Assembly (NCBI RefSeq): GCF_000255295.1
Contig: NC_017030.1
Span: forward strand, 5,580,001 to 5,644,000
DNA length: 64,000 bases
Direction of reading: 5' to 3'
Origin: Corallococcus coralloides DSM 2259
GTDB taxonomy: Bacteria > Myxococcota > Myxococcia > Myxococcales > Myxococcaceae
Each line of letters begins with the position of its first letter. Within the stretch, counting starts at the first letter, position 1. A model generated the notes under the pieces. It was not told the origin of the DNA, did no database searches, and was given only the letters and a program-made list of their open reading frames with translations. Position numbers and translations under genes: made by a program. This document shows positions 1 through 64,000 of the stretch, piece by piece.

Positions 1-32
1 CCCAGATTACCACCCTGCTACCTTCGGGAGTC

Positions 33-1358
33 ATGGCGAGAATCGTCTTTCTTCCCCTGCCGGAGGCCGGCCACATCCACGCGACCTTCGGGCTCGCGAG
101 GCAGTTGGCGTCCCGGGGACACGAGCTCGTCTACATGGCTCCACCGGATGGAGAGGCCTTCCTGCGCGAGCGGCCCTGGCCGTTCATCCCCATCCACGAA
201 GAGGCGATGCCCAGGGGGCGCCAGGCGGAGCTGGATGCCCAGCTGGCCGCACCGGGGCTCTCCCTCCAGGCGCGCAAGGACATCATCCGGGAGGTGATCC
301 ACCGGCACGGGCTCCGCATCACGGAGGCCCTCTTCGGGACCACGCTGGAGGCCCGCCTGCGCGAGGCGAAGGCCGACCTGCTGCTCGTGGATGCGACGTT
401 CCCGCTGCCCGTGCTGGCGGCCCACAAGGCCGGCGTTCCCGCGTTCCAGCTCTGCACCAACCTCGCGTTGAACAGGGATGTCGCCGTCCCTCCGCTGAAC
501 TCACACCACGTCCCCACGGGAAGTGTCGGCTCGCGGCTCGGCATCCGCCTCGCCTGGCAATGGCAGTACCTGCGCACCTTCCTGCCGTTCGAGGAGAAGA
601 TGCGCGAGCGGCTTCGCGCCTTCTATCGCCTGCACCCCGGCGCGCCCCGCGCCAGCTTCAACACCCACCTGCAGATCGGCCCGCACTTCCAGGTCCCCAC
701 GCTGGTGATGAGCTCGCCGGAGTTCGACTTCCGCCGCTCGGCCGCGGACGTCCACTACCTGGGGCCGTGTGTGGATCTCGACCGGGCGGAGCCTCCTCTG
801 CGCCTGGATCCGCCCCAGGATGATTCACCGCTCATCCTGTGCTCACTGGGGAGCCATGGTGACCGGCTGCGCGGACACGAGGCCTTCTTCCAGTCCGTCA
901 TCTCCGCCGTCGCGCGCAGGCCCCGGCTCCGGCTGCTCATGGCCGTGGGCAAGCAGCTGCGGACGGACGCGTTCGGCCCGCTGCCTCCCAATGTCACGGT
1001 GGTGGATTGGGTTCCCCAGCTCACCGCGTTGAAGCAGGCGTCGCTGATGATCACCCATGGCGGGCTCAACAGCGTGAAGGAATGCATCTGCCTGGGCGTT
1101 CCGATGCTCGTGTATCCGCTGATGTTCGACCAGCCGGGCAACGCCGCGCGCGTCGTCCACCATGGGCTCGGACTGCGGGGAAACATCCGAGAGACCTCGG
1201 CGGAACAGGTGGGCGCCCAGCTGGATCAGCTCCTCGGCACCCCTGCGTTCCAGGCCCGGACCCGGGCCATGCAGCGCACCTTCCAGGAAGCCGATGCCGC
1301 CAGCCGTGGCGCGGTGACGATCGAGCAGTTGCGCCAGGAGCAGCGGCTCGCGGCCTGA
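33..1358 (+). CDS. MGT-type (UDP-glucosyl/macrolide-like) glycosyltransferase
   Basis: Predicted to move a sugar from a nucleotide-sugar donor to a small acceptor (GT-B fold, GT1 family). The 441-residue protein starts MARIVFLPLPEAGHIHATFG, the typical N-terminal acceptor-side loop with the catalytic-type His after Gly. The C-terminal half has the donor signature THGGLNSVKECICLGVPML around residues 340-360, followed by the DQPGNAARV segment. The length is normal for the family. The gene converges on the ABC exporter with a 1-bp gap between stop codons. The acceptor cannot be read from sequence; a natural product is plausible given the neighbouring peptide-exporter-like gene, but that is inference. 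Confidence 0.85.
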   Translation: MARIVFLPLPEAGHIHATFGLARQLASRGHELVYMAPPDGEAFLRERPWPFIPIHEEAMPRGRQAELDAQLAAPGLSLQARKDIIREVIHRHGLRITEALFGTTLEARLREAKADLLLVDATFPLPVLAAHKAGVPAFQLCTNLALNRDVAVPPLNSHHVPTGSVGSRLGIRLAWQWQYLRTFLPFEEKMRERLRAFYRLHPGAPRASFNTHLQIGPHFQVPTLVMSSPEFDFRRSAADVHYLGPCVDLDRAEPPLRLDPPQDDSPLILCSLGSHGDRLRGHEAFFQSVISAVARRPRLRLLMAVGKQLRTDAFGPLPPNVTVVDWVPQLTALKQASLMITHGGLNSVKECICLGVPMLVYPLMFDQPGNAARVVHHGLGLRGNIRETSAEQVGAQLDQLLGTPAFQARTRAMQRTFQEADAASRGAVTIEQLRQEQRLAA

Positions 1359-1359
1359 G

Positions 1360-3012
1360 TCAGGAGGCGCGCTCCTGCAGGGCCGGGGCGGACTCGGCGG
1401 GAGCGACCAGCTTCCCGGCGTCGAGCCGGAGGACGCGGTCGGCGACGCCGAAGTAACGGTCGTCGTGGGAGATGACCACCACGGTCTTGCCCTTGCGCTT
1501 CAGCTCCGGGAGGAGCTCCGTGTAGAACACGGCCTTGAACGCGGGGTCCTGATCCGCCGCCCACTCGTCGAAGAGATAGATGGGTCGGTCTTCCAGGTAG
1601 GCCGTGAGGAGCGCCAGCCGCTTGCGCTGGCCCAGCGACAGCTCGGTGGTGGAGAGGACGCCGCCGTCGATGCGGACCTTCCGCGATAGCTGGAGCAGTG
1701 ACAGGTAGTGCTGCACCTGCGAGGCGGTGCCCTCTCCGACGAGCCCCAGCAGCCGTTCGAACAGGTAGAAGTCCGAGAACACGGCGGAGAACAACTGCCG
1801 GTAGGACTCCTGCGTCTGCTCCGTGATGGGCTGACCGTCCACGAGGATCTGCCCGCCCTCGGGCTGGTACAGCCCCGTGAGCAGCTTGGCCAGCGTGGTC
1901 TTCCCGCTGCCATTGCCGCCCACGAGGAAGATCAGCTCCCCGGCGTGCATGCGCAGATGGATGGGCCCCACCACGAAGTGCCCGTCGGACTCCTCGCGGT
2001 AATAGGTGTGGGTGACGCCTACGAGTTCGACGGTCTGGAACGTCGCGCGGTGTCCCCGTTCGGGAAGCGCGGGTGCATCGGAGCCCAGGGAGTCGAGCGT
2101 CAGCCCCAACTGGTGGACCTTCGTCCACGACACATCCCCGCGGCTCAGGATGGGCAGCGTCTCCATGACGGACTGGAGGGGCTGCTGGAGGTAGAGCGCC
2201 GCGATGCAGTACCCCACCAGCACCGACGGCTGCACCCAGCCCAGGCCCGGCATCACGAAGATGAGCGCGCCCACGAAGGCGAAGGACAGGAGCATGCCCA
2301 GGCTCCCCGTCGCCGCGAAGACGTTGCCGATCCGGATCTGCAGCGCGCGGACGAGCGAGGACGTAGCCTCGACCTCCTCCGTGAGGAACGCCGCACGCCG
2401 CTCCTGGTGCAGCTTCAGCTCCTTGATGCCCTCCGTGAGGCCGCGCAGCTGCTTGTACAGCGCCCCCTGGTGCTCCCGCGTGCGCTGAAGATCCCGAATG
2501 GCGCTCCGGGCCAGGAGCCGGTAGCCCACGACGCTCAGCGCGATGACGAGCAACAGGCCGACGAGCAGTTGCCAGGACAGCCACGCCAGATAGACGCAGC
2601 AGCCCAGCGCGATGGCGATGTTGGTGAGGAATCGCGGCAACACGCCCAACGCGGTGCTGATGACGAAGAGGTCCTCCGTGAGGACCGTCATCACGTTGGG
2701 GATGCCCTGCTCCTCCAGGCGCCGCAGCGGCGTGGCGACGACCTGACGGGCCAGCCGCATGCGCATGTCGAAGAGCGCGTCCCCGTTGAGCTTGTTGACC
2801 AGGGCCTGCGTCCCGTAGCGCAACAGCAGCGTCAGCACGCCCAGCCCCACGAAGCCCAGGGCCACCGCCGAGCCCACCTGCAGCTGGGACGCAAGCGCGT
2901 GGTTGATTAGCGCGATGAGCCCCGCGTTGCTGGCGCCCGAGAGGAGCCCGAAGAGCGTCACCAGGATGAGGGACGCGGGAGACGTCCGGAACAGGAGGGC
3001 GAGGAATTTCAT
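1360..3012 (-). CDS. Cyclic-peptide export-type ABC transporter (fused TM and ATPase)
   Basis: A single-chain half transporter of about 550 residues resembling the SyrD/PvdE 'cyclic peptide export' family, which exports nonribosomal peptides or siderophore precursors across the inner membrane. An N-terminal six-helix region is followed by an ATPase with Walker A GGNGSGKTTL (near residue 360), signature LSLGQRKRL and Walker B-type IYLFDEWAADQDP, wording characteristic of this family. I chose the ATG at 3012 (MKFLALLF) rather than the in-frame ATG at 3030 because the hydrophobic start is family-like. It is the last chromosomal gene before the tRNA-Pro island. Whether it serves the NRPS 60 kb away is unknown. 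Confidence 0.85.
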   Translation of the reverse strand: MKFLALLFRTSPASLILVTLFGLLSGASNAGLIALINHALASQLQVGSAVALGFVGLGVLTLLLRYGTQALVNKLNGDALFDMRMRLARQVVATPLRRLEEQGIPNVMTVLTEDLFVISTALGVLPRFLTNIAIALGCCVYLAWLSWQLLVGLLLVIALSVVGYRLLARSAIRDLQRTREHQGALYKQLRGLTEGIKELKLHQERRAAFLTEEVEATSSLVRALQIRIGNVFAATGSLGMLLSFAFVGALIFVMPGLGWVQPSVLVGYCIAALYLQQPLQSVMETLPILSRGDVSWTKVHQLGLTLDSLGSDAPALPERGHRATFQTVELVGVTHTYYREESDGHFVVGPIHLRMHAGELIFLVGGNGSGKTTLAKLLTGLYQPEGGQILVDGQPITEQTQESYRQLFSAVFSDFYLFERLLGLVGEGTASQVQHYLSLLQLSRKVRIDGGVLSTTELSLGQRKRLALLTAYLEDRPIYLFDEWAADQDPAFKAVFYTELLPELKRKGKTVVVISHDDRYFGVADRVLRLDAGKLVAPAESAPALQERAS

Positions 3013-3131
3013 GGGTGACAGGCCCGGCACTCCTCGGGATGCGAGGGCCTACACCGGATTCCGTGAAGAACTCTACATGAGTTCTTCAGGCCTGCCGCAG
3101 CTTGCTGGATTCGCTGGTCTGCGACGCGGCC

Positions 3132-3180
3132 AAAAAGGCCCTGGAGTCACCGGCTTGCACCGGGAACTCCAGGGCCTCAT
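3132..3180 (-). terminator. Displaced tRNA-Pro terminator (left island junction)
   Basis: On the minus strand a 10-bp stem (arms 3137-3146 and 3167-3176, GGCCCTGGAG/CTCCAGGGCC) is followed by a run of T. It lies just past the 3' remnant of tRNA-Pro at 3182-3227, so it was probably the terminator of the tRNA gene before the island split it off. A similar stem with a different loop sits past the intact tRNA at 41893-41949. Confidence 0.7.
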
Positions 3181-3181
3181 T

Positions 3182-3227
3182 TGGTCGGGGCGATAGGCGC
3201 TGAACCTGCGACCACTTGCACCCCAAG
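3182..3227 (-). repeat. attL: displaced 3' half of tRNA-Pro
   Basis: 46 bp matching 41953-41998 with 4 mismatches, including an uninterrupted 27-bp identity (3201-3227 = 41972-41998) covering the anticodon loop to the T loop. On the minus strand it reads as the tRNA 3' half ending in CCA. The mismatches fall in the T arm and spoil its stem, as expected for a displaced, non-functional copy. The sequences diverge immediately after the shared CCCCAAG, which marks the inner island boundary. Confidence 0.85.
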
Positions 3228-3343
3228 GAACCCTGGGGGCCGTTCAGCGGTTACCAGCGGCTCACAACCCTTCGTAAATACTCAAGCTTCTTCGAGCAGA
3301 GTTGTCCAGCCGTCCCATCCAGTACTCCAGGATCCCAAGATTT

Positions 3344-3364
3344 TTGCTGCTAGTTTGCTGCTGG
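3344..3364 (+). repeat. 21-bp direct repeat, left copy (candidate integrase arm site)
   Basis: The 21-mer TTGCTGCTAGTTTGCTGCTGG, itself two copies of TTGCTGCT around a short spacer, is repeated exactly at 41863-41883. The copies sit about 120 bp and 70 bp inside the left and right attachment cores, in the same orientation. Such a layout fits arm-type recombinase binding sites flanking attP; this role is inferred from position only. Confidence 0.5.
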
Positions 3365-3375
3365 GCTCCGCCCCG

Positions 3376-3565
3376 GTGGCGCCGGTGGCCCCAGGTTCTG
3401 GCCGGCTGCTAACCGTCCGGGAGGTCGCGGAACGGCTGGGGGTCTGCCCGGGCCACCGTGTACCGGCTGTGCGAACGGGGTGAGTTGCCCCACATCCGCC
3501 TGTCCAACGCGGTGCGAATAGAGGCTGAGGCCCTGGAGAGACTCATCCGGGAACCTTCGTCGTAG
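3376..3565 (+). pseudogene. Excisionase-type helix-turn-helix protein, frameshifted
   Basis: The first part reads LLTVREVAERLGVCP; after a one-base shift near 3447-3452 (run CCCGGG) the second part reads ATVYRLCERGELPHIRLSNA and on to a TAG at 3563-3565. Removing one G restores a canonical MerR/excisionase-like HTH plus wing of about 55 residues, so this is a +1 frameshifted gene. GTG at 3376 is a possible independent start. It is also in the same frame as the recombinase would be after excision (see findings). It probably controlled directionality of recombination; as written it is broken after the first helices, unless recoding or a sequencing error is involved. Confidence 0.7.
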
Positions 3566-4367
3566 GGCCGACCGTAGGCTACTCCCCTACTCTGTGCTTC
3601 GACCTCCAGCCGAACATACTGCTCGACCAAGCTTCTTTGACATATCTGCTCGGTTCGATTCCTTTTTGGGTACTCGCCCTACTTCCCAAGTCCCTGGAAG
3701 CAGGGCGTTTTCTGTCTGCTGCTGGAACTCGTAGAGAGTGCTGGGCGCTTCGCGGTGAACGCCCATGCGAACGCGTCTACGCGCGGCGCGTGACGAGCGC
3801 TGGGGTCTCGTGGTGAGCGTCCAGGCCGGACGCGTCGGACACGCCGACGCGGGCCTCGTGGCCAACGTTCTGGCTGGACACATCGACAGGCGCCTGGCGG
3901 TGAGCGCTAGGCTTCGCGGCGAGCGTCCAGGCAGGCTGGAGGCGGGCCACATCGGCGCGCACCTCATGATGGGCGCCGGGGGCCGCCTAAACCATCGGAA
4001 CTGATACTACCCGATCAGATCCGCGACGGCCCGCGATGTGGCGCCCGGGCTCCACGTGCTGCAGGCAGAGTGGGCAGTGACGGATGCGGCGACACTCCCT
4101 GAAGCGGACTTTCCTCGAGCCACCGAGCAGTTAGCAGGAACTTGTATGAGTCCGGAGACTGGAGGCCTGCACGCGACGACGCGTCGGCCAAGAGTCGGGC
4201 TTGCAGCACGCTGACGATGCTTGCGTGGTGCCTCAGAGGGCCGCATTGTTCCCGATCGGCAGAACAGCAGGCTGCAGCGGACGATGTCGGATCGGCTCCG
4301 CCGTCCCGCCCTCGCCCCTGAGTTGGCCGTTATGTAACGAAACAGAGGAACACAGAGCGAGGATGGC
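3566..4367. other. ~800 bp without a recognisable gene; degenerate repeats 3770-3985
   Basis: No open frame here looks protein-like. From about 3770 to 3985 a G/C-rich stretch contains imperfectly repeated phrases such as GTGAGCGTCCAGGC, GTGAGCGCT and GCGAGCGTCCAGGC roughly every 40-80 bp. The last 200 bp become more A/T-rich and probably hold the promoter of the next gene; a purine-rich AGCGAGGA lies at 4356-4363. Confidence 0.4.
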
Positions 4368-5534
4368 TTGGACAGAACTTTGAAGCTGGCTCTGAGCAAG
4401 TACCCCGTCGTGCCGCACACGCTGCGAACGGATCCGACGAGCAATCGAGCTGTGGATACGCTACCTGTCAATCTCGCCACTCTATACCATCATTACTATC
4501 TTGACTCGTATGGAACGGCTCCACCCAATCCGGATCCTGCACAATTCGAGCACGTGCGATTCTTGATGCCCACGCGAGACTTCCGCCTCCAGGGCTCCGG
4601 AATTGGAGCCGCACCTGGCATCAAGAGACACAGATCTACGGAACTTGGTCAGGCATTCTGCCGTTTGTTTCTTCACGACCACTTCAACATTACGTACTTC
4701 GCGCACATGGAGCACATCCTCGACCGCCAGCTTCACCGAGCCTTCGATGGGTGCCGAATTGAGCGCACAAGCAGCGGTGATGCGCCGGACTACTTTTGTG
4801 CAGAGAGTGTCAACCGCGTGTTCTTGGCAGAGGCAAAGGGCCGCTACGAGGCGATTTCGTTCAAGTCCAAGGAGTTTGCAAAGTGGCGGACGCAGTTCGC
4901 ACGAGTCACCTTCAAGGATACTCAGGGATGGCAACGGCGCATTAAAGGACATATCGTGGCAGTTCGCTACGCCACAGAACTCGATGGTCCTCGAATCAAG
5001 TCCTCCATTTTCGCGGAGGATCCGTATTCACCCGGAGAGCGTCCTCTCGACGGCGACGATACAGGTGGGCTCGGCGCAGCCGTGATCGCATCCCACTACA
5101 GCGGTATCGCCGCGAAACTACGGCAGCCGCTGTTAGCCGCTTCACTCGCGACCGGGCTGGCACTGCCCGACGAACTCCGCATTCTAGCCTTCGCTTGGCG
5201 GGTTATCGTGGGACCACTCGCCGGTCGGCGATTTGTTGGCGGCTTCTTCGGGCCGCCCGGAAGCGAGCCAAGCCTCATTCAGACTCAGGACGGTGTAGTG
5301 GCGAGGTGGCCCCCACCAATTCGGCTTGATGCCGCTGCTGCAACGTTCTTCGGTGTAGAAGAAACTATCTTTCGACAGGTCGTCGAGATGGCGCGTACAG
5401 GACTTCGCACAGCAGACCAACTTGGCACCTTCGAAGGGCCTGGGTTCTTCTACAGCGGATTCAGCGCACTTCACGACGGGAGCGTTCTGGGTCCGGGTGA
5501 GTTCTTCAACCCAGAGGAGCAATTGACGCTATAG
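4368..5534 (+). CDS. Uncharacterised protein with a possible PD-(D/E)XK nuclease core
   Basis: 388 residues, not recognised as a named family. Around residues 135-165 an acidic DAPDYF is followed about a dozen residues later by FLAEAKGRYEAISFKSKEF, the D...E-x-K spacing of PD-(D/E)XK nucleases. The rest has no transmembrane segment or signal peptide. No ATG is available in frame: the first start is TTG at 4368, just after a purine-rich AGCGAGGA, and an upstream TAA at 4335 closes the frame, so the start is uncertain. Base composition is clearly less G/C-rich than the chromosome. It stands alone in the defence-rich part of the island, so a restriction- or abortive-type role is possible but unproven. 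Confidence 0.6.
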   Translation: MDRTLKLALSKYPVVPHTLRTDPTSNRAVDTLPVNLATLYHHYYLDSYGTAPPNPDPAQFEHVRFLMPTRDFRLQGSGIGAAPGIKRHRSTELGQAFCRLFLHDHFNITYFAHMEHILDRQLHRAFDGCRIERTSSGDAPDYFCAESVNRVFLAEAKGRYEAISFKSKEFAKWRTQFARVTFKDTQGWQRRIKGHIVAVRYATELDGPRIKSSIFAEDPYSPGERPLDGDDTGGLGAAVIASHYSGIAAKLRQPLLAASLATGLALPDELRILAFAWRVIVGPLAGRRFVGGFFGPPGSEPSLIQTQDGVVARWPPPIRLDAAAATFFGVEETIFRQVVEMARTGLRTADQLGTFEGPGFFYSGFSALHDGSVLGPGEFFNPEEQLTL

Positions 5535-5761
5535 TCTGAGGGAAGCCGCATAACAACTTGTTGCCTCGAACGAGCTTCGCTGTGAATACCGACCTTTTCC
5601 ACCTGCGTGCGACATGCGTGCAACACGGATGGAGGAAGCCGCCAACCATCCATAAATACATATCACAATTGGGGAATGAACGCTCGTTCCGCTGCAGACT
5701 TTTGCAGCTGCTCTCTCTCCCCCTGGGCATGCGGGTGTCACTACTACTTTGCGGCCACGCA

Positions 5762-6373
5762 TCATCCTGAATGTGATTGCCCCGTGAGTTCCGGCCAGAG
5801 CTCCGTCAGGAGGGGAGCGGCTGTCATGGCAACCCAGCTCTCGCAATCCAAGAGCAGCGTGCTGGCATCCAGAGGCATGGTTCCTACCAGGAGCTGCCCT
5901 CGCCATCCGTTCCATCCGACCGTTTCACGGAACGACATCCCGTGCTTCTGTAGAACCCGCGCTGCGCGCTGCCGCGAGCGAGCCGGGCTCTTGTAGAAAT
6001 CGAGCGCCACCCCTAGCCACGGCTTATTGTCCGGCGGCCAGTCAATGGCGACTCCGAGTGAGAGCAGGCCATCACCGTCTTTGTGGGCTGCGACTGCCAT
6101 CCAATACGCCCAATAACGCTGGATGGTAGTGTCGCCAGAGTCGCCCCAAGCGTGCAGTCCAGCCCGCTCGGCTGCGCTGCTGAGGCCTGCCTGTGCAGGT
6201 CCCACCAACAACGCCCTTGCCTGAGCCTGTGCCTTGTAAATGACCTTTTTTACCCGGGACCATTCGGCGAAGGTCACCCCCTCGGGCGACATGCCAACGT
6301 AGGCCGCCAAGGTGTCCATATCCGCAGCATTCCGAAGATAGAAGGCGAGACTAGGACCGATTGTGTCACTCAT
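5762..6373 (-). CDS. Uncharacterised protein paired with a PD-(D/E)XK nuclease
   Basis: 203 residues, no family recognised. Soluble, Trp-rich in the middle (QRYWAYWMAV, IDWPPDNKPWLGVALDFYKS). Its ATG lies inside the last codons of the upstream nuclease gene (8-bp overlap), so the two are almost certainly co-translated. The arrangement suggests a partner or regulator of the nuclease: immunity protein, specificity factor or second toxin component are all possible. The next gene to the left is convergent, with 227 bp between stops that hold nothing recognisable. Confidence 0.6.
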   Translation of the reverse strand: MSDTIGPSLAFYLRNAADMDTLAAYVGMSPEGVTFAEWSRVKKVIYKAQAQARALLVGPAQAGLSSAAERAGLHAWGDSGDTTIQRYWAYWMAVAAHKDGDGLLSLGVAIDWPPDNKPWLGVALDFYKSPARSRQRAARVLQKHGMSFRETVGWNGWRGQLLVGTMPLDASTLLLDCESWVAMTAAPLLTELWPELTGQSHSG

Positions 6374-7301
6374 GGGGAGTCGTGATGGGAGAAGGCGGAG
6401 AGATGATACGTGCGCGGCGGAGGTAGCTCAGGAGGATGGCCTTTGCCGCTCGTGACTTCGGTGCTGAACTCAGTCCATAGAAGTTCCGGAGAATGGCGGC
6501 CAGGTAGAGACGGAGAAATGCCGCGCCATCTCCGGGAGAGCCAGCCAGAAAAGAGAGCAGCGCGGCGACGTCTTGCCACTCTACGCTGGTCCAACCAGGG
6601 GCTTCGTGTTCCCCCTCGATCGTGAGCAAAACCTTCACGACTGCGTCGGGTGGTAGTCGCAGTTCGTGGGCCCGCCTCTGGCACGCAGCCTCGTACCGCT
6701 CAAGCTGTCCTGGCGTTATGATGTGACCAACCTTCACCTCCATGACGACCATGAGCTGCGGAGCAGAAGCTGGAACTTCAATCCAGATGTCTGTGCGTCC
6801 TCTCTGGCCGTCGAGCTCGCTGACAAGCTCGCGCTCTGGTTCAGTCAGAGCCTGAGCCAAGAAAGGAAGGACGCTCTCGATCGCAGGTGCAGCACTGGCC
6901 GATTTAGAAGCAATGTGCTGCAAGATGGCCCGCAGCGGTCCCTGCCCGAGCGCATGGGGCTCCGAGGGGGAGAGCAGATATGCCAAGGCCTGGCTATAGG
7001 AGCGCTCATCTAGAATGCGACCAATCGGGGAGAGCAGGTCGATGCTGGCCTCCAACGGAACCATGAGCCCCTGGGCACGCGCCTCAGCCGTGGCCTCATC
7101 CAAGCGGCTGTCCAACCATCGAAATGCTGCGGCTGCAATGCGCGGCAGTTCCCCCTCAAGCCAGCCCACCTCCTTCAGCTCAAGAGAGCGCTCGCGTTGA
7201 GCTTTGGTGCGTGCATTTTGGGTATCTCTCATCGCCTCTTCCAGGAGAACAGCCTCAATTCCGGGCAGCAGACGGCGTACGAGTTCGCTCTTATTGCTCA
7301 C
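6366..7301 (-). CDS. PD-(D/E)XK nuclease family protein
   Basis: 311 residues. A helical N-terminal half is followed at roughly residues 165-220 by GRTDIWIEV, then VVMEVKVGHIITPGQLERYE: the catalytic Asp, the E-x-K and the downstream Q-x3-Y helix typical of PD-(D/E)XK nucleases such as PF14281-like proteins. It starts with MSNKSELVRRLLPG and is the first gene of a two-gene minus-strand operon whose second gene overlaps by 8 bp. A DNA- or RNA-cleaving defence role is likely from family and island context; the target is unknown. Confidence 0.7.
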   Translation of the reverse strand: MSNKSELVRRLLPGIEAVLLEEAMRDTQNARTKAQRERSLELKEVGWLEGELPRIAAAAFRWLDSRLDEATAEARAQGLMVPLEASIDLLSPIGRILDERSYSQALAYLLSPSEPHALGQGPLRAILQHIASKSASAAPAIESVLPFLAQALTEPERELVSELDGQRGRTDIWIEVPASAPQLMVVMEVKVGHIITPGQLERYEAACQRRAHELRLPPDAVVKVLLTIEGEHEAPGWTSVEWQDVAALLSFLAGSPGDGAAFLRLYLAAILRNFYGLSSAPKSRAAKAILLSYLRRARIISPPSPITTPHE

Positions 7302-7743
7302 GGTTGAATCATCCCTCTGCGCGCGAAGTCTCGACGTTTACGACCAAGCCCGACCTCACGTCTCGATGCGATTCGGCCGTTCGCATTTGCCCTATAGAGC
7401 CGTGCATCCACGGTGCGCAGTAACTCCTCCACGGTAAGCATAGAGCATCTTCCTTACCGTCGTGGAGAAGCTGAGGGCGGCGGCTCGGCACCGTGTGGAA
7501 GCGGAATCGTGGTGACGTTCACGGTTCTGGCCGCGTGAAGCCTCTCCACCACCTGAGCGGCTCCAGGAGCAACGCCGTCGCTAATTGGAATGGTACGCCT
7601 CTGGATGTCAACCTCCATTCGAGCGGCTGTGGGACTTATCCGACCCCGCCTTCTTCCGGCGCTAGGCGCAGTTGGGGTTAATCCAGGCCGACGCGTGAGC
7701 CAAGGGCGGCTATGCTGGCGGCCCCAGATACCCGCCATCAGCC
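7302..7743. other. Divergent intergenic region with a bulged inverted repeat
   Basis: 442 bp between divergently transcribed genes, with no convincing gene. It contains an inverted repeat: CTCCACGGTAAG at 7427-7438 and CTTACCGTCGTGGAG at 7453-7467 (a 3-base bulge, 14-base loop), which could be an operator or a transcript hairpin. Promoters for both flanking operons should lie here. Confidence 0.35.
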
Positions 7744-9684
7744 ATGCACCTCTATAGCGCCAGCGTCCCTGACTTCATCAAGGCCACCCGCGAGGGTACG
7801 CTTGTGTCCAGGCTAGTCTCGGCCTTCGAGCAGGGGCAATCCCTGGCCCCCACCAGCTCCGAGCAGAAGGCGTGGCGCCATTCCCTGCCCCCCCTGGCGG
7901 CGGTACTGGATGATGCGTCCTTTGAGCGGGCCTACATCTTCCTTGAGCTGCAGATGCCCCTGTCCTCGCACCGCTGCGATGCGCTGCTCGTAGGGCGGTC
8001 GGCACGAGGGGGCCGCCCCTCTGCCGTCGTCGTAGAGCTGAAGCAGTGGACCCACGCGGGCCGCTCGGCCATTCCGGATACCGTGTCGCTGGGAAGCCGC
8101 ACCCTGCTCCACCCGAGCGCCCAGGCTCGAGGCTATGCGGACTTCCTGCACCACTACCACTCCGCCTTCACCAGTTCGGACGCCGAGATCCATGCTTGTG
8201 CCTACCTCCACAACCTGGAGGCCCCGGCCGTGCTCGGCCTGCTGCGAGCTTCACACGTCTTCGGCCCGCTAACCCGGGATGTCCCGCTGTTCGCCCAGGC
8301 CGATGCCCCCCTGCTCCGGGAATATCTGAAGGACTGCATCGGGGCCGGGGACGGCGGGCCCCTGTCCGAGGCCATCCGGTCCGGGCAGGCACAACCCTCC
8401 GAGAAGCTACTGGATGTGCTCATCCAGGCGGTGGAGGGGCACTTCGAATGGCGGTTGCTCGACGAGCAACGCGTCGCCTTCAACACCATCACCACCCACG
8501 TCGAGCAGGCCCAGCGCTCGGGCGGCAAGGCGGTCATCGTCGTCCGTGGCGGGCCAGGTACGGGCAAGAGCGTACTGGCCATCCAGCTCCTGGCGCACGC
8601 CGCGCGCCACCAGTGGCGCATCGCTCACGCCGTCGGCTCCAAGGCCTTCCAAACCGTGCTCCAGGCCAAGACTGAGGCGTTCGCCACAGAGATGCTCAAG
8701 CGCATCTATAACGTCCGGTACCAGAACCGGCTGCCGCTGCGGAAGATGTTCTCCACCTTCGCGGACATCGCGGGGGTGGGAGCCCGCGAGGAGAACACCT
8801 TCGACCTCGTCGTCGGGGATGAGGCGCACCGGCTATGGAACTACCGCCGCGCCAAATTCCAGAACTTCGAGAGACAGCTGTCGAACACCCCGATGGTGGA
8901 CGAGATGATTCGCGCCTCGCGCGTCACCGCGCTCTTCCTGGACGATAACCAGACAGTGCGCGCCGATGAGGTCGGTACCCTGGAGCACATCCGCTCGCAC
9001 GCCGAGTCACTACGTGTCCCCGTTACCGTGGTCGACCTCAACGCCCAGTTCCGCTGCAGTGGGAGCGAGAGCTACATGCAATGGGTCGACCACGCCCTGG
9101 GCTTTCACGCACCCCGCTCCCTCCAGTGGCGTGAGTTCCAGGGCTATGACTTCACCCTCGTCGGCTCGATGCAGGAGATGCAGGAGCGGCTCGAGGCGAA
9201 GCGGCGGCTGGGCAATAAGTGCCGCATCGCCGCGGGGTTCTGCTGGAGGTGGTCCCCGCCGAAGGACAACGGGGAGCTCGTCCACGATGTGAGCCACCCG
9301 TCCTTCAGCGGGTGGAGCGCCCCCTGGATAGAGAAGACGGGCCGGGACTTGGTCCCTACCCAGCACCAATATTTCAAGTGGGCCACCGACGAGGCGTATT
9401 TCTCCCAGGTAGGCTCCATCTACTCAATCCAGGGCTTCGAGTTCGACTACATCGGCGTCATCTTCGGACCGGACCTCGTCTGGCGCGAAGCGGCTTGGCA
9501 GGCCGACTTGGAGAAGAACCGGGACACAGCCTTCCGGCGCGACCTGAAGCGCTCCGGCACCGACGGGACGGAGCGGCTGCGCAACATCTATCGTGTGCTG
9601 CTCACCCGGGGCATGCGAGGTACTCTCGTCTACTTCATCGACCACCAGACACGCGCCCGATTCGAGGCGCTGCTCCAGCCATGA
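7744..9684 (+). CDS. DUF2075 helicase with N-terminal nuclease-like domain
   Basis: 646 residues. The N-terminal part contains RCDALLVG...VVVELKQW (about residues 75-102), a D...E-x-K pattern of a nuclease-like fold. A superfamily-1-type ATPase of the DUF2075/Schlafen-helicase family follows: Walker A VVRGGPGTGKSVLA near residue 270, Walker B VVGDEAHRLWNY near 360, and C-terminal SIQGFEFDYIGVIFG and RVLLTRGMRGTLVY, the usual DUF2075 motifs. ATG at 7744 is the clear start. Its stop overlaps the ATG of the MazG-like gene (ATGA), so the two are translationally coupled. Likely a nucleic-acid-processing defence enzyme; the family is common in defence islands. Confidence 0.85.
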   Translation: MHLYSASVPDFIKATREGTLVSRLVSAFEQGQSLAPTSSEQKAWRHSLPPLAAVLDDASFERAYIFLELQMPLSSHRCDALLVGRSARGGRPSAVVVELKQWTHAGRSAIPDTVSLGSRTLLHPSAQARGYADFLHHYHSAFTSSDAEIHACAYLHNLEAPAVLGLLRASHVFGPLTRDVPLFAQADAPLLREYLKDCIGAGDGGPLSEAIRSGQAQPSEKLLDVLIQAVEGHFEWRLLDEQRVAFNTITTHVEQAQRSGGKAVIVVRGGPGTGKSVLAIQLLAHAARHQWRIAHAVGSKAFQTVLQAKTEAFATEMLKRIYNVRYQNRLPLRKMFSTFADIAGVGAREENTFDLVVGDEAHRLWNYRRAKFQNFERQLSNTPMVDEMIRASRVTALFLDDNQTVRADEVGTLEHIRSHAESLRVPVTVVDLNAQFRCSGSESYMQWVDHALGFHAPRSLQWREFQGYDFTLVGSMQEMQERLEAKRRLGNKCRIAAGFCWRWSPPKDNGELVHDVSHPSFSGWSAPWIEKTGRDLVPTQHQYFKWATDEAYFSQVGSIYSIQGFEFDYIGVIFGPDLVWREAAWQADLEKNRDTAFRRDLKRSGTDGTERLRNIYRVLLTRGMRGTLVYFIDHQTRARFEALLQP

Positions 9685-10031
9685 ACGAGCTTCAGCGGTT
9701 CCTCGAAGATCTCCGGAGCTTCAACGCCGAGCGGGAGTGGAGCCAGTTCCACGACCCCAAGAACCTTTCCATGCTGCTGACGTCCGAGGCCGGAGAGTTG
9801 CTGGCGCTGCTGCGCTGGGTGCCCAACACTGAGGCGGATGCGTACGCCAGCCAGCCCGCGGCGCGCCAGCAGCTCACCGAGGAGATTGGAGACGTGGGCA
9901 TTGCACTACTGTTGCTGTGCGACCGGCTTGGAATCGACCTGCTGCTGGCCCTGCGCGCCAAGCTGGATCTGAATCGGGCCAAGTACCCGGTGGAGCAGTC
10001 CCGGGGGCGGTGGACAAAGAGCGAGTCCTGA
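9681..10031 (+). CDS. MazG-like nucleotide pyrophosphohydrolase
   Basis: 116 residues of the all-alpha NTP pyrophosphohydrolase superfamily (RS21-C6/dCTPase-like). Metal-binding acidic motifs are visible as LTSEAGELLALLRW and, about 30 residues later, LTEEIGDVGIALLLL; the C-terminal KLDLNRAKYPVE is typical. It would hydrolyse a (d)NTP to the monophosphate plus pyrophosphate. ATG at 9681 overlaps the DUF2075 stop codon, implying coupled translation and joint function, for example removing altered nucleotides or depleting dNTPs during infection (inference). Its last 126 bp are overlapped on the other strand by the 3' end of the WD40 gene. Confidence 0.85.
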   Translation: MNELQRFLEDLRSFNAEREWSQFHDPKNLSMLLTSEAGELLALLRWVPNTEADAYASQPAARQQLTEEIGDVGIALLLLCDRLGIDLLLALRAKLDLNRAKYPVEQSRGRWTKSES

Positions 10032-13000
10032 CCCCCGGGACAACTCAGCCCCCCGAACCTGAAGCACGGGCACGCCGTCGGGCAGGCGCAGCGGCCTGGG
10101 GAGGTGAGAGTCGAGTTCCCCGGGCTCGAAGCGGCAGAGCCCCAGAGCGTGCCAGAAGGCCCCCGACAGCTCTCCGTTGGACTTGAAGCCTCCATCTGGC
10201 CGGAAGGCCACCCATCCTCCCGGCAGCAGCAGCAGCGTGGCGAGGAGGGCGCCAGTCGCCGGGCTCCAGAGACACGCCGTGCCATCGGCGGAGGCCGTGG
10301 CCAGCAGCTTCCCATCTGGGCTGAAGGCCACGCTCCGGACCTGGTCCGAGTGCCCCTGCAGGGACTGAAGCCGCTGCCCATCCTGGGCGCGCCAGAGGGC
10401 CGCCGTCCGGTCCGCGGAAGCCGTGGCCAGCAACGCGCCATCCGGACTGAAGGCCACACCGAGCACCGGAGCCGTGTGTCCCCGGATGACACGCCGCGCC
10501 CCATCCGTCCCCAGCCCCCAAAGGGTGAGGCTCTGGTCCGCGGAGGCCGTGGCCAGCAGCTTCCCATCTGGGCTGAAGGCCACGCTCCGGACCTGGTCCG
10601 AGTGCCCCTGCAGGGACTGGAGCCGCTGCCCATCCTGGGCGCGCCAGAGGGCCGCCGTCCGGTCCGCGGAAGCCGTGGCCAGCAACGTGCCATCCGGGCT
10701 GAAGACGACGCCAAAGACATAGGATGCGTGTGCCTGCAGGACGCGCGCCTGCGCGCCTTCCCTGGAGTTCGTCAGGGCGACAGTCCCATCCTCGAAGGCG
10801 GAGGCCAGCAGCGCGCCATCCGGGCTGAAGGCAACCCCGAGGGCCCGGGCCGCCGTGCTCCCCAGGGGACTGAAGCGCCTGTTCCTGGCGGTGTCGTGCA
10901 ACTGGACGCCTTCAGCGCCCCCAGCCGTGGCGAAGAGCCCCCTGTCGGTAGGACTGAAGGCAATGCCCAGGACCTCCTCGTGCGCCTCCCTGAAGAGGCG
11001 CAGGGGCGCCCCCTGGGCGGCGTCCCAGAGCGCCAGCGTCTGCGGGAGTGACGCTGAGGCCAGCACGCCGTCCGGACTGAAGGCCACGCTGGACATTGAC
11101 GCCAGCGGGCCCCCTATTATCTTCAACGGCTGTCCCTGCGAGGCGCTCCAAGCCGTCAGGGTCCGGTCCGCCGAGCCGGAAACCAGGGTCTCCCCATCCG
11201 CACTGAAGGCCAGTCCCCAGACGGAGTCCGTGTGGCGCTTGAGGGTCCTTAGTGGCGGGCCCCCCGCGACGCTCCAGAGCATGATTGTACGGTCCTCGGA
11301 ACCGGACGCCAGGGTCTTCCCATCCGGGCTGAAGGCGACGCCGAGCACCGGGTCCTTGTGGCCCCTAAGGATCTGCAGGCACTGGCCCTGCTTCACGCTC
11401 CAGATGGACACGGTCCGGTCCAGCGCGCCGACAGCCAGGTGCGCTCCGTCCGGGCTGAAGGCCACCCCGCGCACGTGTCCTCCCCTTTCCTGCAGGACGC
11501 GCAGGGTTCGCCCCTGGCTTACACTCCAGAGCGTCACGGCCCCGCCCTCCGAGCCAGAGGCCAGCAGCGCACTGTCCTGGGGGTGAAAGGCCACGGCTCG
11601 GATGAAGTGCGTGCCGCCCGGGACGCTGCGGAGTCGTGCGCCCTCGAGCGACCAAAGCCCGAGGGTCCGGTCATCCGAGCCGGAGGCGAGCAGCTGGCCA
11701 TCCGGGCTGAAGGCCACGCTGAAGACGGGGCCCTGATGGCCCTCCAGGACGCGCAGGCGCCGGCCTTCGCCCACGCTCCAGAGTGAGAGCGTCCAGTCGG
11801 TGGAGGCCGAAGCCAGGCGTGTGCCATCCGGGCTGAAGGCCACGCTCCGGACGCCTTCCGAGTGGCCGTGGAGGACGCGCACGCACCTGCCCGTCACGGC
11901 ATCCCAAAGCCGCACCGTGCCGTCCGAATGGCCGGAGGCGAGGAGATGGACATCCGTGGGGCTGCACGCCACGGCCAGACAGGGCACCGCTAGCGCCAGG
12001 CTGGGCCTAGCCGCAGTGACCTCGGGCAGCGCGGCGCCGAAGAGGTCGCACCCTTCGAGCGAGTCCACCCGGGCCCCGCTGAGCTTCGCGGCGCGCAGCC
12101 TTGCGCCCTGGAGCCCCGCGCCCCGGAGGTCGGCGCCGAGAAGCTGCGCCCCCGAGAGGTCCGCCTCCCGCAGGTCCGCGCCCCGGAGCGTCGCGCCGGA
12201 GAGCACGGCCCGGCGGAGGCAGGCCCTGCGCAGCCGCGCCTCCGTGAGGTCGAGCCCAGCTAGGGTCACGCCCTCAAGGTTGGCCTCTTCGAGCTCGGCG
12301 CGGCGCAGGTCGAGGTCGGATAGGTTTTGGCCATGCAGGTCCCTGCCGGCGAGGCGCTGTGGACTTACCTGCCCGGCAAGGCCTGGGAGCTCGTAGCTCC
12401 CGTCGCGGGAGTCCATGGCCATGTGCTTGCGGAGGAAGGCCATCAGGAACGCCGCTGCGGCGTGGCAGGCGAAGTCGCGGAACGTGTCGTCCTTCTCGTG
12501 GTCGGCATAGTCGGAGACGGCCTTCACGATGATGGCGCGGCGCCCCTGCAGATCCGCCACGAGGCCAATGGCCGAGGCCTCCATCTCCACGCCGAGGACC
12601 GTGCGCACGCTGGCGTCCAGCCTCTTGAAGAGCCCGGGGTCTTGGCGGACGGCCTTGCCCGTGGCGATTGGGGCTACGTGGACCTGGAAGGGCGGGTCGC
12701 GCGGCTCCCCATCGGGATACAGCAGCCGCTCCTCGCGTACCACGCTCCGGCCCTTCTCGGAGAGCGCGAGGGTGCCGGGGATGGTCTCGAGGAGACCTTC
12801 ATCCCGGAGCGCTAGGATGCATCTAGCCCAGTCTGGGCAGCGCTGCAGTCGGTCCGGAAGCGAGACAGGGGAAGAGGCTTCCCCGCGCTCATGGGCCTCC
12901 AGGGCACGCAGAAGCCACCGGCGCTGGGACGCCCGGGAAGGAGGACGCAGCTTCTGCAATTGGGGGACTCGCTGGAACTCCTCCGCGAAATACCTCGCAT

Positions 13001-13442
13001 CCACCATCCACGGGCGGTGAAGGTTGTGGGTGGTGATGTCGCTATAGAAACCCTCGTCCTGGTGCCCGGCCGCCGCGATGTACTTGCCAAAGTCGTAGTT
13101 GAACACCCTGTCGGCCACGATGACGTCACCGAGGAAGACCTTTTCACGCCGGCCAGCGCAGATGCCGCACATCGCGAGACACCGCGGGTTCAGCTCCTTG
13201 AGCAGCGCCGTGGCCCGCGTGGCTGCCATGCTCTCGCCCATCTGCCCCGCCCAGGCCGCAGCCAACAGGAACCACCCTCCCTGGTCGTTCGGCAGCTCCC
13301 GAACATGAAAGGGGAAACCGCTCTGGTCACGCTCGTCCCGCCAGCCCACCCGGCCCTGACCGCCGAGCTCCAGCTCTAGGAGAGCATCGAGTTCTTCCTT
13401 CAGGGCTACGACGATGAGCACATCGACCTGCAATGCCACCAC
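9906..13442 (-). CDS. Nucleoside-phosphorylase / pentapeptide / WD40 repeat fusion protein
   Basis: 1,178 residues in three parts. Residues 1-340 are a phosphorylase-superfamily (MTA/SAH nucleosidase-like) domain: VDVLIVVALKEELDALLE at the start, CGICAGR, GVEMEASAIGLVADL and KAVSDYADHEKDDTF. About 385-480 are pentapeptide repeats (A-D/N-L-x-x). About 490-1,100 are WD40 repeats of about 42 residues (VAFSPDG...LASGS...LWS), forming one or two beta-propellers. No STAND/NACHT NTPase separates the enzyme from the repeats, unusual for this type of architecture. The tail from about residue 1,137 is antisense to the MazG-like gene. A sensor-effector role, with the propeller sensing a ligand and the phosphorylase acting on nucleotides, is inference. 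The start is the ATG at 13442. Confidence 0.8.
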   Translation of the reverse strand: MVALQVDVLIVVALKEELDALLELELGGQGRVGWRDERDQSGFPFHVRELPNDQGGWFLLAAAWAGQMGESMAATRATALLKELNPRCLAMCGICAGRREKVFLGDVIVADRVFNYDFGKYIAAAGHQDEGFYSDITTHNLHRPWMVDARYFAEEFQRVPQLQKLRPPSRASQRRWLLRALEAHERGEASSPVSLPDRLQRCPDWARCILALRDEGLLETIPGTLALSEKGRSVVREERLLYPDGEPRDPPFQVHVAPIATGKAVRQDPGLFKRLDASVRTVLGVEMEASAIGLVADLQGRRAIIVKAVSDYADHEKDDTFRDFACHAAAAFLMAFLRKHMAMDSRDGSYELPGLAGQVSPQRLAGRDLHGQNLSDLDLRRAELEEANLEGVTLAGLDLTEARLRRACLRRAVLSGATLRGADLREADLSGAQLLGADLRGAGLQGARLRAAKLSGARVDSLEGCDLFGAALPEVTAARPSLALAVPCLAVACSPTDVHLLASGHSDGTVRLWDAVTGRCVRVLHGHSEGVRSVAFSPDGTRLASASTDWTLSLWSVGEGRRLRVLEGHQGPVFSVAFSPDGQLLASGSDDRTLGLWSLEGARLRSVPGGTHFIRAVAFHPQDSALLASGSEGGAVTLWSVSQGRTLRVLQERGGHVRGVAFSPDGAHLAVGALDRTVSIWSVKQGQCLQILRGHKDPVLGVAFSPDGKTLASGSEDRTIMLWSVAGGPPLRTLKRHTDSVWGLAFSADGETLVSGSADRTLTAWSASQGQPLKIIGGPLASMSSVAFSPDGVLASASLPQTLALWDAAQGAPLRLFREAHEEVLGIAFSPTDRGLFATAGGAEGVQLHDTARNRRFSPLGSTAARALGVAFSPDGALLASAFEDGTVALTNSREGAQARVLQAHASYVFGVVFSPDGTLLATASADRTAALWRAQDGQRLQSLQGHSDQVRSVAFSPDGKLLATASADQSLTLWGLGTDGARRVIRGHTAPVLGVAFSPDGALLATASADRTAALWRAQDGQRLQSLQGHSDQVRSVAFSPDGKLLATASADGTACLWSPATGALLATLLLLPGGWVAFRPDGGFKSNGELSGAFWHALGLCRFEPGELDSHLPRPLRLPDGVPVLQVRGAELSRGSGLALCPPPPGLLHRVLGPIQIQLGAQGQQQVDSKPVAQQQ
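10288..10687 (-). repeat. Recent internal duplication of WD40 units
   Basis: A 148-bp block at 10288-10435 recurs at 10540-10687 with one mismatch. The 252-bp offset equals two 42-residue WD40 blades. Near-identity at silent positions shows recent duplication or gene conversion, whereas the other blades of the same protein have diverged. Confidence 0.85.
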
Positions 13443-14084
13443 AGATTTGCTCCTGTCTCGCGGTGGAGCCCTTCCCCACCCTCACTGGTCTGGCGGATGC
13501 GGCCCTTCCAATGGCCGCGGACGGCGTCTTCAGCCCCCGCAATCTCGTCACCTTGCCGCCGGCGATTCAACCCCAGCTGCGCGCGCTCACATGCCAGCAC
13601 CGCCAGGATCTCGGCACACGTCACGGACGCGGAGCCTGCGGGCTTCGCAGACTCTGCCGCGAGAATCCGCCTGAGCACCTCCGGCCGCTGGAACAGCGTG
13701 GCCCAGCAAGAAGCCAGCGGCCTGGAGCCTGCGCCCACTCCCACACGGAGCAGGTCGGAAAGCCTTCCCGTGCCGATGACTGCAGGAAGCCCGGGCGATT
13801 AGGTCACGGTGCCCGACAGGCTTGCCACGAATATGGCCGAGCACTGCCCCGTGCGAGTGAGGCCACAGCGACAATGACTCGGCGCGGCGGAGTCAGTCTG
13901 CGCTAGAGGGGATAGTAACGGCGATGGCGGCGTGAAGCGCACACCAAGTACTGGACATAGCTCTCACAGCGTAGTGAGCGGACCACCAAGAATGGAGCCG
14001 CATTGGTGCGCGGTTGTGGGCATTTGCACCCATTCAAATGTCGTGATACCTACATTGGGTCGATGTGGGCGATATGGGGGAGGC
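13443..14084. other. No confident gene upstream of the methyltransferase
   Basis: Several overlapping open frames exist here on both strands but none looks convincingly coding. The longest minus-strand frame (13744-13406, 112 codons) runs into the start of the phosphorylase-WD40 gene in another frame; it could be a decayed small gene but has no recognisable motif. The methyltransferase frame is open back to 13932, yet that extension is Ser/Arg/Gly-rich and not family-like. Confidence 0.35.
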
Positions 14085-15788
14085 ATGCAAGACGCATGGC
14101 GTGCGTGCAGCGCTGGCAATGACGAAAGGGACCGCAGCAGGCGCAGTCACTTGGGCAGCGCAGACGCACCTCCCCCCCCGACACCTGCATCCCTCTCCCT
14201 CGCTGTCAGGCGTATTGCGGCGAACCTCGACCCCAAGCGCACAGGCCTGTCAGGCGCCGAGCGGCTGGAACTCTCTCTCCAGTTACTCCCCGGCCGGCTC
14301 CGCGATGTAAGGCTCGCCCACTTCCACCGCCTGATATCTGCCCTCCCCGAGGAGGAGCGGGATTGGTGGATCGGTACACTCCACACATTGTTGATGCCTA
14401 GCACGGAGCGCCGCCGCTTGGCCGCGCACTTCACGCCACCCAACCTAGCCCGGCGAGTTCTCGAACTCGCAGTGGAAGCCGGCATCGATCTGCGGACCGC
14501 TCGCATCATTGATCCCTGCGCGGGCGGCGCTGCGTTCCTCGGAACGGTGGCAGACGCACTGCGTCGTAGCCACATCGATGCAGGAAACGCGCTGAAACGG
14601 CTCAAAGGCCTGGAGATCGATGAACACCTCGCCGAACTCGCCAGAGCCATTCTTGCCCGCCGCCTAGGGAGAAACTCGGTTCCGGCCCACGTCATTTCCG
14701 TAGGCGATGCACTCTCGACGGGGATGCAAGAAACCTTCGATGCGGTACTCGCCAATCCGCCTTACGGCCGCATGCTGGGTGTCCCTAAAGAGAAGCGAAT
14801 GCGCTGGACGCATCTCGCCGACCTGGGCCACGTTAATCTTTATGCGCTCTTCGTGGGGCTCGCCCTGGATTTGCTGCGCCCAGGTGGAATTGCGGCACTG
14901 ATTCTGCCGGCGAGTTTCCTGGCGGGACCATTGTTCGGCCGCCTCCGCACACACATCCGAACCCACGCCGAAATCATCTCCGTTCACGTTCTTGACGATC
15001 GCAACGGCGTCTTCTTCGATGTCGCTCAGGACACGTGCGTCCTGCTCCTGCGGAAGGGCCAGCCGGGAAACACTCTTCGGTGGGGCGCCATTGCCGTAGA
15101 TGGAACGGCACGCACGCTGGGCACCACGGTGCTCCCGCAGGACCTTGCCGCCCCGTGGCCTATGCCCTTAAGCAACCTGCCCCATTCCCATGAGCTTGCG
15201 CATCTCTCTCATTGGGGATTTGAAGTTCGAGCCGGCTATTTTGTCTGGAACCGTGAGGGCCACCGGATGAGTAAGAACCGAGCAAGCCCTCTCGATTTCC
15301 CGCTGGTGTGGGCTGTGAATGTCAACGCTGGCAAGAAGGTACACCCTGCGGCAAGGGATGGAGCCGGTGTTGATTTCGTCCGCTTCGAAAAGCCATCCCA
15401 AGCCATCCTGCGCCAACGCGCCGTCATCGTTCAGCGTACTACCAATAATCGGCAGCGACGGCGCTTGGTGGCTGCCCCCATCGCTGCATCTGTGTTGTCC
15501 CGCTATCATGGCTTCGTCACCGAAAATCACACCCTCACCCTGATTCCGACAAACGACGGGGCGGACCTAAAACTGATATGCCAGCTACTAGGCAGCTCAT
15601 CCGTGGACGCGATGTACCGGCGCGTTGCAGGAACGGCGAGCATTTCCGTCAGAGCACTCCGCGAGCTGCCACTCCCCTGGCCGGAACACCTACGCGCTGC
15701 ACTAGAGGCAGGACTCCCGTTCGAGGACGCGGTGCGCAAGGCCTACACAATGGGCACTCGGAAGCCGCATGAGCGCACACCGGACTAG
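14085..15788 (+). CDS. DISARM-type N6-adenine DNA methyltransferase (DrmMI-like)
   Basis: A class I SAM-dependent methylase expected to methylate adenine and mark self DNA. Motif I-like IIDPCAGGAAFL (near residue 142) and the catalytic NPPYG (near 224) are clear, as is the X-region AAHFTPPNLARRVLELAV; the C-terminal half is a restriction-like target-recognition region. The conserved part begins around LSLAVRRIAANLD. I place the start at ATG 14085 (567 residues), although the frame is open back to ATG 13932; the GGGGGAGG before 14085 is rather close. It leads a tightly overlapping operon with the DrmE-like, DrmA and DrmB genes, which is the reason for assigning it to DISARM rather than to a restriction system. 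Confidence 0.8.
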   Translation: MQDAWRACSAGNDERDRSRRSHLGSADAPPPPTPASLSLAVRRIAANLDPKRTGLSGAERLELSLQLLPGRLRDVRLAHFHRLISALPEEERDWWIGTLHTLLMPSTERRRLAAHFTPPNLARRVLELAVEAGIDLRTARIIDPCAGGAAFLGTVADALRRSHIDAGNALKRLKGLEIDEHLAELARAILARRLGRNSVPAHVISVGDALSTGMQETFDAVLANPPYGRMLGVPKEKRMRWTHLADLGHVNLYALFVGLALDLLRPGGIAALILPASFLAGPLFGRLRTHIRTHAEIISVHVLDDRNGVFFDVAQDTCVLLLRKGQPGNTLRWGAIAVDGTARTLGTTVLPQDLAAPWPMPLSNLPHSHELAHLSHWGFEVRAGYFVWNREGHRMSKNRASPLDFPLVWAVNVNAGKKVHPAARDGAGVDFVRFEKPSQAILRQRAVIVQRTTNNRQRRRLVAAPIAASVLSRYHGFVTENHTLTLIPTNDGADLKLICQLLGSSSVDAMYRRVAGTASISVRALRELPLPWPEHLRAALEAGLPFEDAVRKAYTMGTRKPHERTPD

Positions 15789-18471
15789 GTTATCGATGGC
15801 TCAGCGGAAAGCGCCCCGCTCCACAATGAATGGCAGCCGCAAGCCGCCACCAACTCCGGATCCGCGACTGCCAACCGAAGAACAGCTCCGGAAGGCATTG
15901 ACCGCGCCGCTCCTCCTCCCTGCACAGGGAGGCGCTCCACGTCCCCCACCACTGATGGTCGCAGAGCTCGCTGTGGCGCTGCTGCGCGTGTACCGAACGG
16001 GCAAGTCCGAAGTAGCTTTGTACTGGCCCGAGCCTCCCGACGTGAGCGTCATCTATCCGCTTGCGTGTCTAGCACTCTTGCTTGCACCGGGGCCGCAGGA
16101 AAACGGTCAACGACGCGACCCACCCGCCCGGTTCCGCGTCTTGTATCTTCCCTGGAACACGCGCACGGGAACAGGGCTGCAGACCGTTCTCGTGGATCGG
16201 GACACCATCTACCGCGCTAATGCTGGGCACCTCTACCGATACCACCCCGGTCTCCCCACTTCGTCACCTCGAACAGATGGCTGGGAGGCGTTTCACCAAG
16301 CGCTCATCCGGGTAAAGGACCTCTCCGGAGAGGTCAAGCACAAGGGTTATAAACACCGCAAGCTTCCAGAGTACCAGCACCCTTGTCTTCTGGAGGTAGT
16401 GCCACAGTGCAGTGCGGGCAACCTGGAGGCAGAGCGACCGATCCTCCACCGCGCACGCACCCACACCATCCTAAATAAGATAAGGCCGGGTAACGTGGAT
16501 GACCCGGCATCCGCCCCCTTCATGCTGTTTGGTCTGCACCGCGACGAGACGGAAAAAACGCAACTCCGAACTGCTCTCGAACGCACTCCTCCGCCCCTGC
16601 ATGCCGTCGTCTTGGACGCAAGGCGCCGGAGTATCGATGCGCTCGGTGCCGAATGGCATGCGTCGTTAGAATTCATCCTGGCGGAACTCCGCAACATACA
16701 TGGAACCCTTCCAGTGCTTGCGGTGACAGACGAGCCGTACATCCAGCACATCCTTGCAACGACGCTGTTGCCCGCGCACCACGGCCTTCCCTGGCTTGAG
16801 TCCGTACCAACCTTTGCCCGGCACTCCATTCGCAGGCCTGGCGCGCTGTTCGAGGAGCCCCCCTCATTTGTTCCCTCCGGGGCACAGGAGATTCAGTCCT
16901 CCTCATTCGAGGGCACCACGCTCAAGTTGATAAGCCAAATCCGTACTTTGCGGAAGAAGGCCCGCGACTTGCGTGACTTCGAGGCGGACCTAGCCCTCCG
17001 CGATCTTCAACGCGCAGTGCGGCGCTGTTCCCGTCTCACGTCTGGCGTCGAAAACCTGTCGGATTTCGTCTATCAAGAGATCGATCACGATGACGACATC
17101 ACCCATGACCTGATGGCACCATACGACGTTAGAGCCCCCTTCAGGCGCATCACCAGCTCTATCGGCAGTGCTCTCCATCTGACGATGCACGAGTCCATAG
17201 GCGCATTGGATGAACGGCTCAACGCATTCAGTCAGGAGGTCCGGGAGGCTCCACCCATGGCCCGGTTGCTCCGTGATACTCTGAAAAGGACTTTCGCGAA
17301 AAGCGCCAATACGATCGTGGTCCTCCCCATTCCCATGGAGGCAGCGCACGCGCAAAAAGCCCTGATCGATGATTGGGCAATGGGCGCAGAAGTTCGCGAA
17401 CGCATTAGCGAGGCGAAACTTCAGTTCTTGGATATTCGGGGACTCCAGGCCGAGCTGGAAGCGGAGTTAGCAAGGCGAATCCAGACAGCAATCCTCGTCG
17501 CCCCGCCACCGAGCCTAGCCCTTGAAGTCATGGCACTACCGACGTTGCCCGAGCATCTCATCCTACTCGCGGACATGGATCACCTCCGGCAGATCGGCGA
17601 CGGAGCCATGCGACTAAGCAAGCTGCGCGAATTCGAGAATCTGGCGGCGCGCTTTGGCCGCTTGGGAAAAGCCGCAGCAGAGGAGATACAGCGACACCAC
17701 GGCCACCCTGCCCCACTCCACCTGGATGAGTTCGATCTGGATGATTACGTACCTTCGGCTCGCGAACGTACTATCAACCTGCTCTCCGCGGAGGACGACC
17801 GAGGCGGGGCCTTGATTGAGCTGCGTACAAACCAAGGTGTCAGGATCCACGCCCGGCCAAAAACAAAGCTAGTCCTCTTCGATCGAGAAGCGCCAGCCAA
17901 TCCCTTCTACGAGAAAGAAGCACAACAGGCGAAACAGGGCGACCAACTGTGCGTCATCGGCGAGCAATTCGAGGATATGGCCCGTACCCTCATTGACCTT
18001 CGCGTACCAGCCGACGAAGTCCGCGCCTACCACGAAGAAGTACGCCAGCGCATCAGCCTCCTCGCTGGCGGTTTATCCGAAAAGGCCCGGGCTATTTATG
18101 ATCGGATTCAGAAGACGGGACATCAACCGCCTAGCCACGACCGAATCATCGACTGGATCCGCGTGGATGCGTACTTGTCGGAAGACGTGCGGACGGTTCG
18201 GCCGCATGCGCCCTGGCGCATCGAAGACTTCCTCGCTTTTACCCGAGCCCTCGGGATATCCGAGACCAGAGCCCGGCGCTACTGGAGTACCATCCAGGGA
18301 ACCCGCTCCCGGCGGCTCTCGGTGGGGCTGCTCCGGCACGAGGCATATCGCACAGTGCTCGTCAAACCATACTCGATTGTCGTCCCCACCGAAATTGAGG
18401 CGTTGCGCGCCTTTGCTGAGCAACACGTGGATGAGATTACAGACATCATCGTGAAGGAGATTCCCTCGTGA
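15769..18471 (+). CDS. Large DISARM-associated protein, DrmE-like
   Basis: Up to 900 residues. It overlaps the methyltransferase end by 20 bp, and its own stop overlaps the GTG start of drmA (GTGA). No catalytic motif is obvious. There is a long helical middle (about 380-520, with FEADLALRDLQRAVRRC) and a C-terminal region with KQGDQLCVIGEQFEDMAR followed by helical blocks (DRIIDWIRV, RRLSVGLLRHEAYRTVLV). Size, position directly upstream of drmA, and this C-terminal pattern resemble DrmE of class 2 DISARM, but I cannot confirm homology without a profile search. Alternative starts are ATG 15796 and 15826. Probably a structural or DNA-sensing partner of the DrmA/B complex. Confidence 0.6.
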   Translation: MSAHRTRLSMAQRKAPRSTMNGSRKPPPTPDPRLPTEEQLRKALTAPLLLPAQGGAPRPPPLMVAELAVALLRVYRTGKSEVALYWPEPPDVSVIYPLACLALLLAPGPQENGQRRDPPARFRVLYLPWNTRTGTGLQTVLVDRDTIYRANAGHLYRYHPGLPTSSPRTDGWEAFHQALIRVKDLSGEVKHKGYKHRKLPEYQHPCLLEVVPQCSAGNLEAERPILHRARTHTILNKIRPGNVDDPASAPFMLFGLHRDETEKTQLRTALERTPPPLHAVVLDARRRSIDALGAEWHASLEFILAELRNIHGTLPVLAVTDEPYIQHILATTLLPAHHGLPWLESVPTFARHSIRRPGALFEEPPSFVPSGAQEIQSSSFEGTTLKLISQIRTLRKKARDLRDFEADLALRDLQRAVRRCSRLTSGVENLSDFVYQEIDHDDDITHDLMAPYDVRAPFRRITSSIGSALHLTMHESIGALDERLNAFSQEVREAPPMARLLRDTLKRTFAKSANTIVVLPIPMEAAHAQKALIDDWAMGAEVRERISEAKLQFLDIRGLQAELEAELARRIQTAILVAPPPSLALEVMALPTLPEHLILLADMDHLRQIGDGAMRLSKLREFENLAARFGRLGKAAAEEIQRHHGHPAPLHLDEFDLDDYVPSARERTINLLSAEDDRGGALIELRTNQGVRIHARPKTKLVLFDREAPANPFYEKEAQQAKQGDQLCVIGEQFEDMARTLIDLRVPADEVRAYHEEVRQRISLLAGGLSEKARAIYDRIQKTGHQPPSHDRIIDWIRVDAYLSEDVRTVRPHAPWRIEDFLAFTRALGISETRARRYWSTIQGTRSRRLSVGLLRHEAYRTVLVKPYSIVVPTEIEALRAFAEQHVDEITDIIVKEIPS

Positions 18472-21400
18472 CGCTGACCGCACCTGATTCACGGAACTAC
18501 GAGAGTCTCCAAGAAGCGAAAGAGGGAATGACGGACGCTCTCGTCAACATGACAGCGTCGCTCTGCTCTGGCGAAGGACCCGAAGGGGAGTTCATCCGCG
18601 GCCGCCGACCGGAGCGAGCATTCGTATCCGGATTCCTGCTGCCGCGTCATGGCCCTACTGGCGACGACGAAACCACCGACATCCGGATCGCTCTTATCGG
18701 ACTCGATACACAGATTGTCAAGTCCGCCTCCGGGATGTTGTTGGTGCAGCCATCCTTCTCCGTTTATGTACGAACCCTCCCATCGTGGGCCGAGCTCCAG
18801 GACCCGCGGTTCGAACTCAAACCAACCGCCCAGCTCACAAGAGAATGGGATCGAAAAATCAAGGCTGACCACTCTGAGCGATATCTAACAAAGCTGAAGG
18901 AACACGGACTCAAGGACGGTCGCGACCCGGATCTATCCAAGGAAGAGCGCGCCGAGCGGCGAGCACTCCGTAAGAAACTCCAAGCTGAAGCTTACAAAGA
19001 GACGCTTCAAGCCTTCGGCATTGAACTCAAGCAGCCCCAAGGCTCGGACAGTGGGACCGCTATAGAACCGAAGCCGGGCGCCAACGCCGAGGCGGAGCCG
19101 ATAGAACCCCCAGAGACAACCGAGGGGGACGATGCTCAATCACATGCGGAGCCGGCGACGTCACCACCAGGGGAGATGACGCCTGGCCCCATCGACGCCC
19201 GCAGCTACCCGCTCCACATGCTGCGGGACCTAGACATCCCAATGAAGTGGCGCCGGATCCTCCTGACACTGCCCACCTTCGAGTGGAACCTCACCCACGA
19301 TGAAGGGCGTGAGGAAGCGCTGGAGAAGTACGCGCAGCACTTGCACCTCGCTATCCAACAAGGCGTCCAGGCATGGCTGGATACCCCGGAGGGGCGCCGG
19401 GATGCGTGGCGCAATGTCCGGATGAAGCCTCACGATTGGCAGGCCGAAAGCTCATGGGCGGCCTTCCTTGACAAGGTGCGGCAGGAACCTCCGAAGCTGG
19501 ATGCTCTGCTGCCCGACTTTCAACGGACGCGCCTCGCCATTTCCCAACTCCCAGACTTCACGAATCCCTCCCGTCTCTCACTTCGAGTGGCGCTGGAAAA
19601 CAACAACCAGGAACTCCAGCGCCACCAAGCATCCTTCAAGTGTCCGGGCCTGTTCCAGGTGAAGCTTTCCGTCACACTTCCCTGCAACGTGCACCGACCG
19701 CTTCACTTGGACCGGGTGGAGCCTTCATACAGGTTCCGTGACCACCTGCTCTACGATGCAATGGGGCTCAATTGTGGGGCATACTCGTTTCGGCAAGGCG
19801 AGAAGATCTTGCTTGAAACAACTTGGGCGCCGCGCTGGGTCCAGCCGCGGATCGAGCCGCGCAGCATTGACGTCGAGACCTCGTTCGCAGCGCTCGCAGC
19901 TCCAGATTTCCAGGTCGAGCGGCTCCGACAAATTGCCAGCAGATACCGGGAATGGATCCTGGATCAGCAAACGCGGCTCCCTGTCGATATCGCCAAGCAA
20001 CTCACGCCCGAACACGCTGCCACGAAGCAGGAAGACTTCGCCGCCGACGTGGAAGGATGGACGCGCGAAGCAGACCTAATTGATACCGGGGTCACTGTGC
20101 TCGCGGAATCAAAAGCCGCCTACGATGCGCATCCCGGCTCACCGCAAGCAGCACCCTGGCGGGCTTTCGTGCTGATGAATCGGGCATTCTACGAACGCGA
20201 CGGCAAGAATCCTAAGCGGGGCTGGCGCTTGTTCCAGCTTGCCTTCGTGCTTACCCACGTGCCCTGCCTCGCCTCCCGTCTCCCGGAGTTCGAGCGATAT
20301 CATGATCCGGTTCGAGATGAGGATACGGCGAGCCTGCTGTACTTCCCCACCGGCGGAGGGAAGTCAGAAGCCTTCTACGGTACGCTCGTCTTCGCCCTGT
20401 TTTTGGACCGCCTGCGCGGAAAGCTCCGGGGCGTCACCGCCCTCGTGCGATATCCCTTGCGCCTGCTCACGCTACAGCAGGCACAACGCCTCATGCGACT
20501 GCTGGTGCGCGCTGAATTAGTGCGCAGGCAGGAAAAGCTGGGCGAATGGCCCTTTGAGATTGGCTTCTGGGTTGGGAGCAACAACACCCCCAACCGCGCC
20601 AGTGAAATTACCGACGTGCCGTTCGTTTCAGATTCCACGCACCCGGATGACCGTGGGCTGGATCCTGATGCTCTTCCAGCGGGTGCAGACGAGGACTTCG
20701 CACGCGCCTACACCGAAGCCCGAGCGGCTTTCAACAAGATCCCGCTCTGCCCCATCTGTAGCGAGGCGACAGGGCTGCGCCGCATCCGCGGCCATGGCGA
20801 GCACGGACTCCGAGTCGCCATTGTTTGTTTCAATGATACCTGCGGCTGGAATAAGGCCCACCCAGGCACTCCGCGAACCGAACTACCCTTCCTACTCACC
20901 GACGATACGATCTATCACCGAGCCCCTTCCGTTATCCTCGGCACGGTAGACAAACTCGCACTGATCGGACAGCGATCAGAAACCATCACGCGGGTGCTTG
21001 GAATGTTCGGTCTGGCACGCTGGATCACGCAGGACGGCCACCTGCACTCGCCTCGCAAGCGCGAGGAACTACGAAATGGGCCAAGTGCCGACAATTGCAG
21101 TCCGGTTTTCCCCTCGTATCACCAGGGACAGAGGGTGTTTCGGGATCCGTTCCCGTCACTTATCATCCAAGACGAGATGCACCTGCTCGAGGAGAGCCTC
21201 GGCACCTTTGCCGGCCTGTTCGAAACTACGCTTGAAGCAGTCCTGCGTCGAATCGAATCAGCCTATGGAGATAAACTGGAGGTAGCCCGCTCTCGGATGC
21301 GCCCAGGCGCACCTGCGCGTATGCCCAAGGTCATCGCCGCTACCGCGACGGTATCTGATCCGGCTCGCCAGCTCGAGGCGATCTATCAACGCAGCGCACT

Positions 21401-22829
21401 CCTATTTCCCAGGCCTGGCCCAGACATTCATTCTTCTTTCTTCGCCATCCCCCAGGAACCACCTCAGGCCAACACGGACCGAATAAGGATGAAGGACGAA
21501 CTCGGGCCGGCCTTGGCTCCGGAAAAAACATCGCCGTGGATGCGCCTCTACGTCTCCATCATGACCAACGGGGCAAACCATACCGTTACCACCGTCTCGG
21601 TACTCTCAGCATTTCACCTCGTTGTGACACGAATATGGCGCGGACTTATCAATCCAGCCAGCCGCCTGGAGACTGCACAGCAGTTGATCGCAGCAGTGTC
21701 CCTCGGACGCGCTGGAGCATGGCGTCGCACTGCGTTGGAAGCGCTCGTCAAGGACGGCCACTTTGATCGCCTCATCGCCCTCGTAGACTTGCATCGGGTT
21801 GCCATCACCTACGTCACCAACAAAAAGGGCGGCGACCAGGTAATAGATGCGCTCGACTTCCAAGTGCGACGCGACCATGACCGCGCAGGCTTGGACATCG
21901 GTGCCGAGTTCCCTTCGAAGCTGATCTCGGGCGGTGTGGACATGGCTGTCATCCAGGAGATTATGAAACTGGCCGAGAAACAGCCGACTCCAGGTGCGCC
22001 GTATCCGGATATCAATGAGGAGGGAACCCTACGCAACGTAGTCGCTACCTCAGCCATCTCTCACGGCGTTGACGTCGAACGCTTCAACAGCATGTTCTTC
22101 GCTGGCCTCCCGTCGAATGTAGCGGAATACATCCAGGCTTCCAGCCGGGTGGGCCGCACCCATGTGGGGTTTGTCATCCTCGTTCCTACCCCGCAGAGCC
22201 GGCGAGATCGGTACGTAGTAGAGACCCACGACATCTTCCACCGATTCCTGGAGCGGATGATCGATCCTCCTGCAGTCGAGCGCTGGGCAGCTCATGCACT
22301 CAGCCGAACACTCCCTTCCATCATCCAGGCTTGGGCAATGGTGGAGGAGGCCACCTATTTCGGTCCGCTGCCCGACAATCAAAAGCACGAGAGCCGGTCC
22401 TATGACGTGATCCGCACGCTCACCACAGGGCTTCTCGGGGCACCCGAACAATTCCGGCAGAATCTCACCAGGTTTGTGCACTCCGCCTTCGGTATGGATG
22501 GGCGCGGCCCCAATGGGCTCGGTCGCCCCTCCTATACTCAGTTCTACGCAGAGCTCATCTCGAAACGGATCCAGAATTTCCTTACCCAATTGAGGGAGGA
22601 ACCCAGTGCGGGACAACTACACGAGTTTTGGGAGGATCCCCGTAACGGTTTCATGAAGCCAATGACGTCGCTTCGCGATGTAGAAGAGTCCGGCTGGATC
22701 GTAGGCTCGCCGTTCCACCCGCCGGCCGACATCAAGACCGTCATGGACTTTGTCCGAGGCCGCCTAAAGATCGCTGCGAATCAAGCTGACGAAGGAGCTC
22801 AAGACACCGGGCTCCCGGAGAGAACATGA
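18468..22829 (+). CDS. drmA: DISARM helicase DrmA
   Basis: 1,453-residue superfamily-2 helicase. Walker A-type YFPTGGGKSEAFYG near residue 627, DEMH box SLIIQDEMHLLEESLG near 902, motif III-like IAATATVSDP, and motif VI YIQASSRVGRTH near 1,223 with the ATSAISHGVDVERFN motif V before it. A CPIC...C-x4-C zinc-ribbon-like insertion lies near 761-795. An acidic, low-complexity linker (about 195-245) separates an N-terminal domain from the rest. In DISARM, DrmA forms a complex with DrmB that loads on phage DNA. It begins with GTG inside the preceding stop and ends in ATGA overlap with drmB, so all four genes are translationally coupled. Confidence 0.85.
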   Translation: MTLTAPDSRNYESLQEAKEGMTDALVNMTASLCSGEGPEGEFIRGRRPERAFVSGFLLPRHGPTGDDETTDIRIALIGLDTQIVKSASGMLLVQPSFSVYVRTLPSWAELQDPRFELKPTAQLTREWDRKIKADHSERYLTKLKEHGLKDGRDPDLSKEERAERRALRKKLQAEAYKETLQAFGIELKQPQGSDSGTAIEPKPGANAEAEPIEPPETTEGDDAQSHAEPATSPPGEMTPGPIDARSYPLHMLRDLDIPMKWRRILLTLPTFEWNLTHDEGREEALEKYAQHLHLAIQQGVQAWLDTPEGRRDAWRNVRMKPHDWQAESSWAAFLDKVRQEPPKLDALLPDFQRTRLAISQLPDFTNPSRLSLRVALENNNQELQRHQASFKCPGLFQVKLSVTLPCNVHRPLHLDRVEPSYRFRDHLLYDAMGLNCGAYSFRQGEKILLETTWAPRWVQPRIEPRSIDVETSFAALAAPDFQVERLRQIASRYREWILDQQTRLPVDIAKQLTPEHAATKQEDFAADVEGWTREADLIDTGVTVLAESKAAYDAHPGSPQAAPWRAFVLMNRAFYERDGKNPKRGWRLFQLAFVLTHVPCLASRLPEFERYHDPVRDEDTASLLYFPTGGGKSEAFYGTLVFALFLDRLRGKLRGVTALVRYPLRLLTLQQAQRLMRLLVRAELVRRQEKLGEWPFEIGFWVGSNNTPNRASEITDVPFVSDSTHPDDRGLDPDALPAGADEDFARAYTEARAAFNKIPLCPICSEATGLRRIRGHGEHGLRVAIVCFNDTCGWNKAHPGTPRTELPFLLTDDTIYHRAPSVILGTVDKLALIGQRSETITRVLGMFGLARWITQDGHLHSPRKREELRNGPSADNCSPVFPSYHQGQRVFRDPFPSLIIQDEMHLLEESLGTFAGLFETTLEAVLRRIESAYGDKLEVARSRMRPGAPARMPKVIAATATVSDPARQLEAIYQRSALLFPRPGPDIHSSFFAIPQEPPQANTDRIRMKDELGPALAPEKTSPWMRLYVSIMTNGANHTVTTVSVLSAFHLVVTRIWRGLINPASRLETAQQLIAAVSLGRAGAWRRTALEALVKDGHFDRLIALVDLHRVAITYVTNKKGGDQVIDALDFQVRRDHDRAGLDIGAEFPSKLISGGVDMAVIQEIMKLAEKQPTPGAPYPDINEEGTLRNVVATSAISHGVDVERFNSMFFAGLPSNVAEYIQASSRVGRTHVGFVILVPTPQSRRDRYVVETHDIFHRFLERMIDPPAVERWAAHALSRTLPSIIQAWAMVEEATYFGPLPDNQKHESRSYDVIRTLTTGLLGAPEQFRQNLTRFVHSAFGMDGRGPNGLGRPSYTQFYAELISKRIQNFLTQLREEPSAGQLHEFWEDPRNGFMKPMTSLRDVEESGWIVGSPFHPPADIKTVMDFVRGRLKIAANQADEGAQDTGLPERT

Positions 22830-25063
22830 GCCGCGCATCTGACCCGAAGGATTGGAAGACTGGCAAGAAGGCTCGCGCCGCGAAGGGGATACAGCAACGC
22901 GAACGGCAGCAGGCACGGGAATCAACACCCAAGCCGCCTGTGTTCTCACGTTCACGGACGCAACTGGCCACGGTCTACGCCCCAGAGGTCCTCTTTACCT
23001 TCGAAGGAGGACGGGGAATCTGCCGATCGGTCCCCGTGGCCGCGCATTTGAGCTTGGATGCAGATGTCATCAACGCCATTCGCGACGGCATGAAGGAGTT
23101 CGTGGAGAATTGGGCCGTGCGCGCCCGAACTTGCCGGGGCAACGAAGTAAAGCAACCGCTCCGGCTCTGCCTAGATGATGCCTTCATCAAACATGGCCCC
23201 GTTGATGAGCCGATGATTGATTGGACGGACAAGTTCGCTCCTACCGACCCCAAGCAGATGGGCTACGAGCCATGGCCGTTGCTGTACTACTGCACTGTGT
23301 GCCGTCGATTGAGCGAGTTCTCATCCATCAAGGAGCAAGTCAGAAACCCACTGCCGGGCAGCTGCGGTACACATCGGTCCCAGTGGCGGCAATTGGATGT
23401 TGTGTTCGCCCATTGGTCAGGCGACGTGCAGCCGCTGAGCCCGTGGCGCCATCACTATGACGAAAACACGCGCGAGATAATCACGCTCCGCTCCTGCCAG
23501 TGCGGAGGAGCTGAATTCCGCATCATCAACAAGGCACCCACGTTCTCCGAGTGGCGATTCCAGTGCGTGACCTGTATGCGCCAACGTGATGTGACACAAT
23601 CCGACAGGGATACGTTGTCGGAGCTCAAGCCGGAGGTAGATGCGGGTAACCGCGAGTGGGTCGAGATCAACATGCTGCCGGTGTCCTATAGGGCGAACTC
23701 GCTTCACTACGTTCAAAGCGGGAGATTCGTGAAGTTAAAGGACTCGCGCTCTAGCGCTCTGCTGCGGCCGGGCTGCCAAACCGAGCTGATGAACGAGATA
23801 GCCCAATTGCACCGTATCCAGGTCCAACAACCACCGGACGAAGAGATTGAAGTCGCGCTCCGTGACTCCGGACGCGAGGATCAGTGGGAGGACTGGCGAA
23901 ACTACATCGCACGCGCCATTGAGGCCGAGAAAAACGGAAAGCAGGAGAGTGCGAAGCGAAACCGTAACCATGCAGACGAACTGTGGCGAGAGTGGATCAA
24001 GGCCCAGATCATCCCTCCGGGGAAGGTGAACAACCCGACCTTGGAGAAACAGGTGGAGGTACAGTCGCAGTGGGCGCGACGCTTCAATCCATTCCGTCTG
24101 ACGATCGAGCACGATGCGGTTCGCAAAGAGCATGTAGAAGAGAAGCAGAAACTCGGCGCGGCTATTGACGTGCTCGCTCCCGATCGCACCCTATGCGACG
24201 CAGTGGGAGAACACCTTGCGGCGTACAAAGCGGAGACCGGAGACCTGTTGCGGAAGCTAGGGATCGACACCCTCACCTTCATTAGGGGGCTCCCTATCTG
24301 CGAATACACTTTCGGATACAGCCGTGTCTCCTCTGGTCCCATCTACCATCGCGAGTACAATGGTCGCTCCATCCCGATGCCTGTGCGGCTGAAAGCGTTT
24401 CCACGAATCAATAATGGCAAGCACCCGGTCTACGTCCTCCAACAGGATAACGAGGCGCTCTATGTCCGTCTCAACGAGTCTCGTGTGCGAGCGTGGTTGG
24501 CCGCCAATGCAGTGGCAGGGACTTCCATCGACGCCAGTGAAACCCTGGGCGCCGCGTATCTTGAACAGTACCGTGATTTCGGCACCTTTCTGGACGACTA
24601 CCGCAAGCGGGATGGATCCCAGGGTGCTGCCCGTAACCTGCCAGCTTATGTTTACATGCTGTTACATACGCTGGCGCACCAGATGATCCATGCACTCGCG
24701 GAAACCTCGGGCCTGGATACAGATGGTATCGGCGAACTGATCTACCCTGCAGATCTCTCTTTCATTGTGTACCGCAAGGGCATGACCCCGGATCTCGGCC
24801 ACGTGTCAGCTATGTGGCGCAACCATCACCGGGAGTTCCTGCGACTCATTGGAGAACCAAGGCGGCTGCGCTGCGGATCAGGGAGCCTATGCGACGGGCG
24901 GGGTGGTGCTTGTCCGGCTTGCGTGATGCTACCGGACGTAGCTTGCACCGCTTCCAACCAGTTGCTTTCTCGCTCCATGGTGGCTGGAGGTAAAGCGCCT
25001 CAATGGGAAGGTGACGGAAACGCGATCGTGGTCGGATGGCTATCATCTGACCATTACGCGTAG
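22826..25063 (+). CDS. drmB: DISARM protein DrmB (DUF1998)
   Basis: 745 residues with the DUF1998 signature in the C-terminal third: YMLLHTLAHQMIHALAETSG near residue 610, then the Cys cluster RCGSGSLCDGRGGACPAC near 681-698. Further Cys pairs (YYCTVCRRLSEF, SCQCGG, FQCVTCMRQRD) suggest zinc binding in the N-terminal half. DrmB is the obligate partner of DrmA in DISARM. ATG overlaps the drmA stop. The C-terminus appears intact; an IS has inserted about 60 bp beyond the stop, exactly where drmC would be expected in classical loci. Confidence 0.85.
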   Translation: MSRASDPKDWKTGKKARAAKGIQQRERQQARESTPKPPVFSRSRTQLATVYAPEVLFTFEGGRGICRSVPVAAHLSLDADVINAIRDGMKEFVENWAVRARTCRGNEVKQPLRLCLDDAFIKHGPVDEPMIDWTDKFAPTDPKQMGYEPWPLLYYCTVCRRLSEFSSIKEQVRNPLPGSCGTHRSQWRQLDVVFAHWSGDVQPLSPWRHHYDENTREIITLRSCQCGGAEFRIINKAPTFSEWRFQCVTCMRQRDVTQSDRDTLSELKPEVDAGNREWVEINMLPVSYRANSLHYVQSGRFVKLKDSRSSALLRPGCQTELMNEIAQLHRIQVQQPPDEEIEVALRDSGREDQWEDWRNYIARAIEAEKNGKQESAKRNRNHADELWREWIKAQIIPPGKVNNPTLEKQVEVQSQWARRFNPFRLTIEHDAVRKEHVEEKQKLGAAIDVLAPDRTLCDAVGEHLAAYKAETGDLLRKLGIDTLTFIRGLPICEYTFGYSRVSSGPIYHREYNGRSIPMPVRLKAFPRINNGKHPVYVLQQDNEALYVRLNESRVRAWLAANAVAGTSIDASETLGAAYLEQYRDFGTFLDDYRKRDGSQGAARNLPAYVYMLLHTLAHQMIHALAETSGLDTDGIGELIYPADLSFIVYRKGMTPDLGHVSAMWRNHHREFLRLIGEPRRLRCGSGSLCDGRGGACPACVMLPDVACTASNQLLSRSMVAGGKAPQWEGDGNAIVVGWLSSDHYA

Positions 25064-25121
25064 AGTCGATCTCAGAATGGGCGCAGGAGGATGAGAGCGC
25101 AGGCGAGGTGAATAACAGCCT

Positions 25122-25957
25122 CTAACAAATGTCAGGGTAGAGGCGACGCAAGAGCATGACGCAGCAGCCGAGGACGAGGAAGCCGAAGTGGACATCGTCC
25201 CTGCGCTCGTCGCGGACCCGAAGCCTGCGGAGCTGGTTCTTCCAGGCCAGCGTGCGCTCCACGACCCATCGATAACGTCCGAGCCGTTCCTTGGACTCGA
25301 CGCCAGGGCGAGCGATGCGCGGAGCGATGCCACGCAGGCGAAGTCCACGCCGGTTCTTCCTGGAGGCGTAGGCCTTGTCGCCGTGAAGTTTCCCAGGCCG
25401 CCGTCGTCGCTGCCCCGAAGGCATCCTCACCGCGGGCACGGAGTCGACCAGGGGGAAGAGTTCATGGGTGTCATGGACGTTGGCGGCTGTCACCGACTCG
25501 GTGAGCGGCAGGCCGTGAGCCTCTACGAGAAGATGATGCTTGCTACCCGCCTTCGCTCTATCCGTCGGGCTTGGGCCCGTGAGGGCCCCCTTTTTGACGC
25601 CCGGACGGACGCGGAGTCGATGGAGGCGCGGGAGAAGTCCACCTTGCCGCGCAGGCCCAGTTCGTCCAGGAGCCGCTGCTGAAGGGCTTCCCACACGCCG
25701 GCCCGCGTCCACTCCTCCAGCCGGCGCCAGGCTGTCATGCCCGACAGGCCGAACTGCTTACGAGGCAGCATCTCCCAGGGGATGCCGCTGCGCAGGACGA
25801 AGACGATGGCTTCCAGCGCCGCACGGTCGTCCGCTCGGGGACGGCCCAGCTTCTTCTTGGGCCGGGGCGGAGGCAGCAGCGGGGCTACGCGCTGCCAGAA
25901 GGCATCGGGGACGAGTTCGCGCACCATGCCCCTCAAGCTGAGGATGCCCCTTGCCAA
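25122..25957 (-). CDS. IS5-family transposase, two frames joined by a -1 frameshift
   Basis: Frame A (25957 to 25523) gives the N-terminal part, ending in IDSASVRASKRG; frame B (from about 25596 to 25122) continues KKGALTGPSPTDRAKAGSKH and ends with the typical VVERTLAWKNQLRRLRVR (the catalytic Glu in VVER). The frames overlap at TCAAAAAGGGGG (25586-25597, minus strand), a classical slippery run, and a -1 slip yields the expected DDE transposase of about 270 residues. The stop codon of frame B lies on the target duplication. Apparently intact, hence potentially active. Confidence 0.8.
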
Positions 25958-25982
25958 CGACCAGCCCAGACCTGACTTTCGT
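25125..25982 (-). mobile_element. IS5-family insertion sequence, 858 bp
   Basis: Imperfect terminal inverted repeats: ACAAATGTCAGG at the left end and ACGAAAGTCAGG (reverse complement of the right end). The flanking dinucleotide TA (25123-25124 and 25983-25984) is a likely 2-bp target duplication, as in the IS427-type group. The size is right for this group. It lies in the 3' part of an older, decayed IS5 relative. Confidence 0.8.
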
Positions 25983-26555
25983 TAGGTGCTGTAAAGCCGA
26001 GGAAGTTCTCGGCTTTCACTTCGTAGCGGGTGACGAGGCGACGGAAGTGGAGCCAGGCGAAGAATCGTTCCACCTTTCAGTGTCGCTTGTAGCGCCGCAG
26101 CTCGCGCCCATTCTGCGTGGCCTTGCGCTTGCGGCCCCGGTGGTGTGGGGCAATCAGCTTAACGCCGCGCTCGTCCCAGAGTCGCTCGTCGAGTTTGTCG
26201 CTGCCGTAGGCCTTGTCTCCGATGAGCCGCTCGGGGAGTTCATCGAGGAGTCCTTCGTCGAGTGCGGCCACGAGGACTCGGACCTCGTGGGCGAAGCGCT
26301 CGCGATGCCAATGGCGACAGGAAGACCCGCGCCTTCGACAGCTGCCACGGCCTTGGTCCCCTTCCCACGTTTCGTTTTTCCGACGCAGGGCCTCCTTTCT
26401 TCGCTCCCGAGAAGGCCGGGTCCACGAAGCCCTCTTCCAGGTCGAAGCCGCCCCGCTCCCTCAAATCCTTGGCCAGTTACCGCAGCACCTTGTGGAACGT
26501 ACCGTCGTAACCGACCAACGGTCGGCGTCCTGAGCCGGGGTAGGTCCACCGGTTC
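25983..26555 (-). pseudogene. Decayed IS5-family transposase remnant (older element)
   Basis: Reading down the minus strand in three frames: WTYPGSGRRPL, GTFHKVLR, a stop, LAKDLRERGGFDLEEGFVDP, GAKKGG, VGKTKRGKGTKAVAAVEG, LIGDKAYGSDKLDERL, RYKRH, a stop, then KVERFFAWLHFRRLVTRYEV. This is a DDE transposase with an internal deletion, at least two stop codons (one where W would be expected before KVERFF) and frameshifts. Its 3' end is cut by the newer IS. Confidence 0.8.
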
Positions 26556-26581
26556 TCTCCGGCAGGCGACGACGTGGTCCG

Positions 26582-26704
26582 GATGAGTGGAAGCACCTGA
26601 TAGCGGAGTTCGAGACAAGCGGCTTGCCGCAGAATGAGTTCGTGGCCAAGCACGACTTCTCGCTGGGAACCTTCCAACACTCGCTGTACAAGGAGTCCGA
26701 GTAG
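26582..26704 (+). pseudogene. Fragment resembling an IS66-type TnpA
   Basis: A 40-codon stretch reads DEWKHLIAEFETSGLPQNEF and VAKHDFSLGTFQHSLYKESE then TAG. The W-x2-L-x2-F/W-x3-SG-x3-EF-x4-S-x2-TF pattern matches the N-terminal HTH of IS66-type TnpA proteins. No start codon, partner genes or ends are visible, so it is a remnant, adjoining the decayed IS5 relative. Confidence 0.5.
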
Positions 26705-26726
26705 TTGCACAAGGGTGTGCAGGTCG

Positions 26727-29700
26727 CTATCGGTCGCGCGCCACGCCCGGTGACGGAATACCGACAATCATTGCAATAATGCGCTGCTCCACCGGCTGGA
26801 GCAGCGGCACGGTCGAGAACGCTCTTTCCAGGTCCGGGGACTCGATGGGCTCGACCATCAGGGGGCCCTCCAATGCGTCCAGCGTCCAGAAGCTTTTCCG
26901 CTTTGTTCTATGGGCGAGCACCTGTTTGATTCGCGGGCGCAGCAATCTCAGCCACTGATCTGCCACGGAACGAAGGTCCGGAGTGGGCACCTCTGGCTGC
27001 AGGTGCTCCGGGAAGAGGTGGCTCCTCAGCTCTCCCAGCACACGCCGGCGATTCAGGTCCACGTCCTTGTTCGCGCGCGAAATCCATCCATCCATGACCC
27101 GCTCGAGCAGGGCCAGTGCGCGCTGGCGGCGTACGGGTAGGAGCCTGCGCTCGCTCTGACGAAGACGCTCCACGAAGTGCCGGATGAACTCCTCGCACTC
27201 ATCAGAGGCGTCGAGATCTCGGGTATGGGGGCCCAGCCGCTGCTTGAGCGCCTGTGCCACCTCTCCCAGGTCAAAGATGGGCTCTGCATCGCGTCCGGCG
27301 AAGAAGACCCATCGAGGCGCCCCGCGGTCGCGCCCGCCCACGACGAGAAACGCCCAGGGTTCCTCGCTTCGAACCGATCCCACACACGACACCACTTCGG
27401 CCTGACTCGTGCGAATGCTCTCGTAGAGCGCTGAGTCCACCAGCGAGCTGCGCCCCACCATGCCTCGGACTGCCCCGAAGGCATCACCGAGCTCGACAGG
27501 CTCCTGCTCCCTGCTCGCCAGTGCCCTGGACGCAAGCTCCCGCACGTCAATGGGAGTCGTGTCTTGAAGGTGCACTTCCGGCTGCAGCTCGTCTTCCGGA
27601 AGGCACAGGTTAGCTCCAATGAGGTCGGCCACCATCTCGTGGCGCTCACGGAGCAGGTCCCGCTTCTGGGGCATGAAGGCCTCCGGATCCTTCGGCCACC
27701 AGATCCGAACTGTCTTGTGGGGGCTGTCCATCCGGTCGACCCGTCCCGCGCGTTGCTCCGCAGTGCGAATGACGGTCGGCGCGTCCAGGTGGACGACGCA
27801 CGAAGCCTTCTGGAGGTTCAGTCCTTCGCTGAAGGCGTCGGAGCAGAGCGCCACCAGGGGCTGGGAACCCGCGCCAAGCCCGAACGATTGCGTTGCGCGG
27901 CGCTTCGCGGCCTTCCCTCCCGCCCCCGTCAGCAGCGTCGCACGCACCATCTTCGACTCCAGCGCGTTCTGAAAGAGCTTGAGCGTGATGACATGGGAGT
28001 CGAACGCGAGTACCTGACCATGCTCGGCGTAGAGTCTGACGAGCCTGTCGATCTTCGCTTCTTCACGGTCCCTCTGCATCCTGACCACGAGCTGCCCGAT
28101 CTGCCTGTACAGCTCAGCGTCCTCCTCACACGCACGCCGGTGGGCCTCGGGGTTCCATAACCACGAGGGCTCTACCGCCTTCGTCTTTAGCCGCTTCAAC
28201 CGCCATTCCGGCACCTGGCCAGCGAGCTCTTCGCACCTGCGCACCATGTTCCCGGTGTCGGTCTTGCCGCGGGAGTCAGTGAGGTGGGCTGCGAATTTCT
28301 CGAAAGCCGCTGAAGTCCCGTGCACGTGCTCGAAGAGGGCAGCCGACGAGGAGCGGAGGCTCTTCATCACGTGATAACGTGCCAGGGCACGGGCGCTCGC
28401 AACCACCCTCCGGACATATGCTTCTTCAGTGCTATCCCAGCCCCTTGGCAGCTCCAGCCGATTGCCGAGGCGGGAGATTCCCTTGAGCCGCTCGGCCAGA
28501 TTGGCGATTTCGCGCGCAAACTCGCTGTCACTGTCCCGGCAATCGCAAGAGTAATAGAGGGGCTCGTGCCGAGGGTAGCAGGCCGATTGGCCTGTAGGCA
28601 GTCGATACGCCGAGATCTGGCTCTCGGCGATGGCATTGAGTTCGGCGCGGGTCCTCCGAACGCTGAACCTCCGGATCTCCTCTCGTAGCCTTTTCAGGTG
28701 CTCTGGATTCCGTTTCGAGGCATCGCGTGTGCCGCGCCTGAGCTGCCCCAGGACATCAAGGCAGGACTGAGGCAGGTTGTCCGCCCCCAGAAGCTCCACA
28801 AGCGCGAGCAGGTCAGATGCGCCCTTGTTGATGGGAGTCGCTGTGAAGAGGAGCGCATTGTCCGCGTAGTGGGAGACGATGCGCCGAGTGCGGTCGGACC
28901 AGTTCAGGAAGTTATGCGCCTCGTCTACCGCGAGGATCTCGATGTCCGAGATGGCCGTCGTGAGCAACGCATGGCGTGAAGCAGTGGAGTTGCTGAGCGG
29001 GCCATGCGAGTGGACCTGAAAAGGGTGTGCAGTCTCCTGGAGCTGCTTCTCCCACAACTCCACGACCTGAGGCGGGGTAACGATCATGGTCGCGGGCCGG
29101 CTCTGGCCCATACGCAGCTGCCGGTCGAAGGCGCCCCGGATCAACCACGCTCCCATGCGCGTCTTTCCCGAGCCCGTGGCGTCGGAGACCAGGACGCTCC
29201 CGACATTCTCAAGGATCCACAGGGCCTGGGAGATGCCCTGACGCTGGTGCGGCCAAAGCGGGGGAGCGAGCTGGTCGAGCAGGTCCGGAGGTACGTACTT
29301 CTTCGCCCACTCCCCCTCAAGGATCGCGGCACAGCCGCGTGCGAGTGCTTCCTGCCACGTCACCTGTCGCAGCAGGGCATCGAGGAGCGAGAAGAAGTCA
29401 TCCTTGTAATCCCTACCCTGCAGCCAGATGCCTTCGGCGAGTTGCTGGGCCTCGCGGTATCTTCGCTTCTCCTGATTCCCGAAGCGGGCGTTGGCTTCTG
29501 ACTGCTTCTTGAGTCCCTGGGCGGTGAAGTTGCTCGAACCGAGCGTCACGGCCTGCTGGGACAGGTAGATCTTCGCGTGGACGGGACGCCGCGCCTGGGC
29601 AAGGCGGACCTCGACCTTCCCATGTTCGACCAGCTCCCGCACCCGGATAAGGGCTCCCGAGAGCGTGACGGAGATCCCTCTCGACAGCCAGTAGTCCCGG

Positions 29701-30509
29701 ACCTCATCCGCGATGCTCTGGTCGTGGCTCCGGTAAACGGAGCGCTGGGATTCGAAGGGTTCCCAGCCAAACAGAAGGCGGACCTTCTCCTCGCCCGAGG
29801 TGAATGACCGCTTCGCGAGGAAGTCGATGACCCGTTCGAGCGACGCATACCCGACGATGAGGAGCACCTGCTCGGAGGCTGCCAGGTCCTGTTTCACGAT
29901 CTCATCGACCGAGGCGCCTCCTTCGTTATGGGGGAATCGGGCGGCATGTGGCCACGTAACGGATGCCGCATCTGGCGTGGAGGGTGGAGCATAATCAACC
30001 AGGCTGAGCTGGGCTGGGTCTGCCTGCCTCACCCTCTTGCGGCCCGGCGTCCCTGGGAGAAAAGGTGCGGGGTCGTTCAGCCACTTGAGCCACCGGCGCA
30101 GGACCGTGGCCTTTCGCCAGCGAATGGGCCCTGAGAGCGCCGCACACTCCGAGAGGAAGGTCTCGACCTGCTCCAGATCGAGGCTCCTGATGTCCGCTAC
30201 GCCCTGCCATTCGAGCCAGGTCTGACCACATTGGCTTCGCGCAAAGACGGCGGAGAGCTCGCGACGGACCTCTCGTGGGTCAGCGCGCACCACGTTCCTG
30301 CCAGTCGCGGTCACTGCATCCGAATCATCAATCAGGCCCAAGATGCGGCAGGCCTTACGGTAGGACGGAATGGCCTGTATCTGATGAAAGCCGGGCGCAC
30401 TCCAGTCATTGTACCGGGCGTAGTGGCGCAGCAGGGCCATCAGTCGTGGCAGAGAATTTGCCTGAGGGATGTCGTCGCTGGAGAGCTGTTTCGTCCTGCG
30501 CCTGCGCAT
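26727..30509 (-). CDS. Phospholipase-D-like domain fused to SNF2-type helicase (DISARM DrmC/DrmD-like candidate)
   Basis: About 1,260 residues from ATG 30509 (MRRRRTKQLS); the frame is open to 30695 but the extra part is not protein-like. An N-terminal helical domain is followed by a PLD-type site, VHAKIYLS near residue 310 and GSSNFTAQGL near 325. A superfamily-2/SNF2 ATPase comes next: Walker A SDATGSGKTRMG near 442, DEAH box AVDEAHNFLNW near 528, LLFTATPIN, and motif V-VI CSDAFSEGLNLQ and EQRAGRVDRMDSPHK near 918. In class 1 DISARM, PLD (DrmC) and SNF2 helicase (DrmD) are separate proteins; this single chain carries both. It is antisense to the drm operon and separated from it by IS debris. 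A stand-alone PLD-helicase defence protein is the alternative. Confidence 0.75.
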   Translation of the reverse strand: MRRRRTKQLSSDDIPQANSLPRLMALLRHYARYNDWSAPGFHQIQAIPSYRKACRILGLIDDSDAVTATGRNVVRADPREVRRELSAVFARSQCGQTWLEWQGVADIRSLDLEQVETFLSECAALSGPIRWRKATVLRRWLKWLNDPAPFLPGTPGRKRVRQADPAQLSLVDYAPPSTPDAASVTWPHAARFPHNEGGASVDEIVKQDLAASEQVLLIVGYASLERVIDFLAKRSFTSGEEKVRLLFGWEPFESQRSVYRSHDQSIADEVRDYWLSRGISVTLSGALIRVRELVEHGKVEVRLAQARRPVHAKIYLSQQAVTLGSSNFTAQGLKKQSEANARFGNQEKRRYREAQQLAEGIWLQGRDYKDDFFSLLDALLRQVTWQEALARGCAAILEGEWAKKYVPPDLLDQLAPPLWPHQRQGISQALWILENVGSVLVSDATGSGKTRMGAWLIRGAFDRQLRMGQSRPATMIVTPPQVVELWEKQLQETAHPFQVHSHGPLSNSTASRHALLTTAISDIEILAVDEAHNFLNWSDRTRRIVSHYADNALLFTATPINKGASDLLALVELLGADNLPQSCLDVLGQLRRGTRDASKRNPEHLKRLREEIRRFSVRRTRAELNAIAESQISAYRLPTGQSACYPRHEPLYYSCDCRDSDSEFAREIANLAERLKGISRLGNRLELPRGWDSTEEAYVRRVVASARALARYHVMKSLRSSSAALFEHVHGTSAAFEKFAAHLTDSRGKTDTGNMVRRCEELAGQVPEWRLKRLKTKAVEPSWLWNPEAHRRACEEDAELYRQIGQLVVRMQRDREEAKIDRLVRLYAEHGQVLAFDSHVITLKLFQNALESKMVRATLLTGAGGKAAKRRATQSFGLGAGSQPLVALCSDAFSEGLNLQKASCVVHLDAPTVIRTAEQRAGRVDRMDSPHKTVRIWWPKDPEAFMPQKRDLLRERHEMVADLIGANLCLPEDELQPEVHLQDTTPIDVRELASRALASREQEPVELGDAFGAVRGMVGRSSLVDSALYESIRTSQAEVVSCVGSVRSEEPWAFLVVGGRDRGAPRWVFFAGRDAEPIFDLGEVAQALKQRLGPHTRDLDASDECEEFIRHFVERLRQSERRLLPVRRQRALALLERVMDGWISRANKDVDLNRRRVLGELRSHLFPEHLQPEVPTPDLRSVADQWLRLLRPRIKQVLAHRTKRKSFWTLDALEGPLMVEPIESPDLERAFSTVPLLQPVEQRIIAMIVGIPSPGVARDR

Positions 30510-30807
30510 CCGGCATCCTCTTTCAGAGCAGCAGCCGTCCCCCCGTGGAACTGAAGCTGCCTTGCCTGTTGCTGAATTCCCTGCCCGAGCGTACACATCC
30601 GGCACGGCGTTTCGGAGGCCACAGGGGTCGGCTCCGAGGAATGTTTCCAGCTCGCCCTTGCAGGGGTAAGAGCGCCAATTCCCCTCCTCACGCAAGGAGG
30701 GGAGGCGCCGGAGATACCCTCAGTGCATGGTCGATGCAGCATGTATGAGCACCGGACGCGAGACGCTTTCGCTACTGGCACGGCAAGCGTGGCTCGCTGG
30801 TGAGTAG

Positions 30808-31095
30808 TCACACTACGGGCTGGCTCGAGGCGCGAGATAGGTTCCTCCGGCCGCCCTGGCCGAAGCGCTGCAGCAGTTCGTCGCGACCCGTTTCCCCGTG
30901 CACTAAGAGGTACGCCAGCTCGGACGGCAGCAACACCTCACCGGTAACTAGGCACACATTCCCATCCAGCAGGATGAAATACCGGGGGACACGGAGACCA
31001 CTCCCTCGGACGTGATGCGGCGGTGCGCAGACGGTAAGTCCGTCCCAATAAGCGGCATAAGGGCAGTGACGGACCACACCGTTGCAGTACCTCAC
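30808..31095 (-). CDS. Small hypothetical protein
   Basis: 95 codons with third positions biased to G/C and a protein-like central part (RYFILLDGNVCLVTGEVLLP, SELAYLLVHGETGRDELLQR). No family recognised. No strong ribosome binding site was identified. It may be a real small gene or the remnant of one; it precedes the PLD-helicase gene on the same strand at a distance of about 300 bp. Confidence 0.35.
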   Translation of the reverse strand: MRYCNGVVRHCPYAAYWDGLTVCAPPHHVRGSGLRVPRYFILLDGNVCLVTGEVLLPSELAYLLVHGETGRDELLQRFGQGGRRNLSRASSQPVV

Positions 31096-31182
31096 TCATC
31101 AACCAGCGCCCTGCGGGGCGCGCTCACGATGCGCGCCATGCGGCCCCCGGGCCTGCCGTGCGCGTGCGTCCTGGAGGACACC

Positions 31183-31752
31183 ATGAAGGACGTGGACGAC
31201 ACCCCGGCTCACATCTACGAGGAAAAGGTGGTGAGCCTCAACCTGGAGCTCGCCAACCTGGAGCATGCCCTGCGCGGGGCCCACCTCCTGGCCGAACTTC
31301 TCGCCAACAACGACATGCCGACCGAGGATGCCGACCGGCAGGCGCCCCGTTCCATCGTCGCGATCCTGGCCCTGGCGGATTCACGGCTCCAGCAGCTCCG
31401 CCGGGTCATCCGAGGTGAAGCAGATGCTCGGCACCTATGGGCGCCGCACAACGCCATCAGCCCGGAGCCGCTTCCAGGGGATGAAGAGGACGTGAGGCTG
31501 GAACCCCGGAGTGCGTCCGGGCCATCGGCCACTCCCGGTACCAGGAAGCGCACGGACAGCCGCAACCTCGCGCCGGACGCCAGTTTGTCGGAGGGCGTCA
31601 GACGCAGGGTGGTCTGCCCGAAATCCACGAGCGAGAACACCTCCCGTCGCTCCAGGTCCACCAGTTCCTTGCCGCTCTCCCTACGCGACAGCTCCGCGTC
31701 GAAGGTGAACGTGGTGGACAACCCCGGACTGATAACAATCTCTGGTTCCTGA
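31183..31752 (+). CDS. Hypothetical protein, genuine N-terminal part then run-on
   Basis: From ATG 31183 the first ~105 residues look coding: an amphipathic helical protein (IYEEKVVSLNLELANLEHAL, SIVAILALADSRLQQLRRVI) likely to form a coiled coil or helical bundle. Beyond about 31500 the frame runs antisense through a truncated DUF2381 gene and is not family-like, so the true C-terminus has probably been lost in a rearrangement. Function unknown. Confidence 0.45.
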   Translation: MKDVDDTPAHIYEEKVVSLNLELANLEHALRGAHLLAELLANNDMPTEDADRQAPRSIVAILALADSRLQQLRRVIRGEADARHLWAPHNAISPEPLPGDEEDVRLEPRSASGPSATPGTRKRTDSRNLAPDASLSEGVRRRVVCPKSTSENTSRRSRSTSSLPLSLRDSSASKVNVVDNPGLITISGS

Positions 31753-31922
31753 TCAGAAGGCGCCTCCGGCAGTTCGACCACACGGACACCGCCAGTCCAG
31801 GGGGCGGAGCGTGGTTGGGCGGTGGACTCCGTCCCCGCCAACACGATGAGCACCAGCAGGACTGCGTAGTACGAGGCATGCACGAGGCGGAACCTCACGA
31901 AGCAGCCCTGAGGCCGCGTCAC
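31215..31922 (-). pseudogene. DUF2381 family protein, 3'-truncated
   Basis: From ATG 31922: a signal-peptide-like hydrophobic segment (YAVLLVLIVLAGTESTA), then the myxobacterial DUF2381 pattern VRVVELPEAPSDQEPEIVIS, TTFTFDAELSR and DFGQTTLRLTPSDKLASGAR. Homology-like sequence stops near residue 136 (about 31510); the remaining frame is the antisense of the neighbouring plus-strand gene and is Ser/Arg-rich nonsense. Full-length DUF2381 proteins are roughly twice the surviving conserved part. Family members are envelope or secreted proteins of unknown role. Confidence 0.6.
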
Positions 31923-32371
31923 TCGAAGTGGTCGACCGGCTTCAATTCCCCCACGGGGAAGACAAGCGCGGAGTCGGCATCGCCGCCGGGCTTTCGCTCA
32001 AGGCCCCGCTTTCCGTCCTGACCCTCCGGGTACACCTGAAAGTTCTCCGCGTGCATGACCATGGGGTGGCAGCCCACCTTGGACCCAACCTAGAAGGTTC
32101 CTAGGCTCTGCTGGGGCCTCGCTACTTGGCTGGTTGGTTCATGGCTGGGGTGGTGGCACGAAACCGCCCTTGCCGTGAGCAAATCCGGCTAGCGCCTCGG
32201 CATAAGGGCCTTGGCGGAAGCATTCGCTGGCATCCAGTCCCTTCCGGGGCCGGACGCCTTCCTCCAACCCCAACCCGCAACACGGCGTACTGCGAGTCGC
32301 ACGGGCCGCGGAGCACCCGCTCCATGTCCCTCATGCCCCGAGGTGCGCCCTCAACCACGAGGAGGAGCACC
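31923..32371. other. 449 bp without a recognised gene
   Basis: Upstream region of the DUF932 gene. The DUF932 frame is open from 32126 but codes for nothing conserved before ATG 32372. A promoter for the DUF932 gene presumably lies here; I see no convincing -35/-10. Confidence 0.3.
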
Positions 32372-33349
32372 ATGTCTCACGACATCCACCAGATGGCCTA
32401 CGTCGGAGAGGAGCCCTGGCACGGCCTGGGCACGCAGTTGCCCAGGAGCAGCACCTACGAGGAGGTGGTGCAGGCGGCCGGCTTCTACACCGCCGTCGAG
32501 CGCCCCCTCTTCTCGCCCCCGATGGAGGAGCCCATCCCGGACCGCAAGGGCCTCTTCCGGAGCGACACGGGCGAGTACCTAGCCACCGTCCACAAGGGCT
32601 ACGAGGTGGTGCAGTTCGAGGAGGTGGCCCGCACGCTGGTGGAGGCAGCCGGCGGCGTGGGCGCCATCTTCCACACGGCAGGCACGCTGGGCCGCAACGG
32701 CGTGCGCGGGTGGCTGCTGGGCGAGCTGCCCGAGCCGCTGCTCGTCCGGGGCGACAAGAGTCCCATCCGCCGCTACGTGCTGGGCTACACCGGCCACGAC
32801 GGCACCACGGCGATTACCCTCAAGAACGTGGCCACCCGCGTGGTCTGCCAGAACACCATCGGCGTCGCCCTCAACGAGCAGGACGGGCCCGAGTGGCACA
32901 TCCCGCACTTCGACAACGCGAAGCAGCGGCTGGAGGAAGCCGGCCGAGCGTTCCGGGAGCTGCTGGAGAGCTACGCCCGCTTCGGGAACCTGGCCAACCG
33001 GCTGGCGGTGACGCCCTTCTCGGAGGAGCAGCTCCGCCACGTGCTGGACGCGGTGCTGCCGCTGCCCGAGGACGAGGGCAACCACCCGCGCATCCTGCAT
33101 GCCCGGGAGAAGGTGGTGGAGCTGTACCACGTCGGCACCGGCATCGAGGGTGACATGCAGGGCTCCGCCTGGGCGGCCCTCTAGGCGGTGGCGGAGTACA
33201 CGGACCACCACCGGCAGACGCGGGCCGTGCAGGGCAGGCGCATGGACGCGATGCGCCTGGAGTCCATCTGGATGGGCAAGGCCGCCTGCATGAAGCGGCA
33301 GGCCCTCACCGCCATCCTGGGCGAGTCCCAGCTCCGGCTCGTGGCGTAA
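32372..33349 (+). pseudogene. DUF932 phage/plasmid-like protein interrupted by an in-frame TAG
   Basis: ATG 32372 follows GAGGAGGAG. The first 270 codons are a typical DUF932 protein of mobile elements (MSHDIHQMAYVGEEPWHGLG, TTAITLKNVATRVVCQNTIG, GTGIEGDMQGSAWAAL). A TAG at 33182-33184 stops it, but the same frame continues as AVAEYTDHHRQTRAVQGRRM through LESIWMGKAACMKRQALTAI to TAA at 33347-33349, exactly the C-terminus expected for the family. So one codon, probably for a residue such as Gln or Trp, has become amber. DUF932 proteins are widespread on plasmids and phages; their role is poorly defined. The product may survive as a truncated protein or depend on suppression. Confidence 0.8.
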
Positions 33350-33384
33350 GGCCCGAGGCGGGAAGCTCGAAGCAGAGGTGCACC

Positions 33385-33492
33385 ATGGACTGGCTCAAGA
33401 AGGCGCTGACCTCGCGCCTGGCCCGGGAAGTGGCCGCCGCCATCCTCACGGTGGTGTCCGACTTCCTGGGACGGCGCAGGGAAGCGCGGTGA
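33385..33492 (+). CDS. 35-residue small protein downstream of DUF932
   Basis: ATG 33385 to TGA 33492 encodes MDWLKKALTSRLAREVAAAI then LTVVSDFLGRRREAR. It is a short amphipathic/hydrophobic helix with basic ends, the kind seen in small membrane-active or holin-like peptides. A purine-rich AGCAGAGG lies upstream. It follows the DUF932 frame by 35 bp on the same strand, so it is probably co-transcribed. Function unknown. Confidence 0.4.
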   Translation: MDWLKKALTSRLAREVAAAILTVVSDFLGRRREAR

Positions 33493-33808
33493 CATGGGAG
33501 GGTGGGGCTGTACTTCATCGACTGCCCCACCCTTCTTCTTACCGCTCACGCACCGGGTGGGCCGGGTCCATCCCCTGGTAGCAGGTAGAGGTGGACGGCA
33601 GTCCCCCACGGGCGGCCGAAGTCCCTGGGCACTTTTCCCGGTCCACCCCCCAAAAGCAGAAGTAGCGGGAGCGCCCCGACCCCTCGTGCACGAGGAGCGA
33701 GAGGGCTTACACAGGGGGTACGGTCATCAGGACCCGATGGGGGCAGGCGGCCCGCGCCAGATAGTTAGGTCCGCACCGGCTCGACCTCAATCAGCGCGCT
33801 ACAATTAT
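33493..33808. other. 316 bp without a gene
   Basis: Between the small DUF932-linked gene and a convergent gene. I see a short imperfect hairpin around 33681-33702 (CCCTCGTGCACGAGGAGCGAG) and no coding sequence. Confidence 0.3.
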
Positions 33809-34639
33809 TCATCGGGGCGACCTTGGACATCCGAACGTAATGTTCCACTTCTCTAACAGTTCGCGGACCTCCCGCACGATCTCTGGTTCGCTTAAGGGGG
33901 GAACCATGACGATCTGACCTCCCCAGCTTGACTCACCAACCGCCCGGAGGGGTCTGCCATTGAACGAATCAATTGAGAAGAAATTCGGCCACCTTCCAGG
34001 CGGCTGCGCGGTCCAGCGAACCTTTCCGTACTTGCTGAAGCTCTCCATACCACTGCCAATCACGATCATTAAGCAGGCGGTGCGCGCCTCATCCACCACA
34101 CGGACAAAGCACTCCCAGCCGTCCTTCAAGACCAGTTCATCCGCATTGTCGATGGGCGTGGCTTGAACGGTCGCGAACGGGGTCAGTACATCGACGTGAG
34201 CCGCCAGGGAGTGCTCCTCAGACTCGTAGTACGAGGCCCCAATCAAGTTGAGAAAGGATTCCACCCGGTCGAAGTAACGACTTGGACGCCCCTCTATTCT
34301 CTTGACGGTAAAATATCTTTCCTGGCGCGCGAGCGCTTTCAGGGCCTCATCTACCGTGCAGCCCTTCAAGGACGATACCGTCTGCCCTGATCCACTGCGA
34401 CCCACAATTCCAGTCTCGTCGAACTCGGTCCAGCTAGGGTTCAGCCCAACAGTGAGAACCCGAAGGTCCGGATGGGTGAGCCTCCCGAAGTAAGTTACCG
34501 GGAGGGAGCCCGGCAAGAATCTAACACCGTGGAACGCTTCGCTGCTGAACCTCGCAAGCTTGTTGCAGCTATCCCTGAACAGCTTGGTCATCTCGGAGCT
34601 GCGGGTATTTGAGAGCGCGACAGGCATCTTTTTCCGCAT
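33809..34639 (-). CDS. Uncharacterised protein, possibly uracil-DNA-glycosylase-like fold
   Basis: 276 residues from ATG 34639, chosen because AAGGAGGG sits six bases upstream (MRKKMPVALS). The motif DLRVLTVGLNPSWTEFDE near residues 60-75 resembles the G-x-N-P-x water-activating loop of the UDG superfamily, and a later strand-loop LMIVIGSGMESF could be part of the same Rossmann-like sandwich. The HxS/HPS-type second motif of UDGs is not obvious, so activity is uncertain. Base composition is less G/C-rich than the chromosome, consistent with acquired cargo. Stand-alone, with gene-free stretches on both sides. Confidence 0.5.
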   Translation of the reverse strand: MRKKMPVALSNTRSSEMTKLFRDSCNKLARFSSEAFHGVRFLPGSLPVTYFGRLTHPDLRVLTVGLNPSWTEFDETGIVGRSGSGQTVSSLKGCTVDEALKALARQERYFTVKRIEGRPSRYFDRVESFLNLIGASYYESEEHSLAAHVDVLTPFATVQATPIDNADELVLKDGWECFVRVVDEARTACLMIVIGSGMESFSKYGKVRWTAQPPGRWPNFFSIDSFNGRPLRAVGESSWGGQIVMVPPLSEPEIVREVRELLEKWNITFGCPRSPR

Positions 34640-35045
34640 CGATTCCCTCCTTCGCACGCAGTGAGCCGCAGAACGGGAAGTCTAGGCCCGCCTGCCCTGC
34701 TCTCCCTAGATCGGAGGGTTCCGGCTGCCCACAGCGGCCGCCCCTGCGCTGGTGGAGACCACGAACACTGCGGACGGTGAGGGACAGGGTGCGGCAGTGC
34801 GATGTACTGCTCGCCTTCTTCCACCACGTCGGTCTGAGCCTTACCGGATTTCCCTGAAGCAGGTTACGCCCCGAAAATTTCTGAGCCCCGTCTCCCGGGC
34901 AGTTCGAAGAAGACCGGGGGCCTTCCAGGTGGACCCGAGGCAAGGGAACCCCAGTCCCCCTTATGGGAGGGGGCCTTTCCGGATTCGATAGCTCTAGCGA
35001 AAGGCGAGGACGGCCAGGACGGGCGTCAAAACGAACCCGGGGCGG
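34640..35045. other. 406 bp without a convincing gene
   Basis: Open frames here are short and compositionally odd. The region should contain the promoter of the gene at 33809-34639 and the 3' end of the gene at 35046-35921. Nothing else was recognised. Confidence 0.3.
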
Positions 35046-35921
35046 TCACTTCACCACCCTCAGCTTCACCCGTAGCTCCTTTGCCCCGGCCTGCGCCTCG
35101 GGCCTCGCGGTGGTTACCTGGGCACGCACCTGGTCGAGCAGAGCGAGCTGGCGCTGCATGGAGTTCTCCAGCAGCCGTCGGTGCCGCTCCATCTTCTTGA
35201 GGTCCGCGTCCTCCAGCAGCAGCACCTCGGCCGCCAGCCGCTCCCGCAGGGGCTGGAGTGCAGCCTCCTCACAGGCGAGCTTCTCGCGGAGGGCTCCGCG
35301 GACCATCTTGGCCGCGTTACCCAGTGCCGCGTACTCGTCCTTCTTCACACGGTCCTTGCTCAGGGACTCCTTGGCCGCGTCGAGCGCCTGCGACAGAGGC
35401 TGAACCACTGCCTGCGGCAGCTCCGGTACCTCGCCCAGGAAGCCCACGATGCGCTCCACGCCAGCGAGGATGGGACCCATCCGCTCGGCCTCCTGCGGAG
35501 GCACGGGAACGGCCTCCACCGTGAGGGCGATGGCGTCCACCAGTTCCAGTGCGTGGCGGGTGCACGCGATCATCTTGTAGGTGTCGGTCTTCTCCAACTC
35601 TTCTTCCAGCCTCGCTCGCAGCCGGTTGTTCTCCACCTTCGTAAGCCGCTCCAGCTTCCAGCTCAGGTCTCCGAGTTGCGCGACGATGACCGCCTCGGGC
35701 ATCAAGGTCGGCACGAGCGCGGCGAAGTAGCCGTCCAGGTGGCGTTCGTACTCGGCGGCGTCCTCACCGGGGAGCAGCAGGTGCGCGCCGCTGAACCCGT
35801 AGCGCACGGAGTTGAGGGAACTGCGCTCCTTGCCGGCGGCGCTGGTGGGCCCACGGGACTTCGCGCCGTTGATAGCGGCGTGAGCTGCCTGCACGGCGGT
35901 CCTGATGGTGGCGTTCGTCAT
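35046..35921 (-). CDS. Hypothetical protein with N-terminal 'GPTSAAGKERSSLN' motif
   Basis: 291 residues from ATG 35921 (MTNATIRTAV). The N-terminal NGAKSRGPTSAAGKERSSLN followed by SVRYGFSG is a motif I know from a family of uncharacterised bacterial proteins with a short basic N-terminus (N-x2-S-x-GP-x-T-x2-GK). The rest is almost entirely helical, Glu/Arg/Leu-rich, probably coiled coil (LEEELEK, LEDADLKKMERHRRLLENSM). Divergent from the repeat-bearing gene at 36076 with 154 bp between starts, so shared regulation is possible. Function unknown. Confidence 0.65.
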   Translation of the reverse strand: MTNATIRTAVQAAHAAINGAKSRGPTSAAGKERSSLNSVRYGFSGAHLLLPGEDAAEYERHLDGYFAALVPTLMPEAVIVAQLGDLSWKLERLTKVENNRLRARLEEELEKTDTYKMIACTRHALELVDAIALTVEAVPVPPQEAERMGPILAGVERIVGFLGEVPELPQAVVQPLSQALDAAKESLSKDRVKKDEYAALGNAAKMVRGALREKLACEEAALQPLRERLAAEVLLLEDADLKKMERHRRLLENSMQRQLALLDQVRAQVTTARPEAQAGAKELRVKLRVVK

Positions 35922-36075
35922 CCTGGAATTCTGAAGCCAACCCAGTTCGTGTGGGAAGGACAACAAGCCCCCCGTCAGCCAGCGGGAACCCCATGTGCGC
36001 AGATGCACCAACTCCTGTGCGCCAGTGCTCATCCGTTCTATCTCTTCTTATCTCTGTGAAGAGGATGAGCCCGAG

Positions 36076-37137
36076 ATGCCAGACGTGAAGAGCCCACCCC
36101 CCGAAGACGTCCCCAAGACACAGGACCGTGGCGCGCAGGCCCAAACAGACGGGGGAACAGCTTCTCCACCATCGACCGGGGACTCTCCGGACGCGTCCTC
36201 CACGACCGCCTCGGACTCTTACTCCGCGACTGCCCCCGACTCTTCCTCCGCAACCGCCCCCGACTCTTCCTCCGCAACCGCCCCCGACTCTTCCTCCACG
36301 ACCGCCCAGGCCACGGCACGGGGGCCTAGGAAGATTGGTGCATCCGTTGCGCCCCCTCCAGCAGCTCCGCCACCACGGCAACGGCAGCCTTATGATTGGG
36401 ACTCATTTAGCATCGCCCCCGTAGACGAAACGCGAACGTACTTCCGGTTCAAGCCCCACGGGTTCACGTACGAATGCCTTGAGGCTGGGCCATGGTCCGA
36501 CTTGCAGCCCGAGGAGGTCGGCAAGGGCGACGACCCCGACTACCCCACGGAGCCCAAGGATGGCGGTATCCGGGCCTACCTGGGCTATGTGGGAATCACC
36601 AAGGACCAATGGGAGCGGCTCACGCCTGAGGTTCGCGTCACGCTCCGCGAGTCCCTCCGTCTCCTACTTCCGGTCATGGAAGCGGCCGTCTTCATCGCGG
36701 CAGATCCAGACCAGGTCGAGGTTGATCTCGAACTGCAACGTCGGGCTCTAGCTTTTCTGGAGCGCCTGGCCAAAGAGGTCAGCTCGGACAGCACACGCAA
36801 CGCTGGATTCCAGAAGGCAGTGGCGATGCGAGACCGCTGGAGATTCAGCCGCTCCTGGTTGAAGACGATTGAGCAGGTGTTGGCAGGTATCCATGCGAGA
36901 GGCCATGCAGAAAAGCGGGCGACCTTTCTCGATGAGACCTGGGCCACCAACGCGGCCCGCGAGGTGAATGCCTCCTTGAGCGTGAAGCTGCGGGTGACCA
37001 CCACGGCCTGCACGACCGAGCACATCGCGCAGCTCCAAGCCGAGCCCCCCCGCACAGTGGCATTGCAGCTCGTTGAAAAGCTCGGTGCCGATCCCGACGT
37101 GGCGCGGCGCGCAACCCCACGCCACCGAGGTTCATAA
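36076..37137 (+). CDS. Hypothetical protein with Ser/Ala/Asp/Pro octapeptide repeats
   Basis: 353 residues from ATG 36076 (MPDVKSPPPED), the first ATG after a GAGG-containing leader. Residues ~20-80 are low-complexity, with four copies of an octapeptide of the type DSSSATAP; a Pro-rich hinge follows, then a folded part (FRFKPHGFTYECLEAGPWSD, GIRAYLGYVGITKDQWERLT) and a helical C-terminus. No family recognised. It could be a linker-tethered regulatory or structural protein of the element. Confidence 0.6.
   Translation: MPDVKSPPPEDVPKTQDRGAQAQTDGGTASPPSTGDSPDASSTTASDSYSATAPDSSSATAPDSSSATAPDSSSTTAQATARGPRKIGASVAPPPAAPPPRQRQPYDWDSFSIAPVDETRTYFRFKPHGFTYECLEAGPWSDLQPEEVGKGDDPDYPTEPKDGGIRAYLGYVGITKDQWERLTPEVRVTLRESLRLLLPVMEAAVFIAADPDQVEVDLELQRRALAFLERLAKEVSSDSTRNAGFQKAVAMRDRWRFSRSWLKTIEQVLAGIHARGHAEKRATFLDETWATNAAREVNASLSVKLRVTTTACTTEHIAQLQAEPPRTVALQLVEKLGADPDVARRATPRHRGS
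36214..36309 (+). repeat. Four tandem 24-bp repeats inside a coding region
   Basis: Four consecutive 24-bp units (36214, 36238, 36262, 36286) encode the octapeptide repeat; units 2 and 3 are identical. A weaker related 33-bp unit precedes them. In-frame, so length variation would preserve the reading frame. Confidence 0.85.
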
Positions 37138-37230
37138 ACCCCTGGTGGGCGGATAGAGCCCACTATCCGCCCACCCCGCGCCTTCGCGCGTCGCAGTAGT
37201 ACCAGCGGCGAAACGAAAGGAGGCGCGTGG

Positions 37231-37464
37231 ATGCGTCGTCCCCCCCGCACTCGAATTCAAGCTGCCGTTGCCGTGGAACTGGCCCGTGCCGGGCTGTCGC
37301 AGGCTGACTTGGCCCATCGGATGGGAGTGCGTCCCACTACCCTGTCCGGCTGGTTGACGGGCGCTTCCCCTGCCCCGACAGGGCTCGCTGCGGACATCGA
37401 GCAGGCGCTCGGCCTCGTGCCCGGAGCTCTGCGCAAGTCCGAGGAGGTGCCCCCCACCAACTAG
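37231..37464 (+). CDS. XRE-family HTH regulator
   Basis: 77 residues. An HTH_3 domain fills the protein: VAVELARAGLSQADLAHRMG (helices 1-2) and VRPTTLSGWLTGA (recognition helix). A purine run (AACGAAAGGAGG) precedes the ATG at 37231. It sits at the start of the replication/recombination block of the island, and a repressor-like role over that block is plausible. Confidence 0.8.
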   Translation: MRRPPRTRIQAAVAVELARAGLSQADLAHRMGVRPTTLSGWLTGASPAPTGLAADIEQALGLVPGALRKSEEVPPTN

Positions 37465-37552
37465 CAGCAGTCCACCGGCCAAGGCACCGGCTCAGGCGGG
37501 CTGCCACCCGCCCGGCCGGCTACTTCCACACCCACCCAGGAATGAAGCAGGC

Positions 37553-38215
37553 ATGTTCGACAACAAGAAGGATACTGACAACACCATCAATGAGGAAGCC
37601 GCGGCCAAGGCGGCCGCGAGCACCGAGAGCACGCTCAGCCCCAGCGACGGGAAGCTCGCGCCCGTCTCCAACTTCAGCCTGGAGGAATTGCGTCTCAAGC
37701 AGGACTTCGGGGCAGGCGCCCTGGTGAAGAAGGCGCTCCTCACGGTGCCGGTGCGCAAGCCCAACAGGCAGGACTTCGTCCGGACGCGTCCCGGCGAGGA
37801 GTGGCGGATGCCGCTCGCGCTAATCGAGCTGAAGGAGGAGCGTGAGGTCTACGTTGTCACTCCCAACCTCGCTGGCGAGCTGAGCGGCGAGGTCGTCGCG
37901 AAGCTCATCGTCACCGCCATCAACCGTCAGGGCGTTCCCTTTCTCTGGCCCATCCGTCTGCCCAGCGAGGACGGCCGTCACGACGACTGGAACCGCTCCG
38001 CGATGGAGGCCGCCAACATCGCCACCAGGCAGTGGGTACGCGTGAGCGCCAACATGAGCCTCGGCGCCTACGACGTCTTCACGGCGCGGGTGGAGATGCC
38101 CGAGCCGGTGTGGCCCGATGTGCCGTTCTCGGAGCTGGTGCACATCGCCTTCAAGGGCCGCGTCATCGACACGCTGGACCACCCGGTCGTGCGCCGCCTG
38201 CGGGGGGAACTGTGA
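37553..38215 (+). CDS. Hypothetical protein upstream of island DNA polymerase
   Basis: 220 residues. A charged, disordered N-terminus (KKDTDNTINEEAAAKAAAST) is followed by a compact domain (RQDFVRTRPGEEWRMPLALI, REVYVVTPNLAGELSGEVVA, FLWPIRLPSEDGRHDDWNRS). Its TGA shares a base with the ATG of the polymerase gene, so translation is coupled; a replication-accessory role such as DNA binding is plausible, but no family was recognised. Confidence 0.65.
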   Translation: MFDNKKDTDNTINEEAAAKAAASTESTLSPSDGKLAPVSNFSLEELRLKQDFGAGALVKKALLTVPVRKPNRQDFVRTRPGEEWRMPLALIELKEEREVYVVTPNLAGELSGEVVAKLIVTAINRQGVPFLWPIRLPSEDGRHDDWNRSAMEAANIATRQWVRVSANMSLGAYDVFTARVEMPEPVWPDVPFSELVHIAFKGRVIDTLDHPVVRRLRGEL

Positions 38216-39966
38216 TGTGGCTTGCCGGTTCCGAGTTCCGCGAGGTGACGGCGGTGGACTTCGAGTTCACCGCCCCGCCCGGTGATCAGCCTCGCCCCGT
38301 CTGCATGGTGGCTCACGAGCTGGGCAGCGGGCGTATCCATCGGATGTGGCAGGAGGAGCTCCACGCTTGCCGCAGGGCCCCGTACCCCACCGACCCGGAA
38401 GCGCTGGTGGTGGCCTTCTATGCGAGCGCGGAGGTGGGGTGCCACCTGGCGCTGGGCTGGAAGCCGCCGGCCAACGTGCTGGACCTCTACGTCGAGTTCC
38501 GGCGTCACGCCAACGGCTTGGTGCCGCCGTACGGCTGGGGCCTGATTGGAGCGCTTCTCTACTTCGGGCTGGACGCGCTCACCGCCATCGAGAAGGACGA
38601 GATGCGCCAGCTCGTCCTTCGTGGCGGCCCGTGGACGCAGGAGGAGAAGCAGGCGCTGCTCGCATACTGCGAGGAAGACGTACTCGCGCTGCGGCGGCTG
38701 CTTCCAGCAATGGCGGAGAACCTCGACCTGCGCCGCGCGCTCATCCGTGGCCGCTACATGGTGGCCGCAGCCCACATCGAGCACCAGGGCATACCCATCG
38801 ACGTTCCAGCCCTTGCGCTTCTGCGCGAGCGTTGGACCTCCATCCAGGACGACCTCATCGCCGAGGTGGACAAGGCGTACGACGTCTACGACGAGCGCGC
38901 ATTCCGGATGGAGCGATTCGAACGGTACCTCGCCGCACACGGCATCCCCTGGCCACGGACTCATGGAGGGCAGCTTGCCCTGGATGACGACACGTTCCGG
39001 CAGATGGCCCGCAGCCGGCCGGCGCTCGCGCCCCTGCGGGAGCTGCGCTACGCCCTCTCCCAGATGCGCCTCGCGGACTTGGCCGTGGGCTCCGACGGTC
39101 GCAACCGCGTCCTGCTGTCCGCCTTCTCTAGCAGGACAGGGCGTAACCAACCCTCCAACTCGAAGTTCATCTTCGGGCCCGCGGTGTGGCTGCGCGGTCT
39201 CATTCGCCCCGAGCCGGGCCGGGCCATCGCCTACGTCGACTGGAGCCAGCAGGAGTTCGGCATCGCTGCCGCCCTGGCTGGCGATGAGAAGATGATCGAG
39301 GCGTACACCTCCGGAGACCCCTACCTGCGCTACGGGCAGCAGGCCGAGGCGATACCACCCACCGGCACGAAGCAGACGCACAAGGCCGAGCGCGAGCAGT
39401 TCAAGCAGGCGGTGCTTGCCGTGCAGTACGGGATGGGCCACGAGGCGCTCGCCCTCAAGCTCGGCGTCTCCGCGGCACATGCCCGCCAGCTGCTGGAAAG
39501 CCACCGTCGCACCTACCCGCGTTTCTGGGCGTGGTCGGACTCGGCAGAAACCTACGCGATGATGCACGGGCATCTCTACACCGTCTTCGGGTGGCAGGTA
39601 CGCGTGGGCCCAGACGCGAACTCCCGCAGCCTGCGCAACTTCCCCGCGCAGGCCAACGGGGCAGAGATGCTGCGGCTGGCGTGCAGCTACGCCGTCGAGC
39701 GAGGCATCAACGTCATCGCGCCCGTCCATGACGCGCTCCTCGTCGAAGGTCCGGAGGGCGAGATCGATGAGGTGGTTGCCAGGACGCAGGGCGCGATGGC
39801 CGACGCGAGCAGAATGGTGCTCTTCGGCTTCGAGCTCCGCTCCGATGCGAAGGTGGTGCGCTACCCGGACAGGTACATAGACGAGCGCGGCGAGCGCATG
39901 TGGAACACGGTGTGGGGGCTTCTCCAGCGCCCGGCAGGTCACTCCCAGCAGGAGGTGTCCGCGTGA
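38215..39966 (+). CDS. Family-A DNA polymerase with 3'-5' exonuclease domain
   Basis: 583 residues from ATG 38215. N-terminal DEDDy-type exonuclease motifs are visible: AVDFEF (D-x-E), NVLDLYVEF, and YCEEDVLAL (Y-x3-D). Polymerase motif A is AYVDWSQQEFGIAAALAGD, motif B REQFKQAVLAVQYGMGHEAL, motif C APVHDALLVEG. There is no 5'-3' exonuclease, so it is Klenow-like, as in many phage enzymes. The residue corresponding to E. coli F762 is Leu. Coupled to the preceding hypothetical gene and, by a GTGA overlap, to the following winged-helix gene. It probably copies the element's DNA; not the host PolA. Confidence 0.85.
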   Translation: MWLAGSEFREVTAVDFEFTAPPGDQPRPVCMVAHELGSGRIHRMWQEELHACRRAPYPTDPEALVVAFYASAEVGCHLALGWKPPANVLDLYVEFRRHANGLVPPYGWGLIGALLYFGLDALTAIEKDEMRQLVLRGGPWTQEEKQALLAYCEEDVLALRRLLPAMAENLDLRRALIRGRYMVAAAHIEHQGIPIDVPALALLRERWTSIQDDLIAEVDKAYDVYDERAFRMERFERYLAAHGIPWPRTHGGQLALDDDTFRQMARSRPALAPLRELRYALSQMRLADLAVGSDGRNRVLLSAFSSRTGRNQPSNSKFIFGPAVWLRGLIRPEPGRAIAYVDWSQQEFGIAAALAGDEKMIEAYTSGDPYLRYGQQAEAIPPTGTKQTHKAEREQFKQAVLAVQYGMGHEALALKLGVSAAHARQLLESHRRTYPRFWAWSDSAETYAMMHGHLYTVFGWQVRVGPDANSRSLRNFPAQANGAEMLRLACSYAVERGINVIAPVHDALLVEGPEGEIDEVVARTQGAMADASRMVLFGFELRSDAKVVRYPDRYIDERGERMWNTVWGLLQRPAGHSQQEVSA

Positions 39967-40352
39967 GCGCTCCCTTCGACCTGGAGGCGCTCCGGGTGCG
40001 GGCCGTCACGGCCGCACCTGCCACGAAAGAGCCTCCCCCGCGTCATGGTCCCGGTGAGCTGTTCCTCAAGGGCCCCATTCCCTGGAACTGGATGGCCGCG
40101 GCGCTCTCCCTGAGCGGCAAGACGCTGCACGTCGGCGTCGTTCTCTGGCACCTGGCCGGGATGAAGAAATCAGCCGAGGTCTCCCTGTCGCTGAAATCCC
40201 TGGAGCGTTACGGCCTGTCGCGGTGGGCGGCAGCGCGTGGGCTCCAGTCCCTGGAGGACCAGGGCCTCGCCCTGTTGGACCGGGGGCGTGGCCGCAAAGC
40301 CAGGGTGACCCTGGTGGGCACCACCACCTTCAACAGCGAGGAGTCCCCGTAA
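39963..40352 (+). CDS. Probable winged-helix DNA-binding protein
   Basis: 129 residues from GTG 39963, which overlaps the polymerase stop (GTGA). The C-terminal part (VSLSLKSLERYGLSRWAAAR, GLQSLEDQGLALLDRGRGRK, ARVTLV) has the helix-helix-wing order of winged-helix regulators or replication-initiator-like proteins, and IPWNWMAAALSLSGKTLHVG may be a preceding helical pair. The stop overlaps the ATG of the next gene. Probably a regulator or replication factor of the element. Confidence 0.6.
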   Translation: MSAPFDLEALRVRAVTAAPATKEPPPRHGPGELFLKGPIPWNWMAAALSLSGKTLHVGVVLWHLAGMKKSAEVSLSLKSLERYGLSRWAAARGLQSLEDQGLALLDRGRGRKARVTLVGTTTFNSEESP

Positions 40353-40552
40353 TGGATTCGCAAGACAACGGCGGCGTGGCCCAGGGCGTTGCCGAGGACT
40401 CGCTGTGGGACGCCAACGACGTGGCCCGCTTCCTCAAGTCCTCGCGCTCTTGGGTGTACCAGCAGGCTCAAGTGGGCCGTCTCCCCTGCGTGAAGATCGG
40501 CGGGCTCCTGCGCTTCGATCCGAACGCCATCCGAGCCCTCGTCAAGGCTTAG
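40352..40552 (+). CDS. Excisionase-like HTH protein
   Basis: 66 residues with a MerR/excisionase HTH: LWDANDVARFLKSSRSWVYQ, then the wing GRLPCVKIGGLLRFDPNAIR. The ATG overlaps the preceding stop (TAATG). Lying directly upstream of the integrase, it is the best candidate for the functional recombination directionality factor, the left-end copy being frameshifted. It may equally act as a repressor of int. Confidence 0.8.
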   Translation: MDSQDNGGVAQGVAEDSLWDANDVARFLKSSRSWVYQQAQVGRLPCVKIGGLLRFDPNAIRALVKA

Positions 40553-40637
40553 GGCCCGAGCGGCCGGCGGGTGGTGCCCTTCTCCGCCGGCAACAATGGC
40601 CTGGACCTTCAAGGTAACACTCCATAGGCATTACCCC

Positions 40638-42536
<1,899 letters not shown>

Positions 42537-42597
42537 ACGCGGGGCATGGTGTCAGCCTTCCCCGAACCGTGTCAACGTCCTGACTTCATTCAGGAAT

Positions 42598-45012
42598 TCA
42601 GGCGCGCAGCGCCGCTCCCAGCCGCTGGTTCACCTCCGTGATGATGCGCTGGTGGGCCGCGGTGACCTCCGCGTCGGTCAGCGTCCGCTCGGGCGAGCGG
42701 TACCTCAAGGCGTACGCCAGGTTCTTCTTCCCCTCGGGGATGGGCTTGCCGGTGTAGACGTCGAACACCAGCGCGTCCTCCACCAGCGGCGCCCCGACCT
42801 CCAGGATGACCCGGCGCACCTCCTCGTTGCGCAGCTCCAGCGGCACCACCACCGCCAGGTCGCGCAGCACCGCCGGGTACTTCGGCAGCGACTGCGCCTG
42901 CGGCACCAGCCGCGCCGCCGCGTACAGCGGCTCCGTGTCCAGCTCGAACACGAACACGCCCTCCGGCAGGCCCAGCGCCTTCGACACGCGCGGGTGCACC
43001 TCGCCCACCAGGCCCAGCACCGTCCCGTCGTTCAGCGTCACCTGCGCGCAGCTGCGCGGGTGGTACGCGGGCGCCTCCGCCGGGGTGAAGGCCGCGCCCT
43101 CCACGTGCAGCGCGTGCAGCAGCGCCTCCACCGCGCCCTTCGCGTCGTAGAAGTCCACGCGCGAGTCCTTCTGCGTCCAGCTCCGGCCACCGCCCCGCAG
43201 ACCCCACACCAGTCCCGCCACGCGCGGCACCTCGCGAGCCGCCGGGCGCATGCCCTGCCCGCCCTGCGCGTCCCGGAAGTACGCCCGGCCCGTCTCATAG
43301 AGGCCCACCGACTCCACCTGGTGGCGCACGCTGCGCGACAGGTTCTCCAGCAGGCCCGGCAAGAGGCTCGTGCGCATCACCGACTGCTCGACGCTCAGCG
43401 GGTTCATCAGCGCGATGGGCGCTTCCTTCCCACCCAGCACCTCCAGCGACTTCGGCGCCACGAACGAGTAGTTCACCACCTCGGACAGCCCCACGCCGCC
43501 CAGCGCGTGGCGCAGCCGGCGCTCGGCCTCCATGGACAGCGGCTCAGGGGCCAGCGTCTCCAGCCCTCGCGGCAGCCGCGCCGGGATGTTGTCGTAGCCG
43601 TACACGCGGGCGACCTCCTCCATCAGGTCCTCCTCGCGCTCCACGTCCACGCGCGCCCGCGGCACCTCGTACGTCGTCTGGCCCTGCGACTCCTCCACGG
43701 ACTTGAAGCCCAGCGCCGTCAGGATGCGCCGGACCTCCGCCTCCGGCACCGCCACGCCCAGCACCTTCTCCACCCGCGCGTAGCGCAGCGTCGCCCGGCG
43801 CGGCGCCAGGGGCTCGGGCTGCACGTCCACCCGGCCCGGCACCACCGTGCCGCCCGACAGCTCCGCGATGAGCTGCGCGGCCCGATCCAACGCCGGCAGC
43901 ACCGCGTCCAGGTCCGCCCCGCGCTCGAAGCGGTGCGACGCCTCGGTATGCAGCGCGTAGCGCTTCGCGGACCGACGCACGCCGGAGCCGTGGAAGTGCG
44001 CGGACTCGATGACGATGCGCTTCGTGCCCTGCGTCACCTCGCTGTCTCCGCCGCCCATCACGCCCGCCAGCGCCTGAGCGCGGTCTCGGTCCGCGATGAC
44101 CAGGTCGTCCGCGTCCAGCGTGCGCTCCTTGTCATCCAGCGTGCGCAGCTTCTCGCCCGCCTTCGCGGTGCGGACGACGATCTCCTGGCCCGCCACCTTC
44201 TCCAGGTCGAACGCGTGCAGCGGCTGGCCGTACTCCAGGAGCACGTAGTTGGTGACGTCCACCACGTTGTTGATGGCGCGCACGCCGCACGCCTTCAGCC
44301 GGTCCTGCATCCACTGCGGCGACGGCTGGACGGTGATGCCCTCCACCACCCGCGCCGCGTAGCGCGAGCAGCGCTCCTTCGCGTCGATGCGCACCTTCAC
44401 CAGCTCCGCCACGGCCTTGCCGGACTCGACCGGCTTCGGCTGCGGCGGTTTGAGCTGCGCGCCCGTCACCACGCCCACCTCGCGCGCGATGCCCAGGTGG
44501 CTCAACGCATCCGGCCGGTTCGGGGTGACGTTCACCTCCAGCACGGAGTCATCCAGCCCCAGTGCCTCCGCGATGGGGAGGCCCAGCTTCGTGTCCGCGG
44601 GGAGGATGAGCAGGCCGGACGAGTCCTCGGTGATGCCCAGCTCCTTCGCGGAGCAGAGCATGCCGAAGCTGTCCACGCCCCGGAGCGCGGCCTGCTTGAT
44701 CTCCATGCCGTTGGGCAGCTTCGCGCCCACCGTGGCCAGCGGCACCTTGTCGCCGACCTTGAAGTTCTTCGCGCCGCACACCACCTGGAACAGCGCGGAG
44801 CCGCCAATGTCCACCTGCGTGACGGACAGCTTGTCCGCGTTGGGGTGCTGCACCGACTCGCGGATCTGCGCCACCACCACGCCGCGCAGGCCCTCGCCGG
44901 GGCGCTCCACGCCCTCGATCTCCAGGCCCGCCGCGGTCAGCTTGCGCGCCAGCTCGTCCACGGACGGCGGCAGCGCGACGTAATCACCCAGCCACTTCAC
45001 CGAAATCTTCAC
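42598..45012 (-). CDS. pheT: Phenylalanyl-tRNA synthetase beta subunit
   Basis: 804 residues, normal length. Starts MKISVKWLGDYVALPPSVDE; the EMAP-like OB fold (VVVAQIRESVQHPNADKLSV, near 45-65), B3/B4 editing domain (RAINNVVDVTNYVLLEYGQP), B5 domain, core, and the C-terminal ferredoxin-like anticodon-binding domain (YRSPERTLTDAEVTAAHQRI) are all present. Forms an alpha2-beta2 enzyme with PheS; 30 bp separate the two genes. Confidence 0.95.
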   Translation of the reverse strand: MKISVKWLGDYVALPPSVDELARKLTAAGLEIEGVERPGEGLRGVVVAQIRESVQHPNADKLSVTQVDIGGSALFQVVCGAKNFKVGDKVPLATVGAKLPNGMEIKQAALRGVDSFGMLCSAKELGITEDSSGLLILPADTKLGLPIAEALGLDDSVLEVNVTPNRPDALSHLGIAREVGVVTGAQLKPPQPKPVESGKAVAELVKVRIDAKERCSRYAARVVEGITVQPSPQWMQDRLKACGVRAINNVVDVTNYVLLEYGQPLHAFDLEKVAGQEIVVRTAKAGEKLRTLDDKERTLDADDLVIADRDRAQALAGVMGGGDSEVTQGTKRIVIESAHFHGSGVRRSAKRYALHTEASHRFERGADLDAVLPALDRAAQLIAELSGGTVVPGRVDVQPEPLAPRRATLRYARVEKVLGVAVPEAEVRRILTALGFKSVEESQGQTTYEVPRARVDVEREEDLMEEVARVYGYDNIPARLPRGLETLAPEPLSMEAERRLRHALGGVGLSEVVNYSFVAPKSLEVLGGKEAPIALMNPLSVEQSVMRTSLLPGLLENLSRSVRHQVESVGLYETGRAYFRDAQGGQGMRPAAREVPRVAGLVWGLRGGGRSWTQKDSRVDFYDAKGAVEALLHALHVEGAAFTPAEAPAYHPRSCAQVTLNDGTVLGLVGEVHPRVSKALGLPEGVFVFELDTEPLYAAARLVPQAQSLPKYPAVLRDLAVVVPLELRNEEVRRVILEVGAPLVEDALVFDVYTGKPIPEGKKNLAYALRYRSPERTLTDAEVTAAHQRIITEVNQRLGAALRA

Positions 45013-45042
45013 AGGGTTGTCCTCTTTCCTGGGGGGCCGGAA

Positions 45043-46092
45043 TCAGAACTGCGCGAGGAAGCGCGCGTCGTTTTCGAACATCATCCGCAGGTCGTCGATG
45101 CCGTAGCGCAGCATGGCCAGGCGCTCCACGCCCATGCCGAACGCGTAGCCCGTCACCTCCTTCGGGTCGTAGCCCGCGGCGGTGAAGACGTTCGGGTGCA
45201 CCATGCCGCTGCCCAGCACCTCCAGCCAGCCGGTCTGCTTGCACACGCGGCAGCCCTTGCCGCCGCACGACGCGCAGGTGACGTCCACCTCCGCGGAGGG
45301 CTCCGTGAAGGGGAAGAACGACGGGCGGAAGCGCGTGCGCGTCTCCGAGCCGAAGAACGCCTTCACGAACGCGTCCAGCGTGCCCTTCAGCTCCGCGAAG
45401 CTCACGTCCTTGTCCACGAGCAGGCCTTCCACCTGGTGGAACATGGGCGTGTGCGTGATGTCCGAGTCCCGCCGGTACACCCGGCCCGGCATCACCGCGC
45501 GGATGGGCGGCTTGCGCGACAGCATGTGCCGCACCTGCACCGGCGACGTGTGCGTGCGCAGCAGCGACGGGCTGTCCGCCTTCTTCGCGTGGCCCAGGCT
45601 GGGCTCGTCCACGTAGAACGTGTCCTGCATGTCCCGCGCGGGGTGGTCCTTGGGCAGGTTCAGCGCCTCGAAGTTGAAGTAGTCGAGCTCGATCTCCGGG
45701 CCAACCGCCACCTCGAACCCGAGCCGCGCGAACGTCCGGACGATATCCTCCAGCGTGCGCGACACCGGGTGCCGCCCACCGGGCAGCACCGCGCGCCCGG
45801 GCAGCGTCACGTCCAGCTTGGGGCCCTTCAGCTGGGCCTCCAGCGCGGCCTCTTCCGCGCGCTTCGTGGCGTCCGCCAGCAGCTGCTCCAGCTCCGCCTT
45901 GACGGTGTTGGCGATCTCTCCCAACGCGCGCCGCTCGTCCGGGGGCAGCTTGCCCATGCCGCCCAGCACCGCGGACAGTTCGCCCTTCTTGCCCAGGTAG
46001 CGGATGCGCAACGCCTCCACCTGCGAGGGCTCCGACACGCCGGAGATCTCCTGGCGCGCCGCGTCCGCCAACGCCTGCAACCGGTCTCGCAT
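45043..46092 (-). CDS. pheS: Phenylalanyl-tRNA synthetase alpha subunit
   Basis: 349 residues. N-terminal coiled coil (tRNA-binding), then class II catalytic motifs: motif 2 region [12 protein letters not shown] and [20 protein letters not shown], motif 3 [18 protein letters not shown]. Activates phenylalanine. The start ATG 46092 ([14 protein letters not shown]) follows a strong terminator-like hairpin at 46144-46178, so pheST expression may be attenuated or independently promoted. Confidence 0.95.
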
Positions 46093-46143
46093 GGTCCTCT
46101 TCCCGCCTTCCGTTCACGCCCCGGAACGCCTCTGGCGCCGGGC

Positions 46144-46178
46144 AAAAAAAAGGGGCCGCCCCCTGGTGGAGGCAGCCC
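46144..46178 (-). terminator. Intrinsic terminator/attenuator between rplT and pheS
   Basis: Minus strand: G/C-rich stem GGGCTGCCTCC-acca-GGGGGCGGCCCC followed by eight T residues. It either ends the infC-rpmI-rplT transcript or acts as the attenuator known to precede pheST in other bacteria. Confidence 0.8.
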
Positions 46179-46217
46179 GTTTCAGCTTCGGGAGCCGGCG
46201 TCACCGCCGGCCGTGTC

Positions 46218-46565
46218 TCAGGCTGCCTTCGCGATGTTGGCGATGGCGGCAAAGCCCGCGGGGTCCGCGATGGCCAGATCCGACAGGACCTTGCGGTCCA
46301 GGGAGATCTTCGCCTTCGCCAGGCCGGCGATCAGCTTCGAGTAGGACAGGCCCACGGTGCGAGCGGCCGCGTTGATGCGGACGATCCACAGGGAGCGGAA
46401 GTTGCGCTTGCGCACCGCGCGGTCGCGGGTGGCGTAGTCCAGGGCGCGCTCGACGGCCTGGTTCGCACGGCGGTAGCAGTTCTTGCGACGGCCGCGGAAG
46501 CCCTTCGCAAGCTTGAGAATGCGATTACGACGACGACGAGCCTTGAAACCCTTTTTGACGCGCAT
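46218..46565 (-). CDS. rplT: 50S ribosomal protein L20
   Basis: 115 residues, full length: [60 protein letters not shown]. Early 23S rRNA-assembly protein; in other bacteria it also represses its own operon. Third gene of infC-rpmI-rplT. Confidence 0.97.
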
Positions 46566-46656
46566 GACACACTCCTGACTTCTGGAAGGGAGCCCCGGGG
46601 CGCTGGCTTCACGCCGCTCCGCCAGGACTCACGATTGGTTCAAACCCGAGGACGAC

Positions 46657-46863
46657 TCAGGCGCCGTAGGGGAACAGCTCCTTGATGACCTTCTTCGCGT
46701 CCATGTCGCGCAGGTGGCCCGTGCCACGGTTGCCGCGCTTCTGCTTGGGCGTCTTGGAGAAGGTGAACAGGTGCTTGCTGAACGCCTTGCCGAACTTCAC
46801 CTGGCCGCTCTTCTTCACGTGGAAGCGCTTCTTCGCGGCGCTGCGGGTCTTCAACTTGGGCAT
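46657..46863 (-). CDS. rpmI: 50S ribosomal protein L35
   Basis: 68 residues from ATG 46863 (MPKLKTRSAAKKRFHVKKSG), the start universal for L35; the longer in-frame ATG at 46929 adds non-conserved sequence. Basic throughout, ending KKVIKELFPYGA. Between infC and rplT, as expected. Confidence 0.97.
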   Translation of the reverse strand: MPKLKTRSAAKKRFHVKKSGQVKFGKAFSKHLFTFSKTPKQKRGNRGTGHLRDMDAKKVIKELFPYGA

Positions 46864-46960
46864 GATCCCAAACCTTCCTTCTGCCTGTCGGCCGGCAGTC
46901 TTCGTGACTGACGGCGGACCGGGACACACGGTTCCCGGACGCTTTGGGCGGAAGCCTCTA

Positions 46961-47611
<651 letters not shown>

Positions 47612-47712
47612 GGGAGGACCCTCCGACGGCTCGGGGGATGAGGGCGTGCCTCAATCCCCGGAAGTCGCGCAAGTAGTCCAGCCCGGACGGGGAGTCAAGT
47701 CCCCTACACAGC

Positions 47713-49641
47713 TCAGGGCAGCGTGGCTTCCTTGGCCAGCAGGGCCTCGAAGTCCGCGTACTTCATCGTCTTCAGGTCCTCGCCGCCGTACCGGCGGGGG
47801 GCCACGGCGCCGGCCTCGACCTCGTTGTCGCCCACCACCAGGGTGAACGGGACCTTCTGCATCTGGGCTTCGCGGATCTTCGCGTTGAGCGTCATGCCGC
47901 GCTCGTCCAGCTCCACGCGGAAGCCCTTGGCGCGCAGGTCGTCGCGCACCTTGCGGGCGTAGTCCAGCTGACGGTCCGCCACGGTGACGATGGTGGCCTG
48001 CACCGGGGCCAGCCACGCCGGGAAGGCGCCGGCGAAGTGCTCGATGAGGATGGCGGTGAAGCGCTCGAAGGAGCCGAAGATGGCGCGGTGGAGGACCACC
48101 GGGCGGTGCTCGGCGTTGTCCTCGCCCACGTAGGTGAGGTCGAAGCGCTCCGGGGCCAGGTAGTCCAGCTGCATGGTGCCCAGCTGCCACTTGCGGCCAA
48201 TGCTGTCGGACACGGCGAAGTCGATCTTCGGGCCGTAGAAGGCGCCGTCACCGGGGGCCAGCTCGTACGCCAGGCCCAGCGACTCCAGCGCCGCCTTGAG
48301 GCCGCCTTCCGCGCGGTCCCAGAGCGAGTCGTCGCCCAGGCGCTGCTCGGGGCGCGTGGACAGCTTCACCGCGTAGGTGAGGCCCACCGCCTTGTAGACG
48401 CGGTCCAAGAGCTGCACGAAGCGCCGCACCTCGTCGGTGATCTGGCTCTCCATGCAGTAGATGTGCGCGTCGTCCTGCGCGAACTGGCGCACGCGGGTGA
48501 GGCCGCCCAGGGAGCCCGCCGCCTCGTTGCGGTGGAGCACGTCCTGGGTGTGCAGGCGCAGGGGCAGGTCGCGGTAGCTGTGCTTCTTGAAGCCGTAGAA
48601 CAGGTGGTGCGACGGGCAGTTCATCGGCTTGAGGGAGAAGTCGTGCTCGCCGGACTCGCTGTCGAGCACCAGGAACATGTTCTCCTTGTACTTGCCCCAG
48701 TGGCCGCTCGTCTCCCAGAGGCCCTTGTTGAACATCAGGGGCGTCTTGATCTCCACGTAGCCGTCACCGGCCGTGAGCGAGCGCATCCAGTCCGACAGCG
48801 TCTGGTAGAGCGCCGTGCCCTTGGGCGTCCAGAAGGCCGCGCCCGGCGAGTACGGGTGGAAATGGAAGAGGTCCAGCTCCTTGCCCAGCTTGCGGTGGTC
48901 GCGCTTGCGCGCCTCTTCGATGCGCGTGAGGTAGGCGTCCAGGGCCTTCTTGTCGAAGAAGGCCGTGCCGTACACGCGCTGGAGCATGGGGTTGCGGTGG
49001 TCGCCGCGCCAGTACGCGCCGCTGGAGGAGAGGATCTTGATGACGCCGATCTTCCCCGTGCTGGGCGCGTGGGGCCCCAAGCAGAAGTCCACCCAGTCGC
49101 CGTGGGTGTAGAGCGTGAGCGTCTTGGCGCCCTTGGCGGCGATGTCCTTGACGATCTCCACCTTGAACTTCTCGCCCTTCTCCTCGAAGAGCTTGATGGC
49201 GTCCTCCATGGAGATCTCGGTCCGGACGAACGGCATGTCCTGCTTGAGCTCCGCGTTGGCGGCCGCTTCAATCTTCTCCAGCTCCTCCGGCGTGAAGGGC
49301 TTCTCGCGGAAGAAGTCGTAGTAGAAGCCCTCCTCCGTCGCGGGACCGATGGTCACCTGCGTGCCGGGGAACAGCTTCTGCACGGCGCTGGCCACCACGT
49401 GCGCGGCGTCGTGACGGATGAGGTCCAGGCCTTCCGGGCTCTTGGACGTGAAGATCTGCAGCTTCGCGTCCTCGTCGAGCGTCCGGGCCAGGTCCATGTC
49501 CTGGCCGTTGACCCGGGCGAACAGGGCCGCCTTCGCGAGCCCCACGCCGATGCTGCCCTTCACGAAGTCCGCGATGGTCGTGCCCCGGGCGGTCTGCTTC
49601 TGGCTGCCGTCGGGGAGCGTCACCGTGATGGATTCGGACAT
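47713..49641 (-). CDS. thrS: Threonyl-tRNA synthetase
   Basis: 642 residues from ATG 49641 ([20 protein letters not shown], a TGS domain); the upstream in-frame ATG at 49719 overlaps the terminator and is rejected. The editing domain has [20 protein letters not shown] (H-x3-H). The class II core shows motif 2 FRNEAAG-type [20 protein letters not shown], Zn ligands and [14 protein letters not shown] (motif 3); the C-terminal anticodon-binding domain follows. First gene of the conserved thrS-infC-rpmI-rplT-pheS-pheT-ihfA cluster. Confidence 0.95.
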
Positions 49642-49663
49642 GGCGGATAAACCCCTGCGCTGG

Positions 49664-49709
49664 AAAAAACCGCGGGCGGCAGGCTTTTGAGAAAGCCGGC
49701 CGCCCGCGA
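49664..49709 (-). terminator. Strong intrinsic terminator between tRNA-Val and thrS
   Basis: Minus strand stem CGCGGGCGGC-c-GGCTTT / AAAAGCC-t-GCCGCCCGCG followed by GTTTTTT. It begins 20 bp past tRNA-Val, and its T tract ends about 23 bp before the thrS ATG, so it either terminates the tRNA or attenuates thrS. Confidence 0.85.
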
Positions 49710-49729
49710 GATGGATCACTTACTGATGA

Positions 49730-49801
<72 letters not shown>

Positions 49802-49883
49802 GTCGTGCGGATGGGCGCGGGGAATAACAGCGGGCTCCCGCACCTGTCAAGGAACATGAGCAGGGGCCCTGATCTTCCCGCGC

Positions 49884-50564
49884 TCACGTCTCCAACAACG
49901 CTCGAACGCGTTTCATCACCGCGTCGAACATGGCGGGGGTGAGCCGCCCCGTCTGCGTGTTCTGCTGGCTGACGTGGTAGCTGCCCACGAGCCACCGGCC
50001 GTCCGGCAGCCGGAACTCGGCGCCGTGGCCGAAGGCGGGACGGGGCGTGGGAATCGGACCGCCCGTGCGGGCGGCCGAGGCCAGCGCGGCGTTCCACCCG
50101 ATGGCCCCCAGGGCGAGCAGCACCCGTCCAGGCAACAGCGCCATCTCCCGGTCCAGGAACGGCGCGCAGCGGGCCAGCTCCTCCGGCAGCGGCTTGTTGT
50201 CCGGCGGCGCGCACCGGCCCGCGGCGACGATGAAGGCATCCGTCAGCTTCAGCCCGTCGTCCCGATGCTCGCTGTGGCCCTGGTTCGCGAAGCCCGCGCG
50301 CTGAAGGCCCGCGTAGAGGAAGTCCCCGGAGCGGTCCCCGGTGAACATCCGCCCCGTGCGGTTGGCGCCGTGGGCGGCGGGCGCCAGACCCACGATGATC
50401 AGCCGGGCCTTCGGGTCGCCGAACCCGGGGACGGGCTTCCCCCAGTAGTCCCAGTCGCGGTAGGCACGCCGCTTCACGCGGGCCACCTCCTCGCGCCACG
50501 CCACCAGCCGGGGGCAGGCCCGGCACGCGATGATCTCCTGGTGCAGCTTCTCCAGCTTCGTCAC
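49884..50564 (-). CDS. Uracil-DNA glycosylase, family 5 (UDGb) type
   Basis: 226 residues. Fe-S cysteine start ACRACPRL, then the active-site loop GLAPAAHGANRTGRMFTGD, which has Ala instead of the catalytic Asp/Asn as in family 5 enzymes, and the second motif SYHVSQQNTQTG. These remove uracil and some other deaminated bases from DNA. Its ATG overlaps the stop of the upstream AI-2E transporter gene (4 bp), so the pair is co-transcribed. Confidence 0.9.
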   Translation of the reverse strand: MTKLEKLHQEIIACRACPRLVAWREEVARVKRRAYRDWDYWGKPVPGFGDPKARLIIVGLAPAAHGANRTGRMFTGDRSGDFLYAGLQRAGFANQGHSEHRDDGLKLTDAFIVAAGRCAPPDNKPLPEELARCAPFLDREMALLPGRVLLALGAIGWNAALASAARTGGPIPTPRPAFGHGAEFRLPDGRWLVGSYHVSQQNTQTGRLTPAMFDAVMKRVRALLET

Positions 50565-51745
50565 GGCCCCTGTACGCTCCCCTTGTAGAGCTGCGTGCGG
50601 CGGTAGCGCTGGAGGACGACGCTCAGGACGACCTTGAGGATGGCGCTCGCCGGGACGGCCAGGAGGATGCCCACGAAGCCAAACAGCTCACCGAAAGCGA
50701 GCACGGCGATGATGACGGCCACGGGGGCCAGGCCCACCTTCTCCCCCACGACGCGCGGGGTGATGACGAAGCCTTCGGCCAGCTGCCCGATGATGAAGGT
50801 CGCCGCCACCACCGCCAGCTGCCACGGCCCCTGCCAGGACAGGAGGACGCCCAGCACGGCCAGCACCACGCCGATGCCCGTGCCCAGGTAGGGCACCATG
50901 TTGCCGAAGCCGGCGATGAGGCCAATGGCGATGGCCAGGTCGATGCGCGCCACGGACAGCCCCACCGCGTAGAGCACTGACAGGATGGCGCCCACGGTGA
51001 GCTGGCCCTGCACGAAGGCGGACAGCACCTCGTCCACCTCACGGAAGCGCTGGGTGACCAGCGCCACGGAGCGGCGCGGCAGCAGGTCCTGGATGCGTCC
51101 CATGAGGCGCGGGTAGTCCTGGAGGAAGAAGAACGCCAGCACCGGCACCACCGACAGGCCCAGCAGCGTGGCCGCGAAGCGCGCGGTGTTGCCGGCGAAG
51201 CTCGCCACCAGCCGCGCCGCCGTGGGGCCCGCGCTCTGGAGCAGCTCGGAGGCCTTCTCTCCCAGCTCCGCGGTGCGCTGGCTCACCAGGTCCGGCAGCG
51301 ACACGCCCAGGAGCGACTCCACCTGCGGCACCACCTGGGTGCTGGCGCGCTGGAAGAAGCCGGGCAGCTTCGCCGCCTCGTCGCGGAACACCGGCACCAG
51401 GTACAGGCCCGCGCCCACCATCAGGAGCGTGCCCGCGAAGAAGAGGATGGACGTGCCCCAGGTGCGGTCCATGCCGCGCTTCTCCAGGAGCGTCACCAGC
51501 GGGTTGAACGCGTACGCGCCCGTCAGCGCCAGCAGCACCGGCACCGCCACCCCGCCGAACACGGACAGCAGCGCGAACACCAGCGCCAGCGAGCCCACCA
51601 TCACGCCGGACCAGACGAAGTCGACCTTGCGGGCCTCCGCCTCGTCCAGCGCCGAGGGGTCGCCGGGCGGGGGCACGGGCTCCGGGTGCACGACGTGCAG
51701 GACCGGGGACACCTCCGGGGTCGCGATGGGCTGGGGAACCTTCAC
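50561..51745 (-). CDS. AI-2E family transporter (PerM-like membrane protein)
   Basis: 394 residues with about eight hydrophobic segments; a cytoplasmic N-terminus (~45 residues) and the family-typical QGQLTVGAILSVLYAVGLSV, LIAGFGNMVPYLGTGIGVVL and late helices LFGFVGILLAVPASAILKVV. PerM-type proteins are putative permeases; substrates are mostly unknown. Followed with 4-bp overlap by the UDG gene. Confidence 0.88.
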   Translation of the reverse strand: MKVPQPIATPEVSPVLHVVHPEPVPPPGDPSALDEAEARKVDFVWSGVMVGSLALVFALLSVFGGVAVPVLLALTGAYAFNPLVTLLEKRGMDRTWGTSILFFAGTLLMVGAGLYLVPVFRDEAAKLPGFFQRASTQVVPQVESLLGVSLPDLVSQRTAELGEKASELLQSAGPTAARLVASFAGNTARFAATLLGLSVVPVLAFFFLQDYPRLMGRIQDLLPRRSVALVTQRFREVDEVLSAFVQGQLTVGAILSVLYAVGLSVARIDLAIAIGLIAGFGNMVPYLGTGIGVVLAVLGVLLSWQGPWQLAVVAATFIIGQLAEGFVITPRVVGEKVGLAPVAVIIAVLAFGELFGFVGILLAVPASAILKVVLSVVLQRYRRTQLYKGSVQGP

Positions 51746-51886
51746 CGCGCGCTCACTGCCTCTCTTGCGACGTCCGATGACCGCCTCCTGTCCCCGCCCA
51801 TCCTACGGCGTCTTCGGCCCCTGATTGCGGTCCTTGAGTCCGCCCGCCACCTCGCGGTGCAGGGGGCCAGCCTGGATGGGCCCCTC

Positions 51887-52279
51887 TCAGGGAGGGACGC
51901 CGCCGCCTTCGGGCGCCAGCGGCCGGAGCTTCACCTTCAGCGTCACCCGCGCCCCACTGGGCTGGTAGTAGGTCGTGTAGGGATAGAACCCGCGCTTCTT
52001 CACCTCCACGTGGTGGAAGCCCGAGTCCCCCAACCGCAGGCTCCGCGACACCCCGGCGAAGTCGCTGCATGTCCCCTGCTCCACGCCGTCCAGCAGGATC
52101 TGCGCGTCCGAGGGCTCGCACCGGAGCACCAGATCGCCGCGCTTGGCCGCGTTGGACGCCATCAGCTGCTCCGCGCGGGCCACCGTCGCGGGCTGCTCCT
52201 GCTTCGCCGCGCAGCTGGCCACCAGCATCGCCGCCATCGCGAGCACGGCTGTCGTCCGGAAGGAGCTCACGGACATCAC
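51887..52279 (-). CDS. PEGA-like lipoprotein
   Basis: 130 residues. Signal peptide with a lipobox-like AAMLVASCAAKQ; the mature part contains RGDLVLRCEPSDAQILLDGV and HHVEVKKRGFYPYTTYYQPS, the pattern of PEGA surface-associated beta domains. ATG 52279 overlaps the stop of the upstream gene (ATGA), so they form an operon. Probably a periplasmic/outer-membrane lipoprotein of unknown function. Confidence 0.75.
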   Translation of the reverse strand: MMSVSSFRTTAVLAMAAMLVASCAAKQEQPATVARAEQLMASNAAKRGDLVLRCEPSDAQILLDGVEQGTCSDFAGVSRSLRLGDSGFHHVEVKKRGFYPYTTYYQPSGARVTLKVKLRPLAPEGGGVPP

Positions 52280-53082
52280 TGCGTGACGATGACGACCCGG
52301 CCCTCGGCCAGGAAGCGGGTGTTGGCCTCGGTGAGCGCGCGGATGCCTTCGGCGCTCAGGACCAGGTCGGAGCCCTGGAGCTGCGCGGCCTTCACCACCA
52401 GGGGCTTGTCGCCCACGCGCGTGGCCTTCCGGGCCGCGTCCAGGCTGTTGAACCAGGCCGCGACGCCCGCCGTGCCGCGCGCCTCTTCCGTGAGCACCGT
52501 CGCGCCGTAGAGCGCCTTGCCCGTCGCGTCCACCAGCCGGGGCGCGAGCACCGGCTTCGCGCCCAGCCCTCGCGCGTCCACCACGAGCCCCGTGTACTTC
52601 GCCGCGCCGTCGGCGTTGAGCACGATGGCCGGATCCTGCGCGGGCGTCAGCGCCGCGCTGAGCGCCGCGAGCGGCACCTCCACGTCCATCTCCACGCCAC
52701 TGTCGGAGAAGTAGCGCGTGGCCACGACCTTGTAGCCGCGGATGGCACCCTCGACGCGGCCCTTCACGTCATCGCGCGCCAGCTCGTCGCCCACCGTGCG
52801 GCCCGCGCTCACCTGGATGCTCCGGGCCTGCTCCAGCAGGTTGCGGAAGGCGTCCTGCTTCGCGGCGCGCTCGGCGCCCAGGCGCGCCTGCCCCGGGTTG
52901 GCGGCCTTGAGGTCGGGGGCTCCGGCGCCCGTGGCGCGCAGGACCTGGCCCTCCCAGTTGATGCCCGGATTGCCCACGCTGCGCGCGGGTCCAGCGTCGG
53001 GTGCGGCGACCTTCGCGTCCTTGCCCTGGCCCAGCGCCGTCAGCGGCACGACCAGCAACAATCCCCACAGCGAACGCCTCAC
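52276..53082 (-). CDS. Secreted protein, LPP20-like
   Basis: 268 residues from GTG 53082, chosen because GGAGGAG lies 7 bases upstream and the following MRRSLWGLLLVVPLTALGQ-type sequence is a signal peptide; the in-frame ATG at 53148 would bury it. The mature protein contains QARLGAERAAKQDAFRNLLE, QARSIQVSAGRTVGDELARD and KVVATRYFSDSGVEMDVEVP, as in LPP20 family proteins. Periplasmic or outer-membrane; function unknown. Confidence 0.7.
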   Translation of the reverse strand: MRRSLWGLLLVVPLTALGQGKDAKVAAPDAGPARSVGNPGINWEGQVLRATGAGAPDLKAANPGQARLGAERAAKQDAFRNLLEQARSIQVSAGRTVGDELARDDVKGRVEGAIRGYKVVATRYFSDSGVEMDVEVPLAALSAALTPAQDPAIVLNADGAAKYTGLVVDARGLGAKPVLAPRLVDATGKALYGATVLTEEARGTAGVAAWFNSLDAARKATRVGDKPLVVKAAQLQGSDLVLSAEGIRALTEANTRFLAEGRVVIVTQ

Positions 53083-53286
53083 GGAGCACTCCTCCCGTTG
53101 TCGCCGCCGCGAAAAATCGGCGAGCGCACAGGGAACCTCTCCGGTCATTCAAGGGGGTCACTTCGCGCGAAGTCAAGGCGACCCGGAGACAGTCGGATCC
53201 GCCTGATGAACCCCAGCGCGGGATACCGCGAACCGCCGGTGGCACCGCGCAATCGCGGTGACGCACGCGGAGGGTAACGCCTCGTG

Positions 53287-53619
53287 TCAGTTGCCTTCGG
53301 TGTGACGGTCGACGTAGGCGTCGATCATCTTGCGGTGCCGCTCGGTGAGCAGCGTGAAGCGCACGCCGGACTGCTCCTTGCGGCCCAGGTCCTTCCACTC
53401 GCGTACGACTTCACCCTCGGCGTAGATGATCTCCTCGGAGCCGGGGAGCTGGAACTGGAGGCCCACGCGGCGCGCGTCGTGCTGGGGCTCGATGAGGCGG
53501 GAGAGGCTGACGCCCTCCTGGCTGATGTCCGCGGCCCGGGTCATGTACGGCACGCCGCCCATGTACTTGTTGAGGTAGATGTCCAGGGGCGCCCGATTGG
53601 CCTTCCGCTTCTCGCTCAT
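53287..53619 (-). CDS. PilZ domain protein
   Basis: 110 residues. Starts MSEKRKANRAPLDIYLNKYM, an RxxxR-like N-terminus, then ADISQEGVSLS (D/N-x-S-x-x-G) as in c-di-GMP-binding PilZ domains, and a beta-barrel RRVGLQFQLPGSEEIIYAEG. The single-domain protein probably acts as a receptor or adaptor in motility or development. Confidence 0.85.
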   Translation of the reverse strand: MSEKRKANRAPLDIYLNKYMGGVPYMTRAADISQEGVSLSRLIEPQHDARRVGLQFQLPGSEEIIYAEGEVVREWKDLGRKEQSGVRFTLLTERHRKMIDAYVDRHTEGN

Positions 53620-53859
53620 TGGCTCATGACCTCCAGCTGGTGCAACAGGCTGCTGCGGGGGTGCAGCGACCTGAAGGCACAGTACGTTCAGACGTCATGC
53701 GCGCAAGAAAACGGCGGCCTTCCCGAGCACCAGGCAGGCCTGCGTGCGCCGGGGTTTTCCGCTCGCTGGATTCTTCGCGTTGGCCTGTGCGCGAGGATGA
53801 CTGACCCGCAGCGCATGAGCGGCGCTATGGTCCTCCCCATGCTCGTGAAAGGCGGAAGC

Positions 53860-54603
53860 ATGCGTATGCAGTGGAAGGCGGCCCTGGTCCTGATGCTCGG
53901 TGCTCCGGGCCTCGCCCTGGCCCAGGCCCCGACGAAGAGCTCCAAGCCGGCCGCCGCGCCCGAGGCCGCCGCGAAGGCAGCCCCCGCCCAGGCGCCCGTG
54001 GAGCTCAAGACGGAGGATCAGAAGACCATCTATTCGCTCGGCCTCTCGCTGGGCCAGAGCGTGACGGCGCTCGCCCTCACCCCCGAGGAGCTGGCGCTGC
54101 TCCAGCGCGGCATCCAGGACGCGGTCGCCGGCACTCCGCCCGCGGTGGATCCGAAGGAGTACGCGGCGAAGCTCCAGACGCTCGCCAAGGCGCGCATGGC
54201 CCAGGTCAACGTCGCCACGTTGGATCGCGCGTCCAAGGAGCCCGGCGCCAACCGGCTGCCCTCCGGCGTCATCTACCGCGAGCTCAAGGCCGGCACCGGC
54301 AAGTCGCCCCGCGCCATCGACACCGTGAAGGTGCACTACCAGGGCACGCTGGTGGACGGCTCGGAGTTCGACAGCTCCTACAAGCGCGGCATGGCGGTGG
54401 AGTTCCCGCTCAACGGCGTCATCCCCTGCTGGACCCAGGGCGTGCAGAAGATGAAGGTCGGCGGCAAGGCGAAGCTCACCTGCCCCGCGAGCACCGCGTA
54501 CGGAGAGCGCCCGCCCACGGGCTCGCGCATCCCGCCCAACGCCGTGCTCACCTTCGAGGTGGAGCTGGTGGAGATCCCCGGCAACACCGCCGCCACGCCG
54601 TAG
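53860..54603 (+). CDS. FKBP-type peptidyl-prolyl isomerase, exported
   Basis: 247 residues from ATG 53860 (MRMQWKAALVLMLGAPGLAL), with GGCGGA upstream; the signal peptide ends near ALAQA. An Ala/Pro linker precedes a Mip/FkpA-like N-terminal dimerisation region (TIYSLGLSLGQSVTALALTP), then the FKBP domain: TVKVHYQGTLVDGSEFDSSY, GVIPCWTQGVQKMKVGGKAK, and SRIPPNAVLTFEVELVEI. A periplasmic folding factor. Confidence 0.92.
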   Translation: MRMQWKAALVLMLGAPGLALAQAPTKSSKPAAAPEAAAKAAPAQAPVELKTEDQKTIYSLGLSLGQSVTALALTPEELALLQRGIQDAVAGTPPAVDPKEYAAKLQTLAKARMAQVNVATLDRASKEPGANRLPSGVIYRELKAGTGKSPRAIDTVKVHYQGTLVDGSEFDSSYKRGMAVEFPLNGVIPCWTQGVQKMKVGGKAKLTCPASTAYGERPPTGSRIPPNAVLTFEVELVEIPGNTAATP

Positions 54604-54655
54604 CATCCTTGCGACGGGGACCCGCACGCGGCGGGTCCCCGCGAAGGCGCGGCGA

Positions 54656-54898
54656 CTATGTGGGCAGCTTCACGGACCGGCCGCCAAAGGGCGGGTTGGC
54701 CATGATGGCCTGGGCCATCCGGTCCGCGAAGGCACGTCCCTCCCGCTGGAAGGACTGCGTCTCCTCCGCGTTCAGGTGCACGCGCACCTCGAACTGGACG
54801 AAGCCGCCCACCACGACCTCGATGGACAGCGCCCCGTCCCGCCCGCGCAGCACGCGGTACAGGAGCGGGCTCTGGAGGAGCACCTCCTCGTCGCTCAC
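54656..54898 (-). CDS. Small hypothetical protein downstream of a lipoprotein gene
   Basis: 80 residues from GTG 54898, which overlaps the preceding stop (GTGA). Sequence VLLQSPLLYRVLRGRDGALS, IEVVVGGFVQFEVRVHLNAE looks like a small alpha/beta protein. No family recognised. Coupled to the lipoprotein gene, hence probably functionally linked. Confidence 0.65.
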   Translation of the reverse strand: MSDEEVLLQSPLLYRVLRGRDGALSIEVVVGGFVQFEVRVHLNAEETQSFQREGRAFADRMAQAIMANPPFGGRSVKLPT

Positions 54899-55551
54899 GG
54901 AATCTCCGCCACCTGCGTGTCCGCCACCGGCGCGTTGATGACCATCACCTCCGGCGCGCCGCCGGACGTGTAGCCGCCGAACTTGAAGCAGTCGGTGTCC
55001 TCCGGCGTCTGGCACTTCCACACGCCAGGGTCCGCCTCCACCGGCAGGCGCGTGCAGACCTTCTGCGCGCCCAGGTCCAGCGTCATCATCCGCAGGGGGC
55101 CTTCGAAGTTCTTCGCCGGCAGGCCCAGCGCCTGGCCCAGCACCGCCGGGTCGTGCTTGCCGTCCGCCGTCTTCGCCTTCTCCACCGCGCCGTGGATGGA
55201 CGCCGACGGCGCCGCGAACAGGTAGCAGGCCGTGTCGTTGCAGCGGCCAAAGTTCTTCGCGCCCGTCTGCACCACGAACTTCTGGTACGCGCTGTCCGTC
55301 ATCAGCCAGGACACCTTGCGGTCCGGGAAGTTCTTGTCCAGGTGCTGATCAATCCCGTAGGGGCTGGCCAGCGCGTCCGCCTCCTTGGAGATGGCCTTCT
55401 GCGTGTCGTCGCAGTGGTCCACCAGCGACGCGGTACCGGGCGTCGGCTCCGTCGTGTCCGGGGTCTTCGTGCCGCCCTTCGTCGTGGCACAGCCAACCAT
55501 CGCCGACAGGGAGCCCAGCACCAGCGCACGAGAGATGAAATTCAAGGTCAA
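54895..55551 (-). CDS. Lipoprotein of unknown function
   Basis: 218 residues with a lipobox in ALVLGSLSAMVGCATTKGG. The mature protein has several Cys pairs (DHCDDTQ, GRCNDTACYL, VCTRLP, WKCQTPEDTDCF) suggesting disulfides, and no recognised domain. First gene of a two-gene operon. Confidence 0.7.
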   Translation of the reverse strand: MTLNFISRALVLGSLSAMVGCATTKGGTKTPDTTEPTPGTASLVDHCDDTQKAISKEADALASPYGIDQHLDKNFPDRKVSWLMTDSAYQKFVVQTGAKNFGRCNDTACYLFAAPSASIHGAVEKAKTADGKHDPAVLGQALGLPAKNFEGPLRMMTLDLGAQKVCTRLPVEADPGVWKCQTPEDTDCFKFGGYTSGGAPEVMVINAPVADTQVAEIP

Positions 55552-55587
55552 TCCTCCAGAATAGTGAAATGGGGAATGCCCGAACTA

Positions 55588-57669
55588 TCACAGTGCGGCT
55601 TCAGTGGCGCGCAACAATGCGTCCGCGCTGACGGGGGCGCCGGTGGCGTGGCGCATCCATTCGTCCGGGGTCACGGAGCCGAAGGTGGCCATGCGCTCGA
55701 ACTCCGCGCCCAGCGGGCCGTGCTGCTTCAGGTGCTCTTCAATCTGGAAGGCGATGAGGTGCCCGAGCGGGTAGTCCGGCAGGTACAGCGGGTAGCTGAT
55801 CATGTGACTGTAGATGCCCAGCACCGGGCTGTCCTTCCGCCCCAGCACCGGCGCGTAGTAGCGGTTCCACACGTCGCGCGACAGGCCGGCCACCGCGTCG
55901 CGCAGCTGGGCGGGCGTGGCGTCCGGGTGTTCGTACATCCAGTGCCACGTGGCCATGTCCACCAGCGCCACGCCGGCGATCTCCCACGTCTGCCAGAAGT
56001 CGTTGAGCACCCGCTCGCGCTCGCTGGCCGCGTCTGGCTGGCCCAGGCCCAGGAGCTCCAGGTCGCGCGCCTGGAAGACGAAGGCCAGCGCCTCCGTGAA
56101 GGCGTTGTTGGGGACACCGGACAACAGCGTGTGATCCACCTGGTACAGGCTGAAGACCTGCTCCACGTTGTGCCCCAGCTCGTGCACCGCGATGTTGTAG
56201 CCCTTGTAGTCCATGCCCCCCTTCTCCACGCGCGTGCGCAGGCGGGGGAAGTCGCCCCGGCGCAGCGCCTGCTGGGCATGGCCCGCGCCTCGGGAGGCGT
56301 CCACGCGGATGTACGACGCGAGCACGTCCGCCTTCTCCCGGGTGAAGCCCAGGCCCTGGAGGATGCGCGGGATGTCGCGCGCGAAGGCGTCCGCCGTGGG
56401 GTAGCGCTTGCGCGTCAGCGCGTCCAGCTGCGCCTCCGGCACCTTCGAGCCCGGACGGAAGCCGGGGTACCACAGGTCCTGCGGCTCCAGCGGGCGGCCC
56501 AGGCGGGACTCGATGAGCTTCGCCACGCGAGGCACCAGCGGTGACTCCAGGATCTGGGTGAGCAGCGCGCGCACGCGCTCCTCGGGCAGGCCCCGGTCCA
56601 GCTCGAAGGCGCGGGCGATGCGCGTGGGCGCCACCGGCGAGTACGGATCCACCTTCCGCGATGCATTGAACGTGGCGAGCAGCCGCGCGTAGCGCGTGTC
56701 CGGTTCCGGCGCGGCGTCCGCCTTCACGGCGCGCTGGGGCGCGTTCGCCTCCACCGACTCCGGCGGCGCCGCCGTGACCTTGTTGGTGAACGGGTCCCAG
56801 TCCACGCGCGGGTTGTCGATGACGGCGGCGGGAAGGGTCTGCGTGACGATGCGCTCCATCACCTGGACGATGGTCCGCTGCTTCGCCAGGCCCCGCGGGT
56901 CCGTGTAGTCCGCCTTCAGCTCGTCGCGCAGGTTCCAGTGGCTGATGAGGCGCAGCCCCTGGGGGAAGAGGCGCTGGCCCTTCGCATCCACCAGGTGGTG
57001 CATCCAGACGTTGTACTCGGCGATGTAGAGGTTCGCGTCCGCGATGGCCTGAGACACCTTCTGCTCCACCGCCGCGGGCACGCGCCGGTTGAAGCGCGAC
57101 GCGAGCTTCGCCTCCGCCCACTGGCGCCGCGTCCACGACGGGCCCTCCTTCACGCGCTCGGCCAGCGTGGTGAGCGGGAAGTTGAGCAGCACGACGAAGC
57201 CCGGCTTCGCGTTGAACAGGTCCGACGTGACGTTGGCGGACGGGTCATACGCCGCGAGCAGCGGCTCCACCGGCAACAGCGGCCCCAGGTCCAGGTCCGT
57301 GAACCACTGGAGCTCGCGGCCCAGCTCGTTCATGTGGCCGTCGAACTGTTCGAACACCCCTTCGAAGCGCGTGAACGTCGCGTCCAGCTGGGGGCCGGTG
57401 GGCAGGAACTGCTCGCGCGCGAAGGCCGCCAGGTCCCCGTCCTCCGGGCGCCACAGCGCGGCCACCTGCTCCACGCCCCGCTCGATGCGGGCGCGCTGCG
57501 CCTCGCCGTGCTGCGTCACCAGCTCCTGCTTGAGCGCGGTCAGCGAAGCCTTCGACACGGGCGCGGACGCGGTGGCGTTGGCCGGCGGCGTGGGGGGCGT
57601 GGAGGGCGACGTCGTGGCGCACCCGAGGGCGGCCACCAGGGGAAGGAAGCGCAGACGGAAGGCGGACAT
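55588..57669 (-). CDS. HExxH metallopeptidase-like lipoprotein
   Basis: 693 residues. Lipoprotein-type N-terminus (FLPLVAALGCATTSPS), Pro/Thr/Ala linker, long helical domain, then NIAVHELGHNVEQVFSLYQV near residue 490 (HExxH zinc site) with a downstream acidic NNAFTEALAFVFQARDLELL that may give the third ligand Glu as in gluzincins (M2/M3-like). The general architecture is like oligopeptidases anchored in the envelope. It begins 11 bp after the cold-shock gene's terminator. Confidence 0.75.
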   Translation of the reverse strand: MSAFRLRFLPLVAALGCATTSPSTPPTPPANATASAPVSKASLTALKQELVTQHGEAQRARIERGVEQVAALWRPEDGDLAAFAREQFLPTGPQLDATFTRFEGVFEQFDGHMNELGRELQWFTDLDLGPLLPVEPLLAAYDPSANVTSDLFNAKPGFVVLLNFPLTTLAERVKEGPSWTRRQWAEAKLASRFNRRVPAAVEQKVSQAIADANLYIAEYNVWMHHLVDAKGQRLFPQGLRLISHWNLRDELKADYTDPRGLAKQRTIVQVMERIVTQTLPAAVIDNPRVDWDPFTNKVTAAPPESVEANAPQRAVKADAAPEPDTRYARLLATFNASRKVDPYSPVAPTRIARAFELDRGLPEERVRALLTQILESPLVPRVAKLIESRLGRPLEPQDLWYPGFRPGSKVPEAQLDALTRKRYPTADAFARDIPRILQGLGFTREKADVLASYIRVDASRGAGHAQQALRRGDFPRLRTRVEKGGMDYKGYNIAVHELGHNVEQVFSLYQVDHTLLSGVPNNAFTEALAFVFQARDLELLGLGQPDAASERERVLNDFWQTWEIAGVALVDMATWHWMYEHPDATPAQLRDAVAGLSRDVWNRYYAPVLGRKDSPVLGIYSHMISYPLYLPDYPLGHLIAFQIEEHLKQHGPLGAEFERMATFGSVTPDEWMRHATGAPVSADALLRATEAAL

Positions 57670-57679
57670 GCGGGCTCCG

Positions 57680-57720
57680 GAAAATACAGAAGGCCCGACC
57701 CGGTGAGAGTCGGACCTTCT
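57680..57720 (-). terminator. Intrinsic terminator after the cold-shock gene
   Basis: 12-base arms AGAAGGTCCGAC / GTCGGGCCTTCT (one mismatch) at 57709-57720 and 57688-57699, then GTATTTT on the minus strand. Confidence 0.85.
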
Positions 57721-57745
57721 TGGGTGAATCAGGAAACGGTCAGGC

Positions 57746-57949
57746 TCAGGCGGCGCGAACGTTCTGCGCCTGCAGGCCCTTGGGGCCCTTGGTGACTTCG
57801 AACTCCACCTTCTGGCCCTCGGCCAGGGTGCGGAAGCCGTCCATGTTGATGGCGGTGTGGTGGCAGAACACGTCCTCGCCGCCGCCGTCCTGCGTGATGA
57901 AGCCGAAGCCCTTCGCGTCGTTGAACCACTTCACGGTACCAGTCGCCAT
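57746..57949 (-). CDS. Cold-shock protein (CspA family)
   Basis: 67 residues from ATG 57949 ([20 protein letters not shown]). RNP1 KGFGFI and RNP2 VFCHH (Cys instead of the usual Val) are present. Single OB-fold RNA chaperone. The frame stays open upstream, but the conserved start and an AGAAGAACAG leader support 57949. A G/C-rich stretch upstream may be a structured 5' UTR. Confidence 0.95.
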
Positions 57950-58083
57950 TTGCTGTTCTTCTTTCATCGCGGACAGGAAGAGTCGCCGTCCGGTCCTACA
58001 GAGTTCGACCCTACAAGACGGGCGCCAGCCTAAGCGCCCGTCCCGGGCGAAGTCCACTCCCAGGAAACATCACCGATGAAACG

Positions 58084-59919
58084 TCACCAGCCGCACTTCT
58101 GGCCCTTGTTCTGCTCCTGGAGCCAGCGGCGCAGCGGGGCGAAGTATTCCAGCATGGGCGTGGCATCCATCTGGCGGGTGCCCGTCATGGCCGCCATCGC
58201 GTCCGGCCACGGCTTGCTCGCGCCCAGCTCCAGCATGGCCTGCAGGCGCGCGCCCGCGGCCTTGTTGCCGTAGATGGAGCACTCGTTGAGGGGGCCCTTG
58301 ATGCCGGCCGCCTCGCACAGCGCCTTGTGGAACTGGAACTGGAGGATCCGCGCGAGGAAGTAGCGCGTGTACGGCACGTTGGCGGGCACGTGGTACTTGG
58401 CGCCCGCGTCGAAGTCCTGCTCCGTGCGGGTCCCCGGCGCGGCGATGCCCTGGTACTTCGTGCGCATCGCCCACCAGCTCTTGTTGTAGTCCGCCGGCTT
58501 CACCTTCCCGCTGAACACGTCCCAGCGCCACTGGTCCACCAGCAGGCCGAAGGGCAGGAAGGCCACCTTCTCCAGCGCGTCCTTCAGCTGGAGGTTGATG
58601 ACGTTCTTCTCGTTCTTCTCCACCGCGTTGAGCAGGCCCGCCTGCTGGAGGTAGGCCGGGGTGATGGAGAGCGTGAGCGCGTCGCCAATGGCCTCGTGGA
58701 AGCCGTCGTTGGCGCCGGCCTGAAAGAGGACGGGGAGCTTGTAGTAGTACGTGTAGTAGTAGTTGTGGCCCAACTCGTGGTGGATGGTGACCAGGTCCTC
58801 CTCGGTGGGCTTGATGCACATCTTGATGCGCAGGTCGTTGTCGTACGTCACGTCCCACGCGGACGCGTGGCAGACGACGTCGCGGTCCTTCGGCTTGGTG
58901 AACTGCGAGCGCTCCCAGAAGGTCTGCGGCAGGGGCTTGAGGCCCAGCGAGGTGAAGAACTTCTCCCCCAGCTTCACCATCTTCTGCGAGTCGTAGCCCT
59001 GCTTCACCAGGGCGCTGTCCACATCCAGGCTGGCCTGGCCCGGGAACGGCTCCACCAGCGGGTAGATGTTGTTCCACTCCTGCGCCCACATGTTGCCCAA
59101 CAGGTGCGCGGGGATGGGCTTGCCGGCGGGCACGGCGGCCTCGCCGTACTGCTTCGCGAGCCGGCCGCGCACGTAGCAGTGCAGCTCGTCGTACATGGGC
59201 TTGACCTGGCCCCAGAGCCGCTGCGCCTCCTTCTCGAACTCCGCCGGGGTCATGTCGTAGGACGACCGCCACAGCGTGCCCAGGTCGTTGAACCCGATGT
59301 CCTTCGCGCCCGAGTTGGAGAGGTTCACCAGCTGCGTGTAGAGCGGGCGCATGGGGCGGCTGATGGCGTGCCAGCCGGTCCACGCGTCCAGGAGCTCATC
59401 CGCGTTGCGGCTCTCCGCCATGACGTCGGACAGCTCCTCCAGGTCGCGGCACTTCCCCTTGCCGTCCTTGCCGCAGTACTTGCCCTTGCCGTAGATGCCC
59501 TCCAGCTTCGCGGCGGTGGAGGCCAGCTCCGAGCGCTGGGCGGGATTCGCCGGTGCGGGCAGCGTCTGGGACACGCGCAAGAGGTGCAGCATGCGCGCGG
59601 TGTCCGCGTCCAGATTCAGCCCGTCGAAGCGGCGAGAGTCCTTGATGGCGTTGTTGACGTAGGCCATCACCTCTTCGTTGACGGAGGCGGCGTTCCGCTC
59701 CGTGTCGTCGGTGATGTACGTGCTCTTGATCCACTCGGCGGTGGCCTGGCGGGTCCAGAGCTGCTTCAGGTCCACGTTGAGCTTCTCGGCGAACTGCTTC
59801 GCCTCCGCGGGCGTGGCCTTCGCGGCCGGAGCAGGCGTCGTCTGCGCGCTGGCGGCGGGCGCCGCGAGCGACAGGGCGGCCAGGGCCGCGCGCATCAAGG
59901 ACTGGGGAGTGCGGGTCAT
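58084..59919 (-). CDS. M2-family (angiotensin-converting-enzyme-like) dipeptidyl carboxypeptidase
   Basis: 611 residues from ATG 59919 (GTG at 59931 is the alternative). Signal peptide AALAALSLAAPAASAQ. The zinc site TIHHELGHNYYYTYYYKLPV near residue 377 (HExxH), third ligand in NDGFHEAIGDALTLS, and the substrate/chloride-site-like VPYTRYFLARILQFQFHKAL near the C-terminus are characteristic of ACE. Removes C-terminal dipeptides in the periplasm or outside the cell. Confidence 0.92.
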   Translation of the reverse strand: MTRTPQSLMRAALAALSLAAPAASAQTTPAPAAKATPAEAKQFAEKLNVDLKQLWTRQATAEWIKSTYITDDTERNAASVNEEVMAYVNNAIKDSRRFDGLNLDADTARMLHLLRVSQTLPAPANPAQRSELASTAAKLEGIYGKGKYCGKDGKGKCRDLEELSDVMAESRNADELLDAWTGWHAISRPMRPLYTQLVNLSNSGAKDIGFNDLGTLWRSSYDMTPAEFEKEAQRLWGQVKPMYDELHCYVRGRLAKQYGEAAVPAGKPIPAHLLGNMWAQEWNNIYPLVEPFPGQASLDVDSALVKQGYDSQKMVKLGEKFFTSLGLKPLPQTFWERSQFTKPKDRDVVCHASAWDVTYDNDLRIKMCIKPTEEDLVTIHHELGHNYYYTYYYKLPVLFQAGANDGFHEAIGDALTLSITPAYLQQAGLLNAVEKNEKNVINLQLKDALEKVAFLPFGLLVDQWRWDVFSGKVKPADYNKSWWAMRTKYQGIAAPGTRTEQDFDAGAKYHVPANVPYTRYFLARILQFQFHKALCEAAGIKGPLNECSIYGNKAAGARLQAMLELGASKPWPDAMAAMTGTRQMDATPMLEYFAPLRRWLQEQNKGQKCGW

Positions 59920-59964
59920 GGGCGCGGACACTATGGGAAGTGCCCTGCCCTCGCACCCGCGAAG

Positions 59965-60918
59965 TCACGGGGCCCGCGCGCCCTGTCCCCTGGGTGGACG
60001 TTGCGACATCGCCTCCCGACGCAGTGCGAAAACCGCGCGGTCCTTCTCCTTCGCTTCCAGCATGAAGTCCGCGGGCCCGTCGAGCGCGGCCACCATGGCG
60101 CGGAAGTCCGCCGGGACGATGAGGTCCGAGTGAGCACCGGGCCGGCCGCCCGCCTTCTGTGACGCCAGGTGGAATTTGGGCCGCAGGTCCAGTGCGCGCC
60201 AGGTGGCGGACGCTTCGCGCACCAACTCCTCCACGGACATGGGTGGATCCGACGGCAGCACCGCGTTGTGCAGGTTGTCCCCCACCATGGGGACGCCGTG
60301 CTCGCGGGCCAGCGGCAGCACCTCGCGAGCGGTCCAGACCTTGTCATCGTGCTCGATGGTGAGCCGCTGACGCAGCTCTTCCGGCAGCGTGTCCAGCATG
60401 CGGTGCGCGGCGTCGAGCGCTTCCGGACGGCTGGGAGCGGCGCCGCCCACGTGGATGACGACACGGCACTCGGGGCCCGCTTCCAGCAGGTCCAACACGC
60501 GCGCGCTGTAGCGAAGCTCCGCGATGGCGGCGTCACGCACGCGTTCATGGCGCGAGGACAGCGACGCACCGGCTGGAGACGGATGCAGGGAGAGCCGCTG
60601 CTGGGACTGGCGCGCGATGCGGGCCAGCGTGGCGAAGGTCCCCGCGAAGGTCTTCCACCACGGCAGCGTGTTCACCGGGTGCGAACCGAACGGGATGAGC
60701 GACGAACCGATGCGGAACAGGTGGATGCCGTGCTCCGCGTTGAAGCGCAGCAGCTGCTCCAGCTCCTCCAGGTTCTGCGCGGCGAGCGCCTCCAGCCGCT
60801 GCGGCGTCGCCGTGGCGAGACGGCAGGTGTGGCTGGCGCTCACGCCCAGCGTCAGGGATTGGGCCACGTAGCCCAGCCGATAGGTCGAAACGCCTTCCAT
60901 GCCTGCAAAGGTCGCCAT
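59965..60918 (-). CDS. uvsE: UV damage endonuclease UvsE/UVDE
   Basis: 317 residues (start 60918; ATG 60900 also possible). TIM-barrel repair enzyme: RLGYVAQSLTLGVSASHTCR, LFRIGSSLIPFGSHP, LSLHPS, LTIEHDDKVWTAREVL, GVPMVGDNLHN, PKFHLASQKAGGRPGAHSDL carry the family's metal ligands. Nicks DNA 5' of UV photoproducts. Monocistronic, about 45 bp upstream of the M2 peptidase gene in the same direction. Confidence 0.9.
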   Translation of the reverse strand: MATFAGMEGVSTYRLGYVAQSLTLGVSASHTCRLATATPQRLEALAAQNLEELEQLLRFNAEHGIHLFRIGSSLIPFGSHPVNTLPWWKTFAGTFATLARIARQSQQRLSLHPSPAGASLSSRHERVRDAAIAELRYSARVLDLLEAGPECRVVIHVGGAAPSRPEALDAAHRMLDTLPEELRQRLTIEHDDKVWTAREVLPLAREHGVPMVGDNLHNAVLPSDPPMSVEELVREASATWRALDLRPKFHLASQKAGGRPGAHSDLIVPADFRAMVAALDGPADFMLEAKEKDRAVFALRREAMSQRPPRGQGARAP

Positions 60919-61018
60919 GCTCGCGCCTCATGACTGGACGCGTGGGGCCGTCCGGAGGGCAACCAGCCACGACGGGCGCGCCCTGCCGTGGCGCTACAGG
61001 CAGTGACAGCTTTCCCTC

Positions 61019-62119
61019 ATGCTTCTGGGACACACGAAAGATGCGCACTGGCCGGCGCCAGAGGCGGCGATGGACCAGGCGCGCGAGTTCCTGGAAGCGT
61101 GCAGGGACAAGCACGTGCTCGTCGTCCCGCACACGGACGTGGACGGGCTCAGCTCCGGAGTGCTGATGCTCCGGGCACTTCAGTCCCTGGGGGCCCGGCC
61201 GACGGCGCGCCTGCCGGGCAAGGGAGAGGACGTCCATCACCCGGGCTTCCTGGAGCGGCTGGGAGCCTCTTCCACGGAGGCGCTGGTGGTGCTGGACATG
61301 GGCAGCCGCGCGGAGCCGCTGCTGCCCGGGGTGCCCACCCTCGTGGTGGATCATCACGCGTCGGAGGTGTTCCCACCCGGCGCGCAGGTGCTCACCGCCT
61401 ACGGCCATGAGCCCGTGGCGAACACGAGCCTGCTCACGTACACGCTCACGTCGTCGTTCATCGTGCCCGGTCCGCTGGAGTGGCTGGCGGTGCTGGGGAC
61501 GGTGGCGGACCTGGGCGCGGACGCGCCGATGCCGTTCCTCAGGGACGCGCTGCGGCGGGCAAAGCGCTCGTCCATCACGGAGGCGGTGGCGCTGCTCAAC
61601 GCGGCCCGCCGCTCCAGCCGGTTCGCGGCGCCGCTGGCGATGCAGGTGCTCCTGCGCGCGGGCAGCGCGACGGACATCGCGGAGGGGCGCGTGCCCGGCG
61701 TGGACGCGCTGCGCGACTGCCGCCTGGAGGTGCAGCGCGAGGTGGCCCGGTGCGCGAAGACGCCGCCGCGCTTCGCGGGCAACCTGGCGCTCCTGCTCTT
61801 CAGCTCCGAGGCGCAGGTGCACCCGCTGGTGGCCATGCGCTGGGTGCAGCGGTTGCCGGACCACATCGTCGTCGCCGCCAACACGGGCTACCTGCCCGGC
61901 CGCGTGAACTTCGTGCTGCGAAGCCGCGAGCCGGTGGACCTGCTCGCGCTGTTGCGGGGCCTGGACCTGCCGCCGATGGGAGGCTCGTTCGCGCACGGCC
62001 ATTCGCGGGCCACGGGCGGCAGCCTGCCTCCCGCGGACTTCCTGCGCCTGATGGATGCCCTGGGCTTCCGGGGGCTGAGCGACCGGGACTTGGATCGGCG
62101 CGGGGTGGCGCCGGGGTGA
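61019..62119 (+). CDS. DHH/DHHA1 family phosphoesterase
   Basis: 366 residues (ATG 61070 gives a shorter, equally plausible product starting MDQAREFLEA). Motifs: PHTDVDGLSSGVL (D-x-D), ALVVLDMGSR, TLVVDHHASEVF (DHH), and C-terminal GGSFAHGHSRATGG (DHHA1). RecJ/NrnA-like; probably a single-strand DNA exonuclease or nanoRNA/cyclic-dinucleotide phosphodiesterase. Divergent from uvsE with about 100 bp between starts. Confidence 0.88.
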   Translation: MLLGHTKDAHWPAPEAAMDQAREFLEACRDKHVLVVPHTDVDGLSSGVLMLRALQSLGARPTARLPGKGEDVHHPGFLERLGASSTEALVVLDMGSRAEPLLPGVPTLVVDHHASEVFPPGAQVLTAYGHEPVANTSLLTYTLTSSFIVPGPLEWLAVLGTVADLGADAPMPFLRDALRRAKRSSITEAVALLNAARRSSRFAAPLAMQVLLRAGSATDIAEGRVPGVDALRDCRLEVQREVARCAKTPPRFAGNLALLLFSSEAQVHPLVAMRWVQRLPDHIVVAANTGYLPGRVNFVLRSREPVDLLALLRGLDLPPMGGSFAHGHSRATGGSLPPADFLRLMDALGFRGLSDRDLDRRGVAPG

Positions 62120-62140
62120 GGCGCCCAGGGCCGTTGCGAT

Positions 62141-62695
62141 ATGACGGGGTGGATGCCTCGCGCCCTCTCCGCCCTCCTCTTCTCGCTGTGCCTCGCCTGT
62201 GGTTCGACGAGCGATGATCCGCCCAACCCCGGTGGCGAAGCCTGCCAGCAGTACTCGTTCCCGCTGTCGGACATATCACCGGCCAATCACGTGAGCTCGT
62301 GCGGCAGCACCGCGTGCGGCAACGGTGAGAACCCGCCCAACTCCGGCCTGCACTGCCCCACGTGGCTGTCGTGCCGCAGCTACACCACGGAGCAGCCGCG
62401 CTGTTCGTGGATCCACAACCTGGAGCACGGCCACGCGGTGTTCCTCTACAACTGCCCGGAGGGCTGCTCCGACGAGGTCGCGAAGCTGGAGGCCGCGATG
62501 GCGAAGGCCGCGGTGGGCAGCAACGGCGTGCGCCGCGCGCTCGTCGCGCCGGACGCGCAACTGCCCAAGCGCTTCGCCGCGCTGCTGTGGCGCCGCACGT
62601 ACCTGATGGACTCCGTGGATCCAGACGCGCTCACGTGTCTGCTCGCGCTCCAGGATGTGGACGCCAATGAGCCGGGCTTGATCTGCCCTCCGTGA
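62141..62695 (+). CDS. DUF3105 lipoprotein
   Basis: 184 residues. Lipoprotein signal (ALLFSLCLACGSTSDD), then WIHNLEHGHAVFLYNCPEGC followed by SDEVAKLEAAMAKAA, the hallmark of DUF3105. Several Cys are probably disulfide-bonded. It follows the DHH gene by 21 bp. Function unknown. Confidence 0.8.
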   Translation: MTGWMPRALSALLFSLCLACGSTSDDPPNPGGEACQQYSFPLSDISPANHVSSCGSTACGNGENPPNSGLHCPTWLSCRSYTTEQPRCSWIHNLEHGHAVFLYNCPEGCSDEVAKLEAAMAKAAVGSNGVRRALVAPDAQLPKRFAALLWRRTYLMDSVDPDALTCLLALQDVDANEPGLICPP

Positions 62696-62888
62696 AACGA
62701 CCGTGTTCACGGAATAGATTGCATACACGAGAGGGATCCACCCCACCAGGGTGTCGCGAGTCGCCCGACCTTGCGCGCGCCGCGTTCACGTCTCTTTAAT
62801 CCGAGACACGCGCTCCCCCTGTTTCACCCGCCTGCGTGTCCCTCGGCGGGCCTGAATTCCCCCTCTTGTCAGGGGTGGCGCGTCGACA

Positions 62889-64000
62889 ATGACCGACACC
62901 GTCGACGCCCCCGTGTCTTCCCGGGCTCTGGCGCCTCGAAACATCGCTGATGCCTTCGAGGCCCAGGCCGCGCTCCATCCCCACGCCGTCGCCGTCCGCT
63001 GTGACGGACAGCAGCTCACGTACGCGGAGCTGGATGCGCGGGCGAACCGGCTCGCGGGCTGGTTGAAGGCGCGGGGCGTGGGCCGCGCGAGGCCCCAGGT
63101 CGGAGTGTGCCTGCCACGCTCGGTGGACCTCATCGTCACGCTGATCGGCATCCTCAAGGCGGGCGGCGCGTACGTTCCGCTGGATCCGGAGTACCCCTCG
63201 GAGCGGCTCGCGCTCATGGCCACGGACTCGCGCGTGCGGATCATCGTCACGCACGCCGGGCTGGAGTCGCGGCTGCCCTCGGGAGACTGGCACACGCTCC
63301 GCCTGGACGCGGACGCGGGCCAGGTGGCGGGCGTCAGTGACAGGCCCGTCGCGTGCGACATCGTGGAGGACGACCTCGCCTACGTCATCTTCACGTCCGG
63401 CTCCACGGGCCGGCCCAAGGGCGTGTGTGTGCCCCACCGGGGCGTGCTGCGGATGGTGCTCGACCCGGGCTACGCGCATCTGGGGCCGGACGAGGTGCTG
63501 TTGCAGCTGTCACCCGTGGCCTTCGATGCGTCCACCTTCGAGCTCTGGGGCGCGCTGCTCAACGGGGGCATCCTGGCGGTGTTCTCGCCCGGGGCCTCCG
63601 CGCTGGACGAGCTGGGGGACTTCCTGCGCGCGGAGCGCGTGACGACGGCGTTCCTCACCACCGGCCTGTTCAACACGATGGTGGACCGGGGCCTGCCGGG
63701 CACGGAGACGCTGCGCCAGCTCCTGACGGGCGGCGAGGTGATGTCGCTGCCCCATGCGCGCCGGGCGCTGGAGCTCCTGCCCCAGGTGCACCTCGTCAAT
63801 TGCTACGGGCCCACGGAGAACTCCGCCTTCACGAGCTGCCAGACCGTGCGCGCGCCGCTCGGCTCCGGGCCCGTGCCCATTGGCCACGCCATCTCCGGCA
63901 CCCGGATGTACGTGCTGGACGCGCAGGGCGGCGAGCTGCCGGTGGGCGCCGTGGGTGAGCTGTACACGGGAGGCAGCGGCGTCGCGTGGGGTTACTGGGA
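62889..64000 (+). CDS. Nonribosomal peptide synthetase, first adenylation domain (cut by window end)
   Basis: ATG 62889 (MTDTVDAPVSSRALAPRN) leads straight into an adenylation domain with no condensation domain: A1-A2 LTYAELDARANRLAGWL and LKAGGAYVPLDPEYPSERLA, A3 YVIFTSGSTGRPKG, A4 AFDASTFELWGALL, A5 NCYGPTEN. An A-domain start suits a loading module. By hand alignment to GrsA the pocket reads roughly D-A-F-L-L-G-C-A-F, suggesting an aliphatic substrate, with low confidence. The remainder lies outside the window. The 193 bp upstream hold no gene. Confidence 0.9.
   Translation, partial: MTDTVDAPVSSRALAPRNIADAFEAQAALHPHAVAVRCDGQQLTYAELDARANRLAGWLKARGVGRARPQVGVCLPRSVDLIVTLIGILKAGGAYVPLDPEYPSERLALMATDSRVRIIVTHAGLESRLPSGDWHTLRLDADAGQVAGVSDRPVACDIVEDDLAYVIFTSGSTGRPKGVCVPHRGVLRMVLDPGYAHLGPDEVLLQLSPVAFDASTFELWGALLNGGILAVFSPGASALDELGDFLRAERVTTAFLTTGLFNTMVDRGLPGTETLRQLLTGGEVMSLPHARRALELLPQVHLVNCYGPTENSAFTSCQTVRAPLGSGPVPIGHAISGTRMYVLDAQGGELPVGAVGELYTGGSGVAWGYW

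What the first reader, a model, noticed from the sequence alone, without database searches (positions are those of the whole stretch)
14085..30509. Hybrid DISARM-like locus: adenine methylase + DrmE-like + DrmA + DrmB, with a PLD-SNF2 fusion across an IS scar
Seen: four plus-strand genes with 20-, 4- and 4-bp overlaps encode an NPPY adenine methylase, a 900-residue protein, a DEMH helicase and a DUF1998 protein. After IS debris, an antisense gene fuses a PLD site to an SNF2-type helicase. Known: class 1 DISARM has drmD (SNF2), drmMI (adenine), drmA, drmB, drmC (PLD); class 2 has drmE, drmA, drmB, drmC and a cytosine methylase. Inference: this locus mixes class 1 methylase and SNF2 activity with a class 2 DrmE-like gene, and PLD plus SNF2 are on one chain. 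It could be a new DISARM class.
Basis: partly seen in the sequence, partly recalled or inferred. Interest (0 to 1): 0.85.

Follow-up and report, generated by a model that had tools for sequence, protein, structure and literature searches.

The report
Third DISARM-like layout with pseudo-helicase subunit

Summary
The four overlapping plus-strand genes are real: adenine-type methylase, 900-residue protein X, DrmA-type helicase, DrmB-type protein. Searches with X found the same order in alphaproteobacteria. Of 25 loci held (three are duplicates), 24 have DrmA and DrmB right behind X. A small PLD gene (DrmC-like by profile in the one tested) follows drmB in 18 of 22 judgeable loci. In none of the 25 did I find the PLD-SNF2 gene in the stretch held. 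In the window that gene is antisense, beyond an IS, and differs in codon composition, so the hybrid reading is not supported. X matches no DrmE model, but my DrmE control failed too, so kinship is open. X is predicted to fold like an SF2 helicase (Hef, FANCM, RIG-I, XPF), and 0 of 17 X proteins have a Walker A motif. DrmA of this layout splits from the few class 1 and 2 DrmA sampled with full support. I read it as a third DISARM-like architecture (methylase, X, DrmA, DrmB, usually DrmC), here without DrmC, riding on an integrative element at tRNA-Pro. No function was tested. A preprint already mentions many uncharacterised DISARM-like classes, so this is a new variant of a known kind.

The parts
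14085..15788 (+). N6-adenine-type DNA methyltransferase (567 aa), first gene of the cassette
   Evidence: Pfam N6_Mtase and Eco57I; PADLOC MTase_II PDLC03338 326 bits; NPPY; same place in 23 of 25 relatives
15769..18471 (+). Protein X (900 aa): predicted two-RecA SF2-helicase fold with degenerate motifs; marker of this layout
   Evidence: no family match at E up to 0.01; AF2 models and PDB fold matches; motif checks on 17 sequences
18468..22829 (+). DrmA-type (YprA-family) helicase, 1453 aa, motor motifs intact
   Evidence: NF038325 386 bits (cut-off 950), PADLOC DrmA 315 bits; solved DrmA 7s9v_A; tree
22826..25063 (+). DrmB-type protein, 745 aa, C-terminal four-cysteine cluster
   Evidence: PADLOC DrmB 53 bits, NF038324 46 bits (cut-off 240); solved DrmB 7s9v_B; motif
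25115..25992 (-). IS4/5-type insertion sequence, 878 bp, transposase in two overlapping frames; sits 51 bp behind drmB, where most relatives have a PLD gene
   Evidence: Pfam DDE_Tnp_1 and DUF4096; inverted ends
26727..30509 (-). Neighbour judged not part of the cassette: N-terminal domain + PLD + SNF2 helicase (1260 aa)
   Evidence: Pfam PLDc_2, SNF2, Helicase_C; not found with related cassettes; different third-position GC
3134..3230 (.). Partial tRNA-Pro copy, likely attachment site at the left end of the element
   Evidence: 81% identical to 41905-42001 and 92-94% to the tRNA-Pro region of three genus members
40596..42536 (+). ORF with phage-type tyrosine integrase next to tRNA-Pro (the ORF as listed runs past the tRNA)
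   Evidence: Pfam Phage_integrase
41953..42029 (-). tRNA-Pro (ggg), likely insertion site; right end of the element
   Evidence: ARAGORN; matches to genus members begin at 41874-41939

Best explanation
This is a DISARM-related anti-phage cassette of a third architecture: adenine methylase, protein X, DrmA, DrmB and, in most relatives, DrmC. It arrived as cargo of an integrative element at tRNA-Pro. Proposed working (inferred): the methylase marks host DNA. DrmA-DrmB load on unmarked phage DNA with single-stranded ends and translocate, blocking replication. X, a helicase-shaped protein without a recognisable ATP-binding motif, holds or recognises branched or end DNA and guides DrmAB, as XPF, Hef and FANCM folds do for forks (recalled). 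DrmC, where present, cuts. Here DrmC is missing. Shown by computation: gene order, DrmA/DrmB kinship, predicted fold of X, absent motifs, island setting. Inferred: defence activity, self-marking, the role of X.
For: X sits directly before DrmA and DrmB in 24 of 25 loci held (the 25th, L022, is cut by its contig end), with the methylase directly before X in 23 and behind the PLD gene in 1. Duplicates: L023 repeats L002, and L019 and L011 have the same X and DrmA proteins as L004 and L010. Polaromonas (beta) and Afipia plasmids, found through DrmA, show the same five-gene order, with the protein at the X position matching the X profile at E 6e-40 and 4e-11. DrmA of 13 rows of this layout splits from 5 class 1/2 or DrmE-linked rows with 100/100 support. 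DrmA and DrmB match the solved DrmAB complex. The PLD protein of one relative (L002) matches 22 PADLOC families, 21 of them DrmC. X models match SF2 helicases: FANCM E 7.8e-7, RIG-I and Hef Z 10.8. 0 of 17 X proteins contain GxxxxGK[ST] or GxGK[ST] anywhere. DrmC is reported dispensable and often missing in DISARM (PMC9142583, passages).
Against: No functional test exists. DrmA and DrmB score below the NCBI cut-offs (386 of 950; 46 of 240). Both X models are of moderate confidence (pLDDT 62.6 and 75.4), and a best Z of 12.7 and 10.8 is only modestly above the tool's stated background (7 to 8 for models without a clear match, 14 for five mostly helical ones). Whole-chain superpositions have high rmsd. 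In a Rubrobacter locus with the same order, the protein at the X position does not match X. Four of 22 judgeable loci lack the PLD gene. One relative (L006) has no matching methylase beside the cassette, and frames are broken in L009, L013 (methylase) and L024.
Confidence: 0.7

Rival explanations
1. X is a very divergent DrmE, and the cassette is class 2 DISARM whose cytosine methylase was replaced by an adenine methylase.
For: X holds the drmE position directly before drmA, as in L031, and with one gene between them in L078; in Rhizobium johnstonii the methylase comes last, which is the class 2 order as I recall it; DrmE-family proteins are themselves barely alike: two that pass the family cut-off give hhalign probability 0.4% as single sequences.
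Against: 0 of 20 X proteins match a DrmE model in NCBIfam or PADLOC at E up to 10, with the caveat that HMMER's filters drop most matches above about 0.1; NF038316 finds nothing in the window's genome; DrmA of this layout does not group with the three DrmE-linked rows.
Confidence: 0.3
2. One reading: a hybrid DISARM in which PLD and SNF2 functions sit on one chain encoded across the IS.
For: The gene is next door and has intact helicase motifs and a PLD motif; DrmC is missing here, and DrmAB has been suggested to recruit other PLD nucleases (PMC9142583, passage).
Against: Found in 0 of 25 related stretches; 14 of 15 cassette-bearing genomes searched have no match, the other only a 149-residue match at 29% identity; of its relatives in the window's phylum I read 5 contexts, none with the cassette, but one is a 4-kb contig and two match only part of the protein; opposite strand; third-position GC 0.774 against 0.667-0.680 in the cassette.
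Confidence: 0.05
3. A dead remnant: the cassette lost drmC, perhaps to the IS, and no longer works.
For: No drmC trace in the window; IS 51 bp behind drmB; broken cassettes exist elsewhere (L004, L009, L024).
Against: All four remaining frames are intact and full length against relatives; DrmC is reported dispensable in DISARM (PMC9142583, passages); 4 of 22 judgeable relatives also lack a PLD gene there.
Confidence: 0.2

Closest known systems
DISARM type II (class 2): DrmE, DrmA, DrmB, DrmC, DrmMII
   Same: Separate DrmA and DrmB genes, PLD gene after drmB in most relatives, a large protein directly before drmA, DrmA scoring better against the short DrmA model (386 bits) than the long one (204.5 bits)
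   Different: Adenine-type instead of cytosine methylase; X matches no DrmE model; DrmA forms its own branch among the rows sampled
DISARM type I (class 1): DrmD, DrmMI, DrmA, DrmB, DrmC
   Same: DrmA, DrmB, an adenine methylase, DrmC-like gene in most relatives
   Different: No DrmD in the cassette; 567-aa methylase instead of the 1342- and 1365-aa ones in two loci that I took as class 1 (Trichormus, Nocardioides); X present
ARMADA, BRIGADE, TALON, Druantia (YprA-family systems, PMC12458937)
   Same: YprA-family helicase at the core; ARMADA and Druantia also ride on islands at tRNA genes
   Different: Those mostly keep helicase and DUF1998 part in one gene, and X is not described for them in what I read; here the two parts are split as in DISARM
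Hef, FANCM, XPF, RIG-I (SF2 helicase folds)
   Same: Predicted fold of X residues about 60-620
   Different: X has no Walker A motif in 17 of 17 sequences; the C-terminal third was not tested by itself

Membership tests
DISARM (core) | DrmA helicase | tested here: met
   PADLOC DrmA 315 bits, NF038325 386 bits but below its 950 cut-off; solved DrmA E 1.1e-70 with the profile of alignment A3
DISARM (core) | DrmB (DUF1998) as a separate gene | tested here: met
   Weak in sequence: 53 bits PADLOC, 46 bits NF038324 below its 240 cut-off, no Pfam match; solved DrmB E 1.6e-6 with profile A4; hhalign 96.6% and 95.6% with two DrmB
DISARM (core) | DrmC PLD nuclease | tested here: not met
   None found in the window; PLD gene after drmB in 18 of 22 judgeable relatives. 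Reported dispensable and often missing (PMC9142583, passages)
DISARM type I | DrmD SNF2 helicase | tested here: not met
   None of the four cassette genes matches DrmD; the nearby antisense gene scores 56 of 610 bits on NF038317
DISARM type I | DrmMI adenine methylase | tested here: inconclusive
   Adenine-type motif, but no DrmMI among the best 25 of 42 PADLOC matches shown; best is MTase_II 326 bits
DISARM type II | DrmE | tested here: inconclusive
   0 of 20 X proteins match DrmE models; the profile comparison's positive control also failed
DISARM type II | DrmMII cytosine methylase | tested here: not met
   Methylase is N6-type with no cytosine-methylase match in Pfam or NCBIfam
[quoted passage not shown]
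   DrmA and DrmB are separate genes; definition from PMC12458937, which adds that such splits occur sporadically in other lineages
DISARM | Protection against phage | not testable with these tools
   Needs plaque assays

The most novel reading that the evidence does not exclude
A third DISARM class in which a motor-dead, Hef/FANCM/XPF-shaped SF2 protein takes the place of DrmD and DrmE as the DNA-structure sensor that loads DrmAB, found in alpha- and betaproteobacteria, in the window's host, and with a diverged partner perhaps in Actinomycetota (Rubrobacter).
Probability: 0.35. Interest if true: 0.62.

Novelty: new variant of a known kind. Interest (0 to 1): 0.5.

Why it matters
It would add a DISARM architecture that the models searched here would miss (DrmA and DrmB score under the NCBI cut-offs and X has no model), and it gives a concrete candidate, a helicase-shaped protein without a motor, for the open question of how DrmAB is steered to phage DNA. 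The loci listed here would let annotation models be extended at once.

Tried and rejected
PLD-SNF2 as a component: rejected. A drmC remnant behind drmB: the hits of tblastn and of the PLD profile are at chance level (best E 0.13 and 0.52) and none lies between drmB and the antisense gene. X as DrmE by profile: A5 against two DrmE (probability 0.4%) and further pairs in scripts (highest probability 6%), nothing; the DrmE-DrmE control also fails, so I do not count this as evidence. DrmE relatives in plasmids, phages and viral contigs: no relative found (plasmids 55, 101; viral contigs 57, 102; phages 103, one of the two DrmE queries only). X in viral contigs and phages: none. Solved-structure sequence search with X: one match at E 0.67, nothing useful. 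Structure searches list no DISARM subunit among the rows shown for X; that is no test of it. The C-terminal third of X was not tested by itself. Literature for a named third class: searches; in the listings none names this layout; most papers of subscription journals are not in the library.

Full report
What is there. The methylase most likely starts at 14085. The four cassette genes share third-position GC of 0.667-0.680, against 0.774 for the antisense PLD-SNF2 gene and 0.968 for a neighbouring core gene with phenylalanyl-tRNA-synthetase beta-chain domains. I infer that the four came together and that the antisense gene has another history.

Families. DrmA is clear. DrmB is weak in sequence but keeps a four-cysteine cluster and matches solved DrmB. 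The methylase is N6-type. X matches nothing in PADLOC, Pfam or NCBIfam at E up to 0.01. In scans of 20 X proteins at E up to 10, the few matches were all above E 0.01 and name no relevant family.

Relatives. tblastn of X finds 5 plasmid records, all alphaproteobacterial (read). One scan of genome contigs finds 20 loci, all alphaproteobacterial by my reading of the titles. Of these 25 loci, L023 is the same record as L002, and L019 and L011 have the same X and DrmA as L004 and L010. Profiles over ORFs of 80 aa or more, E up to 1e-3, give: X in 25 of 25 (by construction); DrmA and DrmB behind it in 24 of 25, the other (L022) being cut by the contig end; a strong methylase match in 24 of 25 (directly before X in 23, behind the PLD gene in L005), L006 having only a weak one on the other strand; a PLD gene directly after drmB in 18 of 22 judgeable loci (17 of 20 without duplicates). 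Not judgeable: L004 (IS66 genes inside drmB), L019 (drmB cut, contig end near) and L022 (contig end). Without a PLD gene: L010, L011, L017, L021; L010 and L011 carry a DprA-like gene there. L009, L013 (methylase) and L024 contain broken or split frames. The PLD-SNF2 gene is in 0 of the 25 stretches. By whole genome, I searched 15 of the 20 genome loci's genomes; 14 have no match and one has a 149-residue match.

Rarity. X occurs in 1 of 98 relatives searched (the window's own genome), in 1 of 195 genomes of the phylum (again the own genome) and in 1 of 190 genomes of an alphaproteobacterial sample (the centre itself). No tool names the host; genome size and GC suggest a myxobacterium (my inference).

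Wider spread. tblastn with DrmA gives 85 plasmid records, 45 listed. Beyond those already held I read five. Polaromonas and Afipia have methylase, X (E 6e-40 and 4e-11), DrmA, DrmB, PLD. Rubrobacter has a similar order, but its 839-aa protein at the X position does not match X (E 0.47). Trichormus and Nocardioides have large methylases and annotated drmA; I used them as class 1 examples (Nocardioides has drmD annotated; for Trichormus no drmD was in the stretch, so its label is mine). In a DrmA tree of 18 rows, 13 rows of this layout (Rubrobacter included) separate from the 5 class 1/2 or DrmE-linked rows with 100/100 support. Rubrobacter is a very long branch, the two class 1 rows are long branches that meet, and the root is at the midpoint only.

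X. Two AlphaFold2 models, one of the window protein (pLDDT 62.6) and one of a relative with the same 17 sequences (pLDDT 75.4), both match SF2 helicases best: Hef, RIG-I, LGP2, FANCM, XPF. The best Z is 12.7 (rmsd 6.4, 214 aligned, model residues 370-624) for the first and 10.8 (rmsd 5.3, 281 aligned) for the second, modestly above the tool's background. None of the 17 sequences contains GxxxxGK[ST] or GxGK[ST]; a lone GKS occurs in 4 of 17 at unlike places. Where a DExH box would be expected by my reading, the alignment has LDLTR or similar. I infer a helicase-shaped protein without a motor. Whether X is a remote DrmE is open: the models do not match it, but two proteins that pass the DrmE cut-off do not match each other in my test either.

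Antisense gene. It has an N-terminal domain (about residues 69-215 of the longest ORF, from the matches), a PLD domain and an SNF2 helicase. In the phylum, 147 of 195 genomes have some match, most of them to the helicase part only; relatives of about 24% identity covering N-terminal, PLD and helicase parts occur in G029, G131 and G050. None of the five contexts that I read has the cassette, one of them being a 4-kb contig. It is plausibly a separate defence gene (weak PADLOC matches: DpdE, DrmD, HKD+Snf2).

Setting. In 15 of 15 other genus members searched, matches to the query begin between window 41874 and 41939, at tRNA-Pro, beside a tyrosine integrase; in G001 the match is only 685 bases, and short scattered matches lie inside the element. 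In G013 the left core flank (4.0 kb before the window's start) and the tRNA-Pro region lie 115 bp apart, so about 46 kb is inserted here. G006 has 4.1 kb of its own at that place, and G010 showed no matching left flank in the stretch taken. A partial tRNA-Pro copy at 3134-3230 (81% to the right copy) suggests two elements in tandem, the second of about 38.8 kb holding the cassette. The IS behind drmB is 878 bp with 18-of-22 inverted ends; a 3-bp TAA target repeat is possible but too short to prove.

How it may work. By analogy with DISARM (DrmAB binds single-stranded 5'-overhang DNA, its ATPase is limited by methylation, and DrmC is dispensable: PMC9142583, passages), the methylase would mark self, DrmAB would attack unmarked phage DNA, and X would sense DNA structure. 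This is inference.

Known or new. PADLOC type I needs DrmA, DrmB, DrmC, DrmD, DrmMI; type II needs DrmA, DrmB, DrmC, DrmE, DrmMII (PMC9252829, passages). The window and its relatives fit neither as tested. The YprA preprint (PMC12458937: abstract, introduction, two of three parts of the results, legends and passages read) mentions many uncharacterised DISARM-like classes without describing this one in what I read. The CoCoNuT paper (PMC11090510, passages) reports DISARM-like systems beside McrBC. The Shield paper (PMC10270631, passages) reports ShdA homologues inside DISARM-like operons, a different addition. A full-text search for phrases naming a third class found no relevant paper.

Noticed in passing
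window 3134-42029: Integrative element at tRNA-Pro with a tyrosine integrase; about 46 kb inserted relative to G013, apparently two elements in tandem.
   Followed up: partly
window 38032-39966: DNA polymerase A-like gene matching the PADLOC model RTasPolA (DRT) at 3e-23.
   Followed up: no
window 7744-9684: Schlafen group 3 helicase-domain protein, PADLOC match PDC-S41 at 2e-22.
   Followed up: no
window 6366-7301: PD-(D/E)XK nuclease, PADLOC match PDC-S26 at 6e-16.
   Followed up: no
window 9906-13442: 1178-residue WD40 repeat protein on the minus strand beside the cassette.
   Followed up: no
L010 and L011, 19290-20844: A DprA-like gene (Pfam, L010) and a second gene (phosphoribosyltransferase-like by eye) follow drmB where most other loci have the PLD gene.
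   Followed up: partly
L084 3983-6502: Rubrobacter plasmid has a similar gene order with an 839-residue protein at the X position that does not match X or DrmE in my tests.
   Followed up: partly
L004 19075-22467: IS66 genes interrupt drmB in Sinorhizobium americanum plasmid A.
   Followed up: no
L005 5526-8987 and L083 16581-19552: An ATP-binding protein and an S8 peptidase gene lie side by side near the cassette in both Rhizobium johnstonii and Afipia plasmids.
   Followed up: no
L035, L045, L047: The N-terminal domain of the PLD-SNF2 gene occurs in shorter open frames (324-458 aa) elsewhere in the phylum.
   Followed up: no
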